IMG/VR virus record: IMGVR_UViG_3300030116_003614
Span: 1 to 42,636 of that record
DNA: 42,636 nt
From: a virus
Reading direction: 5' to 3' (one strand)
The position numbers and the translations under genes were made by a program. Below, piece after piece: positions 1 to 42,636 of the stretch (positions within the stretch are counted from its first letter, which is position 1; every line of letters starts with the position of its first letter). The notes below the pieces were generated by a model, which had not been told where the DNA came from, did no database searches, and worked only from the letters and a program-made list of their open reading frames with translations.

Positions 1-151
1 AATTTCCGAAAGTATCAATACTATAATCGCCATCACTTAATGTCGTTATTTTTGCTGGTGGAACATTATCTACACTATAGTCTGATTTATTTTCATCTTT
101 TATGTCAAACTTATAATCTGGATTGCCAAATGTATCGACACTATAATCCAT
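1..151 (-). CDS. Giant polyvalent virion protein, N-terminal fragment cut by window edge
   Basis: Only the first 50 codons are present, reading off the left edge. The fragment starts MDYSVDTFGNPDYKF and repeats related DYSVD/DYSIDTFGN motifs, matching the N-terminus of the 2497-residue protein at 34708-42201 apart from substitutions and a two-residue deletion. Its ATG overlaps the stop of the upstream gene as TAATG, exactly as in the right-hand copy. It is most likely the same gene seen from another strain, with its remainder at the right end of the window. Confidence 0.85.
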   Translation of the reverse strand, partial: MDYSVDTFGNPDYKFDIKDENKSDYSVDNVPPAKITTLSDGDYSIDTFGN

Positions 152-586
152 TAATTCAATTCACTTTTAATCTGATTAATAACTGCTTTAGCTTGGTCAC
201 TATCGTATCCAAAGTCTCGTATAATTTTTCTTTTTACTTCTTCTTCACCCATGTTATTAAAATTTCTTTTAAAATTATTATAAAAATATAACGGAAACTT
301 AAAATTACTGCTAAAAAATCCACTACCTATTTCAACAATTCCATCTGCAATCATTCTAGAATTTCTTTGGAATGCTTCAGTAAATGTTATTTTTCTTTTT
401 TCGCCATTAGGCCTATTTCGATCTACAGGTACTCCATTATTAAAATCACTAAATACTTGTTTTAAAAATATATCATTTATTCTGCTTCTAAACTTTGCAC
501 CAAAATCTTGGTAAGCAGCATTACTTTCGTACAGATTAAGAACAGCATCTTGTACCTGTTTAATCTTAGGCATTCCTTTTTTGTCT
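1..586. repeat. Left copy of diverged terminal redundancy
   Basis: This segment corresponds to 42045-42636 at an offset of about 42050 bases. Both copies hold the start of the giant polyvalent gene and the 3' end of the gene before it. The encoded 140-residue tails differ at about 15 positions, and the left copy lacks two codons (Ile-Asn) in the giant gene's N-terminus, so this is not an exact terminal repeat. Circular permutation with strain mixing is the simplest explanation; a true tandem duplication is possible but less likely. Confidence 0.85.
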
Positions 587-1422
587 TTTTCTTTTATTTT
601 GAGCAAACCCTCTTTGTAGGTTTTGTCTATTTGGTTTTTTTCTTTTTTTGCTTCAAAGTCTTTTTTGTTTTTATCCTTTGTACCCTCAAGTTTTTTATCA
701 GCTTTAAATTTTTCTGCTTCTAGACCTTTTTCATTTTTATCTAATCCAATTCTTTCAGTAACAATGTTTTTATCTTTTGTACCCTCTAATCTTCTGTCAG
801 CAGAATATTTCGTACCCTCTAATTTTTTATCGCTTCCATAAAGTTTTGCTTCTAAGTTATTAGCTATTTCTTTTTCAGCTGTACCCTCTTTAAAATATTT
901 GCCAGGATTGTTGCCACTAAGTATAAATCCCTGTCTTTGTTTTTTTGGATCATCAGATAATATTAAGCTTCTTGCAAGATTATCTGTTTGTGTTTGATTT
1001 AAATTTTTTAATGCACCAGTAAATTGACTTGGAGTATAATCTAAATCACCTAACATGGCTCTTCCAACATCACCTAAACGATTACTTTGTTTTAAATTTT
1101 GTTCTAAATTATTATTTAATGGCATACTTATGTTTCCACCATCAATAAATCCAGTACCACTTTCATTTATTCCAGCATTTTGATTTCCTGTTATTGTTCT
1201 TGCAATTTGACTTCCTAAAAATTGTGATGTTGGCTCAATAGTATTTCTCAAATCCATCATATTTTGATTTTTTAAATTTTGACCTCTTGTTTGTGCATCT
1301 CTTAAATTTGATAAAGATACTGCTGCATCGTCTTGCGCAGATCCAATCAAAGTTCTAGCTATATTACTAAAAGCTCTGTTTAACTGTGGATTGTTATAAA
1401 GTTGATTATATTTAGTTGCCAT
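151..1422 (-). CDS. Internal virion/ejection protein candidate (gp15 position)
   Basis: A 423-residue protein between the gp14-like protein and the giant protein, the place occupied by gp15 in T7-like phages. I recognise no enzymatic domain. Residues 180-285 are extremely rich in Lys, Glu and Asp and carry three copies of an octapeptide (DKKLEGTK at about 198 and 242, DRRLEGTK at about 209), suggesting an extended charged helix or coiled coil. The last 140 residues are the best conserved part: they recur in the partial copy at the right edge of the window at about 89 percent identity. The start is ATG at 1422 behind an AGGTG motif; the stop overlaps the giant gene's ATG. Virion role is inferred from position. 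Confidence 0.7.
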   Translation of the reverse strand: MATKYNQLYNNPQLNRAFSNIARTLIGSAQDDAAVSLSNLRDAQTRGQNLKNQNMMDLRNTIEPTSQFLGSQIARTITGNQNAGINESGTGFIDGGNISMPLNNNLEQNLKQSNRLGDVGRAMLGDLDYTPSQFTGALKNLNQTQTDNLARSLILSDDPKKQRQGFILSGNNPGKYFKEGTAEKEIANNLEAKLYGSDKKLEGTKYSADRRLEGTKDKNIVTERIGLDKNEKGLEAEKFKADKKLEGTKDKNKKDFEAKKEKNQIDKTYKEGLLKIKEKDKKGMPKIKQVQDAVLNLYESNAAYQDFGAKFRSRINDIFLKQVFSDFNNGVPVDRNRPNGEKRKITFTEAFQRNSRMIADGIVEIGSGFFSSNFKFPLYFYNNFKRNFNNMGEEEVKRKIIRDFGYDSDQAKAVINQIKSELN

Positions 1423-1423
1423 A

Positions 1424-2002
1424 TTACACCTTTGCTAAACCATATCCTGTTGCGACTTCTCCACTTCTTTTTAATAATTGTGCTGTTGGATTATACGCTT
1501 TTGCTTCTGCATCTTTTAAAGCTAAACCTAGTAAATCAGCTTCACCACGCATTTTATTTCCCAATATTCCTATATCTGTAGCTGATTTATTAAATTGTGG
1601 ATTCACTCTAGTTGCTAAAAAATCCCCAAGATTTGCTAACTTGGCTTGTGCCTTACCTTGTTGTTCGTTAAATCTAGCTGCTTTTTGCAATTCTTGATTA
1701 ATAGTGTCTGTAACAATTCTAGGCGCACTTCCTGTATTTGGCATAGAATAATTAGGTACGTTTACAGTATTTGTAAGTAATTGTGCTAACTTTTCTTCGT
1801 TAGTCGTCATATTATTTTGATTTATAGTATTAGCGCTTTCCTTTATAGAACCCATGCCTTTATCTTGTAACTCATTTCTTCTTGCTACATTGCTGTCTAT
1901 AGCTTCATTTCTGGCTCTTTGTGCATCTTTAAAAGAGTCATTTTGCATTTTAGTTCCTAATAATTGTGCGCCTACGGCTACTGCTAATGTTGGATTACAC
2001 AT
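1424..2002 (-). CDS. Internal virion protein, gp14-like
   Basis: A 192-residue protein starting MCNPTLAVAVGAQLLG, a short hydrophobic N-terminus followed by a long, mostly helical, Gln/Asn/Ala-rich body. Size, N-terminal pattern (Met-Cys, then a small-residue hydrophobic stretch) and position after the tail tube genes resemble T7 gp14, an ejection protein that enters the host envelope with the DNA. Sequence similarity to T7 itself would be weak, so the call rests on synteny and composition. The start codon overlaps the upstream stop as TAATG, indicating coupled translation. Confidence 0.6.
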   Translation of the reverse strand: MCNPTLAVAVGAQLLGTKMQNDSFKDAQRARNEAIDSNVARRNELQDKGMGSIKESANTINQNNMTTNEEKLAQLLTNTVNVPNYSMPNTGSAPRIVTDTINQELQKAARFNEQQGKAQAKLANLGDFLATRVNPQFNKSATDIGILGNKMRGEADLLGLALKDAEAKAYNPTAQLLKRSGEVATGYGLAKV

Positions 2003-3012
2003 TACGATACCACCCTTTGTGATGATCCTCTGTACGGATCGTTAATTCCTGTATAAGTATAAGCTGGAGTTATTGTTCCAGTTTGTAAAACTCCACCAGT
2101 AGATACTGGATCTACATTTTCCATTGGTGCATTAGACAATGGAATCTTGTCAAAACCCTCAAAGAAAGTCATAGCTGTTTTTGTTGCAGCTGGTTTTAAT
2201 TTATCTACACTTTTTTGTACATCAAAGTTTTGTATATCTTGTGTTTGTTTTTGTATTTCATCTAATGTTGACGCACCACCAATCATGCCAGACAAACTAT
2301 CTGCAAGCTTTTGTTGTGTAGTAGCTATTTCATCTCTCTTAGCTTGTGCATATTGATTTGCACCTGTTTGTATTCTTTCTGCATCAACTGCTTTTTGCTC
2401 TAGCAATGATCCTAATCCTTGATCAACTTCAGCTTGTGTTAACAAACCTTTAGATTTAAATGTATTGTATAATCCTCTTTCTGCATCGCCCAATGCAGTA
2501 TCTAATAATGGCGTTTGAAAAGATGTATAAGATTCAGATAAATCCTCAAAATAATCATCATTAAATGCTCCAAACGCTTCTGCTAATTCCTTTTGTTTGT
2601 TAACTAAAGCTTTTGCACGATCTATTCTAGCGTTAGCCATAGCTATACGATTATCGTTTCTAGGGTTTGCAATATTATCTGGCAAATTATCGCCTATTTC
2701 CCTTAAATCTGTTTCTGAATAATAATTACGTCCATATCCTATGCCAGGAGTGCTATCAAATCGATTTGTTTTTTCGTTAAAATTAAATCCAGCAATAGGA
2801 TCATCATCAACATAAGATTTTTTTGAAGTATCATAAGTAAGGTCGCCTTGCTCAATCCTGTTAATTATTTGACCAATAGCACTTGATTGAAAAACATCAA
2901 CAAGACTATCTATTATACCTTGTACTGATTGCTGTATATTATTATTGTCAGAACTATCGTTATCTGAATATGGAGATATACTAGGATCTGATGGTAAATC
3001 AAATTCGCTCAA
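2002..3012 (-). CDS. Virion-associated helical protein, paralogue of next gene
   Basis: A 336-residue protein that probably starts at TTG 3012, preceded by AAGGA at suitable spacing and overlapping the upstream TGA. The N-terminal 60 residues are acidic and Ser/Asn-rich. Residues 130-230 form an amphipathic helical segment. A block at about 150-190 (FNDDYFEDLSESY then TPLLD then SKGLL) matches a block at 41-81 in the neighbouring 200-residue protein (FDDEFYDQQTKNY, TPQL, DAGLL), so the two are probably paralogues or share a domain. No known function; membership of the tail/internal protein block suggests a structural or ejection role. Confidence 0.65.
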   Translation of the reverse strand: MSEFDLPSDPSISPYSDNDSSDNNNIQQSVQGIIDSLVDVFQSSAIGQIINRIEQGDLTYDTSKKSYVDDDPIAGFNFNEKTNRFDSTPGIGYGRNYYSETDLREIGDNLPDNIANPRNDNRIAMANARIDRAKALVNKQKELAEAFGAFNDDYFEDLSESYTSFQTPLLDTALGDAERGLYNTFKSKGLLTQAEVDQGLGSLLEQKAVDAERIQTGANQYAQAKRDEIATTQQKLADSLSGMIGGASTLDEIQKQTQDIQNFDVQKSVDKLKPAATKTAMTFFEGFDKIPLSNAPMENVDPVSTGGVLQTGTITPAYTYTGINDPYRGSSQRVVS

Positions 3013-3611
3013 CTTATTATCCTTGATTGGTTAGATGTATTAAATAGTAAATTTGGATATCTTGCTTTTCCTCGTCTTTCCAAATCAGCCTGTGTAGCTA
3101 AACCCTCTGTTGCAGAAGCAAATAAATCAATTAATGGTTCGTAAACTGGTAATTGATTTAACAACTCTGCTCGTGTTGCTGCTTGTGAAGCAACTAATGA
3201 TGGGTTTGCTAAATTCATATTTTGATTCATTAAATCTGATTTTGCCGCTTCTATATTTTGTAAGCTTTTGTTAGAAAATTGTTTTGCTTTATCTGCTATC
3301 TGTCTTTCAAACGTACCTTTTCTTTTATCTAAAGCACCTCGTTTTTCTGCTGCAATTGAACTATTAAGTAACCCAGCATCTGCTAATTGTAGTGTTAATT
3401 TTTTAGCTGCTTCGTTAAATTGATCTGTAAGTTGTGGTGTCGCAAAGTCTAAATAATTTTTTGTTTGTTGATCGTAAAATTCATCATCAAACTGTGAAAA
3501 AGTATCATCAATAATTGCTCTACCCTCGTCTATTTTTGCCTGTCTTTCTAGTTCAGCTTGTCTACGTCTGTCAGCTGCACCACCATCATTGTATCCACCA
3601 CCTAAACACAT
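3009..3611 (-). CDS. Virion-associated helical protein, shorter paralogue
   Basis: A 200-residue protein starting MCLGGGYNDGG, followed by a charged helical region (residues 13-110) and a C-terminal part ending SNQSRIIS. It shares a roughly 40-residue block with the 336-residue neighbour. The Met-Cys-Leu-Gly-Gly-Gly start resembles the short N-terminus of gp14-type ejection proteins. ATG overlaps the upstream TAA (TAATG) and the stop overlaps the next TTG start, so it is tightly coupled. Likely an internal or connector-associated protein; function unknown. Confidence 0.65.
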   Translation of the reverse strand: MCLGGGYNDGGAADRRRQAELERQAKIDEGRAIIDDTFSQFDDEFYDQQTKNYLDFATPQLTDQFNEAAKKLTLQLADAGLLNSSIAAEKRGALDKRKGTFERQIADKAKQFSNKSLQNIEAAKSDLMNQNMNLANPSLVASQAATRAELLNQLPVYEPLIDLFASATEGLATQADLERRGKARYPNLLFNTSNQSRIIS

Positions 3612-4126
3612 TATGCAACAACTCCTCTGCTAATCCATTTTACACTTTTATTAGTATCTCTAACCCAAGCAAAATTAACAAAATCTTCGTTATTTCTGCC
3701 ATAACCTTTTAATACACTTTCTTCTTTTAATCCTAGAAACTTTAGCCAATTATGTACAGTTGTGTAACCTTGTATTGATTGTGCTTCCACTCTATGTGCC
3801 TTTGCTTTATCTAATACAGGTATTATACTATTTATAATTAGTTTTGTAAGTGATAAGTGAATTTTTTGAAACTTGTCTGTCGCAAATAACCCCAAACTCC
3901 ACACGCCTTTACGCATTGGGATATATGTAAATGCAGCTATTGCTCCATCTTCTTTTGTTCCACATACAATTGTTGTCTTATGTGTTGCCCATGTTCTGGC
4001 CAATTGATCAGCTAACTCTCTTCGATTTTCTGCAAAACTTAATGCCACAATCTCTTCATAATCTCTTTGACGCATATTCATTGCTATTGTGTAAACTGAA
4101 CCAATTGTTGCTTCTTCCCAAATCAT
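3611..4126 (-). CDS. GNAT-fold protein in T7 gp13 position
   Basis: A 171-residue protein with the layout of a GNAT acyltransferase fold: a beta strand with the substrate-side pattern IVCGTKEDGAIAAFTYI, a central helix around 90-105, the strand AHRVEAQSI, and a C-terminal WLKFLGLKEE motif typical of GNAT ends. T7 gp13, which sits at the same place between gp12 and gp14, has the same kind of fold and acts in virion assembly. A real acetyltransferase activity is not shown, since the acetyl-CoA loop (Q/RxxGxG/A) is not evident. The start lies just behind a GGGTGG motif and overlaps the tail tubular B stop. Confidence 0.65.
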   Translation of the reverse strand: MIWEEATIGSVYTIAMNMRQRDYEEIVALSFAENRRELADQLARTWATHKTTIVCGTKEDGAIAAFTYIPMRKGVWSLGLFATDKFQKIHLSLTKLIINSIIPVLDKAKAHRVEAQSIQGYTTVHNWLKFLGLKEESVLKGYGRNNEDFVNFAWVRDTNKSVKWISRGVVA

Positions 4127-6195
4127 TATCCACCCTCACTCATATCGTAGTGTATAGCCAAATTACCAATTTTTGCTGATCCATTTGAATTGCAAGTTAA
4201 CTTTGGCGCAATGTGTGTCGAATAACCAACTAAACTTGCACGACCTAATCCATATGTTGTTCGATCAATCGTTGCTACAGTTTCTTGCAATGATATATCA
4301 GTTGGATCTGTTGCAATGCTTACTTCCCATTTATTTGTGCATACTAAATCAATGCCAGTAAAATCTTTGCTTGTTGCTGGTTTTGACGCATCAATAAATG
4401 GCATTTGAACCTCGACAACTGATGAATCATAAGTGTCTCCACTTGCTCCACCTAAACTATATAAGTTTTGTCCACTTCTACATAAAACTTGTTCACTATC
4501 AAACGCCCAATTGTCTACAACAAAACCTGGCTCATATGTAGACCAAGCGCTTACCTTGCTCGATGGAAAATAGCTAAACACATAAATCACAGAACCAATA
4601 GCTATAAGATAACGTCCATTTTTTGGATCTAAAATAGCTTGTGCATTTTCAGCTTGTGATTGATCTGACGCAATAGCTGATATAACTGTGTCGTCTATGG
4701 GATTGCCTATATCTCCTACAAACGCAGCGTTAGATGAGTCTCTTGCTCTTAAACTTCTTATACCAGATTGACTAAGATAAAAAACATCATTATCGCCAAA
4801 CTCAACTACACTTTGAGGTGCAATAGTTCCTGTATTGTTTAAAACTTGTATTTGACTATTCTGCGCTGCATCTGCCGATACAAACCATATTTGTATAGCT
4901 TCTCTTGCAAAAACAGCTAAATTAGAAAAGTAGTTAGCCATAGCTTGTAATGTTTCAGATCCACTAGCATTGTTAGATAAATTAATAAACCCAGCACCAA
5001 GATTACTATCATTCCATTCTGTAGGATCATTTACAGCAGAAAAATGTAACAAAGAATCTGACAATGCATACATTTTTGTTTTAACTGGTTTTATAAAACC
5101 ACCTGGCGTATATCCATTTATATTGTTGCTTGTCGCTCCACCATCTAAATAATTTATACTATTAGTAAAAGCTGTAGTAACATTACCACTTACAGAAACA
5201 ACAACAATTTTGTTGTTAAAGCTTGCTCCACTTTCTTTAGATATAATATTTACTTTTGCGCCAGTTGACGTTGCTTCGTATTCTGGCGTTGTGTTAAACT
5301 CATTAATAGCATCTGCTACTAATGCAGCTGTATTTGTGTTTGATGTTGCCCAAGGTATTTGACCAGATATAATTGAAACACCATCAACTGTTATATTTGT
5401 TATAGCGTTATCAACACCACCAGACATATTTGTAATACTTCCTACAGTTGCATTTCCGTCCACTAATACTGTAACTGCAAATCCATTTACTGTTACGCCT
5501 GTAGTAACAGAAGTAATTGTAACAGTATTACCACTAGCAAAAGCTGTGTAATTTGGCGTTGTTGTAGCAGAGTTTATAGCATTAGCTACATTTGTTGCTG
5601 TTGTTGTATCTAATCCAGTATGTGCTATTGGAGAAGAAAATAAATCTACATTATTAACACGGACAACACGAATATTATCACCTGGATTAGCTGTTCCACC
5701 AGTTACTTGAAATGATCCTGTTGCAGAAGTTCCACCAGCTGAACCAGCTGTAATCGAAAATTGATTTCTTGCTCTTCCGTCAAACCAATCTGTTATTCTT
5801 GTTCCATTGTAATAATGATATATACGTCCATCTGCAAATTGTGCTGCTGCATAAACATTTCCATCAAAAAAATCTGTATCTAAAACTTTTACTAATTCTT
5901 CACCAGATGGGTGCGCTAGTTGCACATAATTTACATTAGCTGGTGTTCCAGAAGCAAAATTAACAGATGATGACGCAACACTACCAAATACATATATCTG
6001 TCCATTAGCAGCTGCTAACCCAGTTGTGTTTGATGGTAATGTTGCTAATTGTACAAAAGCTGGTCTTTTTTCTATTTCTCCACCTCTTGTAATATGTGCG
6101 TTTTTTAATGTAACTAAAGTGCCTGGAGTAGAAGTTACATTTGATCTTCTAGTATCTAATCCACCTCTAAAATCTTCAACTAATAGATAAGGCAT
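4126..6195 (-). CDS. Tail tubular protein B (nozzle)
   Basis: A 689-residue homologue of T7 gp12. The N-terminus (VEDFRGGLDTRRS, then LKNAHITRGGEIEKRPAFV) is the typical signature of this family, and later segments such as YALSDSLLHFSAVNDPTEW, QIWFVS, YLSQSGIRSLRARDSS and GRYLIAIG match the beta-propeller body. It forms the distal part of the short tail. Residues 158-353 hold two related beta-rich units of about 95-100 residues (shared NVANAIN/LVADAIN, TTPxYxA, VTI/VNI and a closing GG[VA]D/T), which look like inserted surface domains. It lies directly downstream of tail tubular A with 1 base between. Confidence 0.9.
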   Translation of the reverse strand: MPYLLVEDFRGGLDTRRSNVTSTPGTLVTLKNAHITRGGEIEKRPAFVQLATLPSNTTGLAAANGQIYVFGSVASSSVNFASGTPANVNYVQLAHPSGEELVKVLDTDFFDGNVYAAAQFADGRIYHYYNGTRITDWFDGRARNQFSITAGSAGGTSATGSFQVTGGTANPGDNIRVVRVNNVDLFSSPIAHTGLDTTTATNVANAINSATTTPNYTAFASGNTVTITSVTTGVTVNGFAVTVLVDGNATVGSITNMSGGVDNAITNITVDGVSIISGQIPWATSNTNTAALVADAINEFNTTPEYEATSTGAKVNIISKESGASFNNKIVVVSVSGNVTTAFTNSINYLDGGATSNNINGYTPGGFIKPVKTKMYALSDSLLHFSAVNDPTEWNDSNLGAGFINLSNNASGSETLQAMANYFSNLAVFAREAIQIWFVSADAAQNSQIQVLNNTGTIAPQSVVEFGDNDVFYLSQSGIRSLRARDSSNAAFVGDIGNPIDDTVISAIASDQSQAENAQAILDPKNGRYLIAIGSVIYVFSYFPSSKVSAWSTYEPGFVVDNWAFDSEQVLCRSGQNLYSLGGASGDTYDSSVVEVQMPFIDASKPATSKDFTGIDLVCTNKWEVSIATDPTDISLQETVATIDRTTYGLGRASLVGYSTHIAPKLTCNSNGSAKIGNLAIHYDMSEGG

Positions 6196-6196
6196 A

Positions 6197-6916
6197 TTAG
6201 TTGCCTGTATTAGTTGTAGCTATCAATGGTGGATCTTTTGGCCTATACATTCCCTCTGGCTCTCCACCACCAATAACAAAAGTTTCTGTTTTAGCTAATC
6301 TAGCTTTTAATCGATTATAGTGAGCCTGTGCTTGTGCAAGTTTGTTTTGCGCATCAGCTTGTTTCTGTCTTGCTAAAATTTCAGCAGCTGCATAAAGAAT
6401 TATAAGCTGATCGTCTAAATCAGCTTTATCTGTTTCATTTATCAATCCACCAAGGTTTTTTATACCATGAAAACGAACCATGCCTATTTTACTTGTTGAA
6501 TTACTATTTGTTGATGGTATTGGCCACAACTCTATTTGATCATTTTCGTGTGTGTCGTATCTTGATATAGGATATGATGTAATACCTCTATCAGAGTCAA
6601 ATTGATTATATTGATCTGCACCAATTCCATATTCCATTTTTGTCCAATAATCACCATGCTTAAATTCAACTTTTTCTATTCTTTCAAAAGTTATATCGCT
6701 TGGCAGATTATAATATCGTTGGTTTGCGCTTATATCAATATCACGAAATACTCTTAAAAAAGGCCATGCATAATCTTCCCACAATCTTCTTTGTGTTCTT
6801 TGCAACACATTTATATGAACGTCTCTAGTTGATCGTCCTAAATTTGGTTGCAATGAATGACCTATTTCAGATCTTAAATCATTAATCAAAATAGCTAAAG
6901 TTGTACCTCTTGCCAT
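6197..6916 (-). CDS. Tail tubular protein A (gatekeeper/adaptor)
   Basis: A 239-residue protein resembling T7 gp11: LAILINDLRSEIGHS at the start, LQRTQRRLWEDYAWPFLRVFRDI, YYNLPSDI, and a C-terminal helix LYAAAEILARQKQADAQNKLAQAQAHYNRL-type segment (residues about 172-202). It connects portal and tail nozzle. Its ATG directly abuts the stop of a 16-codon mini-gene and has only a weak Shine-Dalgarno (AAGG), so translation may depend on ribosomes that finish the mini-gene. Confidence 0.88.
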   Translation of the reverse strand: MARGTTLAILINDLRSEIGHSLQPNLGRSTRDVHINVLQRTQRRLWEDYAWPFLRVFRDIDISANQRYYNLPSDITFERIEKVEFKHGDYWTKMEYGIGADQYNQFDSDRGITSYPISRYDTHENDQIELWPIPSTNSNSTSKIGMVRFHGIKNLGGLINETDKADLDDQLIILYAAAEILARQKQADAQNKLAQAQAHYNRLKARLAKTETFVIGGGEPEGMYRPKDPPLIATTNTGN

Positions 6917-6967
6917 TTAATAGCCTTTTCCACCTTTGCCTTTGCCTTTTCCTTTACCCTTTGGCAT
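6917..6967 (-). CDS. Polybasic KGKG mini-protein, 16 residues
   Basis: The reading frame encodes MPKGKGKGKGKGGKGY. It has one of the best ribosome binding sites in the window (AGGAGG, 7 bases before the ATG), overlaps the 3' end of the upstream gene by 14 bases in another frame, and its TAA is immediately followed by the ATG of tail tubular A. Such Lys-Gly mini-genes beside the tail tube genes are known to me from marine podoviruses, with no defined role. It may neutralise DNA charge in the virion, or act mainly to deliver ribosomes to the next gene. Confidence 0.72.
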   Translation of the reverse strand: MPKGKGKGKGKGGKGY

Positions 6968-7394
6968 CTGACACCTCCTCTTCTGTTGTTATAAATGCTT
7001 CATTCTCTTCAGTAGTTGGATCATCAGCTATGTAATGTCCTTTTGAGTTTCTTGCTCTTTTTGTTACCTTTTTTGTTTTTTTAGGTTTTTTTGCATCTTG
7101 TGCAAATATTGGATCTAATAAACCATTATCTATCCTTGCTTCTTCAAATGTTTGAGGTAACGCACCATACGTCCCAAACACTTCTTCAACTTTTGCATCT
7201 CCATAAATATTGCCAAGCCTATCTCTTTCAACTTGATCATCATGGTTAAAATCTCCTGTAATTTTAATATTAAATACAGCGCTTTGTCCGTGTATATTTC
7301 TCAACATTACAACCTCTGGTATAGTCATAAAATCTTTTGAAATAACATTTTGCAAATTGTTAGCAATAGCTACATTTGCTGTTACTTTATCCAT
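6954..7394 (-). CDS. Conserved protein between capsid and tail tube genes
   Basis: A 146-residue protein with no recognised domain. Residues 1-95 look folded (IPEVVMLRNIHGQSAVFNI, YGALPQTFEEARIDNG); residues 98-115 are a strongly basic linker (DAKKPKKTKKVTKRARNSKG), followed by an acidic tail (TTEENEAFITTEEEVSDAKG). Its position suggests a head completion or capsid-associated protein. The ATG has a strong AGGAGG site and follows a 13-bp inverted repeat after the capsid gene, so it is probably expressed at a level different from capsid. Confidence 0.7.
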   Translation of the reverse strand: MDKVTANVAIANNLQNVISKDFMTIPEVVMLRNIHGQSAVFNIKITGDFNHDDQVERDRLGNIYGDAKVEEVFGTYGALPQTFEEARIDNGLLDPIFAQDAKKPKKTKKVTKRARNSKGHYIADDPTTEENEAFITTEEEVSDAKG

Positions 7395-7416
7395 AATATT
7401 TCCTCCTTTTATGGCT

Positions 7417-7457
7417 GGAAAGAGTAAGTAGGATTACGCAAAAAACTTACTCTTTCC
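7417..7457 (-). promoter_or_regulatory. 13-bp perfect hairpin after capsid gene
   Basis: Arms GGAAAGAGTAAGT (7417-7429) and ACTTACTCTTTCC (7445-7457) pair perfectly around a 15-base loop, in the only sizeable gap of the head-gene block, between the capsid stop and the next gene's AGGAGG site. There is no U-run after the stem on the minus transcript, so it is not a classical intrinsic terminator. T7 places its main terminator after the capsid gene; this hairpin may act as an RNA processing or 3'-end stabilising site that favours capsid mRNA. Confidence 0.6.
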
Positions 7458-7466
7458 ATTCGGTTA

Positions 7467-8519
7467 CTATGCTATTTCGTAAACACCATGACAGTTCAAC
7501 TGTGAAGCACAAAGAACTGCTGTTGTGGTTATTGCACGAAACATTACATATTGTGTTGCTGGTCTAGCTGGAGCATGACGCTTCATTTTTTCTCCGTCCA
7601 TGTAATGTAAATACAATTTAGTCGGATCAATGATGTAACATCTTTTATCTGGATTTTTACCAGATATTGTTAAATCATCTAATGTCGGATCATACTGAAA
7701 CTTTAATCCAGCATAACTGATGTCGCCTACAGAAATATCCATGTTTCTTGAAAAACCTTGGTTACTGTAGTTACCATTTCTTCTAATTTCGTCAGCTAAA
7801 CGATCCATGAAAGCAGATCCAGCTAAAGCTATAGTTGGATTGCCACCAAATCTTTTCAATTGACGAATTTCTGTATGAAGAAACTCAATCAACTCTTGAC
7901 CAGATGCAGTATTAGCAATTGCTACATTTGCTCTGTTTCTCCACCATGTATTGGATACAGTAGATAAACCACCTACTGTTGTTCCAGACGCTGTTGGATC
8001 GTCAACAATAATTGATCTAATACCAGCTAATGCATTTGCATCACCAGTACCATCTCCATAAAGTAAGGTATTCATACCTCTGGAATATCCCTCCATCATG
8101 TCATCAAGCTTATCTTCTAAAAGATTTACAAGAACAGTAGTATCTCTACCACTATGATTTGATGTACTTGCACCAGACAAGCTATCAGTAACACTAATGC
8201 CGTCTTTTTTAAGTTCGGTTAATGTTAAAGAAATACCTGTGTGATGTTCTTTCCAAGGATAATTTACCCTTTCGATGTTAGCTGGGTTTGCATAACTAAC
8301 TGTGTCATTATGCGTATAACCAGCAACAGTTGATGTGTATACACCTTTAACTGCAAGAGAAACATTTTCTTTACCACCTGGAAAAGTTTTTGCTGTCTTA
8401 TCCATAGCAGCTAGAAGAGGTTTATCTTGAAGAGAATTGGCGTATACTGTGCCTTTGTCTATATAATAGTCTAAGGCAGCGTTAGCGATATTCGCTAATT
8501 CAGCGCTTGTAAATGCCAT
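7467..8519 (-). CDS. Major capsid protein
   Basis: A 350-residue protein with the length and pattern of a podoviral HK97-fold major capsid: helical N-terminus, an extended strand region (NVSLAVKGVYTSTVAGYTHNDTVSY), the helix VLVNLLEDKLDDMMEGYSRGMNTLLYGD corresponding to the spine, a P-domain-like stretch NPTIALAGSAFMDRLADEIRR, and a C-terminal LYLHYMDGEKMKRHAPARP segment. It follows the scaffold gene by 20 bases and has an AGGAG site. The late position and downstream hairpin fit a highly expressed product. Confidence 0.9.
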   Translation of the reverse strand: MAFTSAELANIANAALDYYIDKGTVYANSLQDKPLLAAMDKTAKTFPGGKENVSLAVKGVYTSTVAGYTHNDTVSYANPANIERVNYPWKEHHTGISLTLTELKKDGISVTDSLSGASTSNHSGRDTTVLVNLLEDKLDDMMEGYSRGMNTLLYGDGTGDANALAGIRSIIVDDPTASGTTVGGLSTVSNTWWRNRANVAIANTASGQELIEFLHTEIRQLKRFGGNPTIALAGSAFMDRLADEIRRNGNYSNQGFSRNMDISVGDISYAGLKFQYDPTLDDLTISGKNPDKRCYIIDPTKLYLHYMDGEKMKRHAPARPATQYVMFRAITTTAVLCASQLNCHGVYEIA

Positions 8520-8539
8520 TTTTAACTCCTAACTAGCAT

Positions 8540-9520
8540 TTATGATCCACTTGCCATTGCGTTTTGAACAGCTTCTAATAAGCTTTTCGGCTCTGGTACA
8601 GGTGAACCACCTAATTTACCACCAGACAAACTTCGTATTGGTTTTTTGTAAGAATTTCTTTTTGTATACCTTTCATTTACTTGATCTAAAGCTGTCTGAG
8701 CCATGTCAGTAGCTTCTTCAATAGTATTAGGTCTACCAAATTGCCTAACTAAAGCCGATACTCTGTCGTCTACTTCATCTTGTTTAAGGTCAAAATCTGG
8801 ATCATTCTGTCTTGCATTTTCTTCCCAAGCTGTAACAGCATTTCCAATTTCATCTAACTGATCTTGTCTTGCCATTTCTTGTTGTTCATTTATCAACTGT
8901 TGGTTTTGATTTTTTGCATTTATAGCTTCTGCTCTGCTCATAGATAATTCTTGCGCAGACTCTTCGTCAAGATAACCCTCTTCAACTTTTTGCTTAATAT
9001 CGTCTGGTAATCTTTCGCCTGTAGCAATTTGTAAATTTTCCATAATAGGTTTCAGTTGCTCTAATGCTTGCTTCGGATCATTCTTCATTAAACCCATAAT
9101 GGTCAATCCCTGTGCTGTCTCTTCAGCAGTAAGCTTCATTTCTTTTAAATAGTTTTGAATTTTACTGTATTGTTCATGTCCATGTTTATATGAATTTTTT
9201 TCAGCAATAACCTCTTTAAACCTAGGTTGTAAATGTAACGGAACATTATCTAAAGACTCTTCAGCTGCTGCTGGAGGAGTATCTTCAGCTTCTTGAGTTG
9301 AATCTGGTTCAACGTCCTGTTCAGTTTCTTCCTTATTATCGGATTGCGACTCCGTTTCTTCAGTTTCTTTAGGATCTATAGCACTTTGTACTACAGATAA
9401 TAAATCATCTTCAGTTTCGCTTTCTGTGCTAGACGATTGCACATCTTGATTTTGCTCTTCAAGTCCGTCCTCTGTTTCCGTGCTAGTGGACGATTTTAGC
9501 ACTTCTTGGTTATCAACCAT
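8540..9520 (-). CDS. Scaffolding protein
   Basis: A 326-residue, strongly acidic, low-complexity and helical protein directly between portal and capsid genes, which is the canonical scaffold position. Residues 1-90 are almost entirely Glu, Asp, Ser, Thr and Gln, with a short internal duplication (SSTSTETEDGL and SSTESETEDDL). Residues 100-300 are predicted coiled-coil/helical, and the basic C-terminal part (KRNSYKKPIRS at about 286-296) may contact capsid protein as in other scaffolds. The ATG follows GAGG at suitable spacing. Confidence 0.85.
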   Translation of the reverse strand: MVDNQEVLKSSTSTETEDGLEEQNQDVQSSSTESETEDDLLSVVQSAIDPKETEETESQSDNKEETEQDVEPDSTQEAEDTPPAAAEESLDNVPLHLQPRFKEVIAEKNSYKHGHEQYSKIQNYLKEMKLTAEETAQGLTIMGLMKNDPKQALEQLKPIMENLQIATGERLPDDIKQKVEEGYLDEESAQELSMSRAEAINAKNQNQQLINEQQEMARQDQLDEIGNAVTAWEENARQNDPDFDLKQDEVDDRVSALVRQFGRPNTIEEATDMAQTALDQVNERYTKRNSYKKPIRSLSGGKLGGSPVPEPKSLLEAVQNAMASGS

Positions 9521-9581
9521 ATTACGTCCTCTTTCTTTTGTTCAAGTATACAGTTGTTGATCGCATCTTTCAACACCTTGG

Positions 9582-11648
9582 TTAAATATTATTACCAATT
9601 GGTGGCAACGATCTTCCGTTTACTTGGTTTGGTATTTGTGCGTTATTCGCACCACCCATTGGAGAACCTTGTAAAGCTGGATCTCCAGTTCCCTGTCCTT
9701 GTCCTTGATTCATTGAAACAATTGAGGGAATCTTTTCTACAATAGCTTGCGTTACATCAAGCTTATCGTCTAATCTTTTTAGTAATTCTTTTGCTAACCA
9801 TACAGGATCAACGCCTGGAATTTGCAACAAGAACGGCATAATTCTTTCAATATTTGCTAGTTCAGCTGCTCTATTTGGTTTACCTGTAGAACCAGCTTCT
9901 ATTTCTAAAAATACTTCGTTCATAATATCTTCTCTAGTCATTTCTGGCCAAGCAGCACCAATACCGACTATTTTACGAACTTCCTGTACTGACATTTCGT
10001 GTAATAAGATCTGTCCAGCACCTCTTGCTACTTCAGACATAAAACTATCTAATTCATCTACATTTGCACCTAAAGATGACATTCTGGCAGATTCAGCAAT
10101 ACTTGTTTCAGTAGCTGTTGCTTTACTTACGCCACCAAACGTACTTTCTTGTGCGCCTACAACCAACTGAACATCATCAAATAATGTTCTTACTTCATAC
10201 AAATTAGGATCTATTCCTATTTGTTGTACTGGCTGTATAACATCATTAACTCTCTGACCAGCTGCTAAAGCTTGTAGTTCAATAACTGCATTAGCTGGGT
10301 GTGTTGCTAATTTATTCTTATCTTCATCTTCTAACATACCAGCTGGTGCAGCATATTTAGGTCTGTTTGCTCTTCTGTGTTCTCTTAAAGATTGCCTTGC
10401 TCGATTATATTCGTTTTGCATAGGCATTAATAATTTTATATCAGATGGTGGATACAATATATCTTTATGTTCTACTTCATTAAATACTAATGGAAATATT
10501 GGCCAAAAACATTCAACCTTTACATCTGGAGATGATGGCTCTCTCAGAAAATCATCATAACCATCAGCAATACACATTTGTAAACCACTTTTTATATCGT
10601 AAATTTCAAATAGTAAAACTAATCCCTCTTTTTCATTAATATCTATCTCAGTATATGACGATCTTTCGTAATTAGATCTGTCTGACATTAATCGACCTTT
10701 CATGTCATAAGATCTGTATTTATTTTTTATATCAACGCCATATATTTCTTTTATTTCATCTGGCGTAACATACATTTCATGCGCAATCCAGTTTGCGCCA
10801 ACAAATCCTCTTAATTGTCTACATTTAGGATCAATTATGATTGCATCAGATTCTGGAAAATCAAATGTTAATCCCTCTCTCATTATAACCATTGGCTCTT
10901 CTAACAATGCTTTTAACGATAATTGCAAAGCTTCTATTTGCGCATCATCTCTATCAATTGTGCCATCTGCTGCTTCTGAAGCTATTCTATACAGATAATC
11001 AATTTGCATTTGTACATCATGTATTTTATTTGAAATTTCTGGCATACGATCCATGTCTCTTTGGAAGCCAACTTTTACAAAACCTACTCCTGTAGTAACT
11101 ACACGCCTTACTAAAGCTTTCATTTGTGATTTAAATGACGGCTGTTGTTCTGCCATAAAATAATGAAAAAGTTGTTCTAATGTTTTTGCAACATTATCTA
11201 ACATTTTCCTATGAGTTTGACCTTGTTCATAATCACTTACAATAGCTGCTGCTTCAGCTGGTGGTGGTAATTGATTATCTTGTGCAGTTGCCATAGCTTC
11301 GTAAGCTGTGGCTAAAGTTTTTTCATCTTTATCCCAAACAGCATAATCCATTCTATCTCTACGTTTTGCTGTTGCTCTTGGATTTTTTGCATACAAAGAA
11401 GCTGTTCTTTGTTGAACATGACGTTGCAATATATTTGCTACATAACTGTTTTCATTCCATTGACTATCATCATAACCTTTATAAGCGCTATCCATATCTT
11501 TTTTCATTTGCTTATATGCTTTTTCGTGAAATCCTTTTGCTGATTTTACAGCTGATTGCCAATGAGAAACTAAAGCTTTTCTTCTTTCTGTAGGCTCTGG
11601 TTTTTCTTCCTCAGATTTGGCAATAATTAATGTGTTTTCTTCGTGCAT
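9582..11648 (-). CDS. Portal protein
   Basis: A 688-residue portal of the large podoviral type, taking ATG 11648 as the start because GGAGG lies 6 bases upstream and the ATG overlaps the terminase stop as TAATG. An upstream TTG two codons earlier is too close to that site. Recognisable segments include the stem/wing region with LMPMQNEYNRARQSLREHRRANRPKY, a clip-proximal DVQLVVGAQESTFGGVSKATATETSIA stretch, and a Gln/Gly-rich C-terminus. The portal forms the dodecameric DNA gate on the capsid and partners the terminase encoded just upstream. Confidence 0.9.
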   Translation of the reverse strand: MHEENTLIIAKSEEEKPEPTERRKALVSHWQSAVKSAKGFHEKAYKQMKKDMDSAYKGYDDSQWNENSYVANILQRHVQQRTASLYAKNPRATAKRRDRMDYAVWDKDEKTLATAYEAMATAQDNQLPPPAEAAAIVSDYEQGQTHRKMLDNVAKTLEQLFHYFMAEQQPSFKSQMKALVRRVVTTGVGFVKVGFQRDMDRMPEISNKIHDVQMQIDYLYRIASEAADGTIDRDDAQIEALQLSLKALLEEPMVIMREGLTFDFPESDAIIIDPKCRQLRGFVGANWIAHEMYVTPDEIKEIYGVDIKNKYRSYDMKGRLMSDRSNYERSSYTEIDINEKEGLVLLFEIYDIKSGLQMCIADGYDDFLREPSSPDVKVECFWPIFPLVFNEVEHKDILYPPSDIKLLMPMQNEYNRARQSLREHRRANRPKYAAPAGMLEDEDKNKLATHPANAVIELQALAAGQRVNDVIQPVQQIGIDPNLYEVRTLFDDVQLVVGAQESTFGGVSKATATETSIAESARMSSLGANVDELDSFMSEVARGAGQILLHEMSVQEVRKIVGIGAAWPEMTREDIMNEVFLEIEAGSTGKPNRAAELANIERIMPFLLQIPGVDPVWLAKELLKRLDDKLDVTQAIVEKIPSIVSMNQGQGQGTGDPALQGSPMGGANNAQIPNQVNGRSLPPIGNNI

Positions 11649-13228
11649 TACCAACCTCCAGTTGAATTATGTATTAAATCGTGTTTTTTTTGTTGTTCTG
11701 AATCCCATTTTACCCAAGCCATTGTTCCAACTTCTGGCATTTTATCTTTTTTAGATCTGTATCCACCTGGAGTTACAATTCTGTCAAGACCCATGCCTAT
11801 CCAAGCTATAGTATCAACAAAATCATCATGTCTTGAGTTTGGAAATTTTAATAATTCATCAATAGCTTTTTGTGTCCATGCAGATACTTTAGGAAATTTA
11901 ACTTTTTTCATAGCCATTCTGCCTAATATAGATTGCGCTCTTTGTACTTTATTAGCTACTGGCGTTACCTCGTCAATCTTACAATATGTTCTTTCTTCAG
12001 CCATTCTCTTCCTTAAAAATGGACGTATAGATTTAGATATATGTCCTTTTTCTGCCCACCAAATAAGTGGTTTGTGTTTCTTTATCAATTGTAGCATAGC
12101 GTTAACTACTTTGTCTGTAGATTGTTTCTCCCACCATGCATCTAATAAATAAATATCATCTTCTTCATCTACACCAATAACAAGTAAACAAGTTGCATCA
12201 TTTCTAGTTCTATCAACACCAACAGCATGATCTGAAGCTGCATATATTCTTAAATTTTTAGGTAAATCTTTTTTATCATAATAAACAATATTAGATCTTT
12301 GGAACAAATCACCATCTTCTGGTGTTGGTCTTTGCTGATACAACGATGAAAAACCTCTTGAGTCTAATCTTCGTTGCGCTTCCATAAACTCATTGTCAAA
12401 TCTTTCTGGCCATAACAGTTCGCCCTCTTTACGACCTAACGGATCATCTTCTTCTGCTATTGCTGGTAAATTAATTATTTTCCATTTACTAGCTTCTTCT
12501 TCTGTGTAATGTGGATTTGTAGGATCTGTTAATCTTCCTATTAAATCGTCCTCATGCCATCTTGTTTGCACAATAACTATTGACGCTGAAGCTGTCATAA
12601 GTCTTGTCATTAAAACTTGTGTAAACCATGTCCATAACTGCTCTCTTAATGTAGGACTACTAGCTTCTAAACTATCCTTTATAGGATCATCAAGTACAAC
12701 AAAATCTCCACCACGACCAGTTATAGATCCACCACGACCTACAAAAACAGCCATACCACCACTACCAGTTTGAATTCTGCTTTTTGACGCACCACCTAAT
12801 CTTAGTGTAAAATTAGGAAATACTGTTTTATACTGTGTAGATGTCATTATTGCTCTACAATCTGCACCAAAGTCTTTTGCAAAATCTTCATTATAAGTAG
12901 CAAATATAACGCTTCTATAAGTATCTTTACCTACAATCCAAGGTATGAATCGTCTTGATATAAGTTCAGATTTGCCGTGTCTTGGTGGCATACATACGAT
13001 TAATCTAGGTATATGACCTTTTTCGACTTTTTCTAATACTTTAGCTAATGCTCTATGATGTTTAGCATCTTTAAATAATGACATATCTGTATTATTAAAG
13101 TCATCTGGATCTGGCATTGTAAATTTTGTAAATTTTAAAAAGTCAGTTCGAGATTCAATTGCTGCTTTTTGCCTTTTTGCAGCTAATATTTTTAACTCTA
13201 ATTCATTTATTTTCTTAATATGATTCAT
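11648..13228 (-). CDS. terL: Terminase large subunit
   Basis: A 526-residue DNA-packaging motor. The ATPase domain has Walker A PPRHGKSE (81-88), Walker B DFVVLDDP (about 175-182) and the coupling segment IVIVQTRWHEDDLIGRL. The nuclease domain follows (SDHAVGVDRTRNDATCLLV with its Asp residues, then HDDFVDTIAW near the C-terminus). It pumps DNA through the portal and cuts the concatemer. The gene overlaps the endolysin by 14 bases. The small subunit gene is about 9 kb away, beyond the lysis and fibre genes, which is an unusual separation. Confidence 0.95.
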   Translation of the reverse strand: MNHIKKINELELKILAAKRQKAAIESRTDFLKFTKFTMPDPDDFNNTDMSLFKDAKHHRALAKVLEKVEKGHIPRLIVCMPPRHGKSELISRRFIPWIVGKDTYRSVIFATYNEDFAKDFGADCRAIMTSTQYKTVFPNFTLRLGGASKSRIQTGSGGMAVFVGRGGSITGRGGDFVVLDDPIKDSLEASSPTLREQLWTWFTQVLMTRLMTASASIVIVQTRWHEDDLIGRLTDPTNPHYTEEEASKWKIINLPAIAEEDDPLGRKEGELLWPERFDNEFMEAQRRLDSRGFSSLYQQRPTPEDGDLFQRSNIVYYDKKDLPKNLRIYAASDHAVGVDRTRNDATCLLVIGVDEEDDIYLLDAWWEKQSTDKVVNAMLQLIKKHKPLIWWAEKGHISKSIRPFLRKRMAEERTYCKIDEVTPVANKVQRAQSILGRMAMKKVKFPKVSAWTQKAIDELLKFPNSRHDDFVDTIAWIGMGLDRIVTPGGYRSKKDKMPEVGTMAWVKWDSEQQKKHDLIHNSTGGW

Positions 13229-13733
13229 TTAATGACTCTGCTTTGTCCTTAACTTCTTGATTTCTTCTTAACCAACCTTTGCCAAATACCTCAAATGTGC
13301 TTAAATCTCTATAAAATGCTTCTCTTTCTGTGCAAAGCGCAAGAATAATATCTTTTCTATCCATTTCTTTAACTTTTGCTATAGTTTGATTGCCAATCGC
13401 ACCATCAACTGTAGCACCTACAACTTTTTGCAAGAATTTAGCTGCACGACCAGTTCCATGATTTACAGACATATCAAAAACAACATAATCAACGCCAACA
13501 GGCAAATCATCACATTTACATCTATCCCAATAATTTTTTTTGTATATTGGTTTAACGTCATCTTTTGTTAATTTCATCATATCTTGCTTATCAACTTCAT
13601 ATCCTAGCCAATCTTCATAAACTTTTTTTGTAACACCAAGATTTGTCATGCCACCTGGATCGCTTGGGTGATTTACAAAACCTCCCTCATGTTTTAAAAC
13701 GTCATTGAGACAATTTTCAAAAAATTCACTCAT
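13215..13733 (-). CDS. Endolysin, GH108-type N-acetylmuramidase
   Basis: A 172-residue lysin. The signature KHEGGFVNHPSDPGGMTNLGVTK (residues 14 onward) is that of glycoside hydrolase family 108, with Glu16 the expected catalytic acid in the HEGG motif. A C-terminal peptidoglycan-binding-like region follows (VGATVDGAIGNQTIAKV). There is no signal peptide, so export needs the holin two genes upstream. It degrades murein glycan strands at the end of infection. The start overlaps the 3' end of the zinc mini-protein gene. Confidence 0.9.
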   Translation of the reverse strand: MSEFFENCLNDVLKHEGGFVNHPSDPGGMTNLGVTKKVYEDWLGYEVDKQDMMKLTKDDVKPIYKKNYWDRCKCDDLPVGVDYVVFDMSVNHGTGRAAKFLQKVVGATVDGAIGNQTIAKVKEMDRKDIILALCTEREAFYRDLSTFEVFGKGWLRRNQEVKDKAESLNESY

Positions 13734-13842
13734 CTTTTAATGCCAATTCCACAAATTCCTGTCTAATTTTACACATAATGCACTCATAAGTGCCGTCATT
13801 TAATTTCTTCAATACAGTTCTGCATCTTTCACACAACTTCAT
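13726..13842 (-). CDS. 38-residue zinc-ribbon-like mini-protein
   Basis: A short gene between holin and endolysin. The product MKLCERCRTVLKKLNDGTYE is followed by CIMCK and a short helix. Two CxxC pairs (Cys4/Cys7 and Cys21/Cys24) about 14 residues apart form a plausible four-cysteine zinc knuckle. GAGGT lies about 6 bases upstream of the ATG. The start overlaps the holin stop as ATGA and the 3' end overlaps the endolysin start by 8 bases, so it is embedded in the lysis cassette. Role unknown; it could be an RNA- or protein-binding regulator. Confidence 0.65.
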   Translation of the reverse strand: MKLCERCRTVLKKLNDGTYECIMCKIRQEFVELALKDE

Positions 13843-14219
13843 TTTTTACCTCTAAACTTATCAACGCCTTTTAAGCCTAGTCCAGCTAAAATCGTTATGT
13901 ATAAAATGTTCTGATACCAGCTGGGGAGGTCATTTAGTCTGTTAAATCCCTCTTTTACGACATCTTCCATGCCAGGAATAAAAACTAATACAACTGGTAT
14001 CAAAACAATTACTGTAATTATTTCGTCTTTCCACGAATTTTGCGTACTTTTTGCCATTATTAACTCCCACTTGGAGTCATTAGAAGCAGCTGTTTTCATA
14101 ACTTCTGCTTCTGCTTCAGCTTTAGCTTTAGCTACAGCAGCTTTTCCTTTTGTTTCCTCAAGCTTTCTATCTAAAAAAGATGTAGCTAGGTTTGCAAGTG
14201 GTGTTAAAAACTGTATCAT
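13839..14219 (-). CDS. Holin, GTA-type 3TM family
   Basis: A 126-residue membrane protein of the kind annotated as GTA holin (PF11351-like). An N-terminal hydrophobic segment (MIQFLTPLANLATSFL) is followed by an Ala/Lys/Glu-rich helix (20-45), a charged stretch, and two clear transmembrane helices at about 67-83 (IITVIVLIPVVLVFIPG) and 105-118. The basic C-terminus ends FRGKK. Position next to the endolysin supports release of the lysin across the inner membrane. The ATG overlaps the upstream stop as TAATG. Confidence 0.8.
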   Translation of the reverse strand: MIQFLTPLANLATSFLDRKLEETKGKAAVAKAKAEAEAEVMKTAASNDSKWELIMAKSTQNSWKDEIITVIVLIPVVLVFIPGMEDVVKEGFNRLNDLPSWYQNILYITILAGLGLKGVDKFRGKK

Positions 14220-14359
14220 TAGGCCATCATTGTTTTTGCAATTTTACTTTGTTTTTTCTTCTTCTTTTTGCCTTTGTTTAATTTATCAAAATCAGCTTTA
14301 GTAATTTTGTCTCTTGGCTCTGCAACTTGTGCAATTTTATATTGTTTACCTTTCAGCAT
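14219..14359 (-). CDS. 46-residue basic protein with KKKK-SKIA tail
   Basis: A compact gene encoding MLKGKQYKIAQVAEPRDKI then TKADFDKLNKGK and a poly-Lys tail ending QSKIAKTMMA. GGGAG lies about 7 bases before the ATG, it overlaps the upstream gene by 14 bases, and its stop overlaps the holin ATG. The YKIAxVAEPRDKITxADF core resembles short conserved proteins seen in other marine phages, without known function. The last 13 residues are nearly the same as the C-terminus of the protein at 34242-34526, using partly different codons. Confidence 0.7.
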   Translation of the reverse strand: MLKGKQYKIAQVAEPRDKITKADFDKLNKGKKKKKKQSKIAKTMMA

Positions 14360-14612
14360 ATGCATCTCCCTTTTCGTTTATATGTTCCTTAATGTTTGAT
14401 AACTGCATAAATAATGGCGTTGTTTCACCAACCCATGAATTTAACGTGTTATAATCAATGTACTCATAAGCTTCATCTGGTGTCATTCCGTCTCTTTCTA
14501 CCAGAATTTTTATGCACTTATCTAAGTCGTAAACTGCACATGGCTCTCTTGAATGTTGCATACAAGATGTTCCAATAAATGCGTCATCAAACCCTAATGC
14601 AAACTTAATCAT
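14346..14612 (-). CDS. Conserved small phage protein
   Basis: An 88-residue protein with a YxYIDYNTLNSWVGETTPLFM motif (about 50-70) that I recognise as recurring in phage proteins of unknown function, usually next to late or lysis genes. The N-terminal half has LGFDDAFIGTSCM and CAVYDLDKCIKILVERDGMTPDEAYEYI, a small mixed alpha/beta layout. No membrane segment. The start overlaps the upstream stop as ATGA. Confidence 0.7.
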   Translation of the reverse strand: MIKFALGFDDAFIGTSCMQHSREPCAVYDLDKCIKILVERDGMTPDEAYEYIDYNTLNSWVGETTPLFMQLSNIKEHINEKGDAYAER

Positions 14613-14926
14613 TTTCCATTCCTATTCATAAAAGCTGACGCTCCCATATAAGCAGCTACTATTCCACCACCTGTGATGTAAAATAAATTCGATAGGTCGC
14701 TTAGCACCTTTACACGATCTAATGGCACAAAAAACATTGCTGCTGTAAATACTGCCATAGCTATAAGACTTGCTGTCGCCATTCTTCTTTGCGCTCTTTG
14801 TTTTCTTAAATCGTGTTCAAGTCTTTTAATTTCAGACATATGTGCAAACTCTTCATCGCTGACAATTCCGTCATTATTGGTGTCGTATTTTGCGTATTCA
14901 CTTTTTGATTGTAATTTTTTTGCCAT
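14609..14926 (-). CDS. Small membrane protein with one EF-hand loop
   Basis: A 105-residue protein if started at ATG 14926, which overlaps the upstream stop as TAATG and is preceded by GAGGT; a longer frame upstream lacks such a site. Residues 15-26 (DTNNDGIVSDEE) form a canonical 12-residue EF-hand calcium loop with Asp1, Asn3, Asp5, Gly6, Ile8 and Glu12. A charged helix (30-48) and two hydrophobic helices (about 50-67 and 82-97) follow. It sits in the lysis block, so a calcium-sensing holin-like or antiholin role is possible but unproven. Confidence 0.72.
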   Translation of the reverse strand: MAKKLQSKSEYAKYDTNNDGIVSDEEFAHMSEIKRLEHDLRKQRAQRRMATASLIAMAVFTAAMFFVPLDRVKVLSDLSNLFYITGGGIVAAYMGASAFMNRNGK

Positions 14927-15126
14927 TAAAATAACCTCGTGCCTTTGTTTACTAAAGTGGCTTTGCACATACATTCATATTTACGCACCTGATCCCCAAG
15001 TCTCATAACTTGTCCATGAAGCTTGTTCTTAAAATACATACAATTATTTACACTCGAAAACTTTATATCCCCAGAATACTGCAAAGGCGAAGTCATGAAA
15101 CACATCATAATGAACGCTGCTTTCAT
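14926..15126 (-). CDS. Small exported cysteine-containing protein
   Basis: A 66-residue protein with a likely signal or membrane-anchor N-terminus (MKAAFIMMCFMTSP) followed by a soluble part with three cysteines (CMYF, ECMCKA) and the ending VNKGTRLF. Proteins with a GDIKFxSVxxCxxF...YxCxCKxxxVNxxxRxF pattern occur in other phage lysis regions. A lipobox for an outer-membrane spanin is not convincing. It overlaps both neighbours (15123-15126 and 14926). Best described as a periplasmic protein of the lysis module. Confidence 0.65.
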   Translation of the reverse strand: MKAAFIMMCFMTSPLQYSGDIKFSSVNNCMYFKNKLHGQVMRLGDQVRKYECMCKATLVNKGTRLF

Positions 15127-15575
15127 AAATCACCTTTAAGATATAATGCCCAGTAAAAGATACCAATACCACCTACTGTAAGCAGACATATAACAACGCT
15201 TGTTTTTACTAATAAATCTCTTTGTCTTGCTCTCTCTTCTAACATCTTTTTATGCTCTGCTCTGGCTTGTGCAATCGTTGCTTGAAGTCTTTCCCATTGC
15301 CCTGGAGTTCCATAAAGCATAAATAACGATTTCAGTTCTGCCTTTAATCTTTTTTGTTCCTCTTCTTTAAAGTGTTGCTCGATGGCGCTATCCATCAAAC
15401 CACCAAAAATTCCTCTTTTCTTTCTTGCCTTTCCAAACCCTAACTCTGCTTCAGCCTTGGCGTATTTTTGCACAGCACCAGCAGCTGAATTTATATCTTT
15501 TCCCATTTCTATGCATTTTTTTATTGTGCTATGCGCAACTGTTAATGCAGAAAAAGCTGAAATAGGATCTATCAA
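15123..15575 (-). CDS. Coiled-coil protein with C-terminal membrane anchor
   Basis: A 150-residue protein starting at TTG 15575, five bases after GAGGT. Residues 60-118 form a highly charged helix with coiled-coil character (IEQHFKEEEQKRLKAELKSL, ARAEHKKMLEERARQRDLL), and residues about 122-144 are a transmembrane helix (VKTSVVICLLTVGGIGIFYWALYL). A conserved LYGTPGQWERLQ segment lies between. A spanin-like or tail-anchored envelope role would fit the neighbouring lysis genes, but a spanin normally has the membrane helix at the N-terminus. Confidence 0.65.
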   Translation of the reverse strand: MIDPISAFSALTVAHSTIKKCIEMGKDINSAAGAVQKYAKAEAELGFGKARKKRGIFGGLMDSAIEQHFKEEEQKRLKAELKSLFMLYGTPGQWERLQATIAQARAEHKKMLEERARQRDLLVKTSVVICLLTVGGIGIFYWALYLKGDL

Positions 15576-15578
15576 TAT

Positions 15579-15770
15579 CTACCTCACCAACAAACCTATT
15601 AACAAAACAATTGTCGTACCAGCTGTGCCTATAAGTATATGCTCCAACCTTTTTATCCGTAATATTGTCTCCACCCAACGCTCATTTGTAAGAGCAATGT
15701 GCGTGTCCATTTGTGCTTTTACTTCTGTTACTGATGGTCTAGGCATATATTCTAATATTACACCCCACAC
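15579..15770 (-). CDS. Small tail-anchored membrane protein (XhlA-like layout)
   Basis: A 63-residue protein starting at GTG 15770 (overlapping the upstream stop as TAGTG), or 55 residues from ATG 15746; neither has a strong ribosome binding site. It consists of an amphipathic helix (VTEVKAQMDTHIALTNERWVETILRIKRLE) and a C-terminal hydrophobic helix of about 18 residues. This layout resembles XhlA-type proteins of phage lysis cassettes. Role not demonstrated. Confidence 0.6.
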   Translation of the reverse strand: MWGVILEYMPRPSVTEVKAQMDTHIALTNERWVETILRIKRLEHILIGTAGTTIVLLIGLLVR

Positions 15771-16339
15771 TATGCTTTTATTTCTTGTGCCATGATAAAG
15801 CTAATAGCTCTTTCGTGTGTGTTACCATCAGCATCAGTTACTGTTCTATTTATATATAAAGTTCCAGTTCCACTCGTAGGATAATATGTATCAAATGCTA
15901 AATTATATGTTATTTGTGAAGTTGTATTATGTGCGCTATCAAAATAAGTACAATCTATTACCTCTAGAGTTGAAGATGCATTTGCATCGGTATAGGCATC
16001 AATAACAGTAGCAACTCCTACTCGTCTATTACCAACTGGATCTGGTTTCATTGCCGTGCCATTTCTTAAAAAATAAAACATATTATTTGCAGTCCAATAA
16101 TTTTGATTATACTCTAGGTACACAGTCGACTGTAATTTAATAATAGAATTACTAAAAAAAGGAGTAATGTTTACTGCTACACCAGTAAGTGTTGTTTGAG
16201 TATTTGGACTAATTCCTGTTATTTGACTTGCTGTATCAATTTGTGTGTATTGTGTTTGTATAATACTACCACTTGGCATACTACTTGTTGCCAATGCACC
16301 TTGACCACTTCCACCAAAATTTAATTTTGTTAATGCCAT
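15770..16339 (-). CDS. Tail-associated adhesin, beta-sandwich type
   Basis: A 189-residue protein with an N-terminal Gly/Ser tag (MALTKLNFGGSGQGALATSSM) and a beta-rich body (ITPFFSNSIIKLQSTVYLEYNQN, TLYINRTVTDADGN, AISFIMAQEIKA). The ITPxFxxSxIKL pattern is common in phage structural proteins with a jelly-roll head, and is shared with the protein at 17408-17917. It is the distal member of a run of fibre/adhesin genes. Probably a receptor-binding or decoration tip protein. AGGA lies about 9 bases before the ATG. Confidence 0.65.
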   Translation of the reverse strand: MALTKLNFGGSGQGALATSSMPSGSIIQTQYTQIDTASQITGISPNTQTTLTGVAVNITPFFSNSIIKLQSTVYLEYNQNYWTANNMFYFLRNGTAMKPDPVGNRRVGVATVIDAYTDANASSTLEVIDCTYFDSAHNTTSQITYNLAFDTYYPTSGTGTLYINRTVTDADGNTHERAISFIMAQEIKA

Positions 16340-16342
16340 AAT

Positions 16343-16885
16343 CTATCCTATTAAATGTCCACTTGCTGAAGCAAAATAATTACTAGCTTTATCTTGCACA
16401 AAAACATATGCCTTAATTGCGTTAAATCTAATATAATCTCCACTATTTAAAGCAAGTGCAATAGTAAAGCTCATATTTATATATCCATTTCCACTATTAA
16501 AAAAAGCATATCCACCCATAGCTGCAGTTGTATAATTACTGCCACTATCTGTAGATTTTTGTAAAACAACTTGAGCATCAGCAGTACTATTTAATACACT
16601 ACCAGACGAGTTTCTAGTTCCAAATCCATTAAAACTAAATTGATATATTCCTGTTATTGGTGCTTCAAATCTATTGTTAGAAGAGTTCCAATGTGAGCCT
16701 TGATTAGTAACAATTCCATTAAAATTAAGAACACCAGTTTGTGAAGCATTACTTGAAGTTGCAGTAAATGCTTCTACATGAAAGAAAGGTAATTGTGGTT
16801 TAGTAACTCTACCACTTCCATCAATAGTCAAAGATGAAGTGCCACTACTGTTCTGAATATTATTTACTTTAATTATGCTTGTCAT
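16343..16885 (-). CDS. C1q-like tail adhesin
   Basis: A 180-residue protein. The short N-terminal attachment motif (MTSIIKVNNIQNSSGTSSLT then IDGSGRV) occurs in many marine phage tail proteins. The body has the C1q/TNF signature: FNGIVTNQG, NNRFEAPITGIYQFSFNGFG and a closing YIRFNAIKAYVFVQD strand. Such domains trimerise and bind surface ligands. The N-terminal motif is shared with the next upstream gene, which suggests a common docking site on the tail. Confidence 0.72.
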   Translation of the reverse strand: MTSIIKVNNIQNSSGTSSLTIDGSGRVTKPQLPFFHVEAFTATSSNASQTGVLNFNGIVTNQGSHWNSSNNRFEAPITGIYQFSFNGFGTRNSSGSVLNSTADAQVVLQKSTDSGSNYTTAAMGGYAFFNSGNGYINMSFTIALALNSGDYIRFNAIKAYVFVQDKASNYFASASGHLIG

Positions 16886-16889
16886 ATCT

Positions 16890-17411
16890 TTATCCTAATA
16901 AATAGCAAGTAAATGAAGACTTATCATTTTCTGAGTTCCAATTAGAGAATGAATTATCCCACCCAACCAATACCTCATGACCAGCTGTCAAAGGGTATAT
17001 TAATGAACCACCAATAGTGTATCCTTTGTAATCATTGCCACTATATGCAGTTATCAATTGTGTATAAGAACTACCATTATAAACAAACATAAATATTCCA
17101 CGATAATCTGTGCTTGTACCTCTGTGTGAATAAACTGCTAAATGATAATTCCCTGTAACTGGTGCAACAAATCTACCATTTGATAAACAATTTCCAATAT
17201 TTACATCTGTTACAGACCAAGCAGTAACTTCTATAAAATTTGCATAAGCAGTACTATTAGCTGTTGAATTAGATTGTCCTCTTACAGACATCATTGGTTT
17301 TGTTGGTTGAAAAACACGACCAGAACTATCAATAGTCATAGCAGTATTAGTGCCAGTACTATCTTTTATATTAGCGACTTCTAAGTTTGTGGCATTTATA
17401 ATTCCACTCAT
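16890..17411 (-). CDS. C1q-like tail adhesin
   Basis: A 173-residue relative of the downstream gene: the N-terminal NATNLEVANIKDSTGTNTAM then TIDSSGRV motif, and a C1q-like body with SNGRFVAPVTGNYHLAVYSH, YTIGGSLIYPLTAGHEVLVGWD. The N-terminal IKDSTG(T)..(M)TIDSSGRV repeat is a recurring tail-tip docking motif in marine phages. The start overlaps the upstream stop by 4 bases. Likely one of several alternative or jointly displayed receptor-binding proteins. Confidence 0.72.
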   Translation of the reverse strand: MSGIINATNLEVANIKDSTGTNTAMTIDSSGRVFQPTKPMMSVRGQSNSTANSTAYANFIEVTAWSVTDVNIGNCLSNGRFVAPVTGNYHLAVYSHRGTSTDYRGIFMFVYNGSSYTQLITAYSGNDYKGYTIGGSLIYPLTAGHEVLVGWDNSFSNWNSENDKSSFTCYLLG

Positions 17412-17917
17412 TGGGCAATCTCCATAATCACTATTGTAGAAGCAGAAGCACCACCATATCTTCTGCTTGATACATCACCATTTTGATAAACAGAACCACT
17501 ATTTGCACCTAATCCTACTTTAAAAGTAGTAGTAGCAGTTGAACCAGCATCCATAAAATGTGTTAAATTCCAATGAGCATTATCTCCATTACTACTAAAA
17601 TATTGAGGTAAAACTTGTATAGCTTCACCACTATCTTTGAATAAACAACAAGCAGTATAAGCATTATATTGATGACCACCAGGAATGCTTGCTTGTATAT
17701 ACAATTTACTATCAGCAAATTTTGGAGTTATACTTACTGATACACAGATATGAACTTCTGATTGTTGTGGCACAGTATCATCTCTAGCTAAACCAGCAGT
17801 TGCACCACCATTATAAGCTGAATTAGAATTACCAACTACTTGAATAACATGATTAGGTATCTTTACATTATTACCACTCGTCTTTGGCTCTATTGTATCT
17901 ACAAATATTTTAGACAA
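17408..17917 (-). CDS. Tail-associated adhesin
   Basis: A 169-residue beta-rich protein beginning MSKIFVDTIEPKTSGNNVKI, the classic short N-terminal docking motif (VDTIEPKTSG) of marine phage tail proteins. The body has ISITPKFADSKLYIQASI, similar to the strand pattern in the 15770-16339 protein, and a Gly/Ser-rich C-terminal part ending IVIMEIAQ. Probably a trimeric tip protein. It overlaps both neighbouring genes by a few bases. Confidence 0.7.
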   Translation of the reverse strand: MSKIFVDTIEPKTSGNNVKIPNHVIQVVGNSNSAYNGGATAGLARDDTVPQQSEVHICVSVSITPKFADSKLYIQASIPGGHQYNAYTACCLFKDSGEAIQVLPQYFSSNGDNAHWNLTHFMDAGSTATTTFKVGLGANSGSVYQNGDVSSRRYGGASASTIVIMEIAQ

Positions 17918-18374
17918 TTGTTAACACTCCATTTACTGTTAAAGTAACACCATTATCTATGGTTATATCTCCAGCAACCATTGCTCTCTCACCACTAGCT
18001 ATTGTTATGTTACTTGATATGTTTGAATCATTTATTCTTAATGGATCACGAAACAATGTACTTGATAATTTAGACCCTTGTATTGATCCATCACTAGGTA
18101 CGCCAGTTGACAATGCATTACCCATAACAAGGACATAATCAATGACATCATTCGCATTTAAACTTTCAGTAAAAACAATGTTACTTCCACTAATGCTAAA
18201 TGCATCTATCGGCGCTTGTGTTACGCCATTTACAGAAACAATACATTGTTGTGCAGTTCCTGGAGAAAAAGCTGCACCATTTCTTTGTAAAGCAAAAGTA
18301 TCTGTGGCAGTAACAGGTATGCTATCTAGCTTTATATACTCTCCCTGTAAGGGTTCTTGGCCAATATAACTCAT
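17910..18374 (-). CDS. Short tail fibre segment protein
   Basis: A 154-residue protein starting MSYIGQEPLQGEYIKLDSI. The middle region (CIVSVNGVTQAPIDAFSISGSNIVF, LNANDVIDYVLVMGNALS) is the same beta domain found in the 285-residue and 424-residue fibre proteins (xVNGxxxxPxxxYxxxGxxxxxT...DxIxVxxxG). The C-terminus is a hydrophobic beta ladder (NITIASGERAMVAGDITIDNGVT) typical of fibre caps. It may be an intermediate link between fibre shaft and adhesins. Confidence 0.7.
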   Translation of the reverse strand: MSYIGQEPLQGEYIKLDSIPVTATDTFALQRNGAAFSPGTAQQCIVSVNGVTQAPIDAFSISGSNIVFTESLNANDVIDYVLVMGNALSTGVPSDGSIQGSKLSSTLFRDPLRINDSNISSNITIASGERAMVAGDITIDNGVTLTVNGVLTIV

Positions 18375-18377
18375 CTG

Positions 18378-18668
18378 TTACTCCGTTGGTTTCTCTGGAA
18401 ACTTAAAATCTTTGTCATTCATGCTTTTAAATTTCTTAGTTATATCTCTAAGTTCTTGTCTATATGTTTTCCATTTAGTTGACATGGTAACATCTGAGTT
18501 ACCCATATAGTCTGTTTCAGATAATAATGAATTTCTTTGACTTCTTAGTTCAGCCAACTCTCTATCAGCTTTTCCATCATTCCATGCTTGTTCTTCAGCA
18601 TCTCTTGCTTTTTCTTCTTTCGCTGTAAATTTTATTCTTTGACCATCTTTTATTCTATATCTTGCCAT
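18378..18668 (-). CDS. Tail fibre assembly chaperone-like protein
   Basis: A 96-residue charged helical protein. The C-terminal half contains LRSQRNSLLSETDYMGN, YRQELRDITKKF and FPEKPTE, which is the pattern of the Phage_tail_APC family (RxxRNxLLxxxDw...YRqaLRDit...P.kP), usually a small chaperone or companion encoded next to tail fibre genes. Embedded within the adhesin array, 9 bases downstream of one member's stop in gene order. Helps fold or attach a neighbouring fibre, by analogy. Confidence 0.75.
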   Translation of the reverse strand: MARYRIKDGQRIKFTAKEEKARDAEEQAWNDGKADRELAELRSQRNSLLSETDYMGNSDVTMSTKWKTYRQELRDITKKFKSMNDKDFKFPEKPTE

Positions 18669-19276
18669 TAGTTTTTAATCCCATATACTTTTACAAATCC
18701 ACTTGTAAATTGTCCACTTACTGGATAAAATCTTAATCCATTAACAACTGTAGCATATTGTGAAGCTATTAATTGACCACCAAATTGAGTATTAAATGGC
18801 TCTCCTGCATTATAATAATAAGTCGCAGCATGACCAATCCAATAAGCACTTTTTGTTGTACTATTTACATTTAAAAGGTGCATTGAAAAACTAGTGCCCT
18901 CTCCAGTAGCACTTCCTATTCCATCTCCATGTGCTAATTGAGCACCATATGAAGTAAGATTGCTGTTAGAATATGAAGATGCAGCAAAAGCACCAGATTC
19001 ATATCCATAAACATTTCCAGTTAAAACTGAACCACTAGAAAAAACTCTTAGTCGTATATTTTGGCTTGCATTATCAGAGCTTACATTAAAACCACCAATA
19101 ATATAATAGTTATCAAAAGATGAGTTTATATATGTTGAACTAATATCATATTCATCAGCATTACTTGAAAATGATCCAGCAAATAATTTATCCATTGAAT
19201 TACCAGTAACAGTACCAGTAAAAGCAAAGGTATCTGCTAAGTTTATTGATTCTGCTTGTATCTTACTTAATGCCAT
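18668..19276 (-). CDS. Tail protein, beta-sandwich type
   Basis: A 202-residue protein with the N-terminal motif MALSKIQAESINLADTFAFT, characteristic of marine phage tail proteins, and a beta-rich body (FDNYYIIGGFNVSSDNASQNIRLRVF, SFSMHLLNVNSTTKSAYWIG, TVVNGLRFYPVSGQFTSGFVKVYGIKN). The layout FxGSFxxxxxxxxxxxxxxxFDNYxIIxxF...GxxxxxxVYGI is a recurring family in phages of marine bacteria. Probably an exposed tail or receptor-contact protein. Confidence 0.7.
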   Translation of the reverse strand: MALSKIQAESINLADTFAFTGTVTGNSMDKLFAGSFSSNADEYDISSTYINSSFDNYYIIGGFNVSSDNASQNIRLRVFSSGSVLTGNVYGYESGAFAASSYSNSNLTSYGAQLAHGDGIGSATGEGTSFSMHLLNVNSTTKSAYWIGHAATYYYNAGEPFNTQFGGQLIASQYATVVNGLRFYPVSGQFTSGFVKVYGIKN

Positions 19277-19279
19277 ATC

Positions 19280-20137
19280 TTAACCTATTCTAAATCCACA
19301 AAAGAAATTGTATTCTTGATTGTTTGCTGGGATAACTGGTGTACTTCCACTTCTTGTTCCCGAAGCATATATTGCTTGTCCAGCAGTAAAGTATCCGTTT
19401 GTTTGTGCTTGACCTAAAATATAACCATCATAACCAGTATAATTTGATTGATACCTCCATCTTTCTCCAGTAATTAAAATTGAAGCATTACTACTGCCAT
19501 CATCATCTGTCCTATGCAACTGTATCTTTTGTACGTCAGCACCACCCATACTAGAAAATATTGCTGAATGAAGAAAAAAATAAACACCAGTAACTGGTAT
19601 TATAAATTTACCAGTACTTGTATTATAATGATTACCAACATTATGCGCTCCCCATGCTGCTGTTGTTACATCTGGATAAATTATTGGATTACCACCAATG
19701 CCCTTAGTAGCATTGTCGTTAACAGCTTTAAAAGACGCAGTTGCAAAACTACCACCATTTGCAGATGGTAATACTCCAGTAACTTTAGACGCTAAATCTA
19801 TTGTACTATTGGCTATTTTAGCATTTGTTACAGCAGTATCAGCTATCTTTGCAGTACCAACACTACCATCTGGTGGCACAGTTGTTTGTACTGCTTTTGC
19901 TAAATACAAAACATAAATGTCATCTGAAGAAGTTACAGTACCTGTTAAATTAACAGTAGTTCCATTTGTTGTATAAGCTTCATTTGGCTCTTGTCTTACA
20001 TTATTAATATACAAAGCTATATCAAAAGCATTTGCTACTGCATGAGTAAGTGTAAGACTTGTGCCACTTGCACCAGTTAAGTCTTGCTTTTCTAAACTTG
20101 TAAAGTTTGCGCTTGATTTGTTTCCTATATACGTCAT
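19280..20137 (-). CDS. Tail fibre with C1q-like head
   Basis: A 285-residue two-part protein. Residues 1-95 form the beta domain found across this array (TLTHAVANAFDIALYINNVRQEPNEAYTTNGTTVNLTGTVTSSDDIYVLYL). Residues 95-140 form a shaft-like repeat (DGSVGTAKIADTAVTNAKIANSTIDLASKVTGVLP). The last 130 residues resemble a C1q domain (HYNTSTGKFIIPVTGVYFFLHSAIFSS ... FTAGQAIYASGTR ... EYNFFCGFRIG). Probably a trimeric fibre tip. The start overlaps the upstream stop by 4 bases. Confidence 0.78.
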   Translation of the reverse strand: MTYIGNKSSANFTSLEKQDLTGASGTSLTLTHAVANAFDIALYINNVRQEPNEAYTTNGTTVNLTGTVTSSDDIYVLYLAKAVQTTVPPDGSVGTAKIADTAVTNAKIANSTIDLASKVTGVLPSANGGSFATASFKAVNDNATKGIGGNPIIYPDVTTAAWGAHNVGNHYNTSTGKFIIPVTGVYFFLHSAIFSSMGGADVQKIQLHRTDDDGSSNASILITGERWRYQSNYTGYDGYILGQAQTNGYFTAGQAIYASGTRSGSTPVIPANNQEYNFFCGFRIG

Positions 20138-20799
20138 GTACTAATCGCATCTACCCTCGATACCCATACATCTAACGAAGCTGGAGTATCTGATTGAAAA
20201 AATATTCTATGTCCATTTTGCAATACAATCTTTGCACCACCTGTAAGCAACTGTAATGCACCACCAGAAGCTATAGGAGCGTCCTTAATAAGATAAACAA
20301 CATTAGATAATGTAATGGAGTTGCCCATTCCACTATGGGCAGTACAATAATAGTATAATGTTGTAGGCGTTGATTGTGTTGTCTCAATTGTTACTTTTGC
20401 ACCAGCTTGTCCTGGCGTTCCTGTAGACGTAACATTTGTTGTATATTGCGATGAATTAGCTGCGTCTTCTTGTGTCGCAAAAGCTAATACATGAGTTGCA
20501 TTAGAACTGTCTGATACGTCAAAAGTATAAGTAAAACCTTTGTATAATGTTAATGCTGGTTTTGTCGAACCATCAATTACAAAATTCCCACCAGCAGCAG
20601 TTACTACAAAATTTAAATCTTTGCCAATTTCCTGTACGCTACTTGTAATATAAGCAGAAGCTGTAATTTGGTTTTGGGATCTGTTCGCCATGTGAATCCC
20701 AATAATCGTATTATCTGAACTAAAATCTGCGCCAGATGGCGTGTCTTGTGGCGTTGATCCTACTGCCGATACACTATTTGATTCAAAATCTTGTGCCAT
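20134..20799 (-). CDS. Tail protein with cupredoxin-like domain
   Basis: A 221-residue virion-type protein. Residues about 62-167 look like a cupredoxin: strands VIDGSTKPALTLYKGFTYTFDV and VTIETTQSTPTTLYYY, with candidate copper ligands His103 (in NATHVLAF), Cys152, His155 and Met158 in YYYCTAHSGMG, the canonical type-1 spacing Cys-x2-His-x2-Met. The N-terminal 60 and C-terminal 50 residues (GGALQLLTGGAKIVLQNGHR, DVWVSRVDAIST) resemble short phage tail-connector modules. Related domains occur in cyanophage tail proteins as far as I recall. Metal binding is inferred. Confidence 0.75.
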   Translation of the reverse strand: MAQDFESNSVSAVGSTPQDTPSGADFSSDNTIIGIHMANRSQNQITASAYITSSVQEIGKDLNFVVTAAGGNFVIDGSTKPALTLYKGFTYTFDVSDSSNATHVLAFATQEDAANSSQYTTNVTSTGTPGQAGAKVTIETTQSTPTTLYYYCTAHSGMGNSITLSNVVYLIKDAPIASGGALQLLTGGAKIVLQNGHRIFFQSDTPASLDVWVSRVDAIST

Positions 20800-20809
20800 A
20801 ATTACTCCT

Positions 20810-22084
20810 TTATAAGGCCACGCTCATTGCTATTGAAAATCCAGCTGTAACAAATGTCGATACGTCTACAGCTGCTACATCTGCCCAATTTGTGCCATTG
20901 TAAAATCTCAAATTATTTGATGTTGTATTAAAATAAAGATCCCCAGCTGCTACTGTTCGACCAGCTGCTGTATGCGCTGATTCAGCTGCTGTATCATTTG
21001 CATAGCTTCCATAATATTTTTCATCAAATCCCTCTACAGAATTTGCTGCTTGTTGTGCGTAATACTTCGCTGAAAAGTTTGTGCCATCTAATGTGTTTGT
21101 TCCATTAATATACGTTGCCCAATCTTTAGCTGAATGCTTATCAGAAGCTACACCACCATTATCTGCATATCTGTTTATAGAACCTACAGCATAAGCTTTT
21201 GCAGAATACTCATTTCCACTATCCACTACTGTATTTGTATTATTTAATGTACCACCACCTATCGCCCATTCTTTTGCTGATCCTGTTTGTGATGTTACGC
21301 CTGTTCCACCTATTGCGTTTGCCTTAGATGAAAACTCAGATCCTGTAACAGCGCCATCAACTTTAATAGCATAATTCTGTGCAAGCGTTGCTTGAGTTGT
21401 CGCTGTAGCAGCACTTGTAGAAGCGCTATTCTTAGCTGACTCTAACGCTACGTTTGCTCCCCATACAATAACATTTTCATTACCAGATACTGATGGTGCG
21501 CTTGGAGGTGTCGCTAAAGTTAATTGATTACCAGATACTGTGTATTCGTCTGTTGGATTACGCAATGCTCCGTTTACAAAAACCTGTATGTCGTTAACAG
21601 ATGAATATGAAAAACTTAATGTAAAAACATTTTGTGTGCCATTTCCCTCAAACTTATCTACAGCTGAAGCAGAAGTGTTAATAGCAGCATTAGCTAATAA
21701 TATCCATCGACCAGCATTTAAATCTGTTGTAAATGAAACGTTTGATGTGTGTGCTGATACAGCTAAATATGTTGCAGCATTAAATGTTACTAGCGTTCCA
21801 GCTGTATAAGTTTGACCAGCTGACCATGTTCCACCTACTGTGTAGCCAGATAATCCAATTAAAGCTAATGCATCAACGTCAAATGCATTTTTGTGTACTG
21901 ATTGATTTTTTATCTTGCCATCGTCCTGTTGGATTTTAGCTATGTTTGTGTTTAGGCCAGATAAATTTGTTAATACTGAATTAAGTTCATTGTCGACTTG
22001 TACGCCTGGCAACGGATCTGACGGAGAAGTTGTTGCAAAATCATTGAAATTATATTGTCGAGTGTATGCCGTTGGCTGTGCCAT
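20810..22084 (-). CDS. Main tail fibre, T7 gp17-like N-terminus with CBM
   Basis: A 424-residue fibre. Residues 1-75 (YNFNDFATTSPSDPLPGVQV and the following helix) resemble the tail-attachment part of podoviral fibres. Residues about 80-135 are a carbohydrate-binding module 5/12-like unit (GGTWSAGQTYTAGTLVTFNAATYLAVSAHTS). Residues 145-215 are the shared beta domain (FTLSFSYSSVNDIQVFVNGALRNPTDEYTV). Residues 220-380 are repeats ending in AKAYAVG, AKDWATYING and AKYYAQQAAN, a triple-helical shaft pattern. The C-terminal YFNTTSNNLRFYNGTNW unit is a common fibre end. It is the upstream member of the adhesin array. Confidence 0.82.
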   Translation of the reverse strand: MAQPTAYTRQYNFNDFATTSPSDPLPGVQVDNELNSVLTNLSGLNTNIAKIQQDDGKIKNQSVHKNAFDVDALALIGLSGYTVGGTWSAGQTYTAGTLVTFNAATYLAVSAHTSNVSFTTDLNAGRWILLANAAINTSASAVDKFEGNGTQNVFTLSFSYSSVNDIQVFVNGALRNPTDEYTVSGNQLTLATPPSAPSVSGNENVIVWGANVALESAKNSASTSAATATTQATLAQNYAIKVDGAVTGSEFSSKANAIGGTGVTSQTGSAKEWAIGGGTLNNTNTVVDSGNEYSAKAYAVGSINRYADNGGVASDKHSAKDWATYINGTNTLDGTNFSAKYYAQQAANSVEGFDEKYYGSYANDTAAESAHTAAGRTVAAGDLYFNTTSNNLRFYNGTNWADVAAVDVSTFVTAGFSIAMSVAL

Positions 22085-22316
22085 GTAGTTTCATTCCTCA
22101 ATGTGTTGATTTATTTTAACGACAAACTCTACAACTTTCAAGTGGTTAAGTCGAAAGATTCAATTTTTGAAAAAATTTGTATAGACAGCCATGATACAAT
22201 ACCAGGCAGAACACAGATGTGGCCTAGGGGGTAGGTCGGCTAAAATAATAATAATGGTATGTACTACACTATTTAAACTATAATGTTTCTGTTTGTTTGC
22301 TGTATTACTTGTGTTG
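22085..22316. other. Intergenic region, possible packaging site
   Basis: 232 bases between the small terminase stop and the fibre start, one of the largest gaps in the late region. It contains the GC-rich stretch GGCCTAGGGGGTAGGTCGGC (22221-22240) in an otherwise AT-rich context. The 11-mer CCTAGGGGGTA (22223-22233) recurs exactly at 26879-26889 in the origin candidate. Because pac/cos sites are often close to the small terminase gene, this is a candidate terminase recognition site; a late promoter is also expected here but I could not assign one with confidence. Confidence 0.4.
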
Positions 22317-22751
22317 TTAATTAATCTTTTTTGCTACAGATGATCTTTGTTCTTCCCAACTATCAATCAGCTTTCCAAGTTCATCTGGTGTTAGTTCAGA
22401 TAAGTTCTTATTGTTTTGCTGATCTAGTGCATTCTTTCCCAGATCACCAGATAATTCTAATACAGTTCTTGAAGCTGACACTCTTGCAGAAGCTGGAGCA
22501 TCTGGATCTTGCATAACATCTTTTAATGTTTGGACGGCAATATTGGACAAGTCCGTTTGATAAAGCGTTTGTCTTGTTTGCCGAATAATAGCTATTACAG
22601 ACGGATTTCTAGTAAGTGAATAAGCTGATTGTTTTGGATAGTCGTAACCAGATAATCTTGCCGATTCTGTGGGATTTTTTCCCTCGACTACTAAGTAATG
22701 TACAAAATTATTTTGTTTTTCTGTAAGGTTTTGTTTGGTTACTTTGCTCAT
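22317..22751 (-). CDS. terS: Terminase small subunit
   Basis: A 144-residue protein with the family signature LTEKQNNFVHYLVVEGKNPT ... SARLSGYDYPKQSAYSLTRNPSVIAII: the helix-turn-helix DNA-recognition region followed by an oligomerisation helix (VQTLKDVMQDPDAPASARVSASRTVLELSGDLG) and a Glu-rich tail. It recognises the packaging site and recruits the large subunit. AAGGA lies upstream of the ATG. It heads the late operon but lies about 9 kb from the large subunit gene, with all fibre and lysis genes in between. Confidence 0.88.
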   Translation of the reverse strand: MSKVTKQNLTEKQNNFVHYLVVEGKNPTESARLSGYDYPKQSAYSLTRNPSVIAIIRQTRQTLYQTDLSNIAVQTLKDVMQDPDAPASARVSASRTVLELSGDLGKNALDQQNNKNLSELTPDELGKLIDSWEEQRSSVAKKIN

Positions 22752-22888
22752 ACATAAATTCCTTATGATATCATTTTTTCCCAGATATTTAATTTAATGT
22801 ATTTTTTGTTTGATATAAATACAGAAATCCTGTACGCTTTTTTGTAGGTCGACAAGATCGACATAATTTAACTTACAGGAGCGAAACT
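22752..22888. promoter_or_regulatory. Divergent control region for late genes and plus-strand operon
   Basis: Lies between oppositely oriented genes. It holds CTGTACGC (22830-22837), a T-run, GTAG, and the dyad GTCGACAAGATCGAC (22848-22862, arms GTCGA/TCGAC). A related arrangement, CTGTACGGC, T-run, GTAGACATGAT, occurs at 32248-32277 in front of the repressor. A weak plus-strand promoter can be drawn as TTGTAG (22842-22847), 16 bases, TAATTT (22864-22869). The dyad overlaps its spacer and could be an operator. Confidence 0.45.
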
Positions 22889-23110
22889 ATGAAGTTAAAA
22901 GAAAAGCTTAAAATAAAAGATAAGTATTATTCTTTTTTAACTAAAAAAATTTCATTTGATCGTTTAGAAAGTGATTTAAACGCAATGGGATTTGAGATAT
23001 TTAATTTAGATAATCATACGATTACTTATAAATATCCAGATGAAGAAGCACAACTTCCAACAATAAAAGTGCAAGACAATTCAACAAGAATATTCAGAAT
23101 AACTATTTAG
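22889..23110 (+). CDS. Unknown 73-residue protein, first gene of accessory operon
   Basis: Begins with ATG 22889, preceded by ACAGGAGCGAAACT, the ribosome-binding motif used repeatedly in this operon. The N-terminus is a basic helix (MKLKEKLKIKDKYYSFLTKK), followed by an alpha/beta segment (DLNAMGFEIFNLDNHTITYKYP) ending RIFRITI. No family recognised. As promoter-proximal gene of an operon opposite the late genes, it is expected to be expressed early, but that is inference. Confidence 0.6.
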   Translation: MKLKEKLKIKDKYYSFLTKKISFDRLESDLNAMGFEIFNLDNHTITYKYPDEEAQLPTIKVQDNSTRIFRITI

Positions 23111-23119
23111 GTATCTGGA

Positions 23120-23335
23120 ATGAATGTAATTAACAAAGAACATTTTTTCCAACAAAAATGGTTATTAACATCAGTTGCTAGATCTTATTCAGTACTTGAT
23201 GAATTTAATAAGTCTTTCAAAGAGATTACCAAACAAACAACAAATGAAGATTTGATTATATCTGTTGCGTCTGGTGATTTACTTAGATTCATAAATAAAA
23301 AAATTCCAGGGGGTAAAAATGAAATCCAGAATTAG
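23120..23335 (+). CDS. Unknown 71-residue protein
   Basis: A mostly helical protein (FFQQKWLLTSVARSYSVLDE, FNKSFKEITKQTTNEDL). The ATG at 23120 has only a weak GGA upstream, 10 bases after the previous stop. The 3' end overlaps the next gene by 17 bases. No family recognised. Gene status rests on continuous packing with neighbours and the absence of any competing frame. Confidence 0.5.
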   Translation: MNVINKEHFFQQKWLLTSVARSYSVLDEFNKSFKEITKQTTNEDLIISVASGDLLRFINKKIPGGKNEIQN

Positions 23336-23549
23336 ACAACAAAGTATTTCATTACATAGAAAAGCTGACATATGTTCAATACTATCAATCTTTTCAAGCT
23401 TTATTGGTGTTGTTGGTGGTGTTTGTATTTCATTAATATTTTTAAATGAATTTATATTTTTAGGAATGTTAATGGGATTTGGGACACTTAGTTTAATTTT
23501 AATGGCGTTAGCTTTTATTTTTAACGCCAAAGCTTACAGGAGGTTTTAA
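23319..23549 (+). CDS. Small membrane protein, two transmembrane helices
   Basis: A 76-residue protein with a basic N-terminus (MKSRIRQQSISLHRK) and two hydrophobic helices at about 19-42 (CSILSIFSSFIGVVGGVCIS) and 46-70 (FIFLGMLMGFGTLSLILMAL), ending AKAYRRF. GGGGG lies about 7 bases before the ATG. Its stop overlaps the next ATG as TAATG. An inner-membrane protein of an accessory phage operon could act in superinfection exclusion, but there is no direct evidence. Confidence 0.62.
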   Translation: MKSRIRQQSISLHRKADICSILSIFSSFIGVVGGVCISLIFLNEFIFLGMLMGFGTLSLILMALAFIFNAKAYRRF

Positions 23550-23764
23550 TGCGAAATAATCCAGATGATTTGTCAAATCAACTAATTGCTAAAATTAAAA
23601 AATGGCTAAAAGATGAATGCAAAGCACATGACAAATTTGTAAAACGTGTTGAAAATGGAGAACACGCTATTGATATTTGCGATGATCCAGAAGTGTTTTA
23701 TGGTCGCAATGAATGTGCTTCATGTTTACTTCTACAAATAGAAAAATGGGAAAAAGGCCAATAA
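23549..23764 (+). CDS. Unknown 71-residue acidic protein
   Basis: Starts at ATG 23549 behind a strong AGGAGG, coupled to the upstream stop. The sequence is a helix (LSNQLIAKIKKWLKDECKAH) followed by an acidic loop (ENGEHAIDICDDPEVFYGRN) and a CASC-type cysteine pair (ECASCLLLQIEKWEKGQ). Four cysteines are present, but their spacing does not make a standard zinc finger. No family recognised. Confidence 0.6.
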   Translation: MRNNPDDLSNQLIAKIKKWLKDECKAHDKFVKRVENGEHAIDICDDPEVFYGRNECASCLLLQIEKWEKGQ

Positions 23765-23822
23765 CAAATACACCATGTACAACAGGTTTTATCCTGTTGT
23801 GCGTGGTTTATTTGATAAACCA
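23765..23822 (+). repeat. 58-bp double-hairpin element, copy 1
   Basis: Intergenic element nearly identical to 24453-24510 (one base differs). It holds two perfect stem-loops: arms ACAACAGG and CCTGTTGT around TTTTAT, then TGGTTTAT and ATAAACCA around TTG. No U-run follows, so it is not a simple terminator. It lies just upstream of an AGGAGCGAAAATATG translation start. Confidence 0.85.
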
Positions 23823-23847
23823 TAACCAAAATAACAGGAGCGAAAAT

Positions 23848-24033
23848 ATGAACGATTTACAAAAAAATATGTCTAAAGCTATTGATCAATATTTATTAGA
23901 CCAAAAGACTTGGAAAGATGCAGTTGATCATATTAATGACATTGTAAAAAAAGAAGCTAATTCATATAGCTTAGATGAAAAGAAGATGAATGACATTCTT
24001 CATAGTTGGACAATTGTATTGAGGGGGTTTTAA
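23848..24033 (+). CDS. Unknown 61-residue helical protein
   Basis: Start chosen at ATG 23848 because ACAGGAGCGAAAAT directly precedes it; a longer frame begins upstream across the hairpin element and is not credible. The product is helical and charged (MNDLQKNMSKAIDQYLLDQ, TWKDAVDHINDIVKKEA, YSLDEKKMNDIL). No family recognised. The stop overlaps the next ATG as TAATG. Confidence 0.6.
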   Translation: MNDLQKNMSKAIDQYLLDQKTWKDAVDHINDIVKKEANSYSLDEKKMNDILHSWTIVLRGF

Positions 24034-24452
24034 TGATTGAAAATAAAGTACAAGCATTAAAATTATTTCTTGATATTGATGACAATGATATTGAGGATAT
24101 TTCATGGACGGATAGTTTAGATCCGTTTACTTATGGCAATTCAGAATATTTTATTTTAACTGATGATGAAGCAGACGATAAAGCAAAAGAATATATTTTG
24201 GATACTGTCTGGGCATTTACACCAGAATTTTTAAGAAGTCATAGTGGAATAGATGAAAGCGTTTTTAAATGTTTACAAGAACAATGCGAAACGGCAAATG
24301 ATCCAATCCTTAGATTAATAAAAGATGTAGACCATTTTGTAAAAGATGCGATTGCTTGCGATGGAAGAGGTCATTTTTTATCTAGTTATGACGGCCAAGA
24401 GTCATATGAAAATTACGCTAATGAAACATTTTATATTTATAGAGTTAATTAG
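24033..24452 (+). CDS. Conserved acidic phage/plasmid protein
   Basis: A 139-residue protein starting at ATG 24033 after GAGGGGG, coupled to the upstream stop. It has motifs I recognise from a widespread uncharacterised family in phages and plasmids: SEYFILTDDEADDKAKEYIL, VWAFTPEFL, GIDESVFKCLQEQCETANDP and the C-terminal ACDGRGHFLSSYDGQE ... FYIYRVN. The family has no assigned function. The protein is strongly acidic. Confidence 0.72.
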   Translation: MIENKVQALKLFLDIDDNDIEDISWTDSLDPFTYGNSEYFILTDDEADDKAKEYILDTVWAFTPEFLRSHSGIDESVFKCLQEQCETANDPILRLIKDVDHFVKDAIACDGRGHFLSSYDGQESYENYANETFYIYRVN

Positions 24453-24510
24453 CAAATACGCCATGTACAACAGGTTTTATCCTGTTGTGCGTGGTTTATT
24501 TGATAAACCA
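24453..24510 (+). repeat. 58-bp double-hairpin element, copy 2
   Basis: Second copy of the element at 23765-23822, starting directly after the stop of the 139-residue gene and ending 27 bases before the next ATG. Both hairpins are conserved exactly; the only difference is one base before the first stem. After the element the sequence diverges for about 10 bases and then returns to an identical TAACAGGAGCGAAAATATG start region. Confidence 0.85.
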
Positions 24511-24536
24511 AATTTAAACTTAACAGGAGCGAAAAT

Positions 24537-24965
24537 ATGAATAAAGCATATGAAAAAGCAATTGCTTCAGCTCGATACTTTAGAAATAAAGGTGAGATCG
24601 ATATTTGGCATTGTGTATGGCATGAGGGTAAACCTTATGATTATCATTTGTTTGTAGATTTTGATTGTGAGCTAAACAAAGATATTTGTTTGATGGTTGT
24701 TTATAAAACCTACAAATTAAAAGATGGAACATATGACATAGATTGTAATGATTCTTTATATGTTCATCAGTTTAAAAATCTATCAAAAAAACAATTAGAA
24801 CATTTTCCAAGTGAATCTTGCGACAAATGTGGATCAACAGAACAATCAGTAAAAGATATGAAACAATGTTTTACTAATCTTTTATTGTGTGATGATTGCT
24901 ATACAGAAACAAGAATTCTAGTAGCTGATCATCTTGGCGTTAATTTACAAGATCTTAAATTATAG
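24537..24965 (+). CDS. Unknown protein with possible CxxC zinc site
   Basis: A 142-residue protein. The N-terminal 90 residues have a mixed alpha/beta pattern (YEKAIASARYFRNKGEIDIW, YDYHLFVDFDCEL, ICLMVVYKTYKL). Residues about 95-121 carry CDKCG and CDDCY pairs plus an intermediate Cys, a likely zinc ribbon. The C-terminal TETRILVADHLGVNLQDLKL is helical. Start from ATG 24537 behind AGGAGCGAAAAT. No family recognised; nucleic-acid or protein binding is a guess from the zinc motif. Confidence 0.62.
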   Translation: MNKAYEKAIASARYFRNKGEIDIWHCVWHEGKPYDYHLFVDFDCELNKDICLMVVYKTYKLKDGTYDIDCNDSLYVHQFKNLSKKQLEHFPSESCDKCGSTEQSVKDMKQCFTNLLLCDDCYTETRILVADHLGVNLQDLKL

Positions 24966-24975
24966 GAGCGACAAT

Positions 24976-25143
24976 ATGAATAATACAAGATCATATAACG
25001 ATCTGGAACAGGAAAACCAGATCTTATGGGAGTTCATACCTCAAAAATTGAAACAACAGGTTGAGCAACGAATTATGGATCTAAATCAAATTGATTTGGA
25101 AGAATGTATTTTAATAAAAACTGAGGAGCAACGAAATGAATGA
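24976..25143 (+). CDS. Unknown 55-residue acidic helical protein
   Basis: Start at ATG 24976, 6 bases after AGGAGCGA. The product is a Gln/Glu-rich helical protein (YNDLEQENQILWEFIPQKL, QVEQRIMDLNQIDLEECILI) with coiled-coil-like spacing and an acidic C-terminus. The 3' end overlaps the next gene by 8 bases. No family recognised. Confidence 0.6.
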   Translation: MNNTRSYNDLEQENQILWEFIPQKLKQQVEQRIMDLNQIDLEECILIKTEEQRNE

Positions 25144-25594
25144 CACTTTTTTAAAAGATCATGTCTATATGAATATACCAAAAAAATATAGCCAAGAATT
25201 AGAAGAATTGATTGGCGATATTAATAATGTATTAGAAAGCAAAATTGGAATGAGAATCTGCTATGACAAGAATGATAGTCATATGGATCATTCAACAAAA
25301 CCAGAAGAAGATTGTTTTTCTGGTTTTGCAATTTTGCGTGATGATCAAAATCAAAATGATGATATTGAAATACAACTTAAAAAGAGTTTGGCTTGTTTGT
25401 TGTACAGACAAGCACAACAAATGAATAAAAAAGAACTGCAAGAAGTTTTGTTTTTTTCAAAAGAGTCAACTGAGATATGGAGTCTTGAACAATGTCAAAA
25501 GCAGTATGTAAAAGATCAGCTTGGTTGGATAGAAGATAGCCATACAGTTTGGCAAGAAGAATGTAATGAAATTTGGGAGGTAATAAATGAGTAA
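25136..25594 (+). CDS. Unknown 152-residue acidic protein
   Basis: Starts at ATG 25136 after GAGGAGCAACGA. Helical and acidic throughout (KKYSQELEELIGDINNVLES, EQCQKQYVKDQLGWIEDSHT), ending in WQEECNEIWEVINE. The last segment resembles the start of the following protein in being Trp/Glu-rich. No family recognised. Its 3' end overlaps the next gene by 8 bases. Confidence 0.6.
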   Translation: MNDTFLKDHVYMNIPKKYSQELEELIGDINNVLESKIGMRICYDKNDSHMDHSTKPEEDCFSGFAILRDDQNQNDDIEIQLKKSLACLLYRQAQQMNKKELQEVLFFSKESTEIWSLEQCQKQYVKDQLGWIEDSHTVWQEECNEIWEVINE

Positions 25595-25886
25595 AAACAC
25601 ATGGGGATACATTTATGGCGATGAATGCGATGAGTTGTGGGAACATTTTGATCTGGCCAATAGGGATAAAAATGATCGCATGAAAGTTAAATTTATTGAG
25701 TATCAAACAGAAGAGGAAATATCAAATGATACAGGTCATAAAGAAATCATAAGCAGTTTTAAGCCTGTAGCAAAAGCTTTGCAAGATTATGTCCAACATG
25801 AATTAGATATCATCACGGAAAGCGAATGGTTTGACGATCTTGTTGAAAATAAAGTTAAGCAGCAATTACAAAAATCCAAACAATAA
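25587..25886 (+). CDS. Unknown 99-residue acidic protein, last gene of accessory operon
   Basis: Starts at ATG 25587 with GGGAGG 6 bases upstream, inside the previous gene's end. The sequence begins WGYIYGDECDELWEHFDLAN and continues with charged helices, ending KVKQQLQKSKQ. No family recognised. The operon's terminator follows 9 bases after the stop. Confidence 0.6.
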   Translation: MSKNTWGYIYGDECDELWEHFDLANRDKNDRMKVKFIEYQTEEEISNDTGHKEIISSFKPVAKALQDYVQHELDIITESEWFDDLVENKVKQQLQKSKQ

Positions 25887-25895
25887 TCAACATCT

Positions 25896-25924
25896 GGAGC
25901 AACGAATTAGTTGCTCCTTTTTTT
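25896..25924 (+). terminator. Intrinsic terminator of accessory operon
   Basis: Arms GGAGCAAC (25896-25903) and GTTGCTCC (25910-25917) enclose GAATTA and are followed by seven T. This is a textbook rho-independent terminator on the plus strand. It overlaps the last codons of the convergent minus-strand gene; the minus transcript has no U-run, so it terminates one direction only. Confidence 0.92.
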
Positions 25925-26263
25925 CATCATCTCTTTAATCTTTGACGCAAATCTTTTTATATATTCATAGCCAATTGATGCGTAACCACCATTATCGATA
26001 TAAGAATCTTCGTGCAACGGATTGTAAGATCTTCTAACAAGCTTTTGTATTTCGTTAAATGCAACAACATCTGTAGCCACGAATTGATTGGGTTTTCTCC
26101 AAGGTGCGTCTAAGAACAACTCCATCATCTTTGCCGTCTTTTCGATAACCTCCATAGGATCGCCATATTCATTGTTTCTTTTATTGGCCACAATGTCAGC
26201 AACTTTATGACAAAACTCCTCTCGTGGCGTTATATCGCTTTTAAAATGGGATTTCATCTTCAA
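25907..26263 (-). CDS. DUF6378-like protein
   Basis: A protein of 118 residues from TTG 26263 (AGGAGG 5 bases upstream) or 116 from ATG 26257. The sequence NNEYGDPMEVIEKTAKMMELFL, DVVAFNEIQKLVRRSYNPLHEDSYIDNGGYASIGYEYI matches the phage family DUF6378, small helical proteins with a MazG-like metal-binding pattern. A nucleotide-related role has been suggested for such proteins but is not established. It is the last gene of the early minus-strand operon, and its start lies inside the acidic tail codons of the gene before it. Confidence 0.72.
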   Translation of the reverse strand: MKMKSHFKSDITPREEFCHKVADIVANKRNNEYGDPMEVIEKTAKMMELFLDAPWRKPNQFVATDVVAFNEIQKLVRRSYNPLHEDSYIDNGGYASIGYEYIKRFASKIKEMMKKRSN

Positions 26264-26813
26264 CTATTCCTCCTTTAATTTCTGTTATTTCCGTGATCTC
26301 GGATTTCGGAAATGTCTTTTTCGCTTCTTTGACAAATCCATTATTCTCTTCATAAGATTCAATGATCCGTATAACTTCACTCATGTTATAAATCTTGTAA
26401 CCATCATCGACATACATAGCTTTGTGGTGATCATTAATAAAAGCGAACTTTTCTTGGTTATCTGATATCATATACCAGACTTTATCTATTTCTGGTTTAT
26501 ATCCTCTTTCAATAGCTTCTTTTTCAAGAATCTTGTAGCCACGTTCTAGATCTTCACACTTAGCTACGATTTCATTGATACTCGCTTCTGATTTCAATGC
26601 GTTATCCAGATTTAATCTTGCCTGTTTAAATCTTGATGCAGTTTTTGGACTAACCAGAATAGGCAAAGAATCTATTCCCCATTTCTGATCATATTCTCTT
26701 GCAACAGTATCCAAAGCGTCCAATGTTGCATTAATGACTTTATCTCTTTGCTTACTATCAAAGAAACCTGGAGAATTTTTTAGTTTAACCCAACTACCTT
26801 TAACAATAGTCAT
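26241..26813 (-). CDS. Replication-associated protein with SSB-like C-terminal tip
   Basis: A 190-residue protein starting at ATG 26813, behind AAGGTGG; a GTG three codons earlier overlaps that site. The body has no OB-fold pattern I recognise (charged helices 20-90, then FAFINDHHKAMYVDDGYKIY). It ends GGIVEDEIPF, close to the E. coli SSB tip DDDIPF that recruits replication and repair enzymes. Position beside the origin candidate and downstream of the primase-polymerase/helicase supports a replication role. It could be a divergent ssDNA-binding protein or an adaptor that mimics SSB. Confidence 0.65.
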   Translation of the reverse strand: MTIVKGSWVKLKNSPGFFDSKQRDKVINATLDALDTVAREYDQKWGIDSLPILVSPKTASRFKQARLNLDNALKSEASINEIVAKCEDLERGYKILEKEAIERGYKPEIDKVWYMISDNQEKFAFINDHHKAMYVDDGYKIYNMSEVIRIIESYEENNGFVKEAKKTFPKSEITEITEIKGGIVEDEIPF

Positions 26814-26848
26814 ACAAGCCACCTTTTAGGTTTACTGATAGCAACAAA

Positions 26849-27057
26849 CCACCTAAAGGTGGTGTTGCGAAAGTAACACCTAGGGGGTATGGGGGGTTTA
26901 CTTTCGCATTACTTTCGCACAATTTCGCATACTTTCGCATATTTTTAGCCTTTTTCATTTTTTACTTTCGCAGAATTTGCCCTAAAACAGGGGTTACTTT
27001 CGCTTATTTAAGCCAAATATGCCCTTACTTTCGCTTTTTTGGTTTTGCGAAAGTAAC
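26849..27057. other. Iteron cluster, candidate replication origin
   Basis: Nine copies or near-copies of TTACTTTCGC[A/T]: plus orientation at 26898, 26909, 26929 (ATACTTTCGCA), 26962, 26994 and 27025, a partial one at 26921, and inverted copies at 26866-26877 and 27046-27057 at the two flanks. The last direct and inverted copies form a hairpin (arms TTACTTTCGC and GCGAAAGTAA). A G-rich motif CCTAGGGGGTATGGGGGG (26879-26896) and the dyad ACCACC/GGTGGT (26849-26864) lie at one end. The cluster lies between replication genes and partly inside the 3' end of a short gene. Confidence 0.82.
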
Positions 27058-27191
27058 GCTTTTTCCAACTTATCATTGACTTTATTAAGCAAAATACCAA
27101 GAGAAGTTATGTCCTCTTGCATTTCTTCCAGATCCTTATCCATCTGTTGTTGTAGGTATATTAATTTAGTTATTTCTTTTTTATAAAACAT
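26994..27191 (-). CDS. 65-residue coiled-coil protein overlapping iterons
   Basis: Starts at ATG 27191 behind AGGAGCGACT. Residues 5-48 are a coiled coil (ITKLIYLQQQMDKDLEEMQE, LGILLNKVNDKLEKALL), and the tail SESKGIFGLNKRK is basic. The codons of the last 20 residues contain three iterons, so the tail sequence is partly dictated by the origin. It sits directly downstream of the primase-polymerase gene. It could be an origin or helicase accessory factor; no family recognised. Confidence 0.65.
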   Translation of the reverse strand: MFYKKEITKLIYLQQQMDKDLEEMQEDITSLGILLNKVNDKLEKALLSQNQKSESKGIFGLNKRK

Positions 27192-27199
27192 AGTCGCTC

Positions 27200-29359
27200 C
27201 TAGTCTGGTTGTTTAACGACACGCAAACCTTTGAGGTTTTTATGTCCGTCTAATGTTGATACTTGTATATAGCCTTGATCCAGCCATGCCTGTAGGTAGT
27301 TCTTAGCTGCTTTACTAGGCATACCGAACTCTAATTTAAGCCACGCAAGGAATGATCTTTGCGTGTTATTGCCTATCGCAAAAGGTTGTTCATTGTTCCA
27401 CCTTTTCTCGATCTCGTTAAATACTGCAAGTGTTTGTGTTTTATCTAGTTTAGCTGATGCGTCTAATATAGATTCAACTTCTCCTGTACGATCTATCAGT
27501 AAACCACCTTTGTCTCTTATAAAGGTATGTGTAGACATATCAGCTTGATCATTAACTTTCACAATACCTCCACAAACAGATACACCTTGCCCAGCTTCAA
27601 ATCCCATTTTTTGTGCTATAACGATTTCATCGTTTTCTGGCATATTCCATAATCCGTATACCCATCTTGCTCCGTCTACAAGAGCCGTAGTGCCACGAAT
27701 AGATTCTCTTGCTTGTGTAGACTTACGGATAGAAAATGTGCCGTCCTTACGCATATGATGACTTACAAGGACGTTACCATTTATAGCAACGCATAACTCC
27801 GACATAAGCGACCACCAGAATTGAGCAGCTGCTGGATCTGTATTGATATCTGCATGGGCGAAAGCTTGCAATGGATCGATAACAACCAGAGCAACGTCTC
27901 CCATATCTAGTAATTGTTTTCGTACATTATTGTAAAATTCTGTAGCCGTGTATTGTCCTTGAAAATTTGTAATAAAAGGATTTGTTCCACCAGCGTCTGG
28001 CATAGGTATAACAAAAAGATTATCCTTTGCTCTTTCTCTCAGCAAATCGTTTGATATACTTTCTATTCTTCGATGCATTGATGATGCGCTATCTTCTGCA
28101 CCAAAGAAAACAACTTTGCCGTAATGCGTAACCTTACCACCAAACGCAAGTTCAGTATGCATAACTTCATCGCCACCAGCAATCTTTAGCGCCAAGTCTA
28201 ATAATATATAAGATTTACCAAGACCACCAATTGCAGCAATGAGTCCTGGCACTCTTACAGGAAGTATATTTTCTATTAACCATTCTTGTTCTGGTGCTTT
28301 ACCCTCGTAACGCTCCATTCCCCAATCGGATATATTGAGGTGAAAAGCCGTTGGCACAGGAGCGACCAAGGCCAACGACTCTTCAGACACTTGAATACCA
28401 TTTGGAGGAGCTTTATCCAAGTGTTTTTCTGATGCTGGTTCAACACCATGCAATATCTTTAATTCTTTTCTGTTTGCTCTTTTGATTTGATAAGCTGCTC
28501 TTTGCTTAAATAATTCTATGCCACGATTATCATGTGATAATGTAAGACCTCTTGCTTTAGCTTTACGTTCATATATAGGCCAACATTCATCGACAAGATC
28601 ATCTACTGTAGGCAATACGCCTTTGATTCCCCACCATGATCTAATTGTAGCTAATATAAGCTTAACCATGTATCCCTCTCGACCATCAACAAAATCGCCA
28701 AACATATTTGTTTCACCATTTTGCAAGGATTCAGATTGATAATTAGGTGTATCTAACAACTCAACTAACCATTCTGGACTTTCGTGCATATCGGCATAGT
28801 GTGCTACTTTGTACACATTGCCAGATTTGTGGTTACTTGGAGCGACTACAATAAAGCCACCCTCTCCTCTTGTATCTATTCCAGATCCAAGTGTATTCTT
28901 TCCTGTAATAATTCTTTTATCTTCTGGTGCTTTAAATAAATAATGTCGTCCACCACCACCTGTCATTTGCTCTAATGTTTCTGGAAAATCATCGTGAGCC
29001 ATGTTCAGATCCATTAATGAATCTGCTCCCTCTTTTCCCTCTGCCGTATCGACATCTACGGCAAACACATTGCCAGACACTTTGCCTGTAACAACGCCAA
29101 TATTATAATTTTTGTATCTGCCATTAAACCACATTTCAAGCGTATGTACATCTGCACATCTTTCTTGGAAAACAACCCAGCGATTAGGCGCTGGGTGTTT
29201 GCCAGGAGATGGGCAATTATGTCCTTGAGAACAGGAACAACTTCCGTCCTCTTTGACATAATGAACAGGAACAACGCTAAAGCCTTGTCCATGCCACCAT
29301 TTTGCCCAATCAAGCTTGGATTTAGGTTCTATATCAGATTTCATCATCGCTGAATACAT
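27200..29359 (-). CDS. Primase-polymerase/helicase (prim-pol N-domain plus RepA-like ATPase)
   Basis: About 719 residues from ATG 29359 (weak GAAGAG site); starts at 29347 or 29344 are also possible. The N-terminal bifunctional primase/polymerase domain has NIGVVTG and FAVDVD (metal Asp102/Asp104), GGGGRHYLF (134-142) and DTRGEGGFIVVAPS (from 162), plus a Cys/His-rich insert (CSCSQGHNCPSPGKHP, about 41-56). The C-terminal ATPase resembles hexameric RepA/AAA_25 helicases: Walker A GGLGKS (378-383), Walker B VVIDP with Asp495, then a VSHHMRKDG motif. It would prime, and possibly copy, DNA at the iteron origin. No other polymerase is visible. Confidence 0.9.
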   Translation of the reverse strand: MYSAMMKSDIEPKSKLDWAKWWHGQGFSVVPVHYVKEDGSCSCSQGHNCPSPGKHPAPNRWVVFQERCADVHTLEMWFNGRYKNYNIGVVTGKVSGNVFAVDVDTAEGKEGADSLMDLNMAHDDFPETLEQMTGGGGRHYLFKAPEDKRIITGKNTLGSGIDTRGEGGFIVVAPSNHKSGNVYKVAHYADMHESPEWLVELLDTPNYQSESLQNGETNMFGDFVDGREGYMVKLILATIRSWWGIKGVLPTVDDLVDECWPIYERKAKARGLTLSHDNRGIELFKQRAAYQIKRANRKELKILHGVEPASEKHLDKAPPNGIQVSEESLALVAPVPTAFHLNISDWGMERYEGKAPEQEWLIENILPVRVPGLIAAIGGLGKSYILLDLALKIAGGDEVMHTELAFGGKVTHYGKVVFFGAEDSASSMHRRIESISNDLLRERAKDNLFVIPMPDAGGTNPFITNFQGQYTATEFYNNVRKQLLDMGDVALVVIDPLQAFAHADINTDPAAAQFWWSLMSELCVAINGNVLVSHHMRKDGTFSIRKSTQARESIRGTTALVDGARWVYGLWNMPENDEIVIAQKMGFEAGQGVSVCGGIVKVNDQADMSTHTFIRDKGGLLIDRTGEVESILDASAKLDKTQTLAVFNEIEKRWNNEQPFAIGNNTQRSFLAWLKLEFGMPSKAAKNYLQAWLDQGYIQVSTLDGHKNLKGLRVVKQPD

Positions 29360-29915
29360 TCGACTCTTCTGTTTTAGGTTCTTCAACGATAGTTTGATCT
29401 TTTGGCATACCACCATCTATTTCAGATGGTCTGTCAATCCACTTAACAATTTCAAAGTTTGGTATCTTTGTAGATCCCTTACCTATTTTTGTCGGTGTTG
29501 ATTTCGTAATTTTTACAGCTGGTACTTTGCCTTTACCAAAATCCTTTTCGCAATGATCGTAAAGATTTTTAATAAAGGTAAATACGCCAACAGCATTTGC
29601 TGATAATTCCCTTACAGGTTCATCATCAAATAGCTTTGTGCTGTAAAATTTTACATTAAAACCTTGTTTGTATTCATCACTTGGTTTTAATTCTGCACCT
29701 CTTTTCGGATCATTATTTGGCCAGACAATCCAATCTCGTCCACCAGCTAACTTTAGCCAACCAAGTTGTACATTTTCAATATCAATAATAACAGGACTAT
29801 CCCATGTTATATCAATAAGATCTCCAGACACGCTGGATCTAGACCATTGGTCTAGTTCAGCAGAGAAACGGATAAACGCTGCTCCTCCACCCTCTTTTAT
29901 AGTTTCTAACGGCAT
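29334..29915 (-). CDS. Candidate ssDNA-binding protein of prim-pol module
   Basis: A 193-residue protein directly upstream of the primase-polymerase gene, overlapping its start. The N-terminal 120 residues are beta-rich with aromatic residues (AAFIRFSAELDQW, ITWDSPVIIDIENVQLGWLKLAGGRDWIVWP, FNVKFYSTKLF), followed by a Lys/Pro/Thr linker (KVPAVKITKSTPTKIGKGS) and an acidic tail ending EESNVFSDDEI. An OB-like body with an acidic tail would fit a phage SSB. GGAG lies 7 bases before the ATG. I do not recognise the exact family. Confidence 0.62.
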   Translation of the reverse strand: MPLETIKEGGGAAFIRFSAELDQWSRSSVSGDLIDITWDSPVIIDIENVQLGWLKLAGGRDWIVWPNNDPKRGAELKPSDEYKQGFNVKFYSTKLFDDEPVRELSANAVGVFTFIKNLYDHCEKDFGKGKVPAVKITKSTPTKIGKGSTKIPNFEIVKWIDRPSEIDGGMPKDQTIVEEPKTEESNVFSDDEI

Positions 29916-29916
29916 T

Positions 29917-30315
29917 TCAATCTCCTTTTTTTCGCCTTTTTAGCGTTCCAATATCTGGTGGAACGAACCAGCCACCACGGAGTAGTGATGGATATATACG
30001 CTTTAGCCAACGCCTAACGTATAATTTAGTGTAGGTAGGTTCGTATCCAGCAAGGATACAAACCTCCTCAAAATCATCTTTGTTATGCCATAACCAATTA
30101 ATGGCACGTTTTGCAGAGTTTCTATATTCAGCTTTTGGTGAGTACAGTTTTTCAGCGTCTTTAAATTGTTGCAGCAATACGTTGTACCAAAGTATCTCGT
30201 ATGGTGATTTGTCGGTTTCATCTTTATCAATATCAAATTTGTCATATGCATATCCACGTTTCAGTCTTTCTGGTTTTGATTTACGGAAAAATGTTTTGTC
30301 TGATGTCATCTGCAT
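29917..30315 (-). CDS. Conserved phage protein of replication operon
   Basis: A 132-residue basic, helical protein. The region EYRNSAKRAINWLWHNKDDFEEVCILAGYEPTYTKLYVRRWL resembles a recurring phage family with the pattern AixWL...DFxxVCxLAGxxPxxV, of unknown function and probably nucleic-acid binding. The C-terminus is basic (TLKRRKKGD). It overlaps the nuclease gene at its 5' end and lies 1 base from the next gene. Confidence 0.68.
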   Translation of the reverse strand: MQMTSDKTFFRKSKPERLKRGYAYDKFDIDKDETDKSPYEILWYNVLLQQFKDAEKLYSPKAEYRNSAKRAINWLWHNKDDFEEVCILAGYEPTYTKLYVRRWLKRIYPSLLRGGWFVPPDIGTLKRRKKGD

Positions 30316-31114
30316 TATTCCAATAAAAGCTTGTAGGGTTATGGGGTACTGCTTCTAAAAGTTTATCGCTGTCGCTGTTTAAGGATAAAAATGCTTCTAA
30401 ACGTCTTACAGTTTGTTTTGCTAAATCTATATATTCTGTTGGATCTTCTAACTCTAGCCAAACGAAAGGATCTTTTTGTCTAGTAAGGACATATAAAAAC
30501 AAAACCTTTACAGGTCTTTTTGTTTTTATTTCCATAGCTTTCTTATAAATAGATGCTTGCGTAGCATGACTAATGCTCCATGATGATGGTGCTTTAGATG
30601 TAGTTTTTAAATCTACAATAATACTTTGATCTGGAAACCAATAATCCAGATATCCCATGCATGGGATTTTTCCTAACTCGCCCTCTGCAAATCGAAATGG
30701 CAATTCAAACTTATGTTGCTTTTCTCCAAGTGTTGGTTGTTTTGGTTTACCAATAGTTTTTATTTGCTCGATGGCATTCGTAACCATTTTTTCTATTATT
30801 GGTTTTACTTTTTCATAATTCTCTGGTGCGCCACTCATCATAGAGATAGCTTTCTTATAATATTGTAATGCTTGTTTTATACATTCTGCTGTTGGTGTAT
30901 CTGAATACACGCCCATATCAGTTCCTAGTTCTACTGCTTTGCCTTGCTCCATAGCAAAGTTAGACGGAAATCTTGCGCCTTTTAGTTTCTTAGCTAAAAA
31001 AGTATCTGGTGAATCTCGCCATTCGTTAATACTGCTAGGAGACATATGTTTTATGTCGTGTGATTCAAACCCATTTTGGTTTTTGTTGGTCGCTAAATTC
31101 AACATTTTCTCCAT
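30281..31114 (-). CDS. PD-(D/E)XK nuclease (Cas4/RecB-like exonuclease)
   Basis: A 277-residue protein with the motif series of the PDDEXK_1 family: an N-terminal SPSSINEWRDSPDTFLAKKL helix, GKAVELGTDMG, the catalytic GYLDYWFPDQSIIVDLKTTSK (Asp157, Asp168, Lys170) and the downstream helix SHATQASIYKKAM (Gln186). It probably resects DNA ends during recombination or concatemer formation. The start is uncertain between ATG 31114 and ATG 31105. It overlaps both neighbours. Confidence 0.88.
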   Translation of the reverse strand: MEKMLNLATNKNQNGFESHDIKHMSPSSINEWRDSPDTFLAKKLKGARFPSNFAMEQGKAVELGTDMGVYSDTPTAECIKQALQYYKKAISMMSGAPENYEKVKPIIEKMVTNAIEQIKTIGKPKQPTLGEKQHKFELPFRFAEGELGKIPCMGYLDYWFPDQSIIVDLKTTSKAPSSWSISHATQASIYKKAMEIKTKRPVKVLFLYVLTRQKDPFVWLELEDPTEYIDLAKQTVRRLEAFLSLNSDSDKLLEAVPHNPTSFYWNNADDIRQNIFP

Positions 31115-31562
31115 AAGTTAAACCATAGTAGGCGATTAAAGCAGAATCTGCACGACCATCATCTGATTTTCGTGCAAACTTTTGTGAATACGCTGGGAAC
31201 ACTTCCATAGCACGACTTCGACTTGCGTCTTTTCCATGCTGCACTCCCACTTTTCGCTGCCATGTTTGTGGTGTAACCATGCTTATAGGCATATCTAAAG
31301 CTACAGCTACTCCCTCAACAACACCAGCTGATCGACCAAAGCTAAACATTGACGAAACACCTTGTCCAGGTCTTGCGCCAACTTTCTCTATATAAACTTT
31401 GCCGTAATGTTCTTTTAATATATTTGTAAGCAAATGTGCTGATACAAGTTTCTTTTTGTTTGTTTCAACAATAGGCATATCATGTATTTCTAACAGGCCA
31501 CCATTAACATCAAACATTGTTAATGCTCCGTTAATACCGATATCTATTCCCCAAATAATCAT
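31065..31562 (-). CDS. RuvC-like Holliday junction resolvase
   Basis: A 165-residue RNase H-fold nuclease. GIDIGINGALTMFD at the N-terminus supplies Asp7, VYIEKV supplies Glu59, the middle has GQGVSSMFSFGRSAGVVEGVAVAL and TPQTWQRKVG, and the C-terminal KSDDGRADSALIAYYGL supplies Asp134/Asp135 and Asp139. This is the standard acidic tetrad of phage RuvC-type enzymes that resolve branched DNA before packaging. It overlaps the upstream gene as ATGA and the nuclease gene by 50 bases. Confidence 0.9.
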   Translation of the reverse strand: MIIWGIDIGINGALTMFDVNGGLLEIHDMPIVETNKKKLVSAHLLTNILKEHYGKVYIEKVGARPGQGVSSMFSFGRSAGVVEGVAVALDMPISMVTPQTWQRKVGVQHGKDASRSRAMEVFPAYSQKFARKSDDGRADSALIAYYGLTYGENVEFSDQQKPKWV

Positions 31563-31927
31563 TCGTCTTTAATAGATTTTGCAATGTGTGATACATTTTG
31601 CATATCTTTGTATGACCATAAACCTTTCATATATATAGCTAAACACAATATACATTTTTGGTATACAGCTTCACATTGAGTGTCTCTTCTTATTTGATGC
31701 GCCAAAACATATGCTTGTCTAAGTGGCTCTTGATCAAAATCGTACTCTATGCGATCAAAATTTTGATTAAATACATCAATACACCATTGAATATGCTCTA
31801 ACTCTTCTTCAGATTTTTCTTTATTAAATTTTTTTTTGCTAAATTCTTTGTGTATTTTACCACTTTTTATATCAACAACATTGCTAAACCTAGCCTTTCT
31901 TTCTGGATCAAGTTCAAAACTACACAT
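31559..31927 (-). CDS. Unknown early protein, 122 residues
   Basis: Start chosen at ATG 31927, 7 bases after AGGAGG; a TTG five codons upstream would bury that site inside the frame. A charged protein (ERKARFSNVVDIKSGKIHKE, FSKKKFNKEKSEEELEHIQW) with a helical C-terminal half containing scattered cysteines (DTQCEAVYQKCILCLAIYMKG). No family recognised. Located between the Cro-like gene and the resolvase in the early operon. Confidence 0.65.
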   Translation of the reverse strand: MCSFELDPERKARFSNVVDIKSGKIHKEFSKKKFNKEKSEEELEHIQWCIDVFNQNFDRIEYDFDQEPLRQAYVLAHQIRRDTQCEAVYQKCILCLAIYMKGLWSYKDMQNVSHIAKSIKDE

Positions 31928-32150
31928 TTTTATCCTCCTCAATATAATCTAATAAATCAAATCTTTTGTTTGTATCTTTTGCAATCATCACAAGATGTAG
32001 TAGTGATTGTAGATTCATGGCGTTTCTTCTTCTCCACTTATCTACAGCACCTAAAGTAACATTATTGCCGTTATCTCTAAGCTGTTTACAGCATTTTGTC
32101 ATGCCACCGAAATCTTTAACTATTTTTTTTGTATTTAATTTTAACTGCAT
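31920..32150 (-). CDS. Cro-like HTH regulator
   Basis: A 76-residue DNA-binding protein, first gene of the early minus-strand operon and divergent from the repressor. The sequence KKIVKDFGGMTKCCKQLRDN, VTLGAVDKWRRRNAM, LQSLLHLVMIAKDTN has a Cro/YdaS-like helix-turn-helix layout, with recognition helix around LGAVDKWRRRN. It would oppose the repressor at the shared control region. Its promoter at 32190-32217 leaves a short leader. The 3' end overlaps the next gene's start. Confidence 0.72.
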   Translation of the reverse strand: MQLKLNTKKIVKDFGGMTKCCKQLRDNGNNVTLGAVDKWRRRNAMNLQSLLHLVMIAKDTNKRFDLLDYIEEDKNV

Positions 32151-32189
32151 TTTTTTTTGTCGCTCTCTTTAATCAACACAATCATTAAC

Positions 32190-32217
32190 ATAATAAATAT
32201 TTCGTAGAATCTGTAAA
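32190..32217 (-). promoter_or_regulatory. Sigma70-like promoter for early minus-strand operon
   Basis: On the minus strand, TTTACA (plus positions 32212-32217) and TATTAT (32190-32195) are separated by 16 bases, each one mismatch from consensus. The Cro-like gene's ATG is about 40 bases downstream. It faces away from the repressor promoter, giving a divergent pair. Confidence 0.7.
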
Positions 32218-32267
32218 CCCTAAATCTAAAAAAAACATAAATTTTTTCTGTACGGCATTTTTTTATG

Positions 32268-32295
32268 TAGACATGATTTCCGATTTGTATATTAT
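32268..32295 (+). promoter_or_regulatory. Sigma70-like promoter for repressor
   Basis: TAGACA (32268-32273) and TATTAT (32290-32295) with a 16-base spacer, one mismatch each from consensus and the same spacing as the divergent promoter. The repressor ATG is about 47 bases downstream. The upstream CTGTACGGC plus T-run part (32248-32264) recurs in the control region at 22830-22847. Confidence 0.6.
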
Positions 32296-32308
32296 AAGGA
32301 TCTACAAA

Positions 32309-32325
32309 TGCATAAAATTTATGCA
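32309..32325. promoter_or_regulatory. Perfect palindrome, candidate repressor operator
   Basis: TGCATAAAATTTATGCA is a perfect inverted repeat of 8 bases per arm around one central base. It lies in the leader between the repressor promoter and its start codon, a classic place for autorepression. I saw no second exact copy. Confidence 0.55.
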
Positions 32326-32341
32326 AAGCGAAAGGAAAATT

Positions 32342-32761
32342 ATGCCAACTGCAAAAGGTAAATCGCCAATAAGTGGCGTAACTACAGATGTCGATTTATC
32401 TGTCAGAGCGATAAGAAAAGATGAGTTTGCAAAAAGATTATATGCTTTATTACAAGAAAAAGATATGTCGCAAAGTGAACTTGCAAGACAATCAAAGTTA
32501 GGTAGAGATTCTATATCTCAATATATTAGAGCTATAAATGTACCCTCACCTAAAAGTTTAAAAAAAATAGCCGATGTGTTCGGATTAAAGCCTGTAGAAC
32601 TTTATCCTAATTACGAAGCAGCAGCTGTCGAAGAAGAGTTGCCAGAAACAAGCTTTAGATCTGTAACTGGAGATCCAGATCATATGTGGGTAAGACTGAA
32701 CATTAAGCTAAAAAAACCACAAGCTGTAAAGATTATGAGTATTATTCATGGTGGTGATTAA
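32342..32761 (+). CDS. CI-type repressor candidate, XRE-family HTH
   Basis: A 139-residue protein starting at ATG 32342 behind AAAGGAAAA; an upstream extension of 23 codons crosses the promoter and palindrome and is unlikely. Residues about 26-88 form an XRE helix-turn-helix (FAKRLYALLQEKDMSQSELA, KLGRDSISQYIRA, SLKKIADVFGLKPVELYP). The C-terminal 45 residues (DPDHMWVRLNIKLKKPQAVK) are short and lack a LexA-like peptidase domain, so induction by RecA-driven self-cleavage is unlikely. It would maintain lysogeny from the divergent control region. Confidence 0.78.
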   Translation: MPTAKGKSPISGVTTDVDLSVRAIRKDEFAKRLYALLQEKDMSQSELARQSKLGRDSISQYIRAINVPSPKSLKKIADVFGLKPVELYPNYEAAAVEEELPETSFRSVTGDPDHMWVRLNIKLKKPQAVKIMSIIHGGD

Positions 32762-33062
32762 CGAAAAGACTTTGCTTACGCAAAAGCAAGCTTCTCTTTT
32801 GCTCAAAGTGTCGATAAAAACGATATACAGACTTAGACAACAAGGCAAGCTTACAACAATTAAAATTGGTAAAAGCGTAAAATTGAAAAGGAGCGACATT
32901 GAATGGCTGATAAAACAAAAGGAAATAGATCTCTTCCACCAAGGTTATGTAACAAAACAGAAGATAACGGATATTACTATGTTCTGTTCTCACAAAACGG
33001 AAGAAGTCGTAAACAGAGTTTACGGACAAAAGATCGCCAAGAAGCTGAAGTTAGGTTTTTAG
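32748..33062 (+). CDS. Excisionase/AlpA-like HTH protein overlapping integrase
   Basis: A 104-residue frame. Residues 8-62 (LLTQKQASLLLKVSIKTIYR, LRQQGKLTTIKIGKSVKLKR, SDIEWLIKQK) are a typical winged HTH_17/MerR-type excisionase domain. Excisionases usually end there, but this frame continues for about 45 more codons, overlapping the integrase by 160 bases in another frame. It overlaps the repressor stop by 14 bases. It would direct integrase toward excision. The functional end of the protein may be the basic tail encoded in the overlap. Confidence 0.72.
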   Translation: MVVINEKTLLTQKQASLLLKVSIKTIYRLRQQGKLTTIKIGKSVKLKRSDIEWLIKQKEIDLFHQGYVTKQKITDITMFCSHKTEEVVNRVYGQKIAKKLKLGF

Positions 33063-34006
33063 GCTGGTTAGAGCAAAGACAAAAAGACATTATATCAATG
33101 ACAACATCTGATCCAACAATAGAAAGTTGTATTGAATTTTGGTTAGAACAACAGGTCATAAGATTAACACCTGGCATTCAAACAAGGTATAAATCTTTAG
33201 TTAAAAATTTACTTGCGTATTTTGGTCAAAAAACAGTTGGAGAAATACAAAGGCAAGATTCACAAAAATATTTTTTGCTTAGACAAAATGGAAGTATAGG
33301 AAAAACAAAAGCAACTAACTCAACAATACAATTAGAATTAGGAGTATTGCGTACTTTACTAAACTTTATGGTTAGAAAAGTAGAACCTAGACAAAGACGC
33401 ATTGACGCTAAACTTTTGCCTTACATTGAATTACCAGAACCATCTTTGCCTAGAGATCGTGTCATTACAAAAGAAGAAGAAGAAAAATATTTAGATTTTG
33501 CTATGAATGGAAATTATAATGGAGTTGGCGTAAGGCCATCTAATCGTGTTCATCGTATGCAAATTTTTTTGGTATTAGCTATTGAGACAGCAGCAAGGAA
33601 ATCTGCCATACTTAATTTAAAATGGTCTATGATTGATTTTACAAAAGGTCTTATAAATTTTTTACCAGATACTGAGCATCAATCACACAAAAGACGACCA
33701 ACAATACCGATGTCTGATCTGCTAATAAATTTTATGAAAAAAGTATATGAAGAAAAAGTTAATGATTATGTACTTACTAAAACAACAGATGTTAAATCTG
33801 GCTTAGATCGCATCAATAAATTACTTGGAATAAAAGGTGTAATACCACACACTTTTCGGCATACTTGGGCAACAAGAGCAGCTGAAGATGGAGTATCAAT
33901 GAAAGTGATAGCAGATTTTATGGGAGATACTGAAAAAACTGTAAGAGAAAATTATTTACATCTGTCTCCAGATTACCTTAGATCAGCTATAAATCGACAA
34001 AAATAG
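32903..34006 (+). CDS. int: Tyrosine recombinase integrase
   Basis: A 367-residue integrase, start at ATG 32903 behind AGGAG. The N-terminal arm-binding strand region (NGYYYVLFSQNGRSRKQSLR, TKDRQEAEVRFLGWL) is followed by a core-binding domain (85-175) and the catalytic domain with Arg232 (TAARKSAI), Lys263 region (HKRRPTIPM), HTFRH (His316, Arg319) and Tyr351 (ENYLHL). The usual box III His in LGH is Asp342 (MGDTEKTV), a departure from consensus. It recombines the attP-like region directly downstream with a bacterial site. Confidence 0.92.
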   Translation: MADKTKGNRSLPPRLCNKTEDNGYYYVLFSQNGRSRKQSLRTKDRQEAEVRFLGWLEQRQKDIISMTTSDPTIESCIEFWLEQQVIRLTPGIQTRYKSLVKNLLAYFGQKTVGEIQRQDSQKYFLLRQNGSIGKTKATNSTIQLELGVLRTLLNFMVRKVEPRQRRIDAKLLPYIELPEPSLPRDRVITKEEEEKYLDFAMNGNYNGVGVRPSNRVHRMQIFLVLAIETAARKSAILNLKWSMIDFTKGLINFLPDTEHQSHKRRPTIPMSDLLINFMKKVYEEKVNDYVLTKTTDVKSGLDRINKLLGIKGVIPHTFRHTWATRAAEDGVSMKVIADFMGDTEKTVRENYLHLSPDYLRSAINRQK

Positions 34007-34237
34007 TTGTGCTGTTAATAGCCTTATTTTCGTGCTAACAGCACAAATTGTGCTGTTGATGTCCTCTACAGTCCTCTACAGTCCACTTAAAATTTGTGAG
34101 AAACATTGCAGAATGTTGTCTGATAAGGGATTCGACAAATCCAATTCTGGTGCGCTCTAGAAGAATAAGAGATATGAATTTATTCAATAAAAACAATGTC
34201 TGTAGAGCAAATCAACAACATAATTTGTGCTGTTAAT
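34007..34237. other. attP region with arm-type repeats
   Basis: 231 bases between convergent integrase and late genes. TTGTGCTGTTAAT occurs at both edges (34007-34019 and 34225-34237). CTCTACAG occurs twice in tandem on the left (34064-34071, 34074-34081) and once inverted on the right (34199-34206). Between them lies GGGATTCGACAAATCC followed by AATTCTGGTGCGCTCTAG (about 34128-34160), which resembles the T-arm and 3' end of a tRNA, a common core. This is the organisation expected of attP; the exact core is not proven. Confidence 0.65.
34037..34057. terminator. Perfect inverted repeat between convergent genes
   Basis: Arms AACAGCACAA (34037-34046) and TTGTGCTGTT (34048-34057) around one base. 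The left arm can also pair with GTGCTGTTA at 34009-34017, so two alternative stems exist. It could terminate or stabilise the integrase transcript, or be a pair of integrase/excisionase binding sites in the attP arm. There is no U-run, so terminator function is uncertain. Confidence 0.4.
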
Positions 34238-34241
34238 TACG

Positions 34242-34526
34242 CTATGCTGTCATTGTTTGTGCTATTTTGCTTTTCTTTTTCTTATGCTTGTTAGCAAAAT
34301 TTCTTGCTGCTTCTGCGCTACCAAATCCCCATTTTTTTAAGGTCTTAGCATAACGTGTTGGTCTACCTTTATCATCTTTCATAGGAGCGTCCATTCCACC
34401 GAACCTTGCAGCATATGAAATTCTTCTTGGGTTTGTGCCAGAAGATATAGGCGCTTTTACACCAAACTTTTTTCTTCCAGCATCATTTAACCCACCAGAT
34501 TCACTCTGATATTTTTTAGCTACCAT
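34242..34526 (-). CDS. Small basic protein, GGLNDAGRKKFG family
   Basis: A 94-residue protein with SESGGLNDAGRKKFG, RRISYAARFGGM, DDKGRPTRYAKTLKKWGFGS, a pattern I know from short proteins of marine phages (DUF6321/DUF5872-like), function unknown. The C-terminus KHKKKKSKIAQTMTA nearly repeats that of the 46-residue protein at 14219-14359. The ATG overlaps the upstream TAA as TAATG. It is the last gene of the late transcription unit, facing attP. Confidence 0.72.
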   Translation of the reverse strand: MVAKKYQSESGGLNDAGRKKFGVKAPISSGTNPRRISYAARFGGMDAPMKDDKGRPTRYAKTLKKWGFGSAEAARNFANKHKKKKSKIAQTMTA

Positions 34527-34696
34527 TAGGAATAACCCATAGCTTTTGCTGTTCTGGATCTTTTAGCTTTATTCTTTTTGCTATTTGGGAAACCAGCTTT
34601 CATATTAGCATAATTTTCTGGTGAAATTGTGCTGTTCTTTTTGGATCTGGAAGTTCCAGCTTTTTTTCTTTTATTAATATTTTCATATAAAGACAT
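34526..34696 (-). CDS. 56-residue very basic protein
   Basis: Encodes MSLYENINKRKKAGTSRSKK, then NSTISPENYANMKAGFPNSK and a basic tail ending AKAMGYS. AAGGAG lies 6 bases before the ATG and the stop overlaps the next ATG. The MSLYENINxRKKAGTSRSK...STISxxxYANMKAGFP pattern occurs in other marine phage genomes beside the GGLNDAGRKK family. About one third of residues are Lys or Arg, so DNA or RNA contact in the virion is plausible but unproven. Confidence 0.75.
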   Translation of the reverse strand: MSLYENINKRKKAGTSRSKKNSTISPENYANMKAGFPNSKKNKAKRSRTAKAMGYS

Positions 34697-34707
34697 AGTT
34701 TTCTCCT

Positions 34708-37700
34708 TTATTCATTTGGTGTCTTATACTTCTTTGATGGTCGCCCTCTCTTGCCACGGATATATTTTTCTCCGTAGATAAGTTCTAGTAAATCGTTTAC
34801 TCTTGCACGTTTAAAATCTTCAGATGACAAATACATTAAACCTGGCGCACCTATTAAAGCTGTTGGTGGAGACATAGGTATTAATGCGTATCCAGTAGAT
34901 AAAACTGGATTTACAGTTAAGTTCCATAATCCTACTAAAGCATTATATTCTGACGCTAATGTATTTTCGCTATTATTAATGTTAAATCCATACTCGATAA
35001 TAGGCTCTAAATTTTGTGCTGCATATCCAGCTGTACCAATTAATGTGTTAGCTAAATCTCTTTGATATTTTAATCCTGTAACCATTTGGTAAAATGGATC
35101 AAACGCACCTGTGAATCCAGATCTTGCAAAAGCTAATGGGAACAAATAATCTTTAACAAACTTAACTGCATCTTTATCGTTATCTTCCCATTCTCTATCA
35201 AATCTTTCTTCGTTAAAAATTAATTCTCTAACAGTTGATACAAGAAAATGACCAGCAAACAAAGTCATAACAGCTGGTGCAATACTTGCTGTAACATATG
35301 CTGTTGCATCTAATGTCGCTTTCTTTTTTGACGCACCTAATTCTTTTGATATTTTATATTCTCTTCCAACTTTTCTTGCCATTCCTTTTAAAACTTTATC
35401 TTGGAAAGAATATATAAATGAAGTTATACCATATACAATTCTTCCTAATGGATTTTCTGCCCATAATGGTCTATCTGCTATTCTTGGATCTTGTATTGTT
35501 TGATCTGTAAATCTTTGTATAGCGACAGCCAACTGCAATCCCATATCACTATATTGACCAGCATCATTCATAATGTCTGATAGTTCTGGTAACTTTGTTT
35601 TACCTTTTACCCTTGCTCTTTTTCTTAACCTTGTAGATGTAAAATCATTAAAGTCTAAAATATAATCTGCAAACTGATCTATTGTTTTATCTTTTACACC
35701 AAAATCATTTAATACTTTTTTTGCTTTTAATTTTTGTCTATCGCTTGTTGGATTCTTATATTCATAAGCCATCTCACTTATAAATTGAAATCCTATTGCA
35801 GCTGCTGATCTTCTTTGTGCATTTGTCATTCCTGTAAGTTTTGTTTTGTAAAAAAACTTTTGTGTTAATCTTTGTAAATTAGGATTATCTACAAACGCAC
35901 CACCTATACGATTTGTTAATATATCGCCAACTTCTGGATCATCAATAACACCTAAGATTCTTGCAAATTGTTGTCGCAATCTGACATCTTCTTTATTACC
36001 ACCTAATTTTCTTATGCCAGGAAATTCTTGTAATGTTTTTATAAAAGCCATCATGCCTTTGGCTGGACTTTCTGAAGTAATAGCTGTGGTAAATGGCTCT
36101 GCAATAGAAGCTATAGGCGCTCTTACTAATAATGTAATAGACATAATAGCAGATAAATAATTAGCAGCTTTATCTCCAGCCATGCCAAGAGATCTGTTTG
36201 ATCTAGATTTGCCTGTAATAAAATCAATTGTTTTAGCAAATCGATCAGCGTCTTTTGGATCTACTGCTAATTGTCTTAATCTTCTTTTAACTAAATATTC
36301 TATATAATCGGTGTATTCATCTTTAGGTATTCTACCCTCTTTATCTTCTTGAGGTATTTTGTTTTTCCCAAATCGTCTATTAAACTCTGCTCTTCTTGTT
36401 GCGCCTAATATGTATTGCTGTATGTTTTCTACAGGATCTGAAATATAAAATTGTTCTAACAATGCATCTGCTTCTGGTGGTAGAGTTCTTTTCTTTGTAA
36501 AGTTACTTTGTGGCGTACCAACTAATGTATCTCCAACTTGTGCTTCTGTAATAGCATTGAACCAATTTGTAGAAGAAACAGTACCAAACAAATCTCGCAT
36601 TTGATCAAAAAATTCTGCGTATTCTTCCTCGATGTTTGCAATAGCTTCGTCTAATTCTGCTTGTGCATCTTCTGCTTTTTTTGTATCACCATCATCATTT
36701 GCTTTCTTAATAACAGCTTTAAGACCTTTTATTTTTTTCCATTTTGATGATTGCACAAAGTTTATATACTCTTCACTATTTACAATACCTAATCTAGAAT
36801 CTTGTATAAATTTTATAACAGCTTCCATTTGATCAAGACTAGCTACATTTATATCTCCAATGTCTTTATCAAAAATAACTTCGTAGACTTTTTTTGCTTG
36901 CTGAAAAAATTTTCTGCTTTGAGCATTCACCATTTCTTGATCAAGTAATCTTTGCATATAACCAGATTCTGCATATCCAATATCTAATCCAGATCCTCTA
37001 ATATATTCGTAAATTTGATTCATCAAATTACGCATTTGACCAGCTGCTTTCTTCACATTGTCTGGTATGTTTCTTTGATCTTTAATTTGACTTGTTAGTA
37101 TGCTTCTAAGCAATGAAATTTCGCCATCACTCATTCCATTTATATCATTTAAAGAAACAATTTTAGCTAATTGTAAACCAAACTTTCTTGCTTCTCTTGT
37201 TTGTGCATTAGAAAAATTATCGCCCTCTGCTTGTGATTGAAATTCACCACCTGTTTGTGTTGCTAAGTTTTGATACAAATATTTCATAACAGGATTGTTT
37301 GGGTATCGTTTCATAATAGATTTTAAGATACCTTGTTTTTGGTAAAACAATGGAGAAAACAATATATCTTCAATAGACTCAAAAAGCTTTCTGCCAAGTT
37401 TTTTTTGTCTTACATTTTCAGTTAATTGTTTTCTCTTTTCTTCCATACGTTGTTTAAATTTTTTATGATCTTGAATAGCTTTACGTTGGTCTGCAAATAA
37501 ACCTTTGCTTTCTTGTTCTTCAACTTCATACATTTTTCTAACATCTATTCGTGTATCTTCTGACGCTGTTTTGCCAACTTCTCCATCACCTAATGTTGTT
37601 TCTGCTGCAATTGCATCTATAAGATTTCTCATAGCACCAAATATCTCTAATCGATCTTCAGCTTTTGGAAAAGTCAACGCCATTCTTGAATCTAAAATTT

Positions 37701-40700
37701 TAGGTAAATCGTCAATGCTTGGATTGCTTAACTGTTCTTTTGTAACATTTAATTGTTCTAATGTTATTTGATAACCATCATTTGTTTTAGCTAAAAAGTC
37801 TGCGTCCATTTTATTTAAGGCCATATGGTATGCTGTAAAAGCTTCTCCAACTCTTGCAAACATTTCATATGAACTTGCCCAATAGTCTTTACTTTGCCCA
37901 TATATTGGTGCAAAAAATTCTGCGTCTTTTCTAAACTGTGTTTTGGCTACAGATCTTGCATTAGCTGATCCACCAAGTATTCTTTCTTTACGTTTTATTA
38001 ATATTTGTAATTGTTTTTCTGATTTTGTTTTAGCAATCTTATCATCAATTTGTTTTAGCTTTAATGCTTCATCTGCTTTGTCTTGAAACATTGCTCTTAC
38101 TAATAAAGCATAAGCATCTTTTACATTTGAAGCTTCTATCTCTGCGCCTTTTCTTGTTAATGCAGACATTAATGGGTGTGGATCATCTATGTTATCTACG
38201 TTTGCGTGTTTCTCGAACAAGTAATGATCTAAAGCATGAAACCATTCGTGAGCAAAACTGTTAACTCTTCTAGGCACAGTTATTGTTTTTGTGCTTGGAC
38301 TATAAGATCCATATGCTCCTAAAGTTTTAACCATATTAAAAGTTAATGTTCCGTCTAATCCAATAGCTTTGTATGGTAAATTAAAAAAATTAGCTAGTGC
38401 AGATAAATTATGAAATCCAGTTAACAGTTGATCGACAGCTTCTTTTGTATTGGCGTTACTAGACTTTGTAACTGACTTCATGCCAAATCTTTCGACAAAC
38501 ATTTTTTGCAATATTTTAAATTGTCTTTCGATTGGCAAGTTAACTGCAATATCTGGATCGACACCAGCTGCTTCAAACGCAGAAAATATTAACGCTGTTT
38601 TGTTTCTTTCTGCAAGTTTGTCGACAAGTGTTCCTGGCTTTTCGACTCTTTGGTTTTCGTAATCTTTTTCACTTTTAATTTGTAAACTTTCGGTAGCAGA
38701 TTCTTTGGTAGCTTTCCTATCTGGTTCAATGGTTGCATCTTTTAAATCCTCCTGTTTAGTGTCGAATTTCTTTTTTGCTGCTTCAAGTATATCAATAGCT
38801 TCAAAAAATTCCGACATTAAATTGTCTCTATAAGTATATGCTGCTGTTAAATAGGCATTACCCTCAAATCCTTTTCTAGAATTTGTTAGTTTTGATCTAG
38901 AAAATTTTTCTGACAAACCTTTAAATAAAGGTGAATTTTTTAATTTATTTAATTCTTCATCTAATTTATTTGTTGTTACTAATTCACCAACAGTTTTATC
39001 AATAATAACATATGTATCACCACTTATCTTTTTTAGTGTTTTAACGTATGACTTAAAAGTTCCATCTTTATGTTTTAAAAGATTTTGTTCTTTTGCTTCT
39101 TTGTAACCTGGAACTGAATTACTGTCTTTTATTTTTATAGTAACTGTAGTGTCAAAAGTAACATCTTTTAACTTTTCTTGTTTTGACTCATCTTCTTTTT
39201 GAACTTCATCACTTCTTGTCTTAGTATCGGTTCTTTGTTTTTGTTCGCTACTCTCAGTAGGCTTTGCATCATCAGATCTAGTGCTTCCTTTGAGGAGGTC
39301 TGGGGTTTCTTCGCCATCTAATTTGCTCCTTGCAGTTTTTACAACATCTTCTGGTGTTGTTGTATCTTCTAAAAATCCACCAACTTGTTTTCTTTCAGCT
39401 TCATCGACATAAAAACCTAACAACTCTGTCATGTATTTTTGTGATTTTGCTCTAGTTAATTTATCATTGTAAATTGTCTTTATTAATAACTCAACCATAG
39501 GATCAAGATTTTGTATTATGTCTGTTTGGTTGACAATATCACTAACAGCTTGATTGTTTTTTCTAGCATTAGATATTTTTAAGGCCATATCTGTTAATTG
39601 ATTAGTAATATCAAACTGTGCTGGAACTGTTCCATTGCTAATTAAAGATTTAAGATTTGCAAATCGAGGTGCTACATTAAGTAAAGCGTTTGATATAGCT
39701 TTGATGTTGTCATCTGTGCTGTCAATCATAACAGCTAATGCATCAGTATTTTCATATGCAGAAGCTAATATAGCGTTTTGTATTCTTGTAACGCCCTCTT
39801 TTGTTAAAACTCCATCTCTACTAATATTGCCTTGTTCGTTTTTAGTAACAACTTTATCGATAAAAGATTTTACAAATTGCTGGTTATCTAAACTTGTTAT
39901 GTCGCCACCTTTAAACTGCTGAATGATGTCTGAACCCATTGCTTGGCTATCTCTTTGCGCTCTTTCAGTAGCTGACATCTGAGCAATAATATCTCTATTA
40001 GATAAATCTGCTATTTCAACTAATTCTTCTTGCGTAATATTGTCGTCCAACACACGCACTAATATAGGGTTTTCTATCCCAGATAAATCTTGGCCTGTAG
40101 TTTCAGATATTCTGTTTTTATATGTATTGTAATTTTCTTTAAAATTATCTCTTGCTTCTTTTAATGATAAAACACGACCATTACCAGATATAATTGTTCC
40201 ATCTTTTGTTATAATCGGTGCGCCTGTATTTGTCGTTGGACTTTCTAACAATTGTTCTGGATCTAGATTTGACGCTCTTTCTTTAGATAAGACTTCTGAC
40301 TCTTTTAATGTTCTGTCTCTTGGCTGTAAATCACCAGACGCTGCTTTTAATTTATCTAAATCAACAATTATTGTTTTAACATTAACTTCTTTTTCAGAGT
40401 TTGGCGTTCTAATTTTCTTTACATCACTTTCGTAATCTACAACTTTATCTATATCTGCAAGCGTTTCTTTGCTTGTCAAAACCTGTTCAACTGTAGTTGT
40501 ATTAGCAATAATGCCATCTATGTTGTCCTTGATTTTATTTGCTTTATCTAACTCAGCTTGTGCTTGTGTTGTATCTTGATTTGTTTCTCTTGATAATTGC
40601 AATTCTAAATTAATTAAATCAATAATTTCATCTAATTCTTTTTTAGGATTTTCGCTTTTTACAATATCATCAATAACTACAACAATATCATCTGCGTCTT

Positions 40701-42201
40701 TTTTACCATCAAGATCTCTTGTAGCAATTGTAATGGTTTTATTATCAACTTCTCTTGTCTGGCTTGCAGACTCCTCGGAGGATTGAGAAGTCTGCAACTC
40801 TGAATCTTCCTCGAATGTAGCTTTTAATTTATCTACTACTTCTTTTTGTTTTTTAAATCTGTTTGCAGCAATAACATTTGTACCTATCTCTATTGCTCCT
40901 GTTGGGAATTCAGCTATACCCTCTAAGCCAACTTCTCCATAATTTATTTCGTCTTTTAATCCCTCTGCAACTTGTAAAAATTGTCCTGTAAAATCACCAG
41001 CACTTCCAAGTAATCCTTGTCCAGCTAATTCTGCTGTTGAAGCGCCAACTACTGCTTTGTTTGTTGCACCAGATTTTATAACTGGAGAAACTAATTTACC
41101 AGCTAAACCCATAGACAAAGCATCAAAAACTGCAACTGGTATACCATATAAAGCTGCACTCTTTTTTGCCTTTGCGTAAAAAGCTGGATCAGTAAGTTTA
41201 GCCTGTACAGCTTTTTCATCTGTCATATCTACGCCAGATTGCGCTAATTCTTGATTTATAACATCAGCATAGGTTGTACCAAATGTAACAATACCAGCTG
41301 CTCCAGCACCAACTAATGGACTACCAGCAACAGATCCAGTTATAAACACACCTAAACTAGCTAAAGATGATGGCAAAGATTCTCCAACAACACTTAATAC
41401 TGCTGATGGATTTGTAGCTATAGCAGATAAAATGTTTTTCCAACCTTTTGCATCTACAATTTCTTTTAAACCTTTTTGTATATCTGGTGGCTGTGTTGGA
41501 GATACTCTGTTTAATTCTGTTATAAGTTTTACAGTTTCAGAAGCATTGTTCCAACCAAGCGTCAAACCTAATTGTGCCATGCCTTGATTGGCTCTTACAA
41601 ATCCTCGTGTTAATGCATTATTAGGTAATCTTGAATCTTCTGGAGATAATAAATTAGATCTAGCTATTAAATCTATAGCAATGTTATCATCTACTTTAGC
41701 TTCTCCCATTGGAGTTTTAAGAAAAAAGTTTCCTGGCGTACCACCTACACCACTACTAACAGGATTTATATTTATGTTAGGCGTTGTAATAGCATCTGGC
41801 CTTGTAATAATATCTGTTAATCTTTGCTTTTCATTGTTAAAAGCAATGTCATCTTGTTCTGCTTTAAGTCTATTTTGTTCTGCAAGATTTTCGTTTTGTT
41901 TGAAATTAAAACTTCTACCTCTTTGATTTCTTGGATATTCAGTTCTTTTGTTCTTTAATCCTTGATCGCTAAATTCAACTGAATCTACAAATAAATTTTG
42001 TTGTACAGGCTGTTTTGTTTCTATTGGCTCTGGTTTAAAATTTGCGTTACCAAATGTATCAATACTATAATCGTTTATTCCATCACTTAATGTCGTTATG
42101 TTTGCTGGTGGAGCATTGTCTGTATTATAGTCTGATTTTTCGTCATCTTTGTTGTCAAACTTATAATTTGGATTGCCAAATGTATCGACACTATAATCCA
42201 T
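34708..42201 (-). CDS. Giant polyvalent/ejection protein (ParB-like and HEXXH domains)
   Basis: A 2497-residue protein at the T7 gp16 position. The N-terminus repeats DYSVDTFGN/DYSIDTFGN at residues 2 and 44, followed by Asn/Gln-rich linkers. Residues about 250-390 contain hydrophobic, Gly/Ala-rich segments (SSLASLGVFITGSVAGSPLV). A DdrB/ParB-like nuclease-type domain spans about 600-760 (ISGNGR at 671-676; ILVRVLD; ADLSNRDI). A coiled, charged linker follows. A zincin-like domain near 1250-1400 carries HEWFH at 1318-1322. The rest is long helical spacer, ending with amphipathic and hydrophobic regions (about 2280-2440). No lysozyme motif is seen. It probably enters the host with the DNA. Confidence 0.85.
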   Translation of the reverse strand: MDYSVDTFGNPNYKFDNKDDEKSDYNTDNAPPANITTLSDGINDYSIDTFGNANFKPEPIETKQPVQQNLFVDSVEFSDQGLKNKRTEYPRNQRGRSFNFKQNENLAEQNRLKAEQDDIAFNNEKQRLTDIITRPDAITTPNININPVSSGVGGTPGNFFLKTPMGEAKVDDNIAIDLIARSNLLSPEDSRLPNNALTRGFVRANQGMAQLGLTLGWNNASETVKLITELNRVSPTQPPDIQKGLKEIVDAKGWKNILSAIATNPSAVLSVVGESLPSSLASLGVFITGSVAGSPLVGAGAAGIVTFGTTYADVINQELAQSGVDMTDEKAVQAKLTDPAFYAKAKKSAALYGIPVAVFDALSMGLAGKLVSPVIKSGATNKAVVGASTAELAGQGLLGSAGDFTGQFLQVAEGLKDEINYGEVGLEGIAEFPTGAIEIGTNVIAANRFKKQKEVVDKLKATFEEDSELQTSQSSEESASQTREVDNKTITIATRDLDGKKDADDIVVVIDDIVKSENPKKELDEIIDLINLELQLSRETNQDTTQAQAELDKANKIKDNIDGIIANTTTVEQVLTSKETLADIDKVVDYESDVKKIRTPNSEKEVNVKTIIVDLDKLKAASGDLQPRDRTLKESEVLSKERASNLDPEQLLESPTTNTGAPIITKDGTIISGNGRVLSLKEARDNFKENYNTYKNRISETTGQDLSGIENPILVRVLDDNITQEELVEIADLSNRDIIAQMSATERAQRDSQAMGSDIIQQFKGGDITSLDNQQFVKSFIDKVVTKNEQGNISRDGVLTKEGVTRIQNAILASAYENTDALAVMIDSTDDNIKAISNALLNVAPRFANLKSLISNGTVPAQFDITNQLTDMALKISNARKNNQAVSDIVNQTDIIQNLDPMVELLIKTIYNDKLTRAKSQKYMTELLGFYVDEAERKQVGGFLEDTTTPEDVVKTARSKLDGEETPDLLKGSTRSDDAKPTESSEQKQRTDTKTRSDEVQKEDESKQEKLKDVTFDTTVTIKIKDSNSVPGYKEAKEQNLLKHKDGTFKSYVKTLKKISGDTYVIIDKTVGELVTTNKLDEELNKLKNSPLFKGLSEKFSRSKLTNSRKGFEGNAYLTAAYTYRDNLMSEFFEAIDILEAAKKKFDTKQEDLKDATIEPDRKATKESATESLQIKSEKDYENQRVEKPGTLVDKLAERNKTALIFSAFEAAGVDPDIAVNLPIERQFKILQKMFVERFGMKSVTKSSNANTKEAVDQLLTGFHNLSALANFFNLPYKAIGLDGTLTFNMVKTLGAYGSYSPSTKTITVPRRVNSFAHEWFHALDHYLFEKHANVDNIDDPHPLMSALTRKGAEIEASNVKDAYALLVRAMFQDKADEALKLKQIDDKIAKTKSEKQLQILIKRKERILGGSANARSVAKTQFRKDAEFFAPIYGQSKDYWASSYEMFARVGEAFTAYHMALNKMDADFLAKTNDGYQITLEQLNVTKEQLSNPSIDDLPKILDSRMALTFPKAEDRLEIFGAMRNLIDAIAAETTLGDGEVGKTASEDTRIDVRKMYEVEEQESKGLFADQRKAIQDHKKFKQRMEEKRKQLTENVRQKKLGRKLFESIEDILFSPLFYQKQGILKSIMKRYPNNPVMKYLYQNLATQTGGEFQSQAEGDNFSNAQTREARKFGLQLAKIVSLNDINGMSDGEISLLRSILTSQIKDQRNIPDNVKKAAGQMRNLMNQIYEYIRGSGLDIGYAESGYMQRLLDQEMVNAQSRKFFQQAKKVYEVIFDKDIGDINVASLDQMEAVIKFIQDSRLGIVNSEEYINFVQSSKWKKIKGLKAVIKKANDDGDTKKAEDAQAELDEAIANIEEEYAEFFDQMRDLFGTVSSTNWFNAITEAQVGDTLVGTPQSNFTKKRTLPPEADALLEQFYISDPVENIQQYILGATRRAEFNRRFGKNKIPQEDKEGRIPKDEYTDYIEYLVKRRLRQLAVDPKDADRFAKTIDFITGKSRSNRSLGMAGDKAANYLSAIMSITLLVRAPIASIAEPFTTAITSESPAKGMMAFIKTLQEFPGIRKLGGNKEDVRLRQQFARILGVIDDPEVGDILTNRIGGAFVDNPNLQRLTQKFFYKTKLTGMTNAQRRSAAAIGFQFISEMAYEYKNPTSDRQKLKAKKVLNDFGVKDKTIDQFADYILDFNDFTSTRLRKRARVKGKTKLPELSDIMNDAGQYSDMGLQLAVAIQRFTDQTIQDPRIADRPLWAENPLGRIVYGITSFIYSFQDKVLKGMARKVGREYKISKELGASKKKATLDATAYVTASIAPAVMTLFAGHFLVSTVRELIFNEERFDREWEDNDKDAVKFVKDYLFPLAFARSGFTGAFDPFYQMVTGLKYQRDLANTLIGTAGYAAQNLEPIIEYGFNINNSENTLASEYNALVGLWNLTVNPVLSTGYALIPMSPPTALIGAPGLMYLSSEDFKRARVNDLLELIYGEKYIRGKRGRPSKKYKTPNE

Positions 42202-42636
42202 TAATTTAATTCACTTTTAATCTGATTTACAATTGCTTTGGCTTGGTCGCTATCGTATCCAAAGTCTCGTATAATTTTTCTTTTTACATCTTCTTCACCA
42301 AATACGTTAAAATTTCTTTTTAAAAGATTATAAAAATATGCTGGAAACTTAAAATTACTGCTAAAAAATCCACTACCTATTTCAACAATTCCCTCTGAAA
42401 TCATTCTAGAATTTCTTTGAAATGCTTCAGTAAATGTTATTTGTCTTTTTTCGCCATTAGGTCTATTTGGATCTACAGGTACTCCATTATTAAAATCACT
42501 AAAAACTTGTTTCATAAATATATCATTTATTTTACTTCTAAACTTTGCACCAAAATCTTCGTAAGCAGCATTACTTTCGTACAGATTAAGAACAGCATCT
42601 TGTACCTGTTTAATCTTAGGCATTCCTTTTTTGTCT
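42045..42636. repeat. Right copy of diverged terminal redundancy
   Basis: Counterpart of bases 1-586 (see there). Gene order, start codons and the TAATG junction are the same in both copies; the right copy carries two extra codons in the giant gene. Removing one copy would give a circle of about 42.05 kb. Confidence 0.85.
42201..42636 (-). CDS. Internal virion protein, C-terminal part cut by window edge
   Basis: Open at the window end, this frame encodes the last 144 residues of a homologue of the 423-residue protein at 151-1422, beginning in the charged region (DKKGMPKIKQVQDAVLNLYE). About 15 of 140 residues differ, clustered around the YFYNLLKRNFNVFGEED segment. An internal ATG at 42623 is not the true start. 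It is most likely a strain variant of the same gene. Confidence 0.85.
   Translation of the reverse strand, partial: DKKGMPKIKQVQDAVLNLYESNAAYEDFGAKFRSKINDIFMKQVFSDFNNGVPVDPNRPNGEKRQITFTEAFQRNSRMISEGIVEIGSGFFSSNFKFPAYFYNLLKRNFNVFGEEDVKRKIIRDFGYDSDQAKAIVNQIKSELN

Follow-up and report, generated by a model that had tools for sequence, protein, structure and literature searches.

The marine temperate phage genome studied here carries ten small genes in one plus-strand operon at 22889-25886, and this cassette occupies a fixed slot beside the terminase genes in which gene content is exchanged among relatives, with type II hammerheads or other hairpins at the joints between groups of genes. The window, that is, the whole stretch of DNA analyzed, is 42,636 nt long (IMG/VR record IMGVR_UViG_3300030116_003614). 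From this arrangement we infer mRNA cutting, early timing and an anti-defence action of the ten proteins, and we hold it about an even chance that the operon is a cassette of small genes for anti-restriction or host takeover, with an mRNA that is cut or punctuated where one unit meets the next.

Organization of the cassette

All ten ORFs were found on the plus strand, as the preliminary description had claimed, and the only other plus-strand block was indeed that of lysogeny (32273-34006, HTH repressor to integrase). The coding share of 22889-25886 was 93.8%, and the intergenic distances from g1 to g10 were, in order, 9, -17, -1, 83, -1, 84, 10, -8 and -8 nt. The clean terminator reported at the operon end was also identified (GGAGCAAC-GAATTA-GTTGCTCC-TTTTTTT). 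A near-identical copy of the operon stretch was present on a second contig, IMGVR_UViG_3300030451_002405, and a search of INPHARED with the DNA of the whole block gave no match. The features are as follows.

22317..22751, minus strand: small terminase subunit (TerS) gene, left border, divergent (phrog_51, E 2.5e-6)
22810..22838, plus strand: predicted promoter, -35 TTGATA, 17-nt spacer, -10 TACGCT; layout kept in relatives
22848..22862, plus strand: inverted repeat GTCGA-CAAGA-TCGAC, between promoter and g1
22889..23110, plus strand: g1, 73 aa, pI 8.9, no family
23120..23335, plus strand: g2, 71 aa, pI 9.1, no family
23319..23549, plus strand: g3, 76 aa, predicted two-helix membrane protein (hydrophobicity by sequence)
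23549..23764, plus strand: g4, 71 aa, 4 Cys, relative in cassette L119
23762..23822, plus strand: RNA element A, g4 stop TAA, 21-pair hairpin, tail ATAAACCA
23848..24033, plus strand: g5, 61 aa, family also in cassettes of close relatives
24033..24452, plus strand: g6, 139 aa, charge -20, widespread phage family
24450..24510, plus strand: RNA element B, g6 stop TAG, hairpin and tail as in element A
24537..24965, plus strand: g7, 142 aa, 9 Cys, DUF7685 E 0.0013, below cut-off
24976..25143, plus strand: g8, 55 aa, pI 4.45
25136..25594, plus strand: g9, 152 aa, charge -15, no family
25587..25886, plus strand: g10, 99 aa, charge -9, no family
25896..25917, plus strand: intrinsic terminator closing the cassette, stem of 8 pairs followed by 7 T
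25907..26263, minus strand: DUF6378 gene, right border, convergent (PF19905, E 5e-10)

The predicted promoter was absent from the output of a generic promoter scan; relatives L117-L121 showed the matching layout TTGATT/17/TACGAT. Because this sigma-70-like promoter precedes g1 and is conserved in relatives, early expression of the cassette is plausible. The inverted repeat downstream of it may be either an operator or a 5' UTR hairpin. Its arms co-vary, since L119, L120 and L122-L125 have GTTGAT...ATCAAC at this position. In a search for a shared operator, the best alignment between the cassette and repressor promoters scored 52, on the minus strand of the repressor side, and 18 of 1000 shuffles reached that score.

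The motif AGGAGCGA occurred seven times in the window, where 0.47 occurrences would be expected. The preliminary description had called it uniform at the start sites; it was found at the starts of g1, g5, g7 and g8 (4/10) and was missing from the other six. The starts bearing it are those that neither overlap nor closely follow an upstream gene within their own unit. Because AGGAGCGA marks just these four genes, the cassette can be divided into four units: g1-4, g5-6, g7 and g8-10.

Products of the ten genes

The products had been described as mostly acidic. This held for g6, g8, g9 and g10 (pI 4.1-4.7), while g4, g5 and g7 had pI values of 5.6-6.0 and g1-g3 were basic (8.9-10.4). The claimed membrane protein corresponds to g3, a hydrophobic product with two likely membrane helices, and the two Cys-rich proteins to g4 and g7; the C-terminus of g7 is probably zinc-binding. 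Product g4 matched L119_6 (phmmer 6.7e-7), and the g5 cluster comprised eight loci, the window counted (phmmer 2.1e-5). No match to g7, g9 or g10 was found in INPHARED.

The 139-residue protein g6 was, as proposed, the sole product of a widespread family, present at 48 IMG/VR loci and in 2 of 50,697 INPHARED records; six bacterial genomes with TerS relatives gave no match to it. Its top match was phrog_15770 (E 8e-6), and since the function of that family is unknown, this membership does not yet explain g6. In other phages, g6 relatives lie within terminase-adjacent blocks of small genes, in phage Lederberg with a TTGACA promoter-like sequence immediately upstream. The g6 start lies 26-31 nt 3' of a hammerhead in L229 and L249/L250, loci with different terminases.

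ArdA is an acidic DNA-mimic antirestriction protein, and a DNA-mimic role had been suggested for such acidic products. The charge of g6 (-20 in 139 residues) agrees with this idea, and its charge density is similar to that of ArdA. The strong net negative charge that a DNA mimic would need is kept in the family (median -20, n=35 members, range -35 to -3). However, g6 has an invariant motif core, and as a candidate ArdA (PF07275) it was rejected, with no Pfam match and an HHalign probability of 0.6%. Structure prediction gave a confident AF2 model of g6 (pLDDT 96) without a fold match in the PDB (Foldseek best E 1.9, best Z 3.0), and a PDB sequence-profile search gave no convincing match. Against BFVD, the model matched at E <= 0.001 just phage proteins of unknown function. 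The model of g9, folded alone, was uninformative (pLDDT 48.7).

A variable slot in related phages

Loci were compared with the small terminase subunit gene as anchor. In relatives, a plus-strand cassette lay between TerS and the DUF6378 gene, and this comparison of gene content revealed a hypervariable cassette: the 45 complete cassettes, which are related to one another and hence not independent, were 1.4-4.3 kb long and had 37 gene orders. The 459 proteins of 78 regions fell into 152 clusters. No protein of the window matched ArdA (PF07275), which occupied the slot in 8 of the 45 relatives (representative Pfam E 1.3e-25). A DNA-methyltransferase-like gene was present in 28/45 (representative phrog_757 E 1.6e-53), and one or the other in 31/45. 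Neither kind of gene was present in 14 cassettes, among them those of the window, of its twin L116 and of L119, its closest complete relative.

The suggestion of anti-defence or host takeover thus gains from position, because ArdA and methyltransferases occur in the slot, but no product of the window matches an anti-defence family. Since the window has neither ArdA nor a methyltransferase, the argument for it comes from slot position and not from its own proteins. As phages swap anti-restriction genes at this fixed position, the unknown small proteins found there, chiefly the g6 family, are good counter-defence candidates.

Hairpins at the stop codons of g4 and g6

The sole two large gaps of the operon each hold a copy of a repeated hairpin, which the preliminary description had not included. 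Elements A and B were 97% identical over 61 nt, and the sole stem difference of B from A turns an A-U pair into G-U. The stem of element A reads CAAATA c ACC..GGT t TATTTG, and its ATAAACCA tail is complementary to the 3' arm. Element A folded at -30.5 kcal/mol (z -6.7 to -7.9), and both elements at about -30 (z about -7). In both, a stem beginning at the stop codon is followed by a tail that could pair with the 3' arm; taken alone, this alternative second hairpin was not significant, as 239 and 116 of 2000 shuffled tails did equally well.

With 21 pairs and one C-U mismatch, the hairpins form the near-perfect duplex of about two turns expected of an RNase III site. In the early region of phage T7, long inter-gene hairpins are RNase III sites at which the host RNase cuts the polycistronic mRNA. 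The window hairpins are likewise long; they differ in lying at just two joints, in starting at a stop codon and in being 97%-identical duplicates.

A known Rfam RNA was rejected as an identity for elements A and B, and no hammerhead was found in them in Rfam at a lax threshold. As type II hammerheads (RF02276) they scored <= 5 bits with model R1 with filters off, and as class 2 elements by sequence they were rejected: the best hit of R2, the class 2 profile of sequence and structure, scored 9.5 bits (E 0.36) and lay away from the hairpins, again with filters off. As neither R1 nor R2 matches, they are tied to the elements of relatives by position and shape alone.

Hammerheads and class 2 hairpins at the joints of relatives

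The 45 complete cassettes carried hammerheads (25), class 2 hairpins (17), the window type (2) or no joint element (1, L142), and none carried a hammerhead together with class 2. Model R1 detected 38 hammerheads, 28 of them its own training set, in 33 of 79 sources; all shared the strand of the cassette and lay upstream of TerS. Independent Rfam matches to RF02276 exceeded the gathering threshold in 6 of 14 loci (L179, L177, L147, L183, L151, L173) and in 2 of 13 further loci (L249, L229). The relatives' elements showed GAAA, NUH, the CUGANGA core and three helices with stem II open; alignment A5 keeps the core letters, having been gathered by a pattern that requires them.

The class 2 hairpin, a second conserved class, had no match in Rfam and was present in 21 loci; its pairing held in 93-98% of cells and showed two-sided changes. 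Genes 3' of class 2 vary (clusters 12, 6, 38, 113, 130 and 30). Cluster-6 genes follow a hammerhead in four loci and class 2 in six, and the joint elements therefore look interchangeable. A class 2 DNA pattern found 51 stretches in IMG/VR; 4 of 30 flanks inspected by eye were class 2-like (L261, L278, L289, L294) and the others were coding or unrelated. Neither hammerhead nor class 2 was found in SAR324/Rhodobacteraceae loci L197-L204, Pelagibacter phage Lederberg or Alicyclobacillus phage KKP_3916.

Clustered hammerheads flanking ardA and other genes in prophages have been published; the authors (Perreault et al., 2011; PMC3088659) propose that hammerhead cutting yields gene-length mRNAs, and report hammerheads active in vitro, the Agrobacterium one also in vivo in E. 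coli. As in that system, the ribozymes of our relatives border single genes or short blocks, beside ardA. Unlike it, they keep to a single fixed slot next to the terminase genes throughout a phage group, the window has a different hairpin and no hammerhead, and relatives add a second non-hammerhead class. Both of these element types other than hammerheads appear to be new variants; a search of PMC-licensed literature gave no paper on the cassette, nor on stop-codon hairpins replacing hammerheads.

Proposed mechanism and alternatives

We propose that the block is an exchangeable set of small accessory genes, which sits in a fixed slot, points away from the terminase genes and would be transcribed from its own sigma-70-like promoter. 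The encoded proteins most likely counter restriction or other defences and modify the host shortly after the phage enters. Structured RNAs, each running from the stop codon of a unit to just 5' of the ribosome site of the following one, would divide the mRNA. The type II hammerheads of many relatives would cut it into single-gene or two-gene messages, and the long near-perfect hairpins after g4 and g6 would most simply be places where a host RNase specific for double strands, for example RNase III, cuts. It is a long shot that the stop-codon hairpins, both of the window type and of class 2, represent a new RNA device replacing hammerheads. As a ribozyme, it might be a new self-cleaver with the two-adjacent-hairpins layout of the type II hammerhead; as a translation-linked switch, a ribosome terminating at the stop would cover the 5' arm and free the 3' arm for a second hairpin, thereby making mRNA cutting dependent on whether the upstream gene is translated.

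The window hairpins might instead be attenuators or weak intrinsic terminators that reduce g5-g6 and g7-g10, since a terminator scan flagged both as terminator-like (15 pairs, then TTATTTGATA). We consider this unlikely: most of the T-rich tail belongs to the extended stem as its 3' arm, the genuine terminator (25896) carries a clean run of 7 T, and in relatives class 2 elements lack a T tract and hammerheads are not terminators. It is similarly doubtful that the 61-nt repeats are recombination joints at which units such as g5-g6 are swapped or lost by homologous recombination, the RNA fold being secondary. The repeat does begin exactly with the stop codon and end with ATAAACCA, with differing sequence adjoining, and the genes downstream of class 2 vary. 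However, hammerhead and class 2 sequences diverge greatly among loci with their pairs retained, which suits RNA selection over shared DNA, and the sole other carrier found holds both repeat copies.

The cassette as a whole could be a lysogenic-conversion locus, expressed from the prophage for phage exclusion or host aid and not for early anti-restriction. The phage is temperate (repressor, integrase), and the cassette, like the lysogeny genes, is opposite in strand to the early and late lytic genes. We regard this reading as somewhat unlikely, since the ArdA and methyltransferases of the slot fit DNA entry, and g6 relatives lie in the terminase-adjacent blocks noted above, that of Lederberg behind its promoter-like sequence. 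Hammerheads in some relatives and other hairpins in others apparently fulfil one and the same joint function, and the long-open role of phage hammerheads thus becomes testable by swaps at the same joint.

In favour of the proposed cassette, the same phage also encodes a polyvalent protein of 2497 aa with ddrB-ParB and LPD1 domains.

Operon organization

The window carries a temperate tailed phage (a 42,636-base IMG/VR virus record) that encodes repressor, integrase and terminase genes. The ten small plus-strand reading frames described earlier (g1 to g10) were confirmed and covered 93.8% of positions 22889-25886, and the terminator claimed at the operon end was found at 25896-25917; the ten-gene operon as a whole stood, with small corrections. 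The start sites had been called uniform, but AGGAGCGA was present upstream of g1, g5, g7, and g8 only (7 copies in the window against 0.47 expected). Most of the genes without it overlap or almost touch the gene upstream, and this arrangement divides the operon into four units, g1-4, g5-6, g7, and g8-10. The products had been called mostly acidic; by pI values, four (g6, g8, g9, and g10) were strongly acidic and three mildly so, and the remaining three were basic.

The two largest gaps, after g4 (83 nt) and g6 (84 nt), each contained a 61-nt element (A, 23762-23822; B, 24450-24510), and the two were 97% identical. Each started with the stop codon and folded into a 21-pair hairpin of -30.5 to -31.2 kcal/mol, with z about -5 to -8 varying with the flanks included. 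One other viral contig contained two copies of this sequence. These RNA joints are the more surprising feature.

A fixed slot in related phages

Relatives of TerL and TerS (the small terminase) were gathered from IMG/VR, and 78 regions upstream of TerS, window included, were analyzed. The cassette was complete in 45 of them, since these extend to the DUF6378 gene; L173 and the regions with no DUF6378 match were left out. In all 45, a block of small genes was divergent from TerS and convergent with the DUF6378 gene. Complete cassettes were 1375-4278 nt long, with 37 gene orders and a median of 8 called genes, a lower bound because the simple in-house gene-calling script recovered 8 of the 10 window genes. 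The 459 proteins of the 78 regions formed 152 clusters, of which 82 were single-member. TerS relatives were also present at 9 loci, in MAGs of SAR324 and Rhodobacteraceae plus a small number of others.

RNA elements at the joints

In relatives, the joints were occupied by type II hammerheads. R1, a model trained on 28 of these, detected 38 hammerheads, spread over 33 of the 79 sources searched (734 kb), every one on the cassette strand. Rfam independently accepted 6 of 14 loci; all 14 had an R1 hit, the remaining 8 lying under the Rfam cut-off. Apart from exceptions and unplaced ones, the hammerheads started on the preceding stop codon or no more than a few bases from it, and their 3' ends lay 18-28 nt upstream of the next called start.

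A second hairpin class (class 2), also starting at the stop codon, was detected at 21 loci, and 16 sequences were aligned. Rfam gave no match at gathering in the 10 loci scanned, and none in L168 at a lax threshold. Pairing was kept in 93.4% of cells for the long stem and 98.2% for an alternative downstream hairpin, with two-sided changes at 8 and 6 pairs, respectively, five in the shared upper stem; L189 and L136 contributed a large part of this variation. The hairpins of these two loci (L136 1672-1744, L189 5301-5374, minus strand) were the most divergent, with arms changed together, and are the best starting points toward a wider class 2 family.

Among the 45 complete cassettes, 25 had hammerheads, 17 class 2 hairpins, two the window type and one (L142) none; no cassette had both hammerheads and class 2. 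Cluster-6 genes lay downstream of a hammerhead in four loci and of class 2 in six. A class 2 element was directly upstream of ArdA in 7 of 8 loci; in the eighth, L136, the preceding hairpin matched at E 0.52 only.

Hammerhead clusters around prophage genes are already known: Perreault et al. (2011) describe them, including beside ardA in Agrobacterium and Legionella, and propose that long transcripts are cut into gene-length mRNAs. The cassettes here, which all lie in a single fixed slot, are compatible with that proposal. In the window, the long hairpin would serve the same kind of joint as the hammerheads of relatives, and a site for a host double-strand RNase is its plainest reading. When 12 or 15 nt were blocked at the 5' end, the folding of element A shifted to two adjacent hairpins. 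A ribosome at the stop codon would block this end, so the element could act as a translation-sensing switch; the second hairpin was not significant in the window alone, and the switch is thus hypothetical.

Expression

Two sequences upstream of g1 were compared by eye with those of relatives.

22810-22838, promoter-like TTGATA-17-TACGCT, kept in L117-L121
22848-22862, inverted repeat, with a counterpart in L119, L120, and L122-L125 in which both arms changed to match

Their conservation supports a single cassette transcript made by a host-type RNA polymerase, timing aside. The preliminary description took the cassette to be early; expression by the prophage is a serious rival, because the cassette runs opposite to both lytic gene blocks.

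Gene content

The family scan covered 137 of the 152 cluster representatives, omitting those clusters that contain window proteins, along with the shortest singletons. Pfam recognised 10 families: ArdA (E 1.3e-25) and nine more, of which most were domains of unknown function; PHROGs added a DNA methyltransferase (phrog_757, E 1.6e-53) and an anti-restriction family (phrog_2059), and NCBIfam gave no match. Of the 45 complete cassettes, 8 had ArdA and 28 had the methyltransferase-like cluster; 31 had at least one of the two and 5 had both, but the window and its same-strain twin L116 lacked them. Anti-restriction thus characterizes the slot, and we infer it for the window's own cassette; the anti-defence interpretation proposed earlier was partly supported, by the relatives but not by genes of the window itself. 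The methyltransferase-like family (phrog_757; L148:2519-3193:-), found in 34 of the 78 cassette regions, had no Pfam match and may be a divergent DNA methyltransferase.

Relatives of g4 and g5 were present in the cassettes of close phages. An INPHARED search with g1, g7, g9, and g10 found no relative of these four. The g6 family comprised 48 IMG/VR loci, with relatives in Alicyclobacillus phage KKP_3916 (41.7%) and Pelagibacter phage Lederberg (30%). In Lederberg, L209, L226, L229, and L249 the g6 relative belonged to a block of small genes whose strand was opposite to that of a terminase gene from another family, and in L229 and L249/L250 a hammerhead preceded it. The net charge of g6 was -20, as was the family median. 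Ten residues (E38, Y39, L42, T43, D44, E46, A47, G111, E123, and Y136) were invariant in 35 members, a pattern that favors a specific binding or catalytic site over charge alone. The AF2 model of g6 (pLDDT 96) had no PDB match with E <=0.001, and a second look gave Z <=3.0. Downstream of the g6 relative in L212, L213, L216, and L225, TTGACA...TATAAT promoter-like sequences lay between small genes, hinting at own host-type promoters for single genes.

The window also encodes a 2497-aa polyvalent protein with ddrB-ParB and LPD1 domains (34708-42201), which is probably packaged and injected and likely shares one anti-host strategy with the cassette. The first gene (151-1422) encodes a C-terminal stretch of ~140 residues that reappeared, slightly altered, at the opposite end of the record as a separate ORF (42201-42623) adjoining the 2497-aa gene, reflecting either a partial gene duplication or a record-end effect.

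Follow-up and report, generated by a model that had tools for sequence, protein, structure and literature searches.

In the IncQ plasmid RSF1010, oriV combines iterons with hairpins near the origin; the iterons have a separate protein, RepC, and helicase and primase are separate proteins as well. In the staphylococcal SaPI Rep and SCCmec Cch2 systems, by contrast, it is the helicase that recognises the repeats: its C-terminal domain reads short copies located immediately after the helicase gene. SaPI5 Rep contains a primase domain too, and priming occurs inside the SCCmec origin (PMC7581432). The replicase of phage NrS-1 is a PrimPol that begins synthesis at a defined motif in the template, TTTGGTTA or GTG (PMC8718748).

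Here we analyse a repeat array in a 42,636-base IMG/VR record without end repeats (the whole stretch is called the window below), whose terminase and capsid have their nearest counterparts in Rhizobium phage RHph_N65 and Microcystis phage Mae-Yong1326-1 (47-52%). A 2497-aa ORF of this window (34708-42201, minus strand) matches phage proteins of unknown function. The genes of the replication operon otherwise overlap or nearly abut, and the array region, 180 nt long, is the only gap above 8 nt between them. The operon runs from a Holliday junction resolvase, an exonuclease, a 132-aa HTH-like protein and a 193-aa SSB-like protein to a PrimPol/AAA_25 helicase, a 65-aa ORF, the array, an SSB-tip protein and a 118-aa protein. 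This gene order bears out the first-pass annotation, which had placed the array between a PrimPol/RepA-like helicase gene and an SSB-tip gene. The features referred to below are as follows.

26241 to 26813, minus strand: SSB-tip protein of 190 aa with a DEIPF end, a conserved gene beyond the array.
26827 to 26882, minus strand: imperfect hairpin with the right-hand inverted iteron in its 5' arm, from predicted folds of relatives.
26866 to 27057, no strand assigned: candidate iteron array of five exact, one one-mismatch and one partial direct copy, with an inverted copy on each side.
26867 and 27047: inverted exact copies of TTACTTTCGC.
26883 to 26896, minus strand: C-tract element, reading CCCCCCATACCCCC on the helicase strand and separating the last direct iteron from the right-hand inverted one.
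26898, 26909, 26962, 26994 and 27025: direct exact copies of TTACTTTCGC.
26921: direct partial copy, AATTTCGCA.
26929: direct copy with one mismatch, ATACTTTCGC.
26994 to 27191, minus strand: 65-aa coiled-coil ORF with its C-terminus encoded by three iterons, found in the close clade only.
27200 to 27526, minus strand: helicase C-terminal winged-helix domain (residues 612-719), proposed iteron reader (AF2, fold matches, iteron type following the domain).
27200 to 29359, minus strand: 719-aa protein with Prim-Pol (PF09250) and AAA_25 RepA-like helicase domains by Pfam (RSF1010 RepA 1g8y, E=4e-11), proposed initiator.
29334 to 29915, minus strand: 193-aa protein with an acidic DDEI tail, a probable phage SSB from tail and genome position.
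29917 to 30315, minus strand: 132-aa HTH-like protein, conserved in the operon, a rival candidate for the reader.

Nine repeats had been claimed, six direct plus one partial with inverted copies bracketing them, and the copy positions in the window agree with this: seven copies of TTACTTTCGC are exact (five direct, two inverted), one has a mismatch and one is partial. The array spacings are 31/32/33/20/11, with the inverted copies at 21 and 32 bp. No exact copy occurs outside the array in the 42.6-kb window, and a reversed-pattern control of TTACTTTCGC gave zero matches there. The G-rich block reported at one array end could be located at 26883-26896, the hairpin at the array end is predicted at 26827-26882, and the three copies said to be coding (26994, 27025 and 27047) indeed code for the end of the 65-aa ORF, whose last residues before the stop are LLSQNQKSESKGIFGLNKRK. 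GC skew, which had been proposed as a check, tracks gene orientation and is uninformative, marking no origin. A nucleotide search in phages gave zero matches.

The locus is like SaPI Rep and Cch2 in having repeats behind the helicase's own gene and, as proposed here, a C-terminal reader. Those proteins belong to other helicase families, from staphylococcal islands, and Cch2 has three 5-nt iterons, whereas the phages described here have an AAA_25 RepA-type helicase joined to a PrimPol, and their arrays hold about 8-10 copies in helical phase and are accompanied by a C-tract and a hairpin; the SaPI Rep family domains DUF927 and Primase_Cterm/D5_N were absent by Pfam (E up to 0.001), with AAA_25 and Prim-Pol found instead. 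The phage helicase domain is homologous to RSF1010 RepA, but in contrast to RSF1010 the primase, the helicase and the proposed reader are one protein, and no separate RepC initiator was identified among the operon proteins by Pfam, PHROGs and PDB sequence searches. With NrS-1 the phages share a PrimPol replicase, while differing in the array, as the available text describes no iteron array for NrS-1 (PMC8718748). The suggestion of "plasmid-like" initiation is a loose one, as a helicase initiator that reads iterons behind its own gene is nearer to SaPI Rep and SCCmec Cch2 (PMC7581432) than to a separate plasmid Rep protein.

Multiple direct repeats near a replication gene, the mark of an iteron origin, are present here, which raises the question of how far they are conserved. 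A search with the 719-aa helicase gave 48 relatives (53-100% identity), and alignment searches enlarged the set until 81 distinct versions of the region ahead of the SSB-tip gene were available; overall, the comparison spans about a hundred relatives. At least four CGRAART sites lie between the helicase and SSB-tip genes in 69 of the 81 regions, with a mean of 9.1 sites per region compared to 0.25 in shuffled sequence, so that the repeat cluster is kept beside the same replication genes. L155 has no clear array, and in L190-L192 an array is absent behind the helicase. At L156:11300-11560, 15-bp tandem repeats (AGATCGGC-type) extend over a long run that is unrelated to the array. Searching genome contigs with the single helicase protein gave zero matches, and searching them with the alignment gave one remote match, a Thauera MAG (30%). 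The distances from one direct copy to the next group around 10-11, 20-22, 31-33 and 42-43 bp, with a best period of about 10.8 bp and a vector strength of 0.83 against a maximum of 0.24 in 2000 random sets, although the 228 spacings do not amount to 228 independent events because many vectors are related by descent. As read from sequence, the array spacing follows the DNA helix, which would put the copies on the same face. When the motif itself shifts, it does so in concert over all copies of an array (GCGAAAGTA, GCGGAAGTA, CCGGAGGTA and other forms), and the lattice of spacings persists.

An inverted copy follows 31-33 bp past the last direct copy in 62 of 64 cases and at 43 bp in the other two, and the interval contains a C-tract (CCCC..ACCCC, with the consensus ACCCCC[AG]TACCCC) in 62 of the 64 relatives where it is placeable. 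We compared arm pairing in 30 hairpins, all from outside the window's own clade: arms scored a mean of 21.3 with their own partner, 17.0 (sd 2.5) with the arms of other hairpins and 13.3 when shuffled, and several pair types occur per position, i.e. the arms carry compensatory changes. The mismatches (1 G.T vs 4 A.C) are too few to decide between DNA and RNA and give no sign of RNA.

An important question is which protein reads the iterons. The C-terminus of the helicase is modelled as a winged helix (AF2 mean pLDDT 80), with 6lui as the top VIA row (Z 8.3, rmsd 2.7, 71 aligned), suggesting a domain of DNA-binding type, even if a shared fold alone is not proof of DNA binding. To follow this domain separately, two profiles were made from the window family, one for the helicase core and one for the C-terminal domain. 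L163, L165 and Wolbachia WO score 180-216 bits with the core and below zero with the C-terminus; L163 and L165 carry GTTCCC arrays; in WO the repeats amount to a weak TTCCT cluster. Among 19 further relatives of L165 (in the members scored, core 207-225 bits and C-terminal similarity absent), 16 have 6-11 GTTCCC and zero CGRAAGT in the 320 bp behind the helicase, and in the other three GTTCCC-family loci an array is absent behind the helicase. The reverse combination is seen in RHph_N65, EBPR siphovirus 5, L194 and L195, with distant cores (13-15 bits), C-termini scoring 16.2, 26.7, 31.0 and 29.9 bits, respectively, and repeats of the CGGARRT type behind the helicase (GGCGGAGAT, GGCGGAAGTA, ACGGAAGTC and CGGAAGTT, in the same order); the last three were examined after RHph_N65 had suggested the rule. 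This double dissociation indicates, at the level of sequence comparison, that the iteron follows the C-terminal winged helix across differing cores, although, since each group shares ancestry, the cases form two clusters and do not count as many independent instances. The EBPR-type helicase alone, searched in viral contigs, found none. A possible further member is Vibrio phage 1.076.O (L172), in which a DnaB-like helicase is followed by TTGTCCG repeats and a C-tract/hairpin.

The position of the array points the same way. It lies directly downstream of the helicase in the window, its relatives, L149/L162, RHph_Y3_1, the Thauera MAG, RHph_N65 and EBPR siphovirus 5, with small ORFs in between in some clades. 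RHph_Y3_1 and the Thauera MAG contig have GTTCCC arrays behind the helicase; those of L149 and L162 (GACGGCTA and GTGCGCAA) are unrelated in sequence to the window's and start right behind the helicase stop, about 400 to 1,500 bp off the SSB-tip gene. The 65-residue protein, put forward earlier as a possible initiator, is not a general reader because it is restricted to the window's clade (14 loci), and the array is independent of it. Not all observations favour C-terminal reading: L029 and L048 have 97% identical C-termini, yet their iteron flanks differ. Upstream of the SSB-tip gene these two carry 11-bp tandem iterons, CCGGTGGGTGT and GCGGGGGGTAT, that have only a short core in common. No single C-terminal residue cleanly tracks the A/G iteron switch in the main family. 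Covariation of single residues with this switch showed up at a few columns in more than one protein, position 684 of the recognition helix among them; it was set aside in view of exceptions (the window and L054) and the lack of a phylogenetic correction.

Other readings of the array have to be weighed against these data. That the locus is an iteron origin read by the 132-aa HTH-like protein or the SSB-tip protein is unlikely, though the least improbable of them: both proteins are conserved beside the array, and the HTH-like protein diverges fast, with a few residues common to the two A-type iteron clades. However, the iteron type follows the helicase C-terminus in phages with different cores, the L149 and L162 arrays lie behind the helicase rather than at the SSB-tip gene, and the SSB-tip model lacks a recognisable DNA-binding fold. 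That model is a helical bundle with a conserved DDEIPF-type tail; the protein has no PDB match at E 0.001, a fold search returned uncharacterised phage proteins only, and its VIA rows, being at the level expected of helical bundles, were not interpreted. It may possibly mimic the SSB tip and recruit the partners of SSB. The 132-aa protein has no confident family match and the 193-aa SSB-like protein no family match, and PDB and Pfam searches with both families gave nothing usable; in L110/L045 the two are fused.

A multi-site operator for transcription or translation of the SSB-tip gene, instead of an origin, would suit the many relatives in which the array ends shortly before the SSB-tip start codon, and the hairpin just upstream of that gene. 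We consider this improbable, given that in L149/L162 the array keeps its place directly behind the helicase and is separated from the SSB-tip gene by about 400 to 1,500 bp, that this gene sits within a tightly packed operon, and that the hairpins, on small numbers, lack the G.U excess expected of RNA. Least probable is a role in packaging (pac/cos) or partition, for which the sole point is that direct-repeat arrays are known at sites of these kinds: 4 to 14 kb separate the array from the terminase genes, the array tracks the helicase C-terminus and not the terminase, and no partition gene was found in the subset of ORFs searched.

The array is very probably the start site of phage genome copying, and it is likely to be an iteron origin that the adjoining primase-helicase recognises through its winged-helix C-terminus. 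The earlier proposal of an iteron origin with the helicase fusion as initiator gains from the conserved array beside the same replication genes, from the finding that even distant phages have an array right after their primase-RepA helicases, and from a repeat sequence that follows the C-terminal winged helix. A separate polymerase was likewise not found in the subset of the window's ORFs searched. Conservation, helical phasing, the C-tract, the paired hairpin arms, helicase adjacency and the match between iteron and C-terminus are comparative findings; that the protein binds the DNA directly, that the duplex melts, that priming takes place at the C-tract/hairpin and that the site acts as an origin is inferred. 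The winged-helix C-terminus would bind the iterons on the same helix face (10-11, 20-22 and 31-33 bp), which would assemble the helicase on the DNA; the duplex would open near the C-tract/hairpin end, and there the fused PrimPol would start synthesis. The role suggested for the C-tract/hairpin is guided by the sequence-specific priming of NrS-1 PrimPol (PMC8718748) and by priming in the SCCmec origin (PMC7581432).

While the logic is known from SaPI Rep and Cch2, these marine and rhizobial phages differ in the combination, in which a RecA-fold helicase of the RepA type is fused to a PrimPol and the phased array is joined by a C-tract and a hairpin; a literature search found no description of such an origin class, with subscription journals mostly outside its coverage. 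More tentatively, these loci could represent a widespread, undescribed class of phage origins consisting of iterons, a C-tract and a bulged hairpin, in which one PrimPol-helicase-winged-helix protein would both recognise the origin and prime at the C-tract/hairpin, and in which exchange of winged helices has swapped the iterons. Origins are unknown for most environmental phages, and the array gives a recognisable signature for PrimPol/RepA-type replicases. The prediction that the winged-helix tail sets the iteron sequence could be tested in the cultured Rhizobium phages RHph_N65 and RHph_Y3_1. If true, recognition, unwinding and priming by one protein would have arisen in a helicase family whose textbook model, RSF1010, has its initiator as a separate protein, RepC.

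What the first reader, a model, noticed from the sequence alone, without database searches (positions are those of the whole stretch)
34708..42201. Giant 2497-residue protein combining ParB-like and HEXXH domains at the ejection-protein position
About 18 percent of the genome encodes one protein. In place of the T7-like transglycosylase it has a DdrB/ParB-like domain (ISGNGR 671-676) and a zincin motif (HEWFH 1318-1322), between repeated N-terminal motifs and a hydrophobic C-terminal end. Polyvalent proteins are thought to enter the host with DNA and guard it. A protease entering with the genome could process co-ejected proteins or attack host defence proteins.
Basis: partly seen in the sequence, partly recalled or inferred. 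Interest (0 to 1): 0.72.

Follow-up and report, generated by a model that had tools for sequence, protein, structure and literature searches.

The report
Giant phage injection protein with protease
This phage makes one huge protein, probably injected into the bacterium with the viral DNA, that joins a DNA-handling domain and a zinc-protease domain to the same kind of injection machinery phage T7 uses; the parts are known, but the way they are joined is informative and testable.

Summary
The ORF is real: window 34708-42201, minus strand, 2497 aa, with ISGNGR at 671-676 and HEWFH at 1318-1322. It holds a ddrB-type ParB domain (603-718, E 1.5e-29) and a zincin.
What I add: (1) The last ~900 residues are a helical hub related to gp16-type internal virion proteins, so this is a polyvalent protein built on a gp16-type hub. 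(2) The zincin keeps its active site (H1318, E1319, H1322, D1325, Y1440, E1446, E1453) in 78/78 fetched relatives. A search blind to it still finds HEWxH in 35 of 37. Its model resembles anthrax lethal factor's catalytic domain (Z 10). (3) Pfam 'LPD1' is the second half of this zincin. (4) ParB (43/63) and other N-terminal parts come and go while zincin plus hub stay together; one relative has an N4-RNA-polymerase-type zincin in that slot. (5) The N-terminus carries a short motif repeated two or three times, private to each phage. Most likely role: an injected protein whose zincin cuts phage proteins, probably itself; that step is inferred. Virion presence and catalysis are untested.

The parts
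34708..42201 (-). Giant ORF, 2497 aa, in the gp16 slot of the virion gene order
   Evidence: ORF and translation; full-length relatives with the same layout in IMG/VR and Microcystis phage Mae-Yong1326-1
42031..42198 (-). N-terminal tandem short motif, residues 2-57 (DYSVDTFGNPNYK / DYSIDTFGNANFK)
   Evidence: Self-alignment against shuffles p = 0.01; 24 of 48 relatives against 6 of 96 control segments; motif found only in the giant of each phage except one; both copies kept in the strain variant at the window start while the linker differs
40876..41493 (-). Ala/Gly-rich module, residues 237-442
   Evidence: Found in 35 of 63 relatives by iterated profile search; also Limnohabitans phage DC33 at 238-442
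39337..40416 (-). ddrB-type ParB module, residues 596-955; Pfam ddrB-ParB at 603-718; invariant R628, R630, G673, N674, G675, R676, Y694, R806
   Evidence: Pfam E 1.5e-29; 43 of 63 relatives; invariant residues
37492..38604 (-). Zincin domain, residues 1200-1570 of the protein (modelled piece); HEXXH at 1318-1322, conserved D1325, Y1440, E1446, R1450, E1453
   Evidence: Conservation; model with mean pLDDT 90.3; VIA Z 10.2-10.3 to anthrax lethal factor, 7-8 to PPEP and MtfA-like peptidases
37603..37896 (-). Pfam LPD1, residues 1436-1533: C-terminal half of the zincin with the candidate third zinc ligand E1446
   Evidence: Pfam; lies inside the single modelled domain; in genomes found by LPD1 alone, 4 of 4 above the cut-off have HEWxH 58-69 aa upstream
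34762..37404 (-). Helical C-terminal hub, residues 1600-2480, related to gp16-type internal virion proteins
   Evidence: hhalign to five T7-like gp16 proteins: probability 83.5, E 8.3e-6, 340 columns, controls below 1%; BFVD matches to internal virion and core proteins; T7 core protein 9jyy_I is the best VIA match, Z 6.8
42201..42623 (-). C-terminal part of the gp15-slot ORF directly upstream (140 aa, cut by the record end)
2..151 (-). N-terminal 50 codons of a second, diverged copy of the giant (strain variant at the record end)

Best explanation
It is an internal virion (ejection) protein of a podovirus-like phage. A C-terminal hub of the gp16 type packs in the head core and, after ejection, would sit at or inside the inner membrane. 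Upstream of the hub the protein carries a lethal-factor-like zincin, and upstream of that a ddrB-type ParB module that should act on NTP and the incoming DNA. The tandem motif at the extreme N-terminus would be a docking or packaging tag that fits a partner of the same phage. The zincin sits between the exchangeable N-terminal part and the fixed hub, so its likeliest job is to cut phage proteins: its own linker, freeing the ParB part in the cytoplasm, or co-ejected proteins. Shown here: the domains, their order, conservation of the active site, kinship of the hub with gp16-type proteins, and exchange of the N-terminal parts. Inferred: packaging, injection, topology, zinc binding, proteolysis and its target.
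For: Gene order and slot. ParB by Pfam E 1.5e-29, with SGNGR invariant in 43 relatives. Zincin: H1318, E1319, H1322, D1325, Y1440, E1446, E1453 in 78/78 (H1318 and E1319 were part of the fetching pattern, the others were not); HEWxH in 35 of 37 in a search with C-terminal patterns only, including five contigs the first pattern could not have found. Model pLDDT 90, Z 10.2-10.3 to lethal factor's catalytic domain. Hub: hhalign, BFVD and PDB core proteins. Zincin and hub distances agree (r 0.80-0.87) better than ParB and hub (0.71) or the Ala/Gly module and hub (0.45). L132 has an N4-vRNAP-type zincin in the same slot (E 5.5e-8, the only such hit). Precedents: P1 DdrB is a virion protein by mass spectrometry (PMC9024508) and is reported to be processed (PMC5512222).
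Against: No virion proteomics for this phage. N4 vRNAP, which has the same layout, is ejected whole and its authors saw no degradation (PMC12633501), so a zincin in this slot need not cut its own chain. L135 keeps the hub without any HEXXH, so the zincin is not strictly required. The third zinc ligand rests on conservation and on the fold match, not on measured distances. No cleavage site was found. Two to seven parts of the argument are sequence-based only.
Confidence: 0.6

Rival explanations
1. The zincin is an injected effector: after entry it cuts host proteins (defence, envelope or regulatory), and ParB acts separately on DNA.
For: Lethal factor, the best fold match, cuts host-cell proteins; Iyer et al. 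list this as one of the possible roles of these domains (PMC5512222).
Against: The zincin stays with the hub across relatives whose N-terminal parts differ, and its divergence follows the hub's; a host-directed effector would be expected to be swapped or lost more often. A shared fold does not tell the substrate.
Confidence: 0.22
2. The zincin is a structural leftover or a regulator, not a working protease, as may hold for the C1 domain of N4 vRNAP.
For: N4 vRNAP carries HExxH and is ejected unprocessed (PMC12633501; PMC5512222). Zincin-like folds with HExxH can have other chemistry.
Against: All catalytic-type residues (H, E, H, D and the downstream Y, E, R, E) are invariant over relatives that share as little as 22-30% of the core, which a purely structural part would not need.
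Confidence: 0.18
3. The zincin replaces T7's transglycosylase in breaching the cell wall by cutting peptidoglycan peptides.
For: No transglycosylase in the giant; the protein takes the gp16 slot.
Against: The zincin lies just before the hub, not at the N-terminus where T7 has its transglycosylase; its closest folds are protein endopeptidases. Other relatives show a weak, sub-threshold M15-type peptidoglycan peptidase at the N-terminus instead (L060, E 0.019).
Confidence: 0.08

Closest known systems
Phage P1 DdrB and the phage-type polyvalent proteins (Iyer et al. 2017, PMC5512222)
   Same: ddrB-type ParB plus a zincin-type metallopeptidase in one protein of the late region; HEXXH followed by Asp three residues on, as described there for a widespread phage-type clade; P1 DdrB is in the virion (PMC9024508).
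   Different: P1 DdrB matches only the ParB module (residues 624-906). Here the zincin is followed by a ~900-aa gp16-type hub and preceded by a tandem N-terminal motif; the conserved His at the end of strand 2 that the paper gives for that clade is not conserved here (alignment).
T7 gp16 / internal virion protein D
   Same: Gene slot after the gp15-type gene; C-terminal half related.
   Different: No N-terminal transglycosylase; ParB and zincin added; about twice the length.
N4 virion RNA polymerase (gp50)
   Same: Giant ejected protein in the same slot with the order cargo - HExxH domain - large helical domain (PMC12633501).
   Different: Cargo is an RNA polymerase; zincin similarity is weak and short (hhalign probability 34, 38 columns) and no similarity of the helical C2 domain to the hub was detected.
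Microcystis phage Mae-Yong1326-1 'peptidoglycan transglycosylase' (UUJ74515)
   Same: 28% identity over 1200-2479, same gene order, HEXXH kept.
   Different: No ParB module; a further HELGH at residue 954. The transglycosylase name is not supported by Pfam.
Anthrax lethal factor / PPEP / MtfA-type peptidases
   Same: Fold of the zincin domain (Z 10 / 7-8 / 7-8).
   Different: About 10-15% sequence identity; different context; substrate unknown.

Membership tests
Phage-type polyvalent proteins (Iyer et al. 2017) | Two or more domains of unlike activity in one long protein | tested here: met
   ddrB-ParB and LPD1 over their Pfam cut-offs; zincin model
Phage-type polyvalent proteins (Iyer et al. 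2017) | Encoded among virion genes | tested here: met
Phage-type polyvalent proteins (Iyer et al. 2017) | Enters the host with the DNA | not testable with these tools
   needs virion proteomics or a translocation assay
DdrB-like ParB domain | Profile match with the conserved active-site Arg | tested here: met
   E 1.5e-29; R628, R630, R676, R806 invariant in 43 relatives
Zincin metallopeptidase, lethal-factor-like | HEXXH on a helix | tested here: met
   H117-133 in the model carries it; 78/78 conserved
Zincin metallopeptidase, lethal-factor-like | Downstream Glu as third ligand on a second helix | tested here: inconclusive
   E1446 and E1453 are both invariant and lie on helix 245-263 of the model; distances not measured
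Zincin metallopeptidase, lethal-factor-like | Fold of the catalytic domain | tested here: met
   VIA Z 10.2-10.3 over about 190 residues, rmsd 4.7-5.7; Foldseek alone gave no significant hit
Zincin metallopeptidase, lethal-factor-like | Peptidase activity | not testable with these tools
   bench assay needed
gp16-type internal virion protein | Related C-terminal domain | tested here: met
   hhalign probability 83.5 in the tool and 71.8 in the script, controls below 1%; BFVD E 1e-9 to 1e-7 to named internal virion proteins
gp16-type internal virion protein | N-terminal SLT transglycosylase (T7 only; stated to be absent from P22-like phages, PMC8954989) | tested here: not met
   no Pfam SLT match; T7 gp16 control E 1.7e-31
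gp16-type internal virion protein | Present in the head core | not testable with these tools
   needs virion proteomics or cryo-EM
N4 virion RNA polymerase family | RNA polymerase domain | tested here: not met
   no such match in Pfam or PHROGs
N4 virion RNA polymerase family | C2 helical domain | tested here: not met
   hhalign and hmmsearch at the level of shuffled controls

The most novel reading that the evidence does not exclude
Ejection proteins of this kind are a modular injection chassis: a fixed 'zincin plus gp16-type hub' unit, an exchangeable N-terminal cargo (ParB, or other domains) and a private N-terminal docking tag. The zincin is the release device that frees the cargo after passage. 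The slot matters more than the zincin lineage, since one relative has an N4-polymerase-type zincin in it.
Probability: 0.3. Interest if true: 0.72.

Novelty: new variant of a known kind. Interest (0 to 1): 0.5.

Why it matters
Iyer et al. inferred that phage polyvalent proteins are injected mostly from gene neighbourhood. Here the polyvalent part is fused to a domain related to gp16-type proteins, whose founding member is known to be ejected, which makes injection a direct structural prediction. The finding also gives Pfam LPD1 a role (the second half of a zincin), and it gives a clear test of the old question of what the metallopeptidase in injected giant phage proteins does: compare wild type and an E1319 mutant for cleavage during assembly and entry.

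Tried and rejected
First IMG/VR scan with the whole protein found nothing: poorly conserved peptides were chosen. Alignment A2 was too diverse to search with. Foldseek against PDB gave no significant hit for either model; only the VIA second look and BFVD were informative. VIA for the hub is modest (Z 6.8, within what helical models may give by chance), so it is used only with hhalign and BFVD. Phmmer and profile search of PDB sequences found no relative. The Ala/Gly-rich module 237-442 looked like T7 gp16 residues 320-410 by eye, but hhalign gave 0.4%: rejected. Homology of the hub with N4 vRNAP C2: not detected. PADLOC: nothing. Plasmids: no relative of the 1200-2480 part. Motif sharing between the N-terminal repeats and other proteins of the same phage: found in one of 28 loci only, at residue 4 of a 272-aa ORF in L063. 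The 13 genomes were fetched with zincin patterns, so their HEXXH-LPD1 pairing is not independent; the four are.

Full report
Observation. The window encodes one ORF of 2497 codons at 34708-42201 on the minus strand, 17.6% of the record. ISGNGR lies at 671-676 and HEWFH at 1318-1322. Pfam finds ddrB-ParB at 603-718 (E 1.5e-29) and LPD1 at 1436-1533 (just over its cut-off). PHROGs finds several unnamed families over the ParB part and a virion structural protein family at 2226-2285 (E 9e-6).

Position. Reading on the minus strand, the order is terminase large subunit (phrog_38, E 3e-107), portal (phrog_12082, E 6e-6), major head protein (phrog_9953, E 4e-41), two tube-protein-like ORFs without a PHROGs match, an internal virion protein of phrog_308 (E 1.6e-7), four ORFs without a match in the gp14/gp15 positions, then across the record ends the giant. 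The record ends overlap by 586 nt at 91% identity: the window start holds the first 50 codons of a diverged copy of the giant and the window end holds a partial second copy of the preceding ORF. I read this as an assembly that ran around a circular map into a strain variant, not as two genes. Microcystis phage Mae-Yong1326-1 shows the same order with a 2441-aa giant directly after its gp15-slot ORF.

Relatives. The Microcystis protein aligns at 28% identity over 1200-2479 (E 1e-133) and not at all over the ParB part. An alignment of the two found 77 loci in IMG/VR. Full-length ones run from 1747 to 2901 aa. Counted from the start to the zincin, the N-terminal part varies from 457 to 1703 aa, while the part from the zincin to the end is of fairly constant length. 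In 63 full-length sequences a ParB module is found in 43 and the Ala/Gly-rich module of residues 237-442 in 35, independently of each other.

Zincin. In 78 sequences H1318, E1319, H1322, D1325, Y1440, E1446, A1449, R1450 and E1453 are invariant. The fetching patterns included NSFAHEW, so H1318 and E1319 are biased in that set; H1322, D1325 and the downstream residues are not, and residue 1321 varies among ten amino acids. A second scan used only C-terminal patterns. Of 37 contigs long enough to tell, 35 have HEWxH; five of these (L114, L121, L122, L123, L134) do not match NSFAHEW and could not have been fetched by the first pattern. Two differ: L132 has HEFVH in another kind of zincin, L135 has none. 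The AlphaFold2 model of 1200-1570 is confident (pLDDT 90.3, pTM 0.88), with HEXXH on helix 117-133 and E1446/E1453 on helix 245-263. VIA gives Z 10.2-10.3 to anthrax lethal factor's catalytic region over about 190 residues, then 8 and below to a Bacteroides peptidase, an MtfA-like hydrolase and PPEP peptidases; Foldseek alone found nothing significant. The same link between polyvalent-protein peptidases and lethal factor was reported from HHpred by Iyer et al. (PMC5512222). The Asp three residues after HEXXH matches the phage-type clade that paper describes.

LPD1. Pfam LPD1 (1436-1533) lies inside this one modelled domain and holds the candidate third ligand. To test this without selecting for HEXXH, I searched 369 gammaproteobacterial genomes for PF18796 alone: five matched over the cut-off, one of which (G009) was known beforehand; all four others have HEWxH 58-69 residues before the LPD1 stretch and the ExxAR(A/S)FE motif in it. 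So LPD1 is best read as the C-terminal half of a zincin. NCBIfam's CLCA_X model covers the other half (1236-1335, E 3e-10, below its family cut-off).

Hub. Residues 1600-2480 model as an all-helical domain (pLDDT 85.5). Profile comparison with five T7-like gp16 proteins gives probability 83.5 (E 8.3e-6) over 340 columns in the C-terminal half of gp16; my own run gave 71.8 with reversed and 20 shuffled controls all below 1%. In BFVD the best matches are large polyvalent-protein-domain proteins of uncultured phages (TM 0.8) followed by proteins named internal virion protein D, internal virion protein, internal core protein and the KPP25 structural protein at E 1e-14 to 1e-7. The best VIA match in PDB is a T7 core protein (9jyy_I, Z 6.8, 281 residues), with another T7 core entry and a phage E1004 core protein also high; these Z values alone would not be enough. 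Taken together the hub is related to gp16-type internal virion proteins.

Fixed and exchangeable parts. Pairwise identities of zincin and hub correlate at r 0.80 over 44 sequences and 0.86-0.87 in the ParB and Ala/Gly carriers; ParB and hub correlate at 0.71, ParB and zincin at 0.54, Ala/Gly module and hub at 0.45. The zincin thus travels with the hub more than the other parts do. L132 makes the point differently: in front of the same hub it has a zincin that matches the C1 domain of N4 virion RNA polymerases (E 5.5e-8, the only sequence of 63 to do so).

N-terminal motif. The first 120 residues of 24 of 48 dissimilar relatives hold a significant internal repeat (p at most 0.02), against 6 of 96 control segments; proline-rich stretches add some of these, so the figure is approximate. 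The repeat differs between phages (FDDLIP, NPFADL, DPWAVV, FDFRPSQ, DGSFGFF and so on) but is nearly exact within each. In 28 loci examined it occurs in another ORF of the stretch only once (L063). The strain variant at the window start keeps both copies letter for letter (DYSVDTFGNP, DYSIDTFGN) although the sequence between them differs and has an indel. This is what a docking or packaging peptide that fits a phage-specific partner would look like; it is not proof of one.

Mechanism. I favour an ejected protein whose hub goes to the inner membrane as proposed for gp16 (PMC8954989), which carries a ParB module into the cytoplasm and uses its zincin on phage proteins, most simply its own linker. 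Precedent: P1 DdrB is found in virions by mass spectrometry (39 peptides, PMC9024508) and was reported to be processed, for which Iyer et al. proposed self-cleavage. Counter-precedent: N4 virion RNA polymerase has the order membrane-binding N-terminal part, RNA polymerase, HExxH domain, helical domain, and no degradation was seen (PMC12633501). The N4 layout is the same with other cargo, but no similarity of the helical domains was found, so this is likeness of plan, not shown kinship.

Novelty and score. The domain pair is known; the fusion to a gp16-type hub, the reading of LPD1, the exchange of cargo in front of a fixed zincin-hub unit and the private tandem motif are additions. I rate it a new variant of a known kind, interest 0.5.

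Noticed in passing
window 1-586 and 42051-42636: The record ends are a 586-nt near-repeat at 91% identity; in the first 50 codons of the giant an ungapped count gives 17 amino-acid-changing against 2 silent codon differences, inflated by a 2-residue indel. Probably a strain variant joined by the assembler.
   Followed up: partly
L132:6614-11527: gp16-type hub preceded by an N4-vRNAP-type zincin; its tandem motif (TDESxLQP) occurs twice at the N-terminus and again three times before the zincin.
   Followed up: partly
L134:2576-12133: 3186-aa relative with ParB, LPD1 and a weak, sub-threshold match to C-5 cytosine methylase (E 0.0027) between them: possible methylase cargo.
   Followed up: partly
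L060, L071, L076, L077 N-termini: SQHxxGHAEDW-type string with a weak Peptidase_M15_4 match in L060 (E 0.019): possible peptidoglycan peptidase as N-terminal cargo in relatives that lack ParB.
   Followed up: partly
L142, L157, L158: Stand-alone 253-273-aa proteins made of HEXXH plus LPD1 only, in bacterial genomes; perhaps the single-domain form of this zincin (CLCA_X-like).
   Followed up: partly
L003:8395-15717: The Microcystis phage giant is named peptidoglycan transglycosylase in GenBank, but Pfam finds no such domain; it has a second HELGH at residue 954.
   Followed up: partly
window 32903-34006 (+) and 13215-13733 (-): By reading, a tyrosine-type integrase and a GH108-type endolysin: the phage looks temperate.
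   Followed up: no
window 15770-20137 (-): A run of five to seven short ORFs with similar starts, probably duplicated tail-fibre or tip proteins.
   Followed up: no
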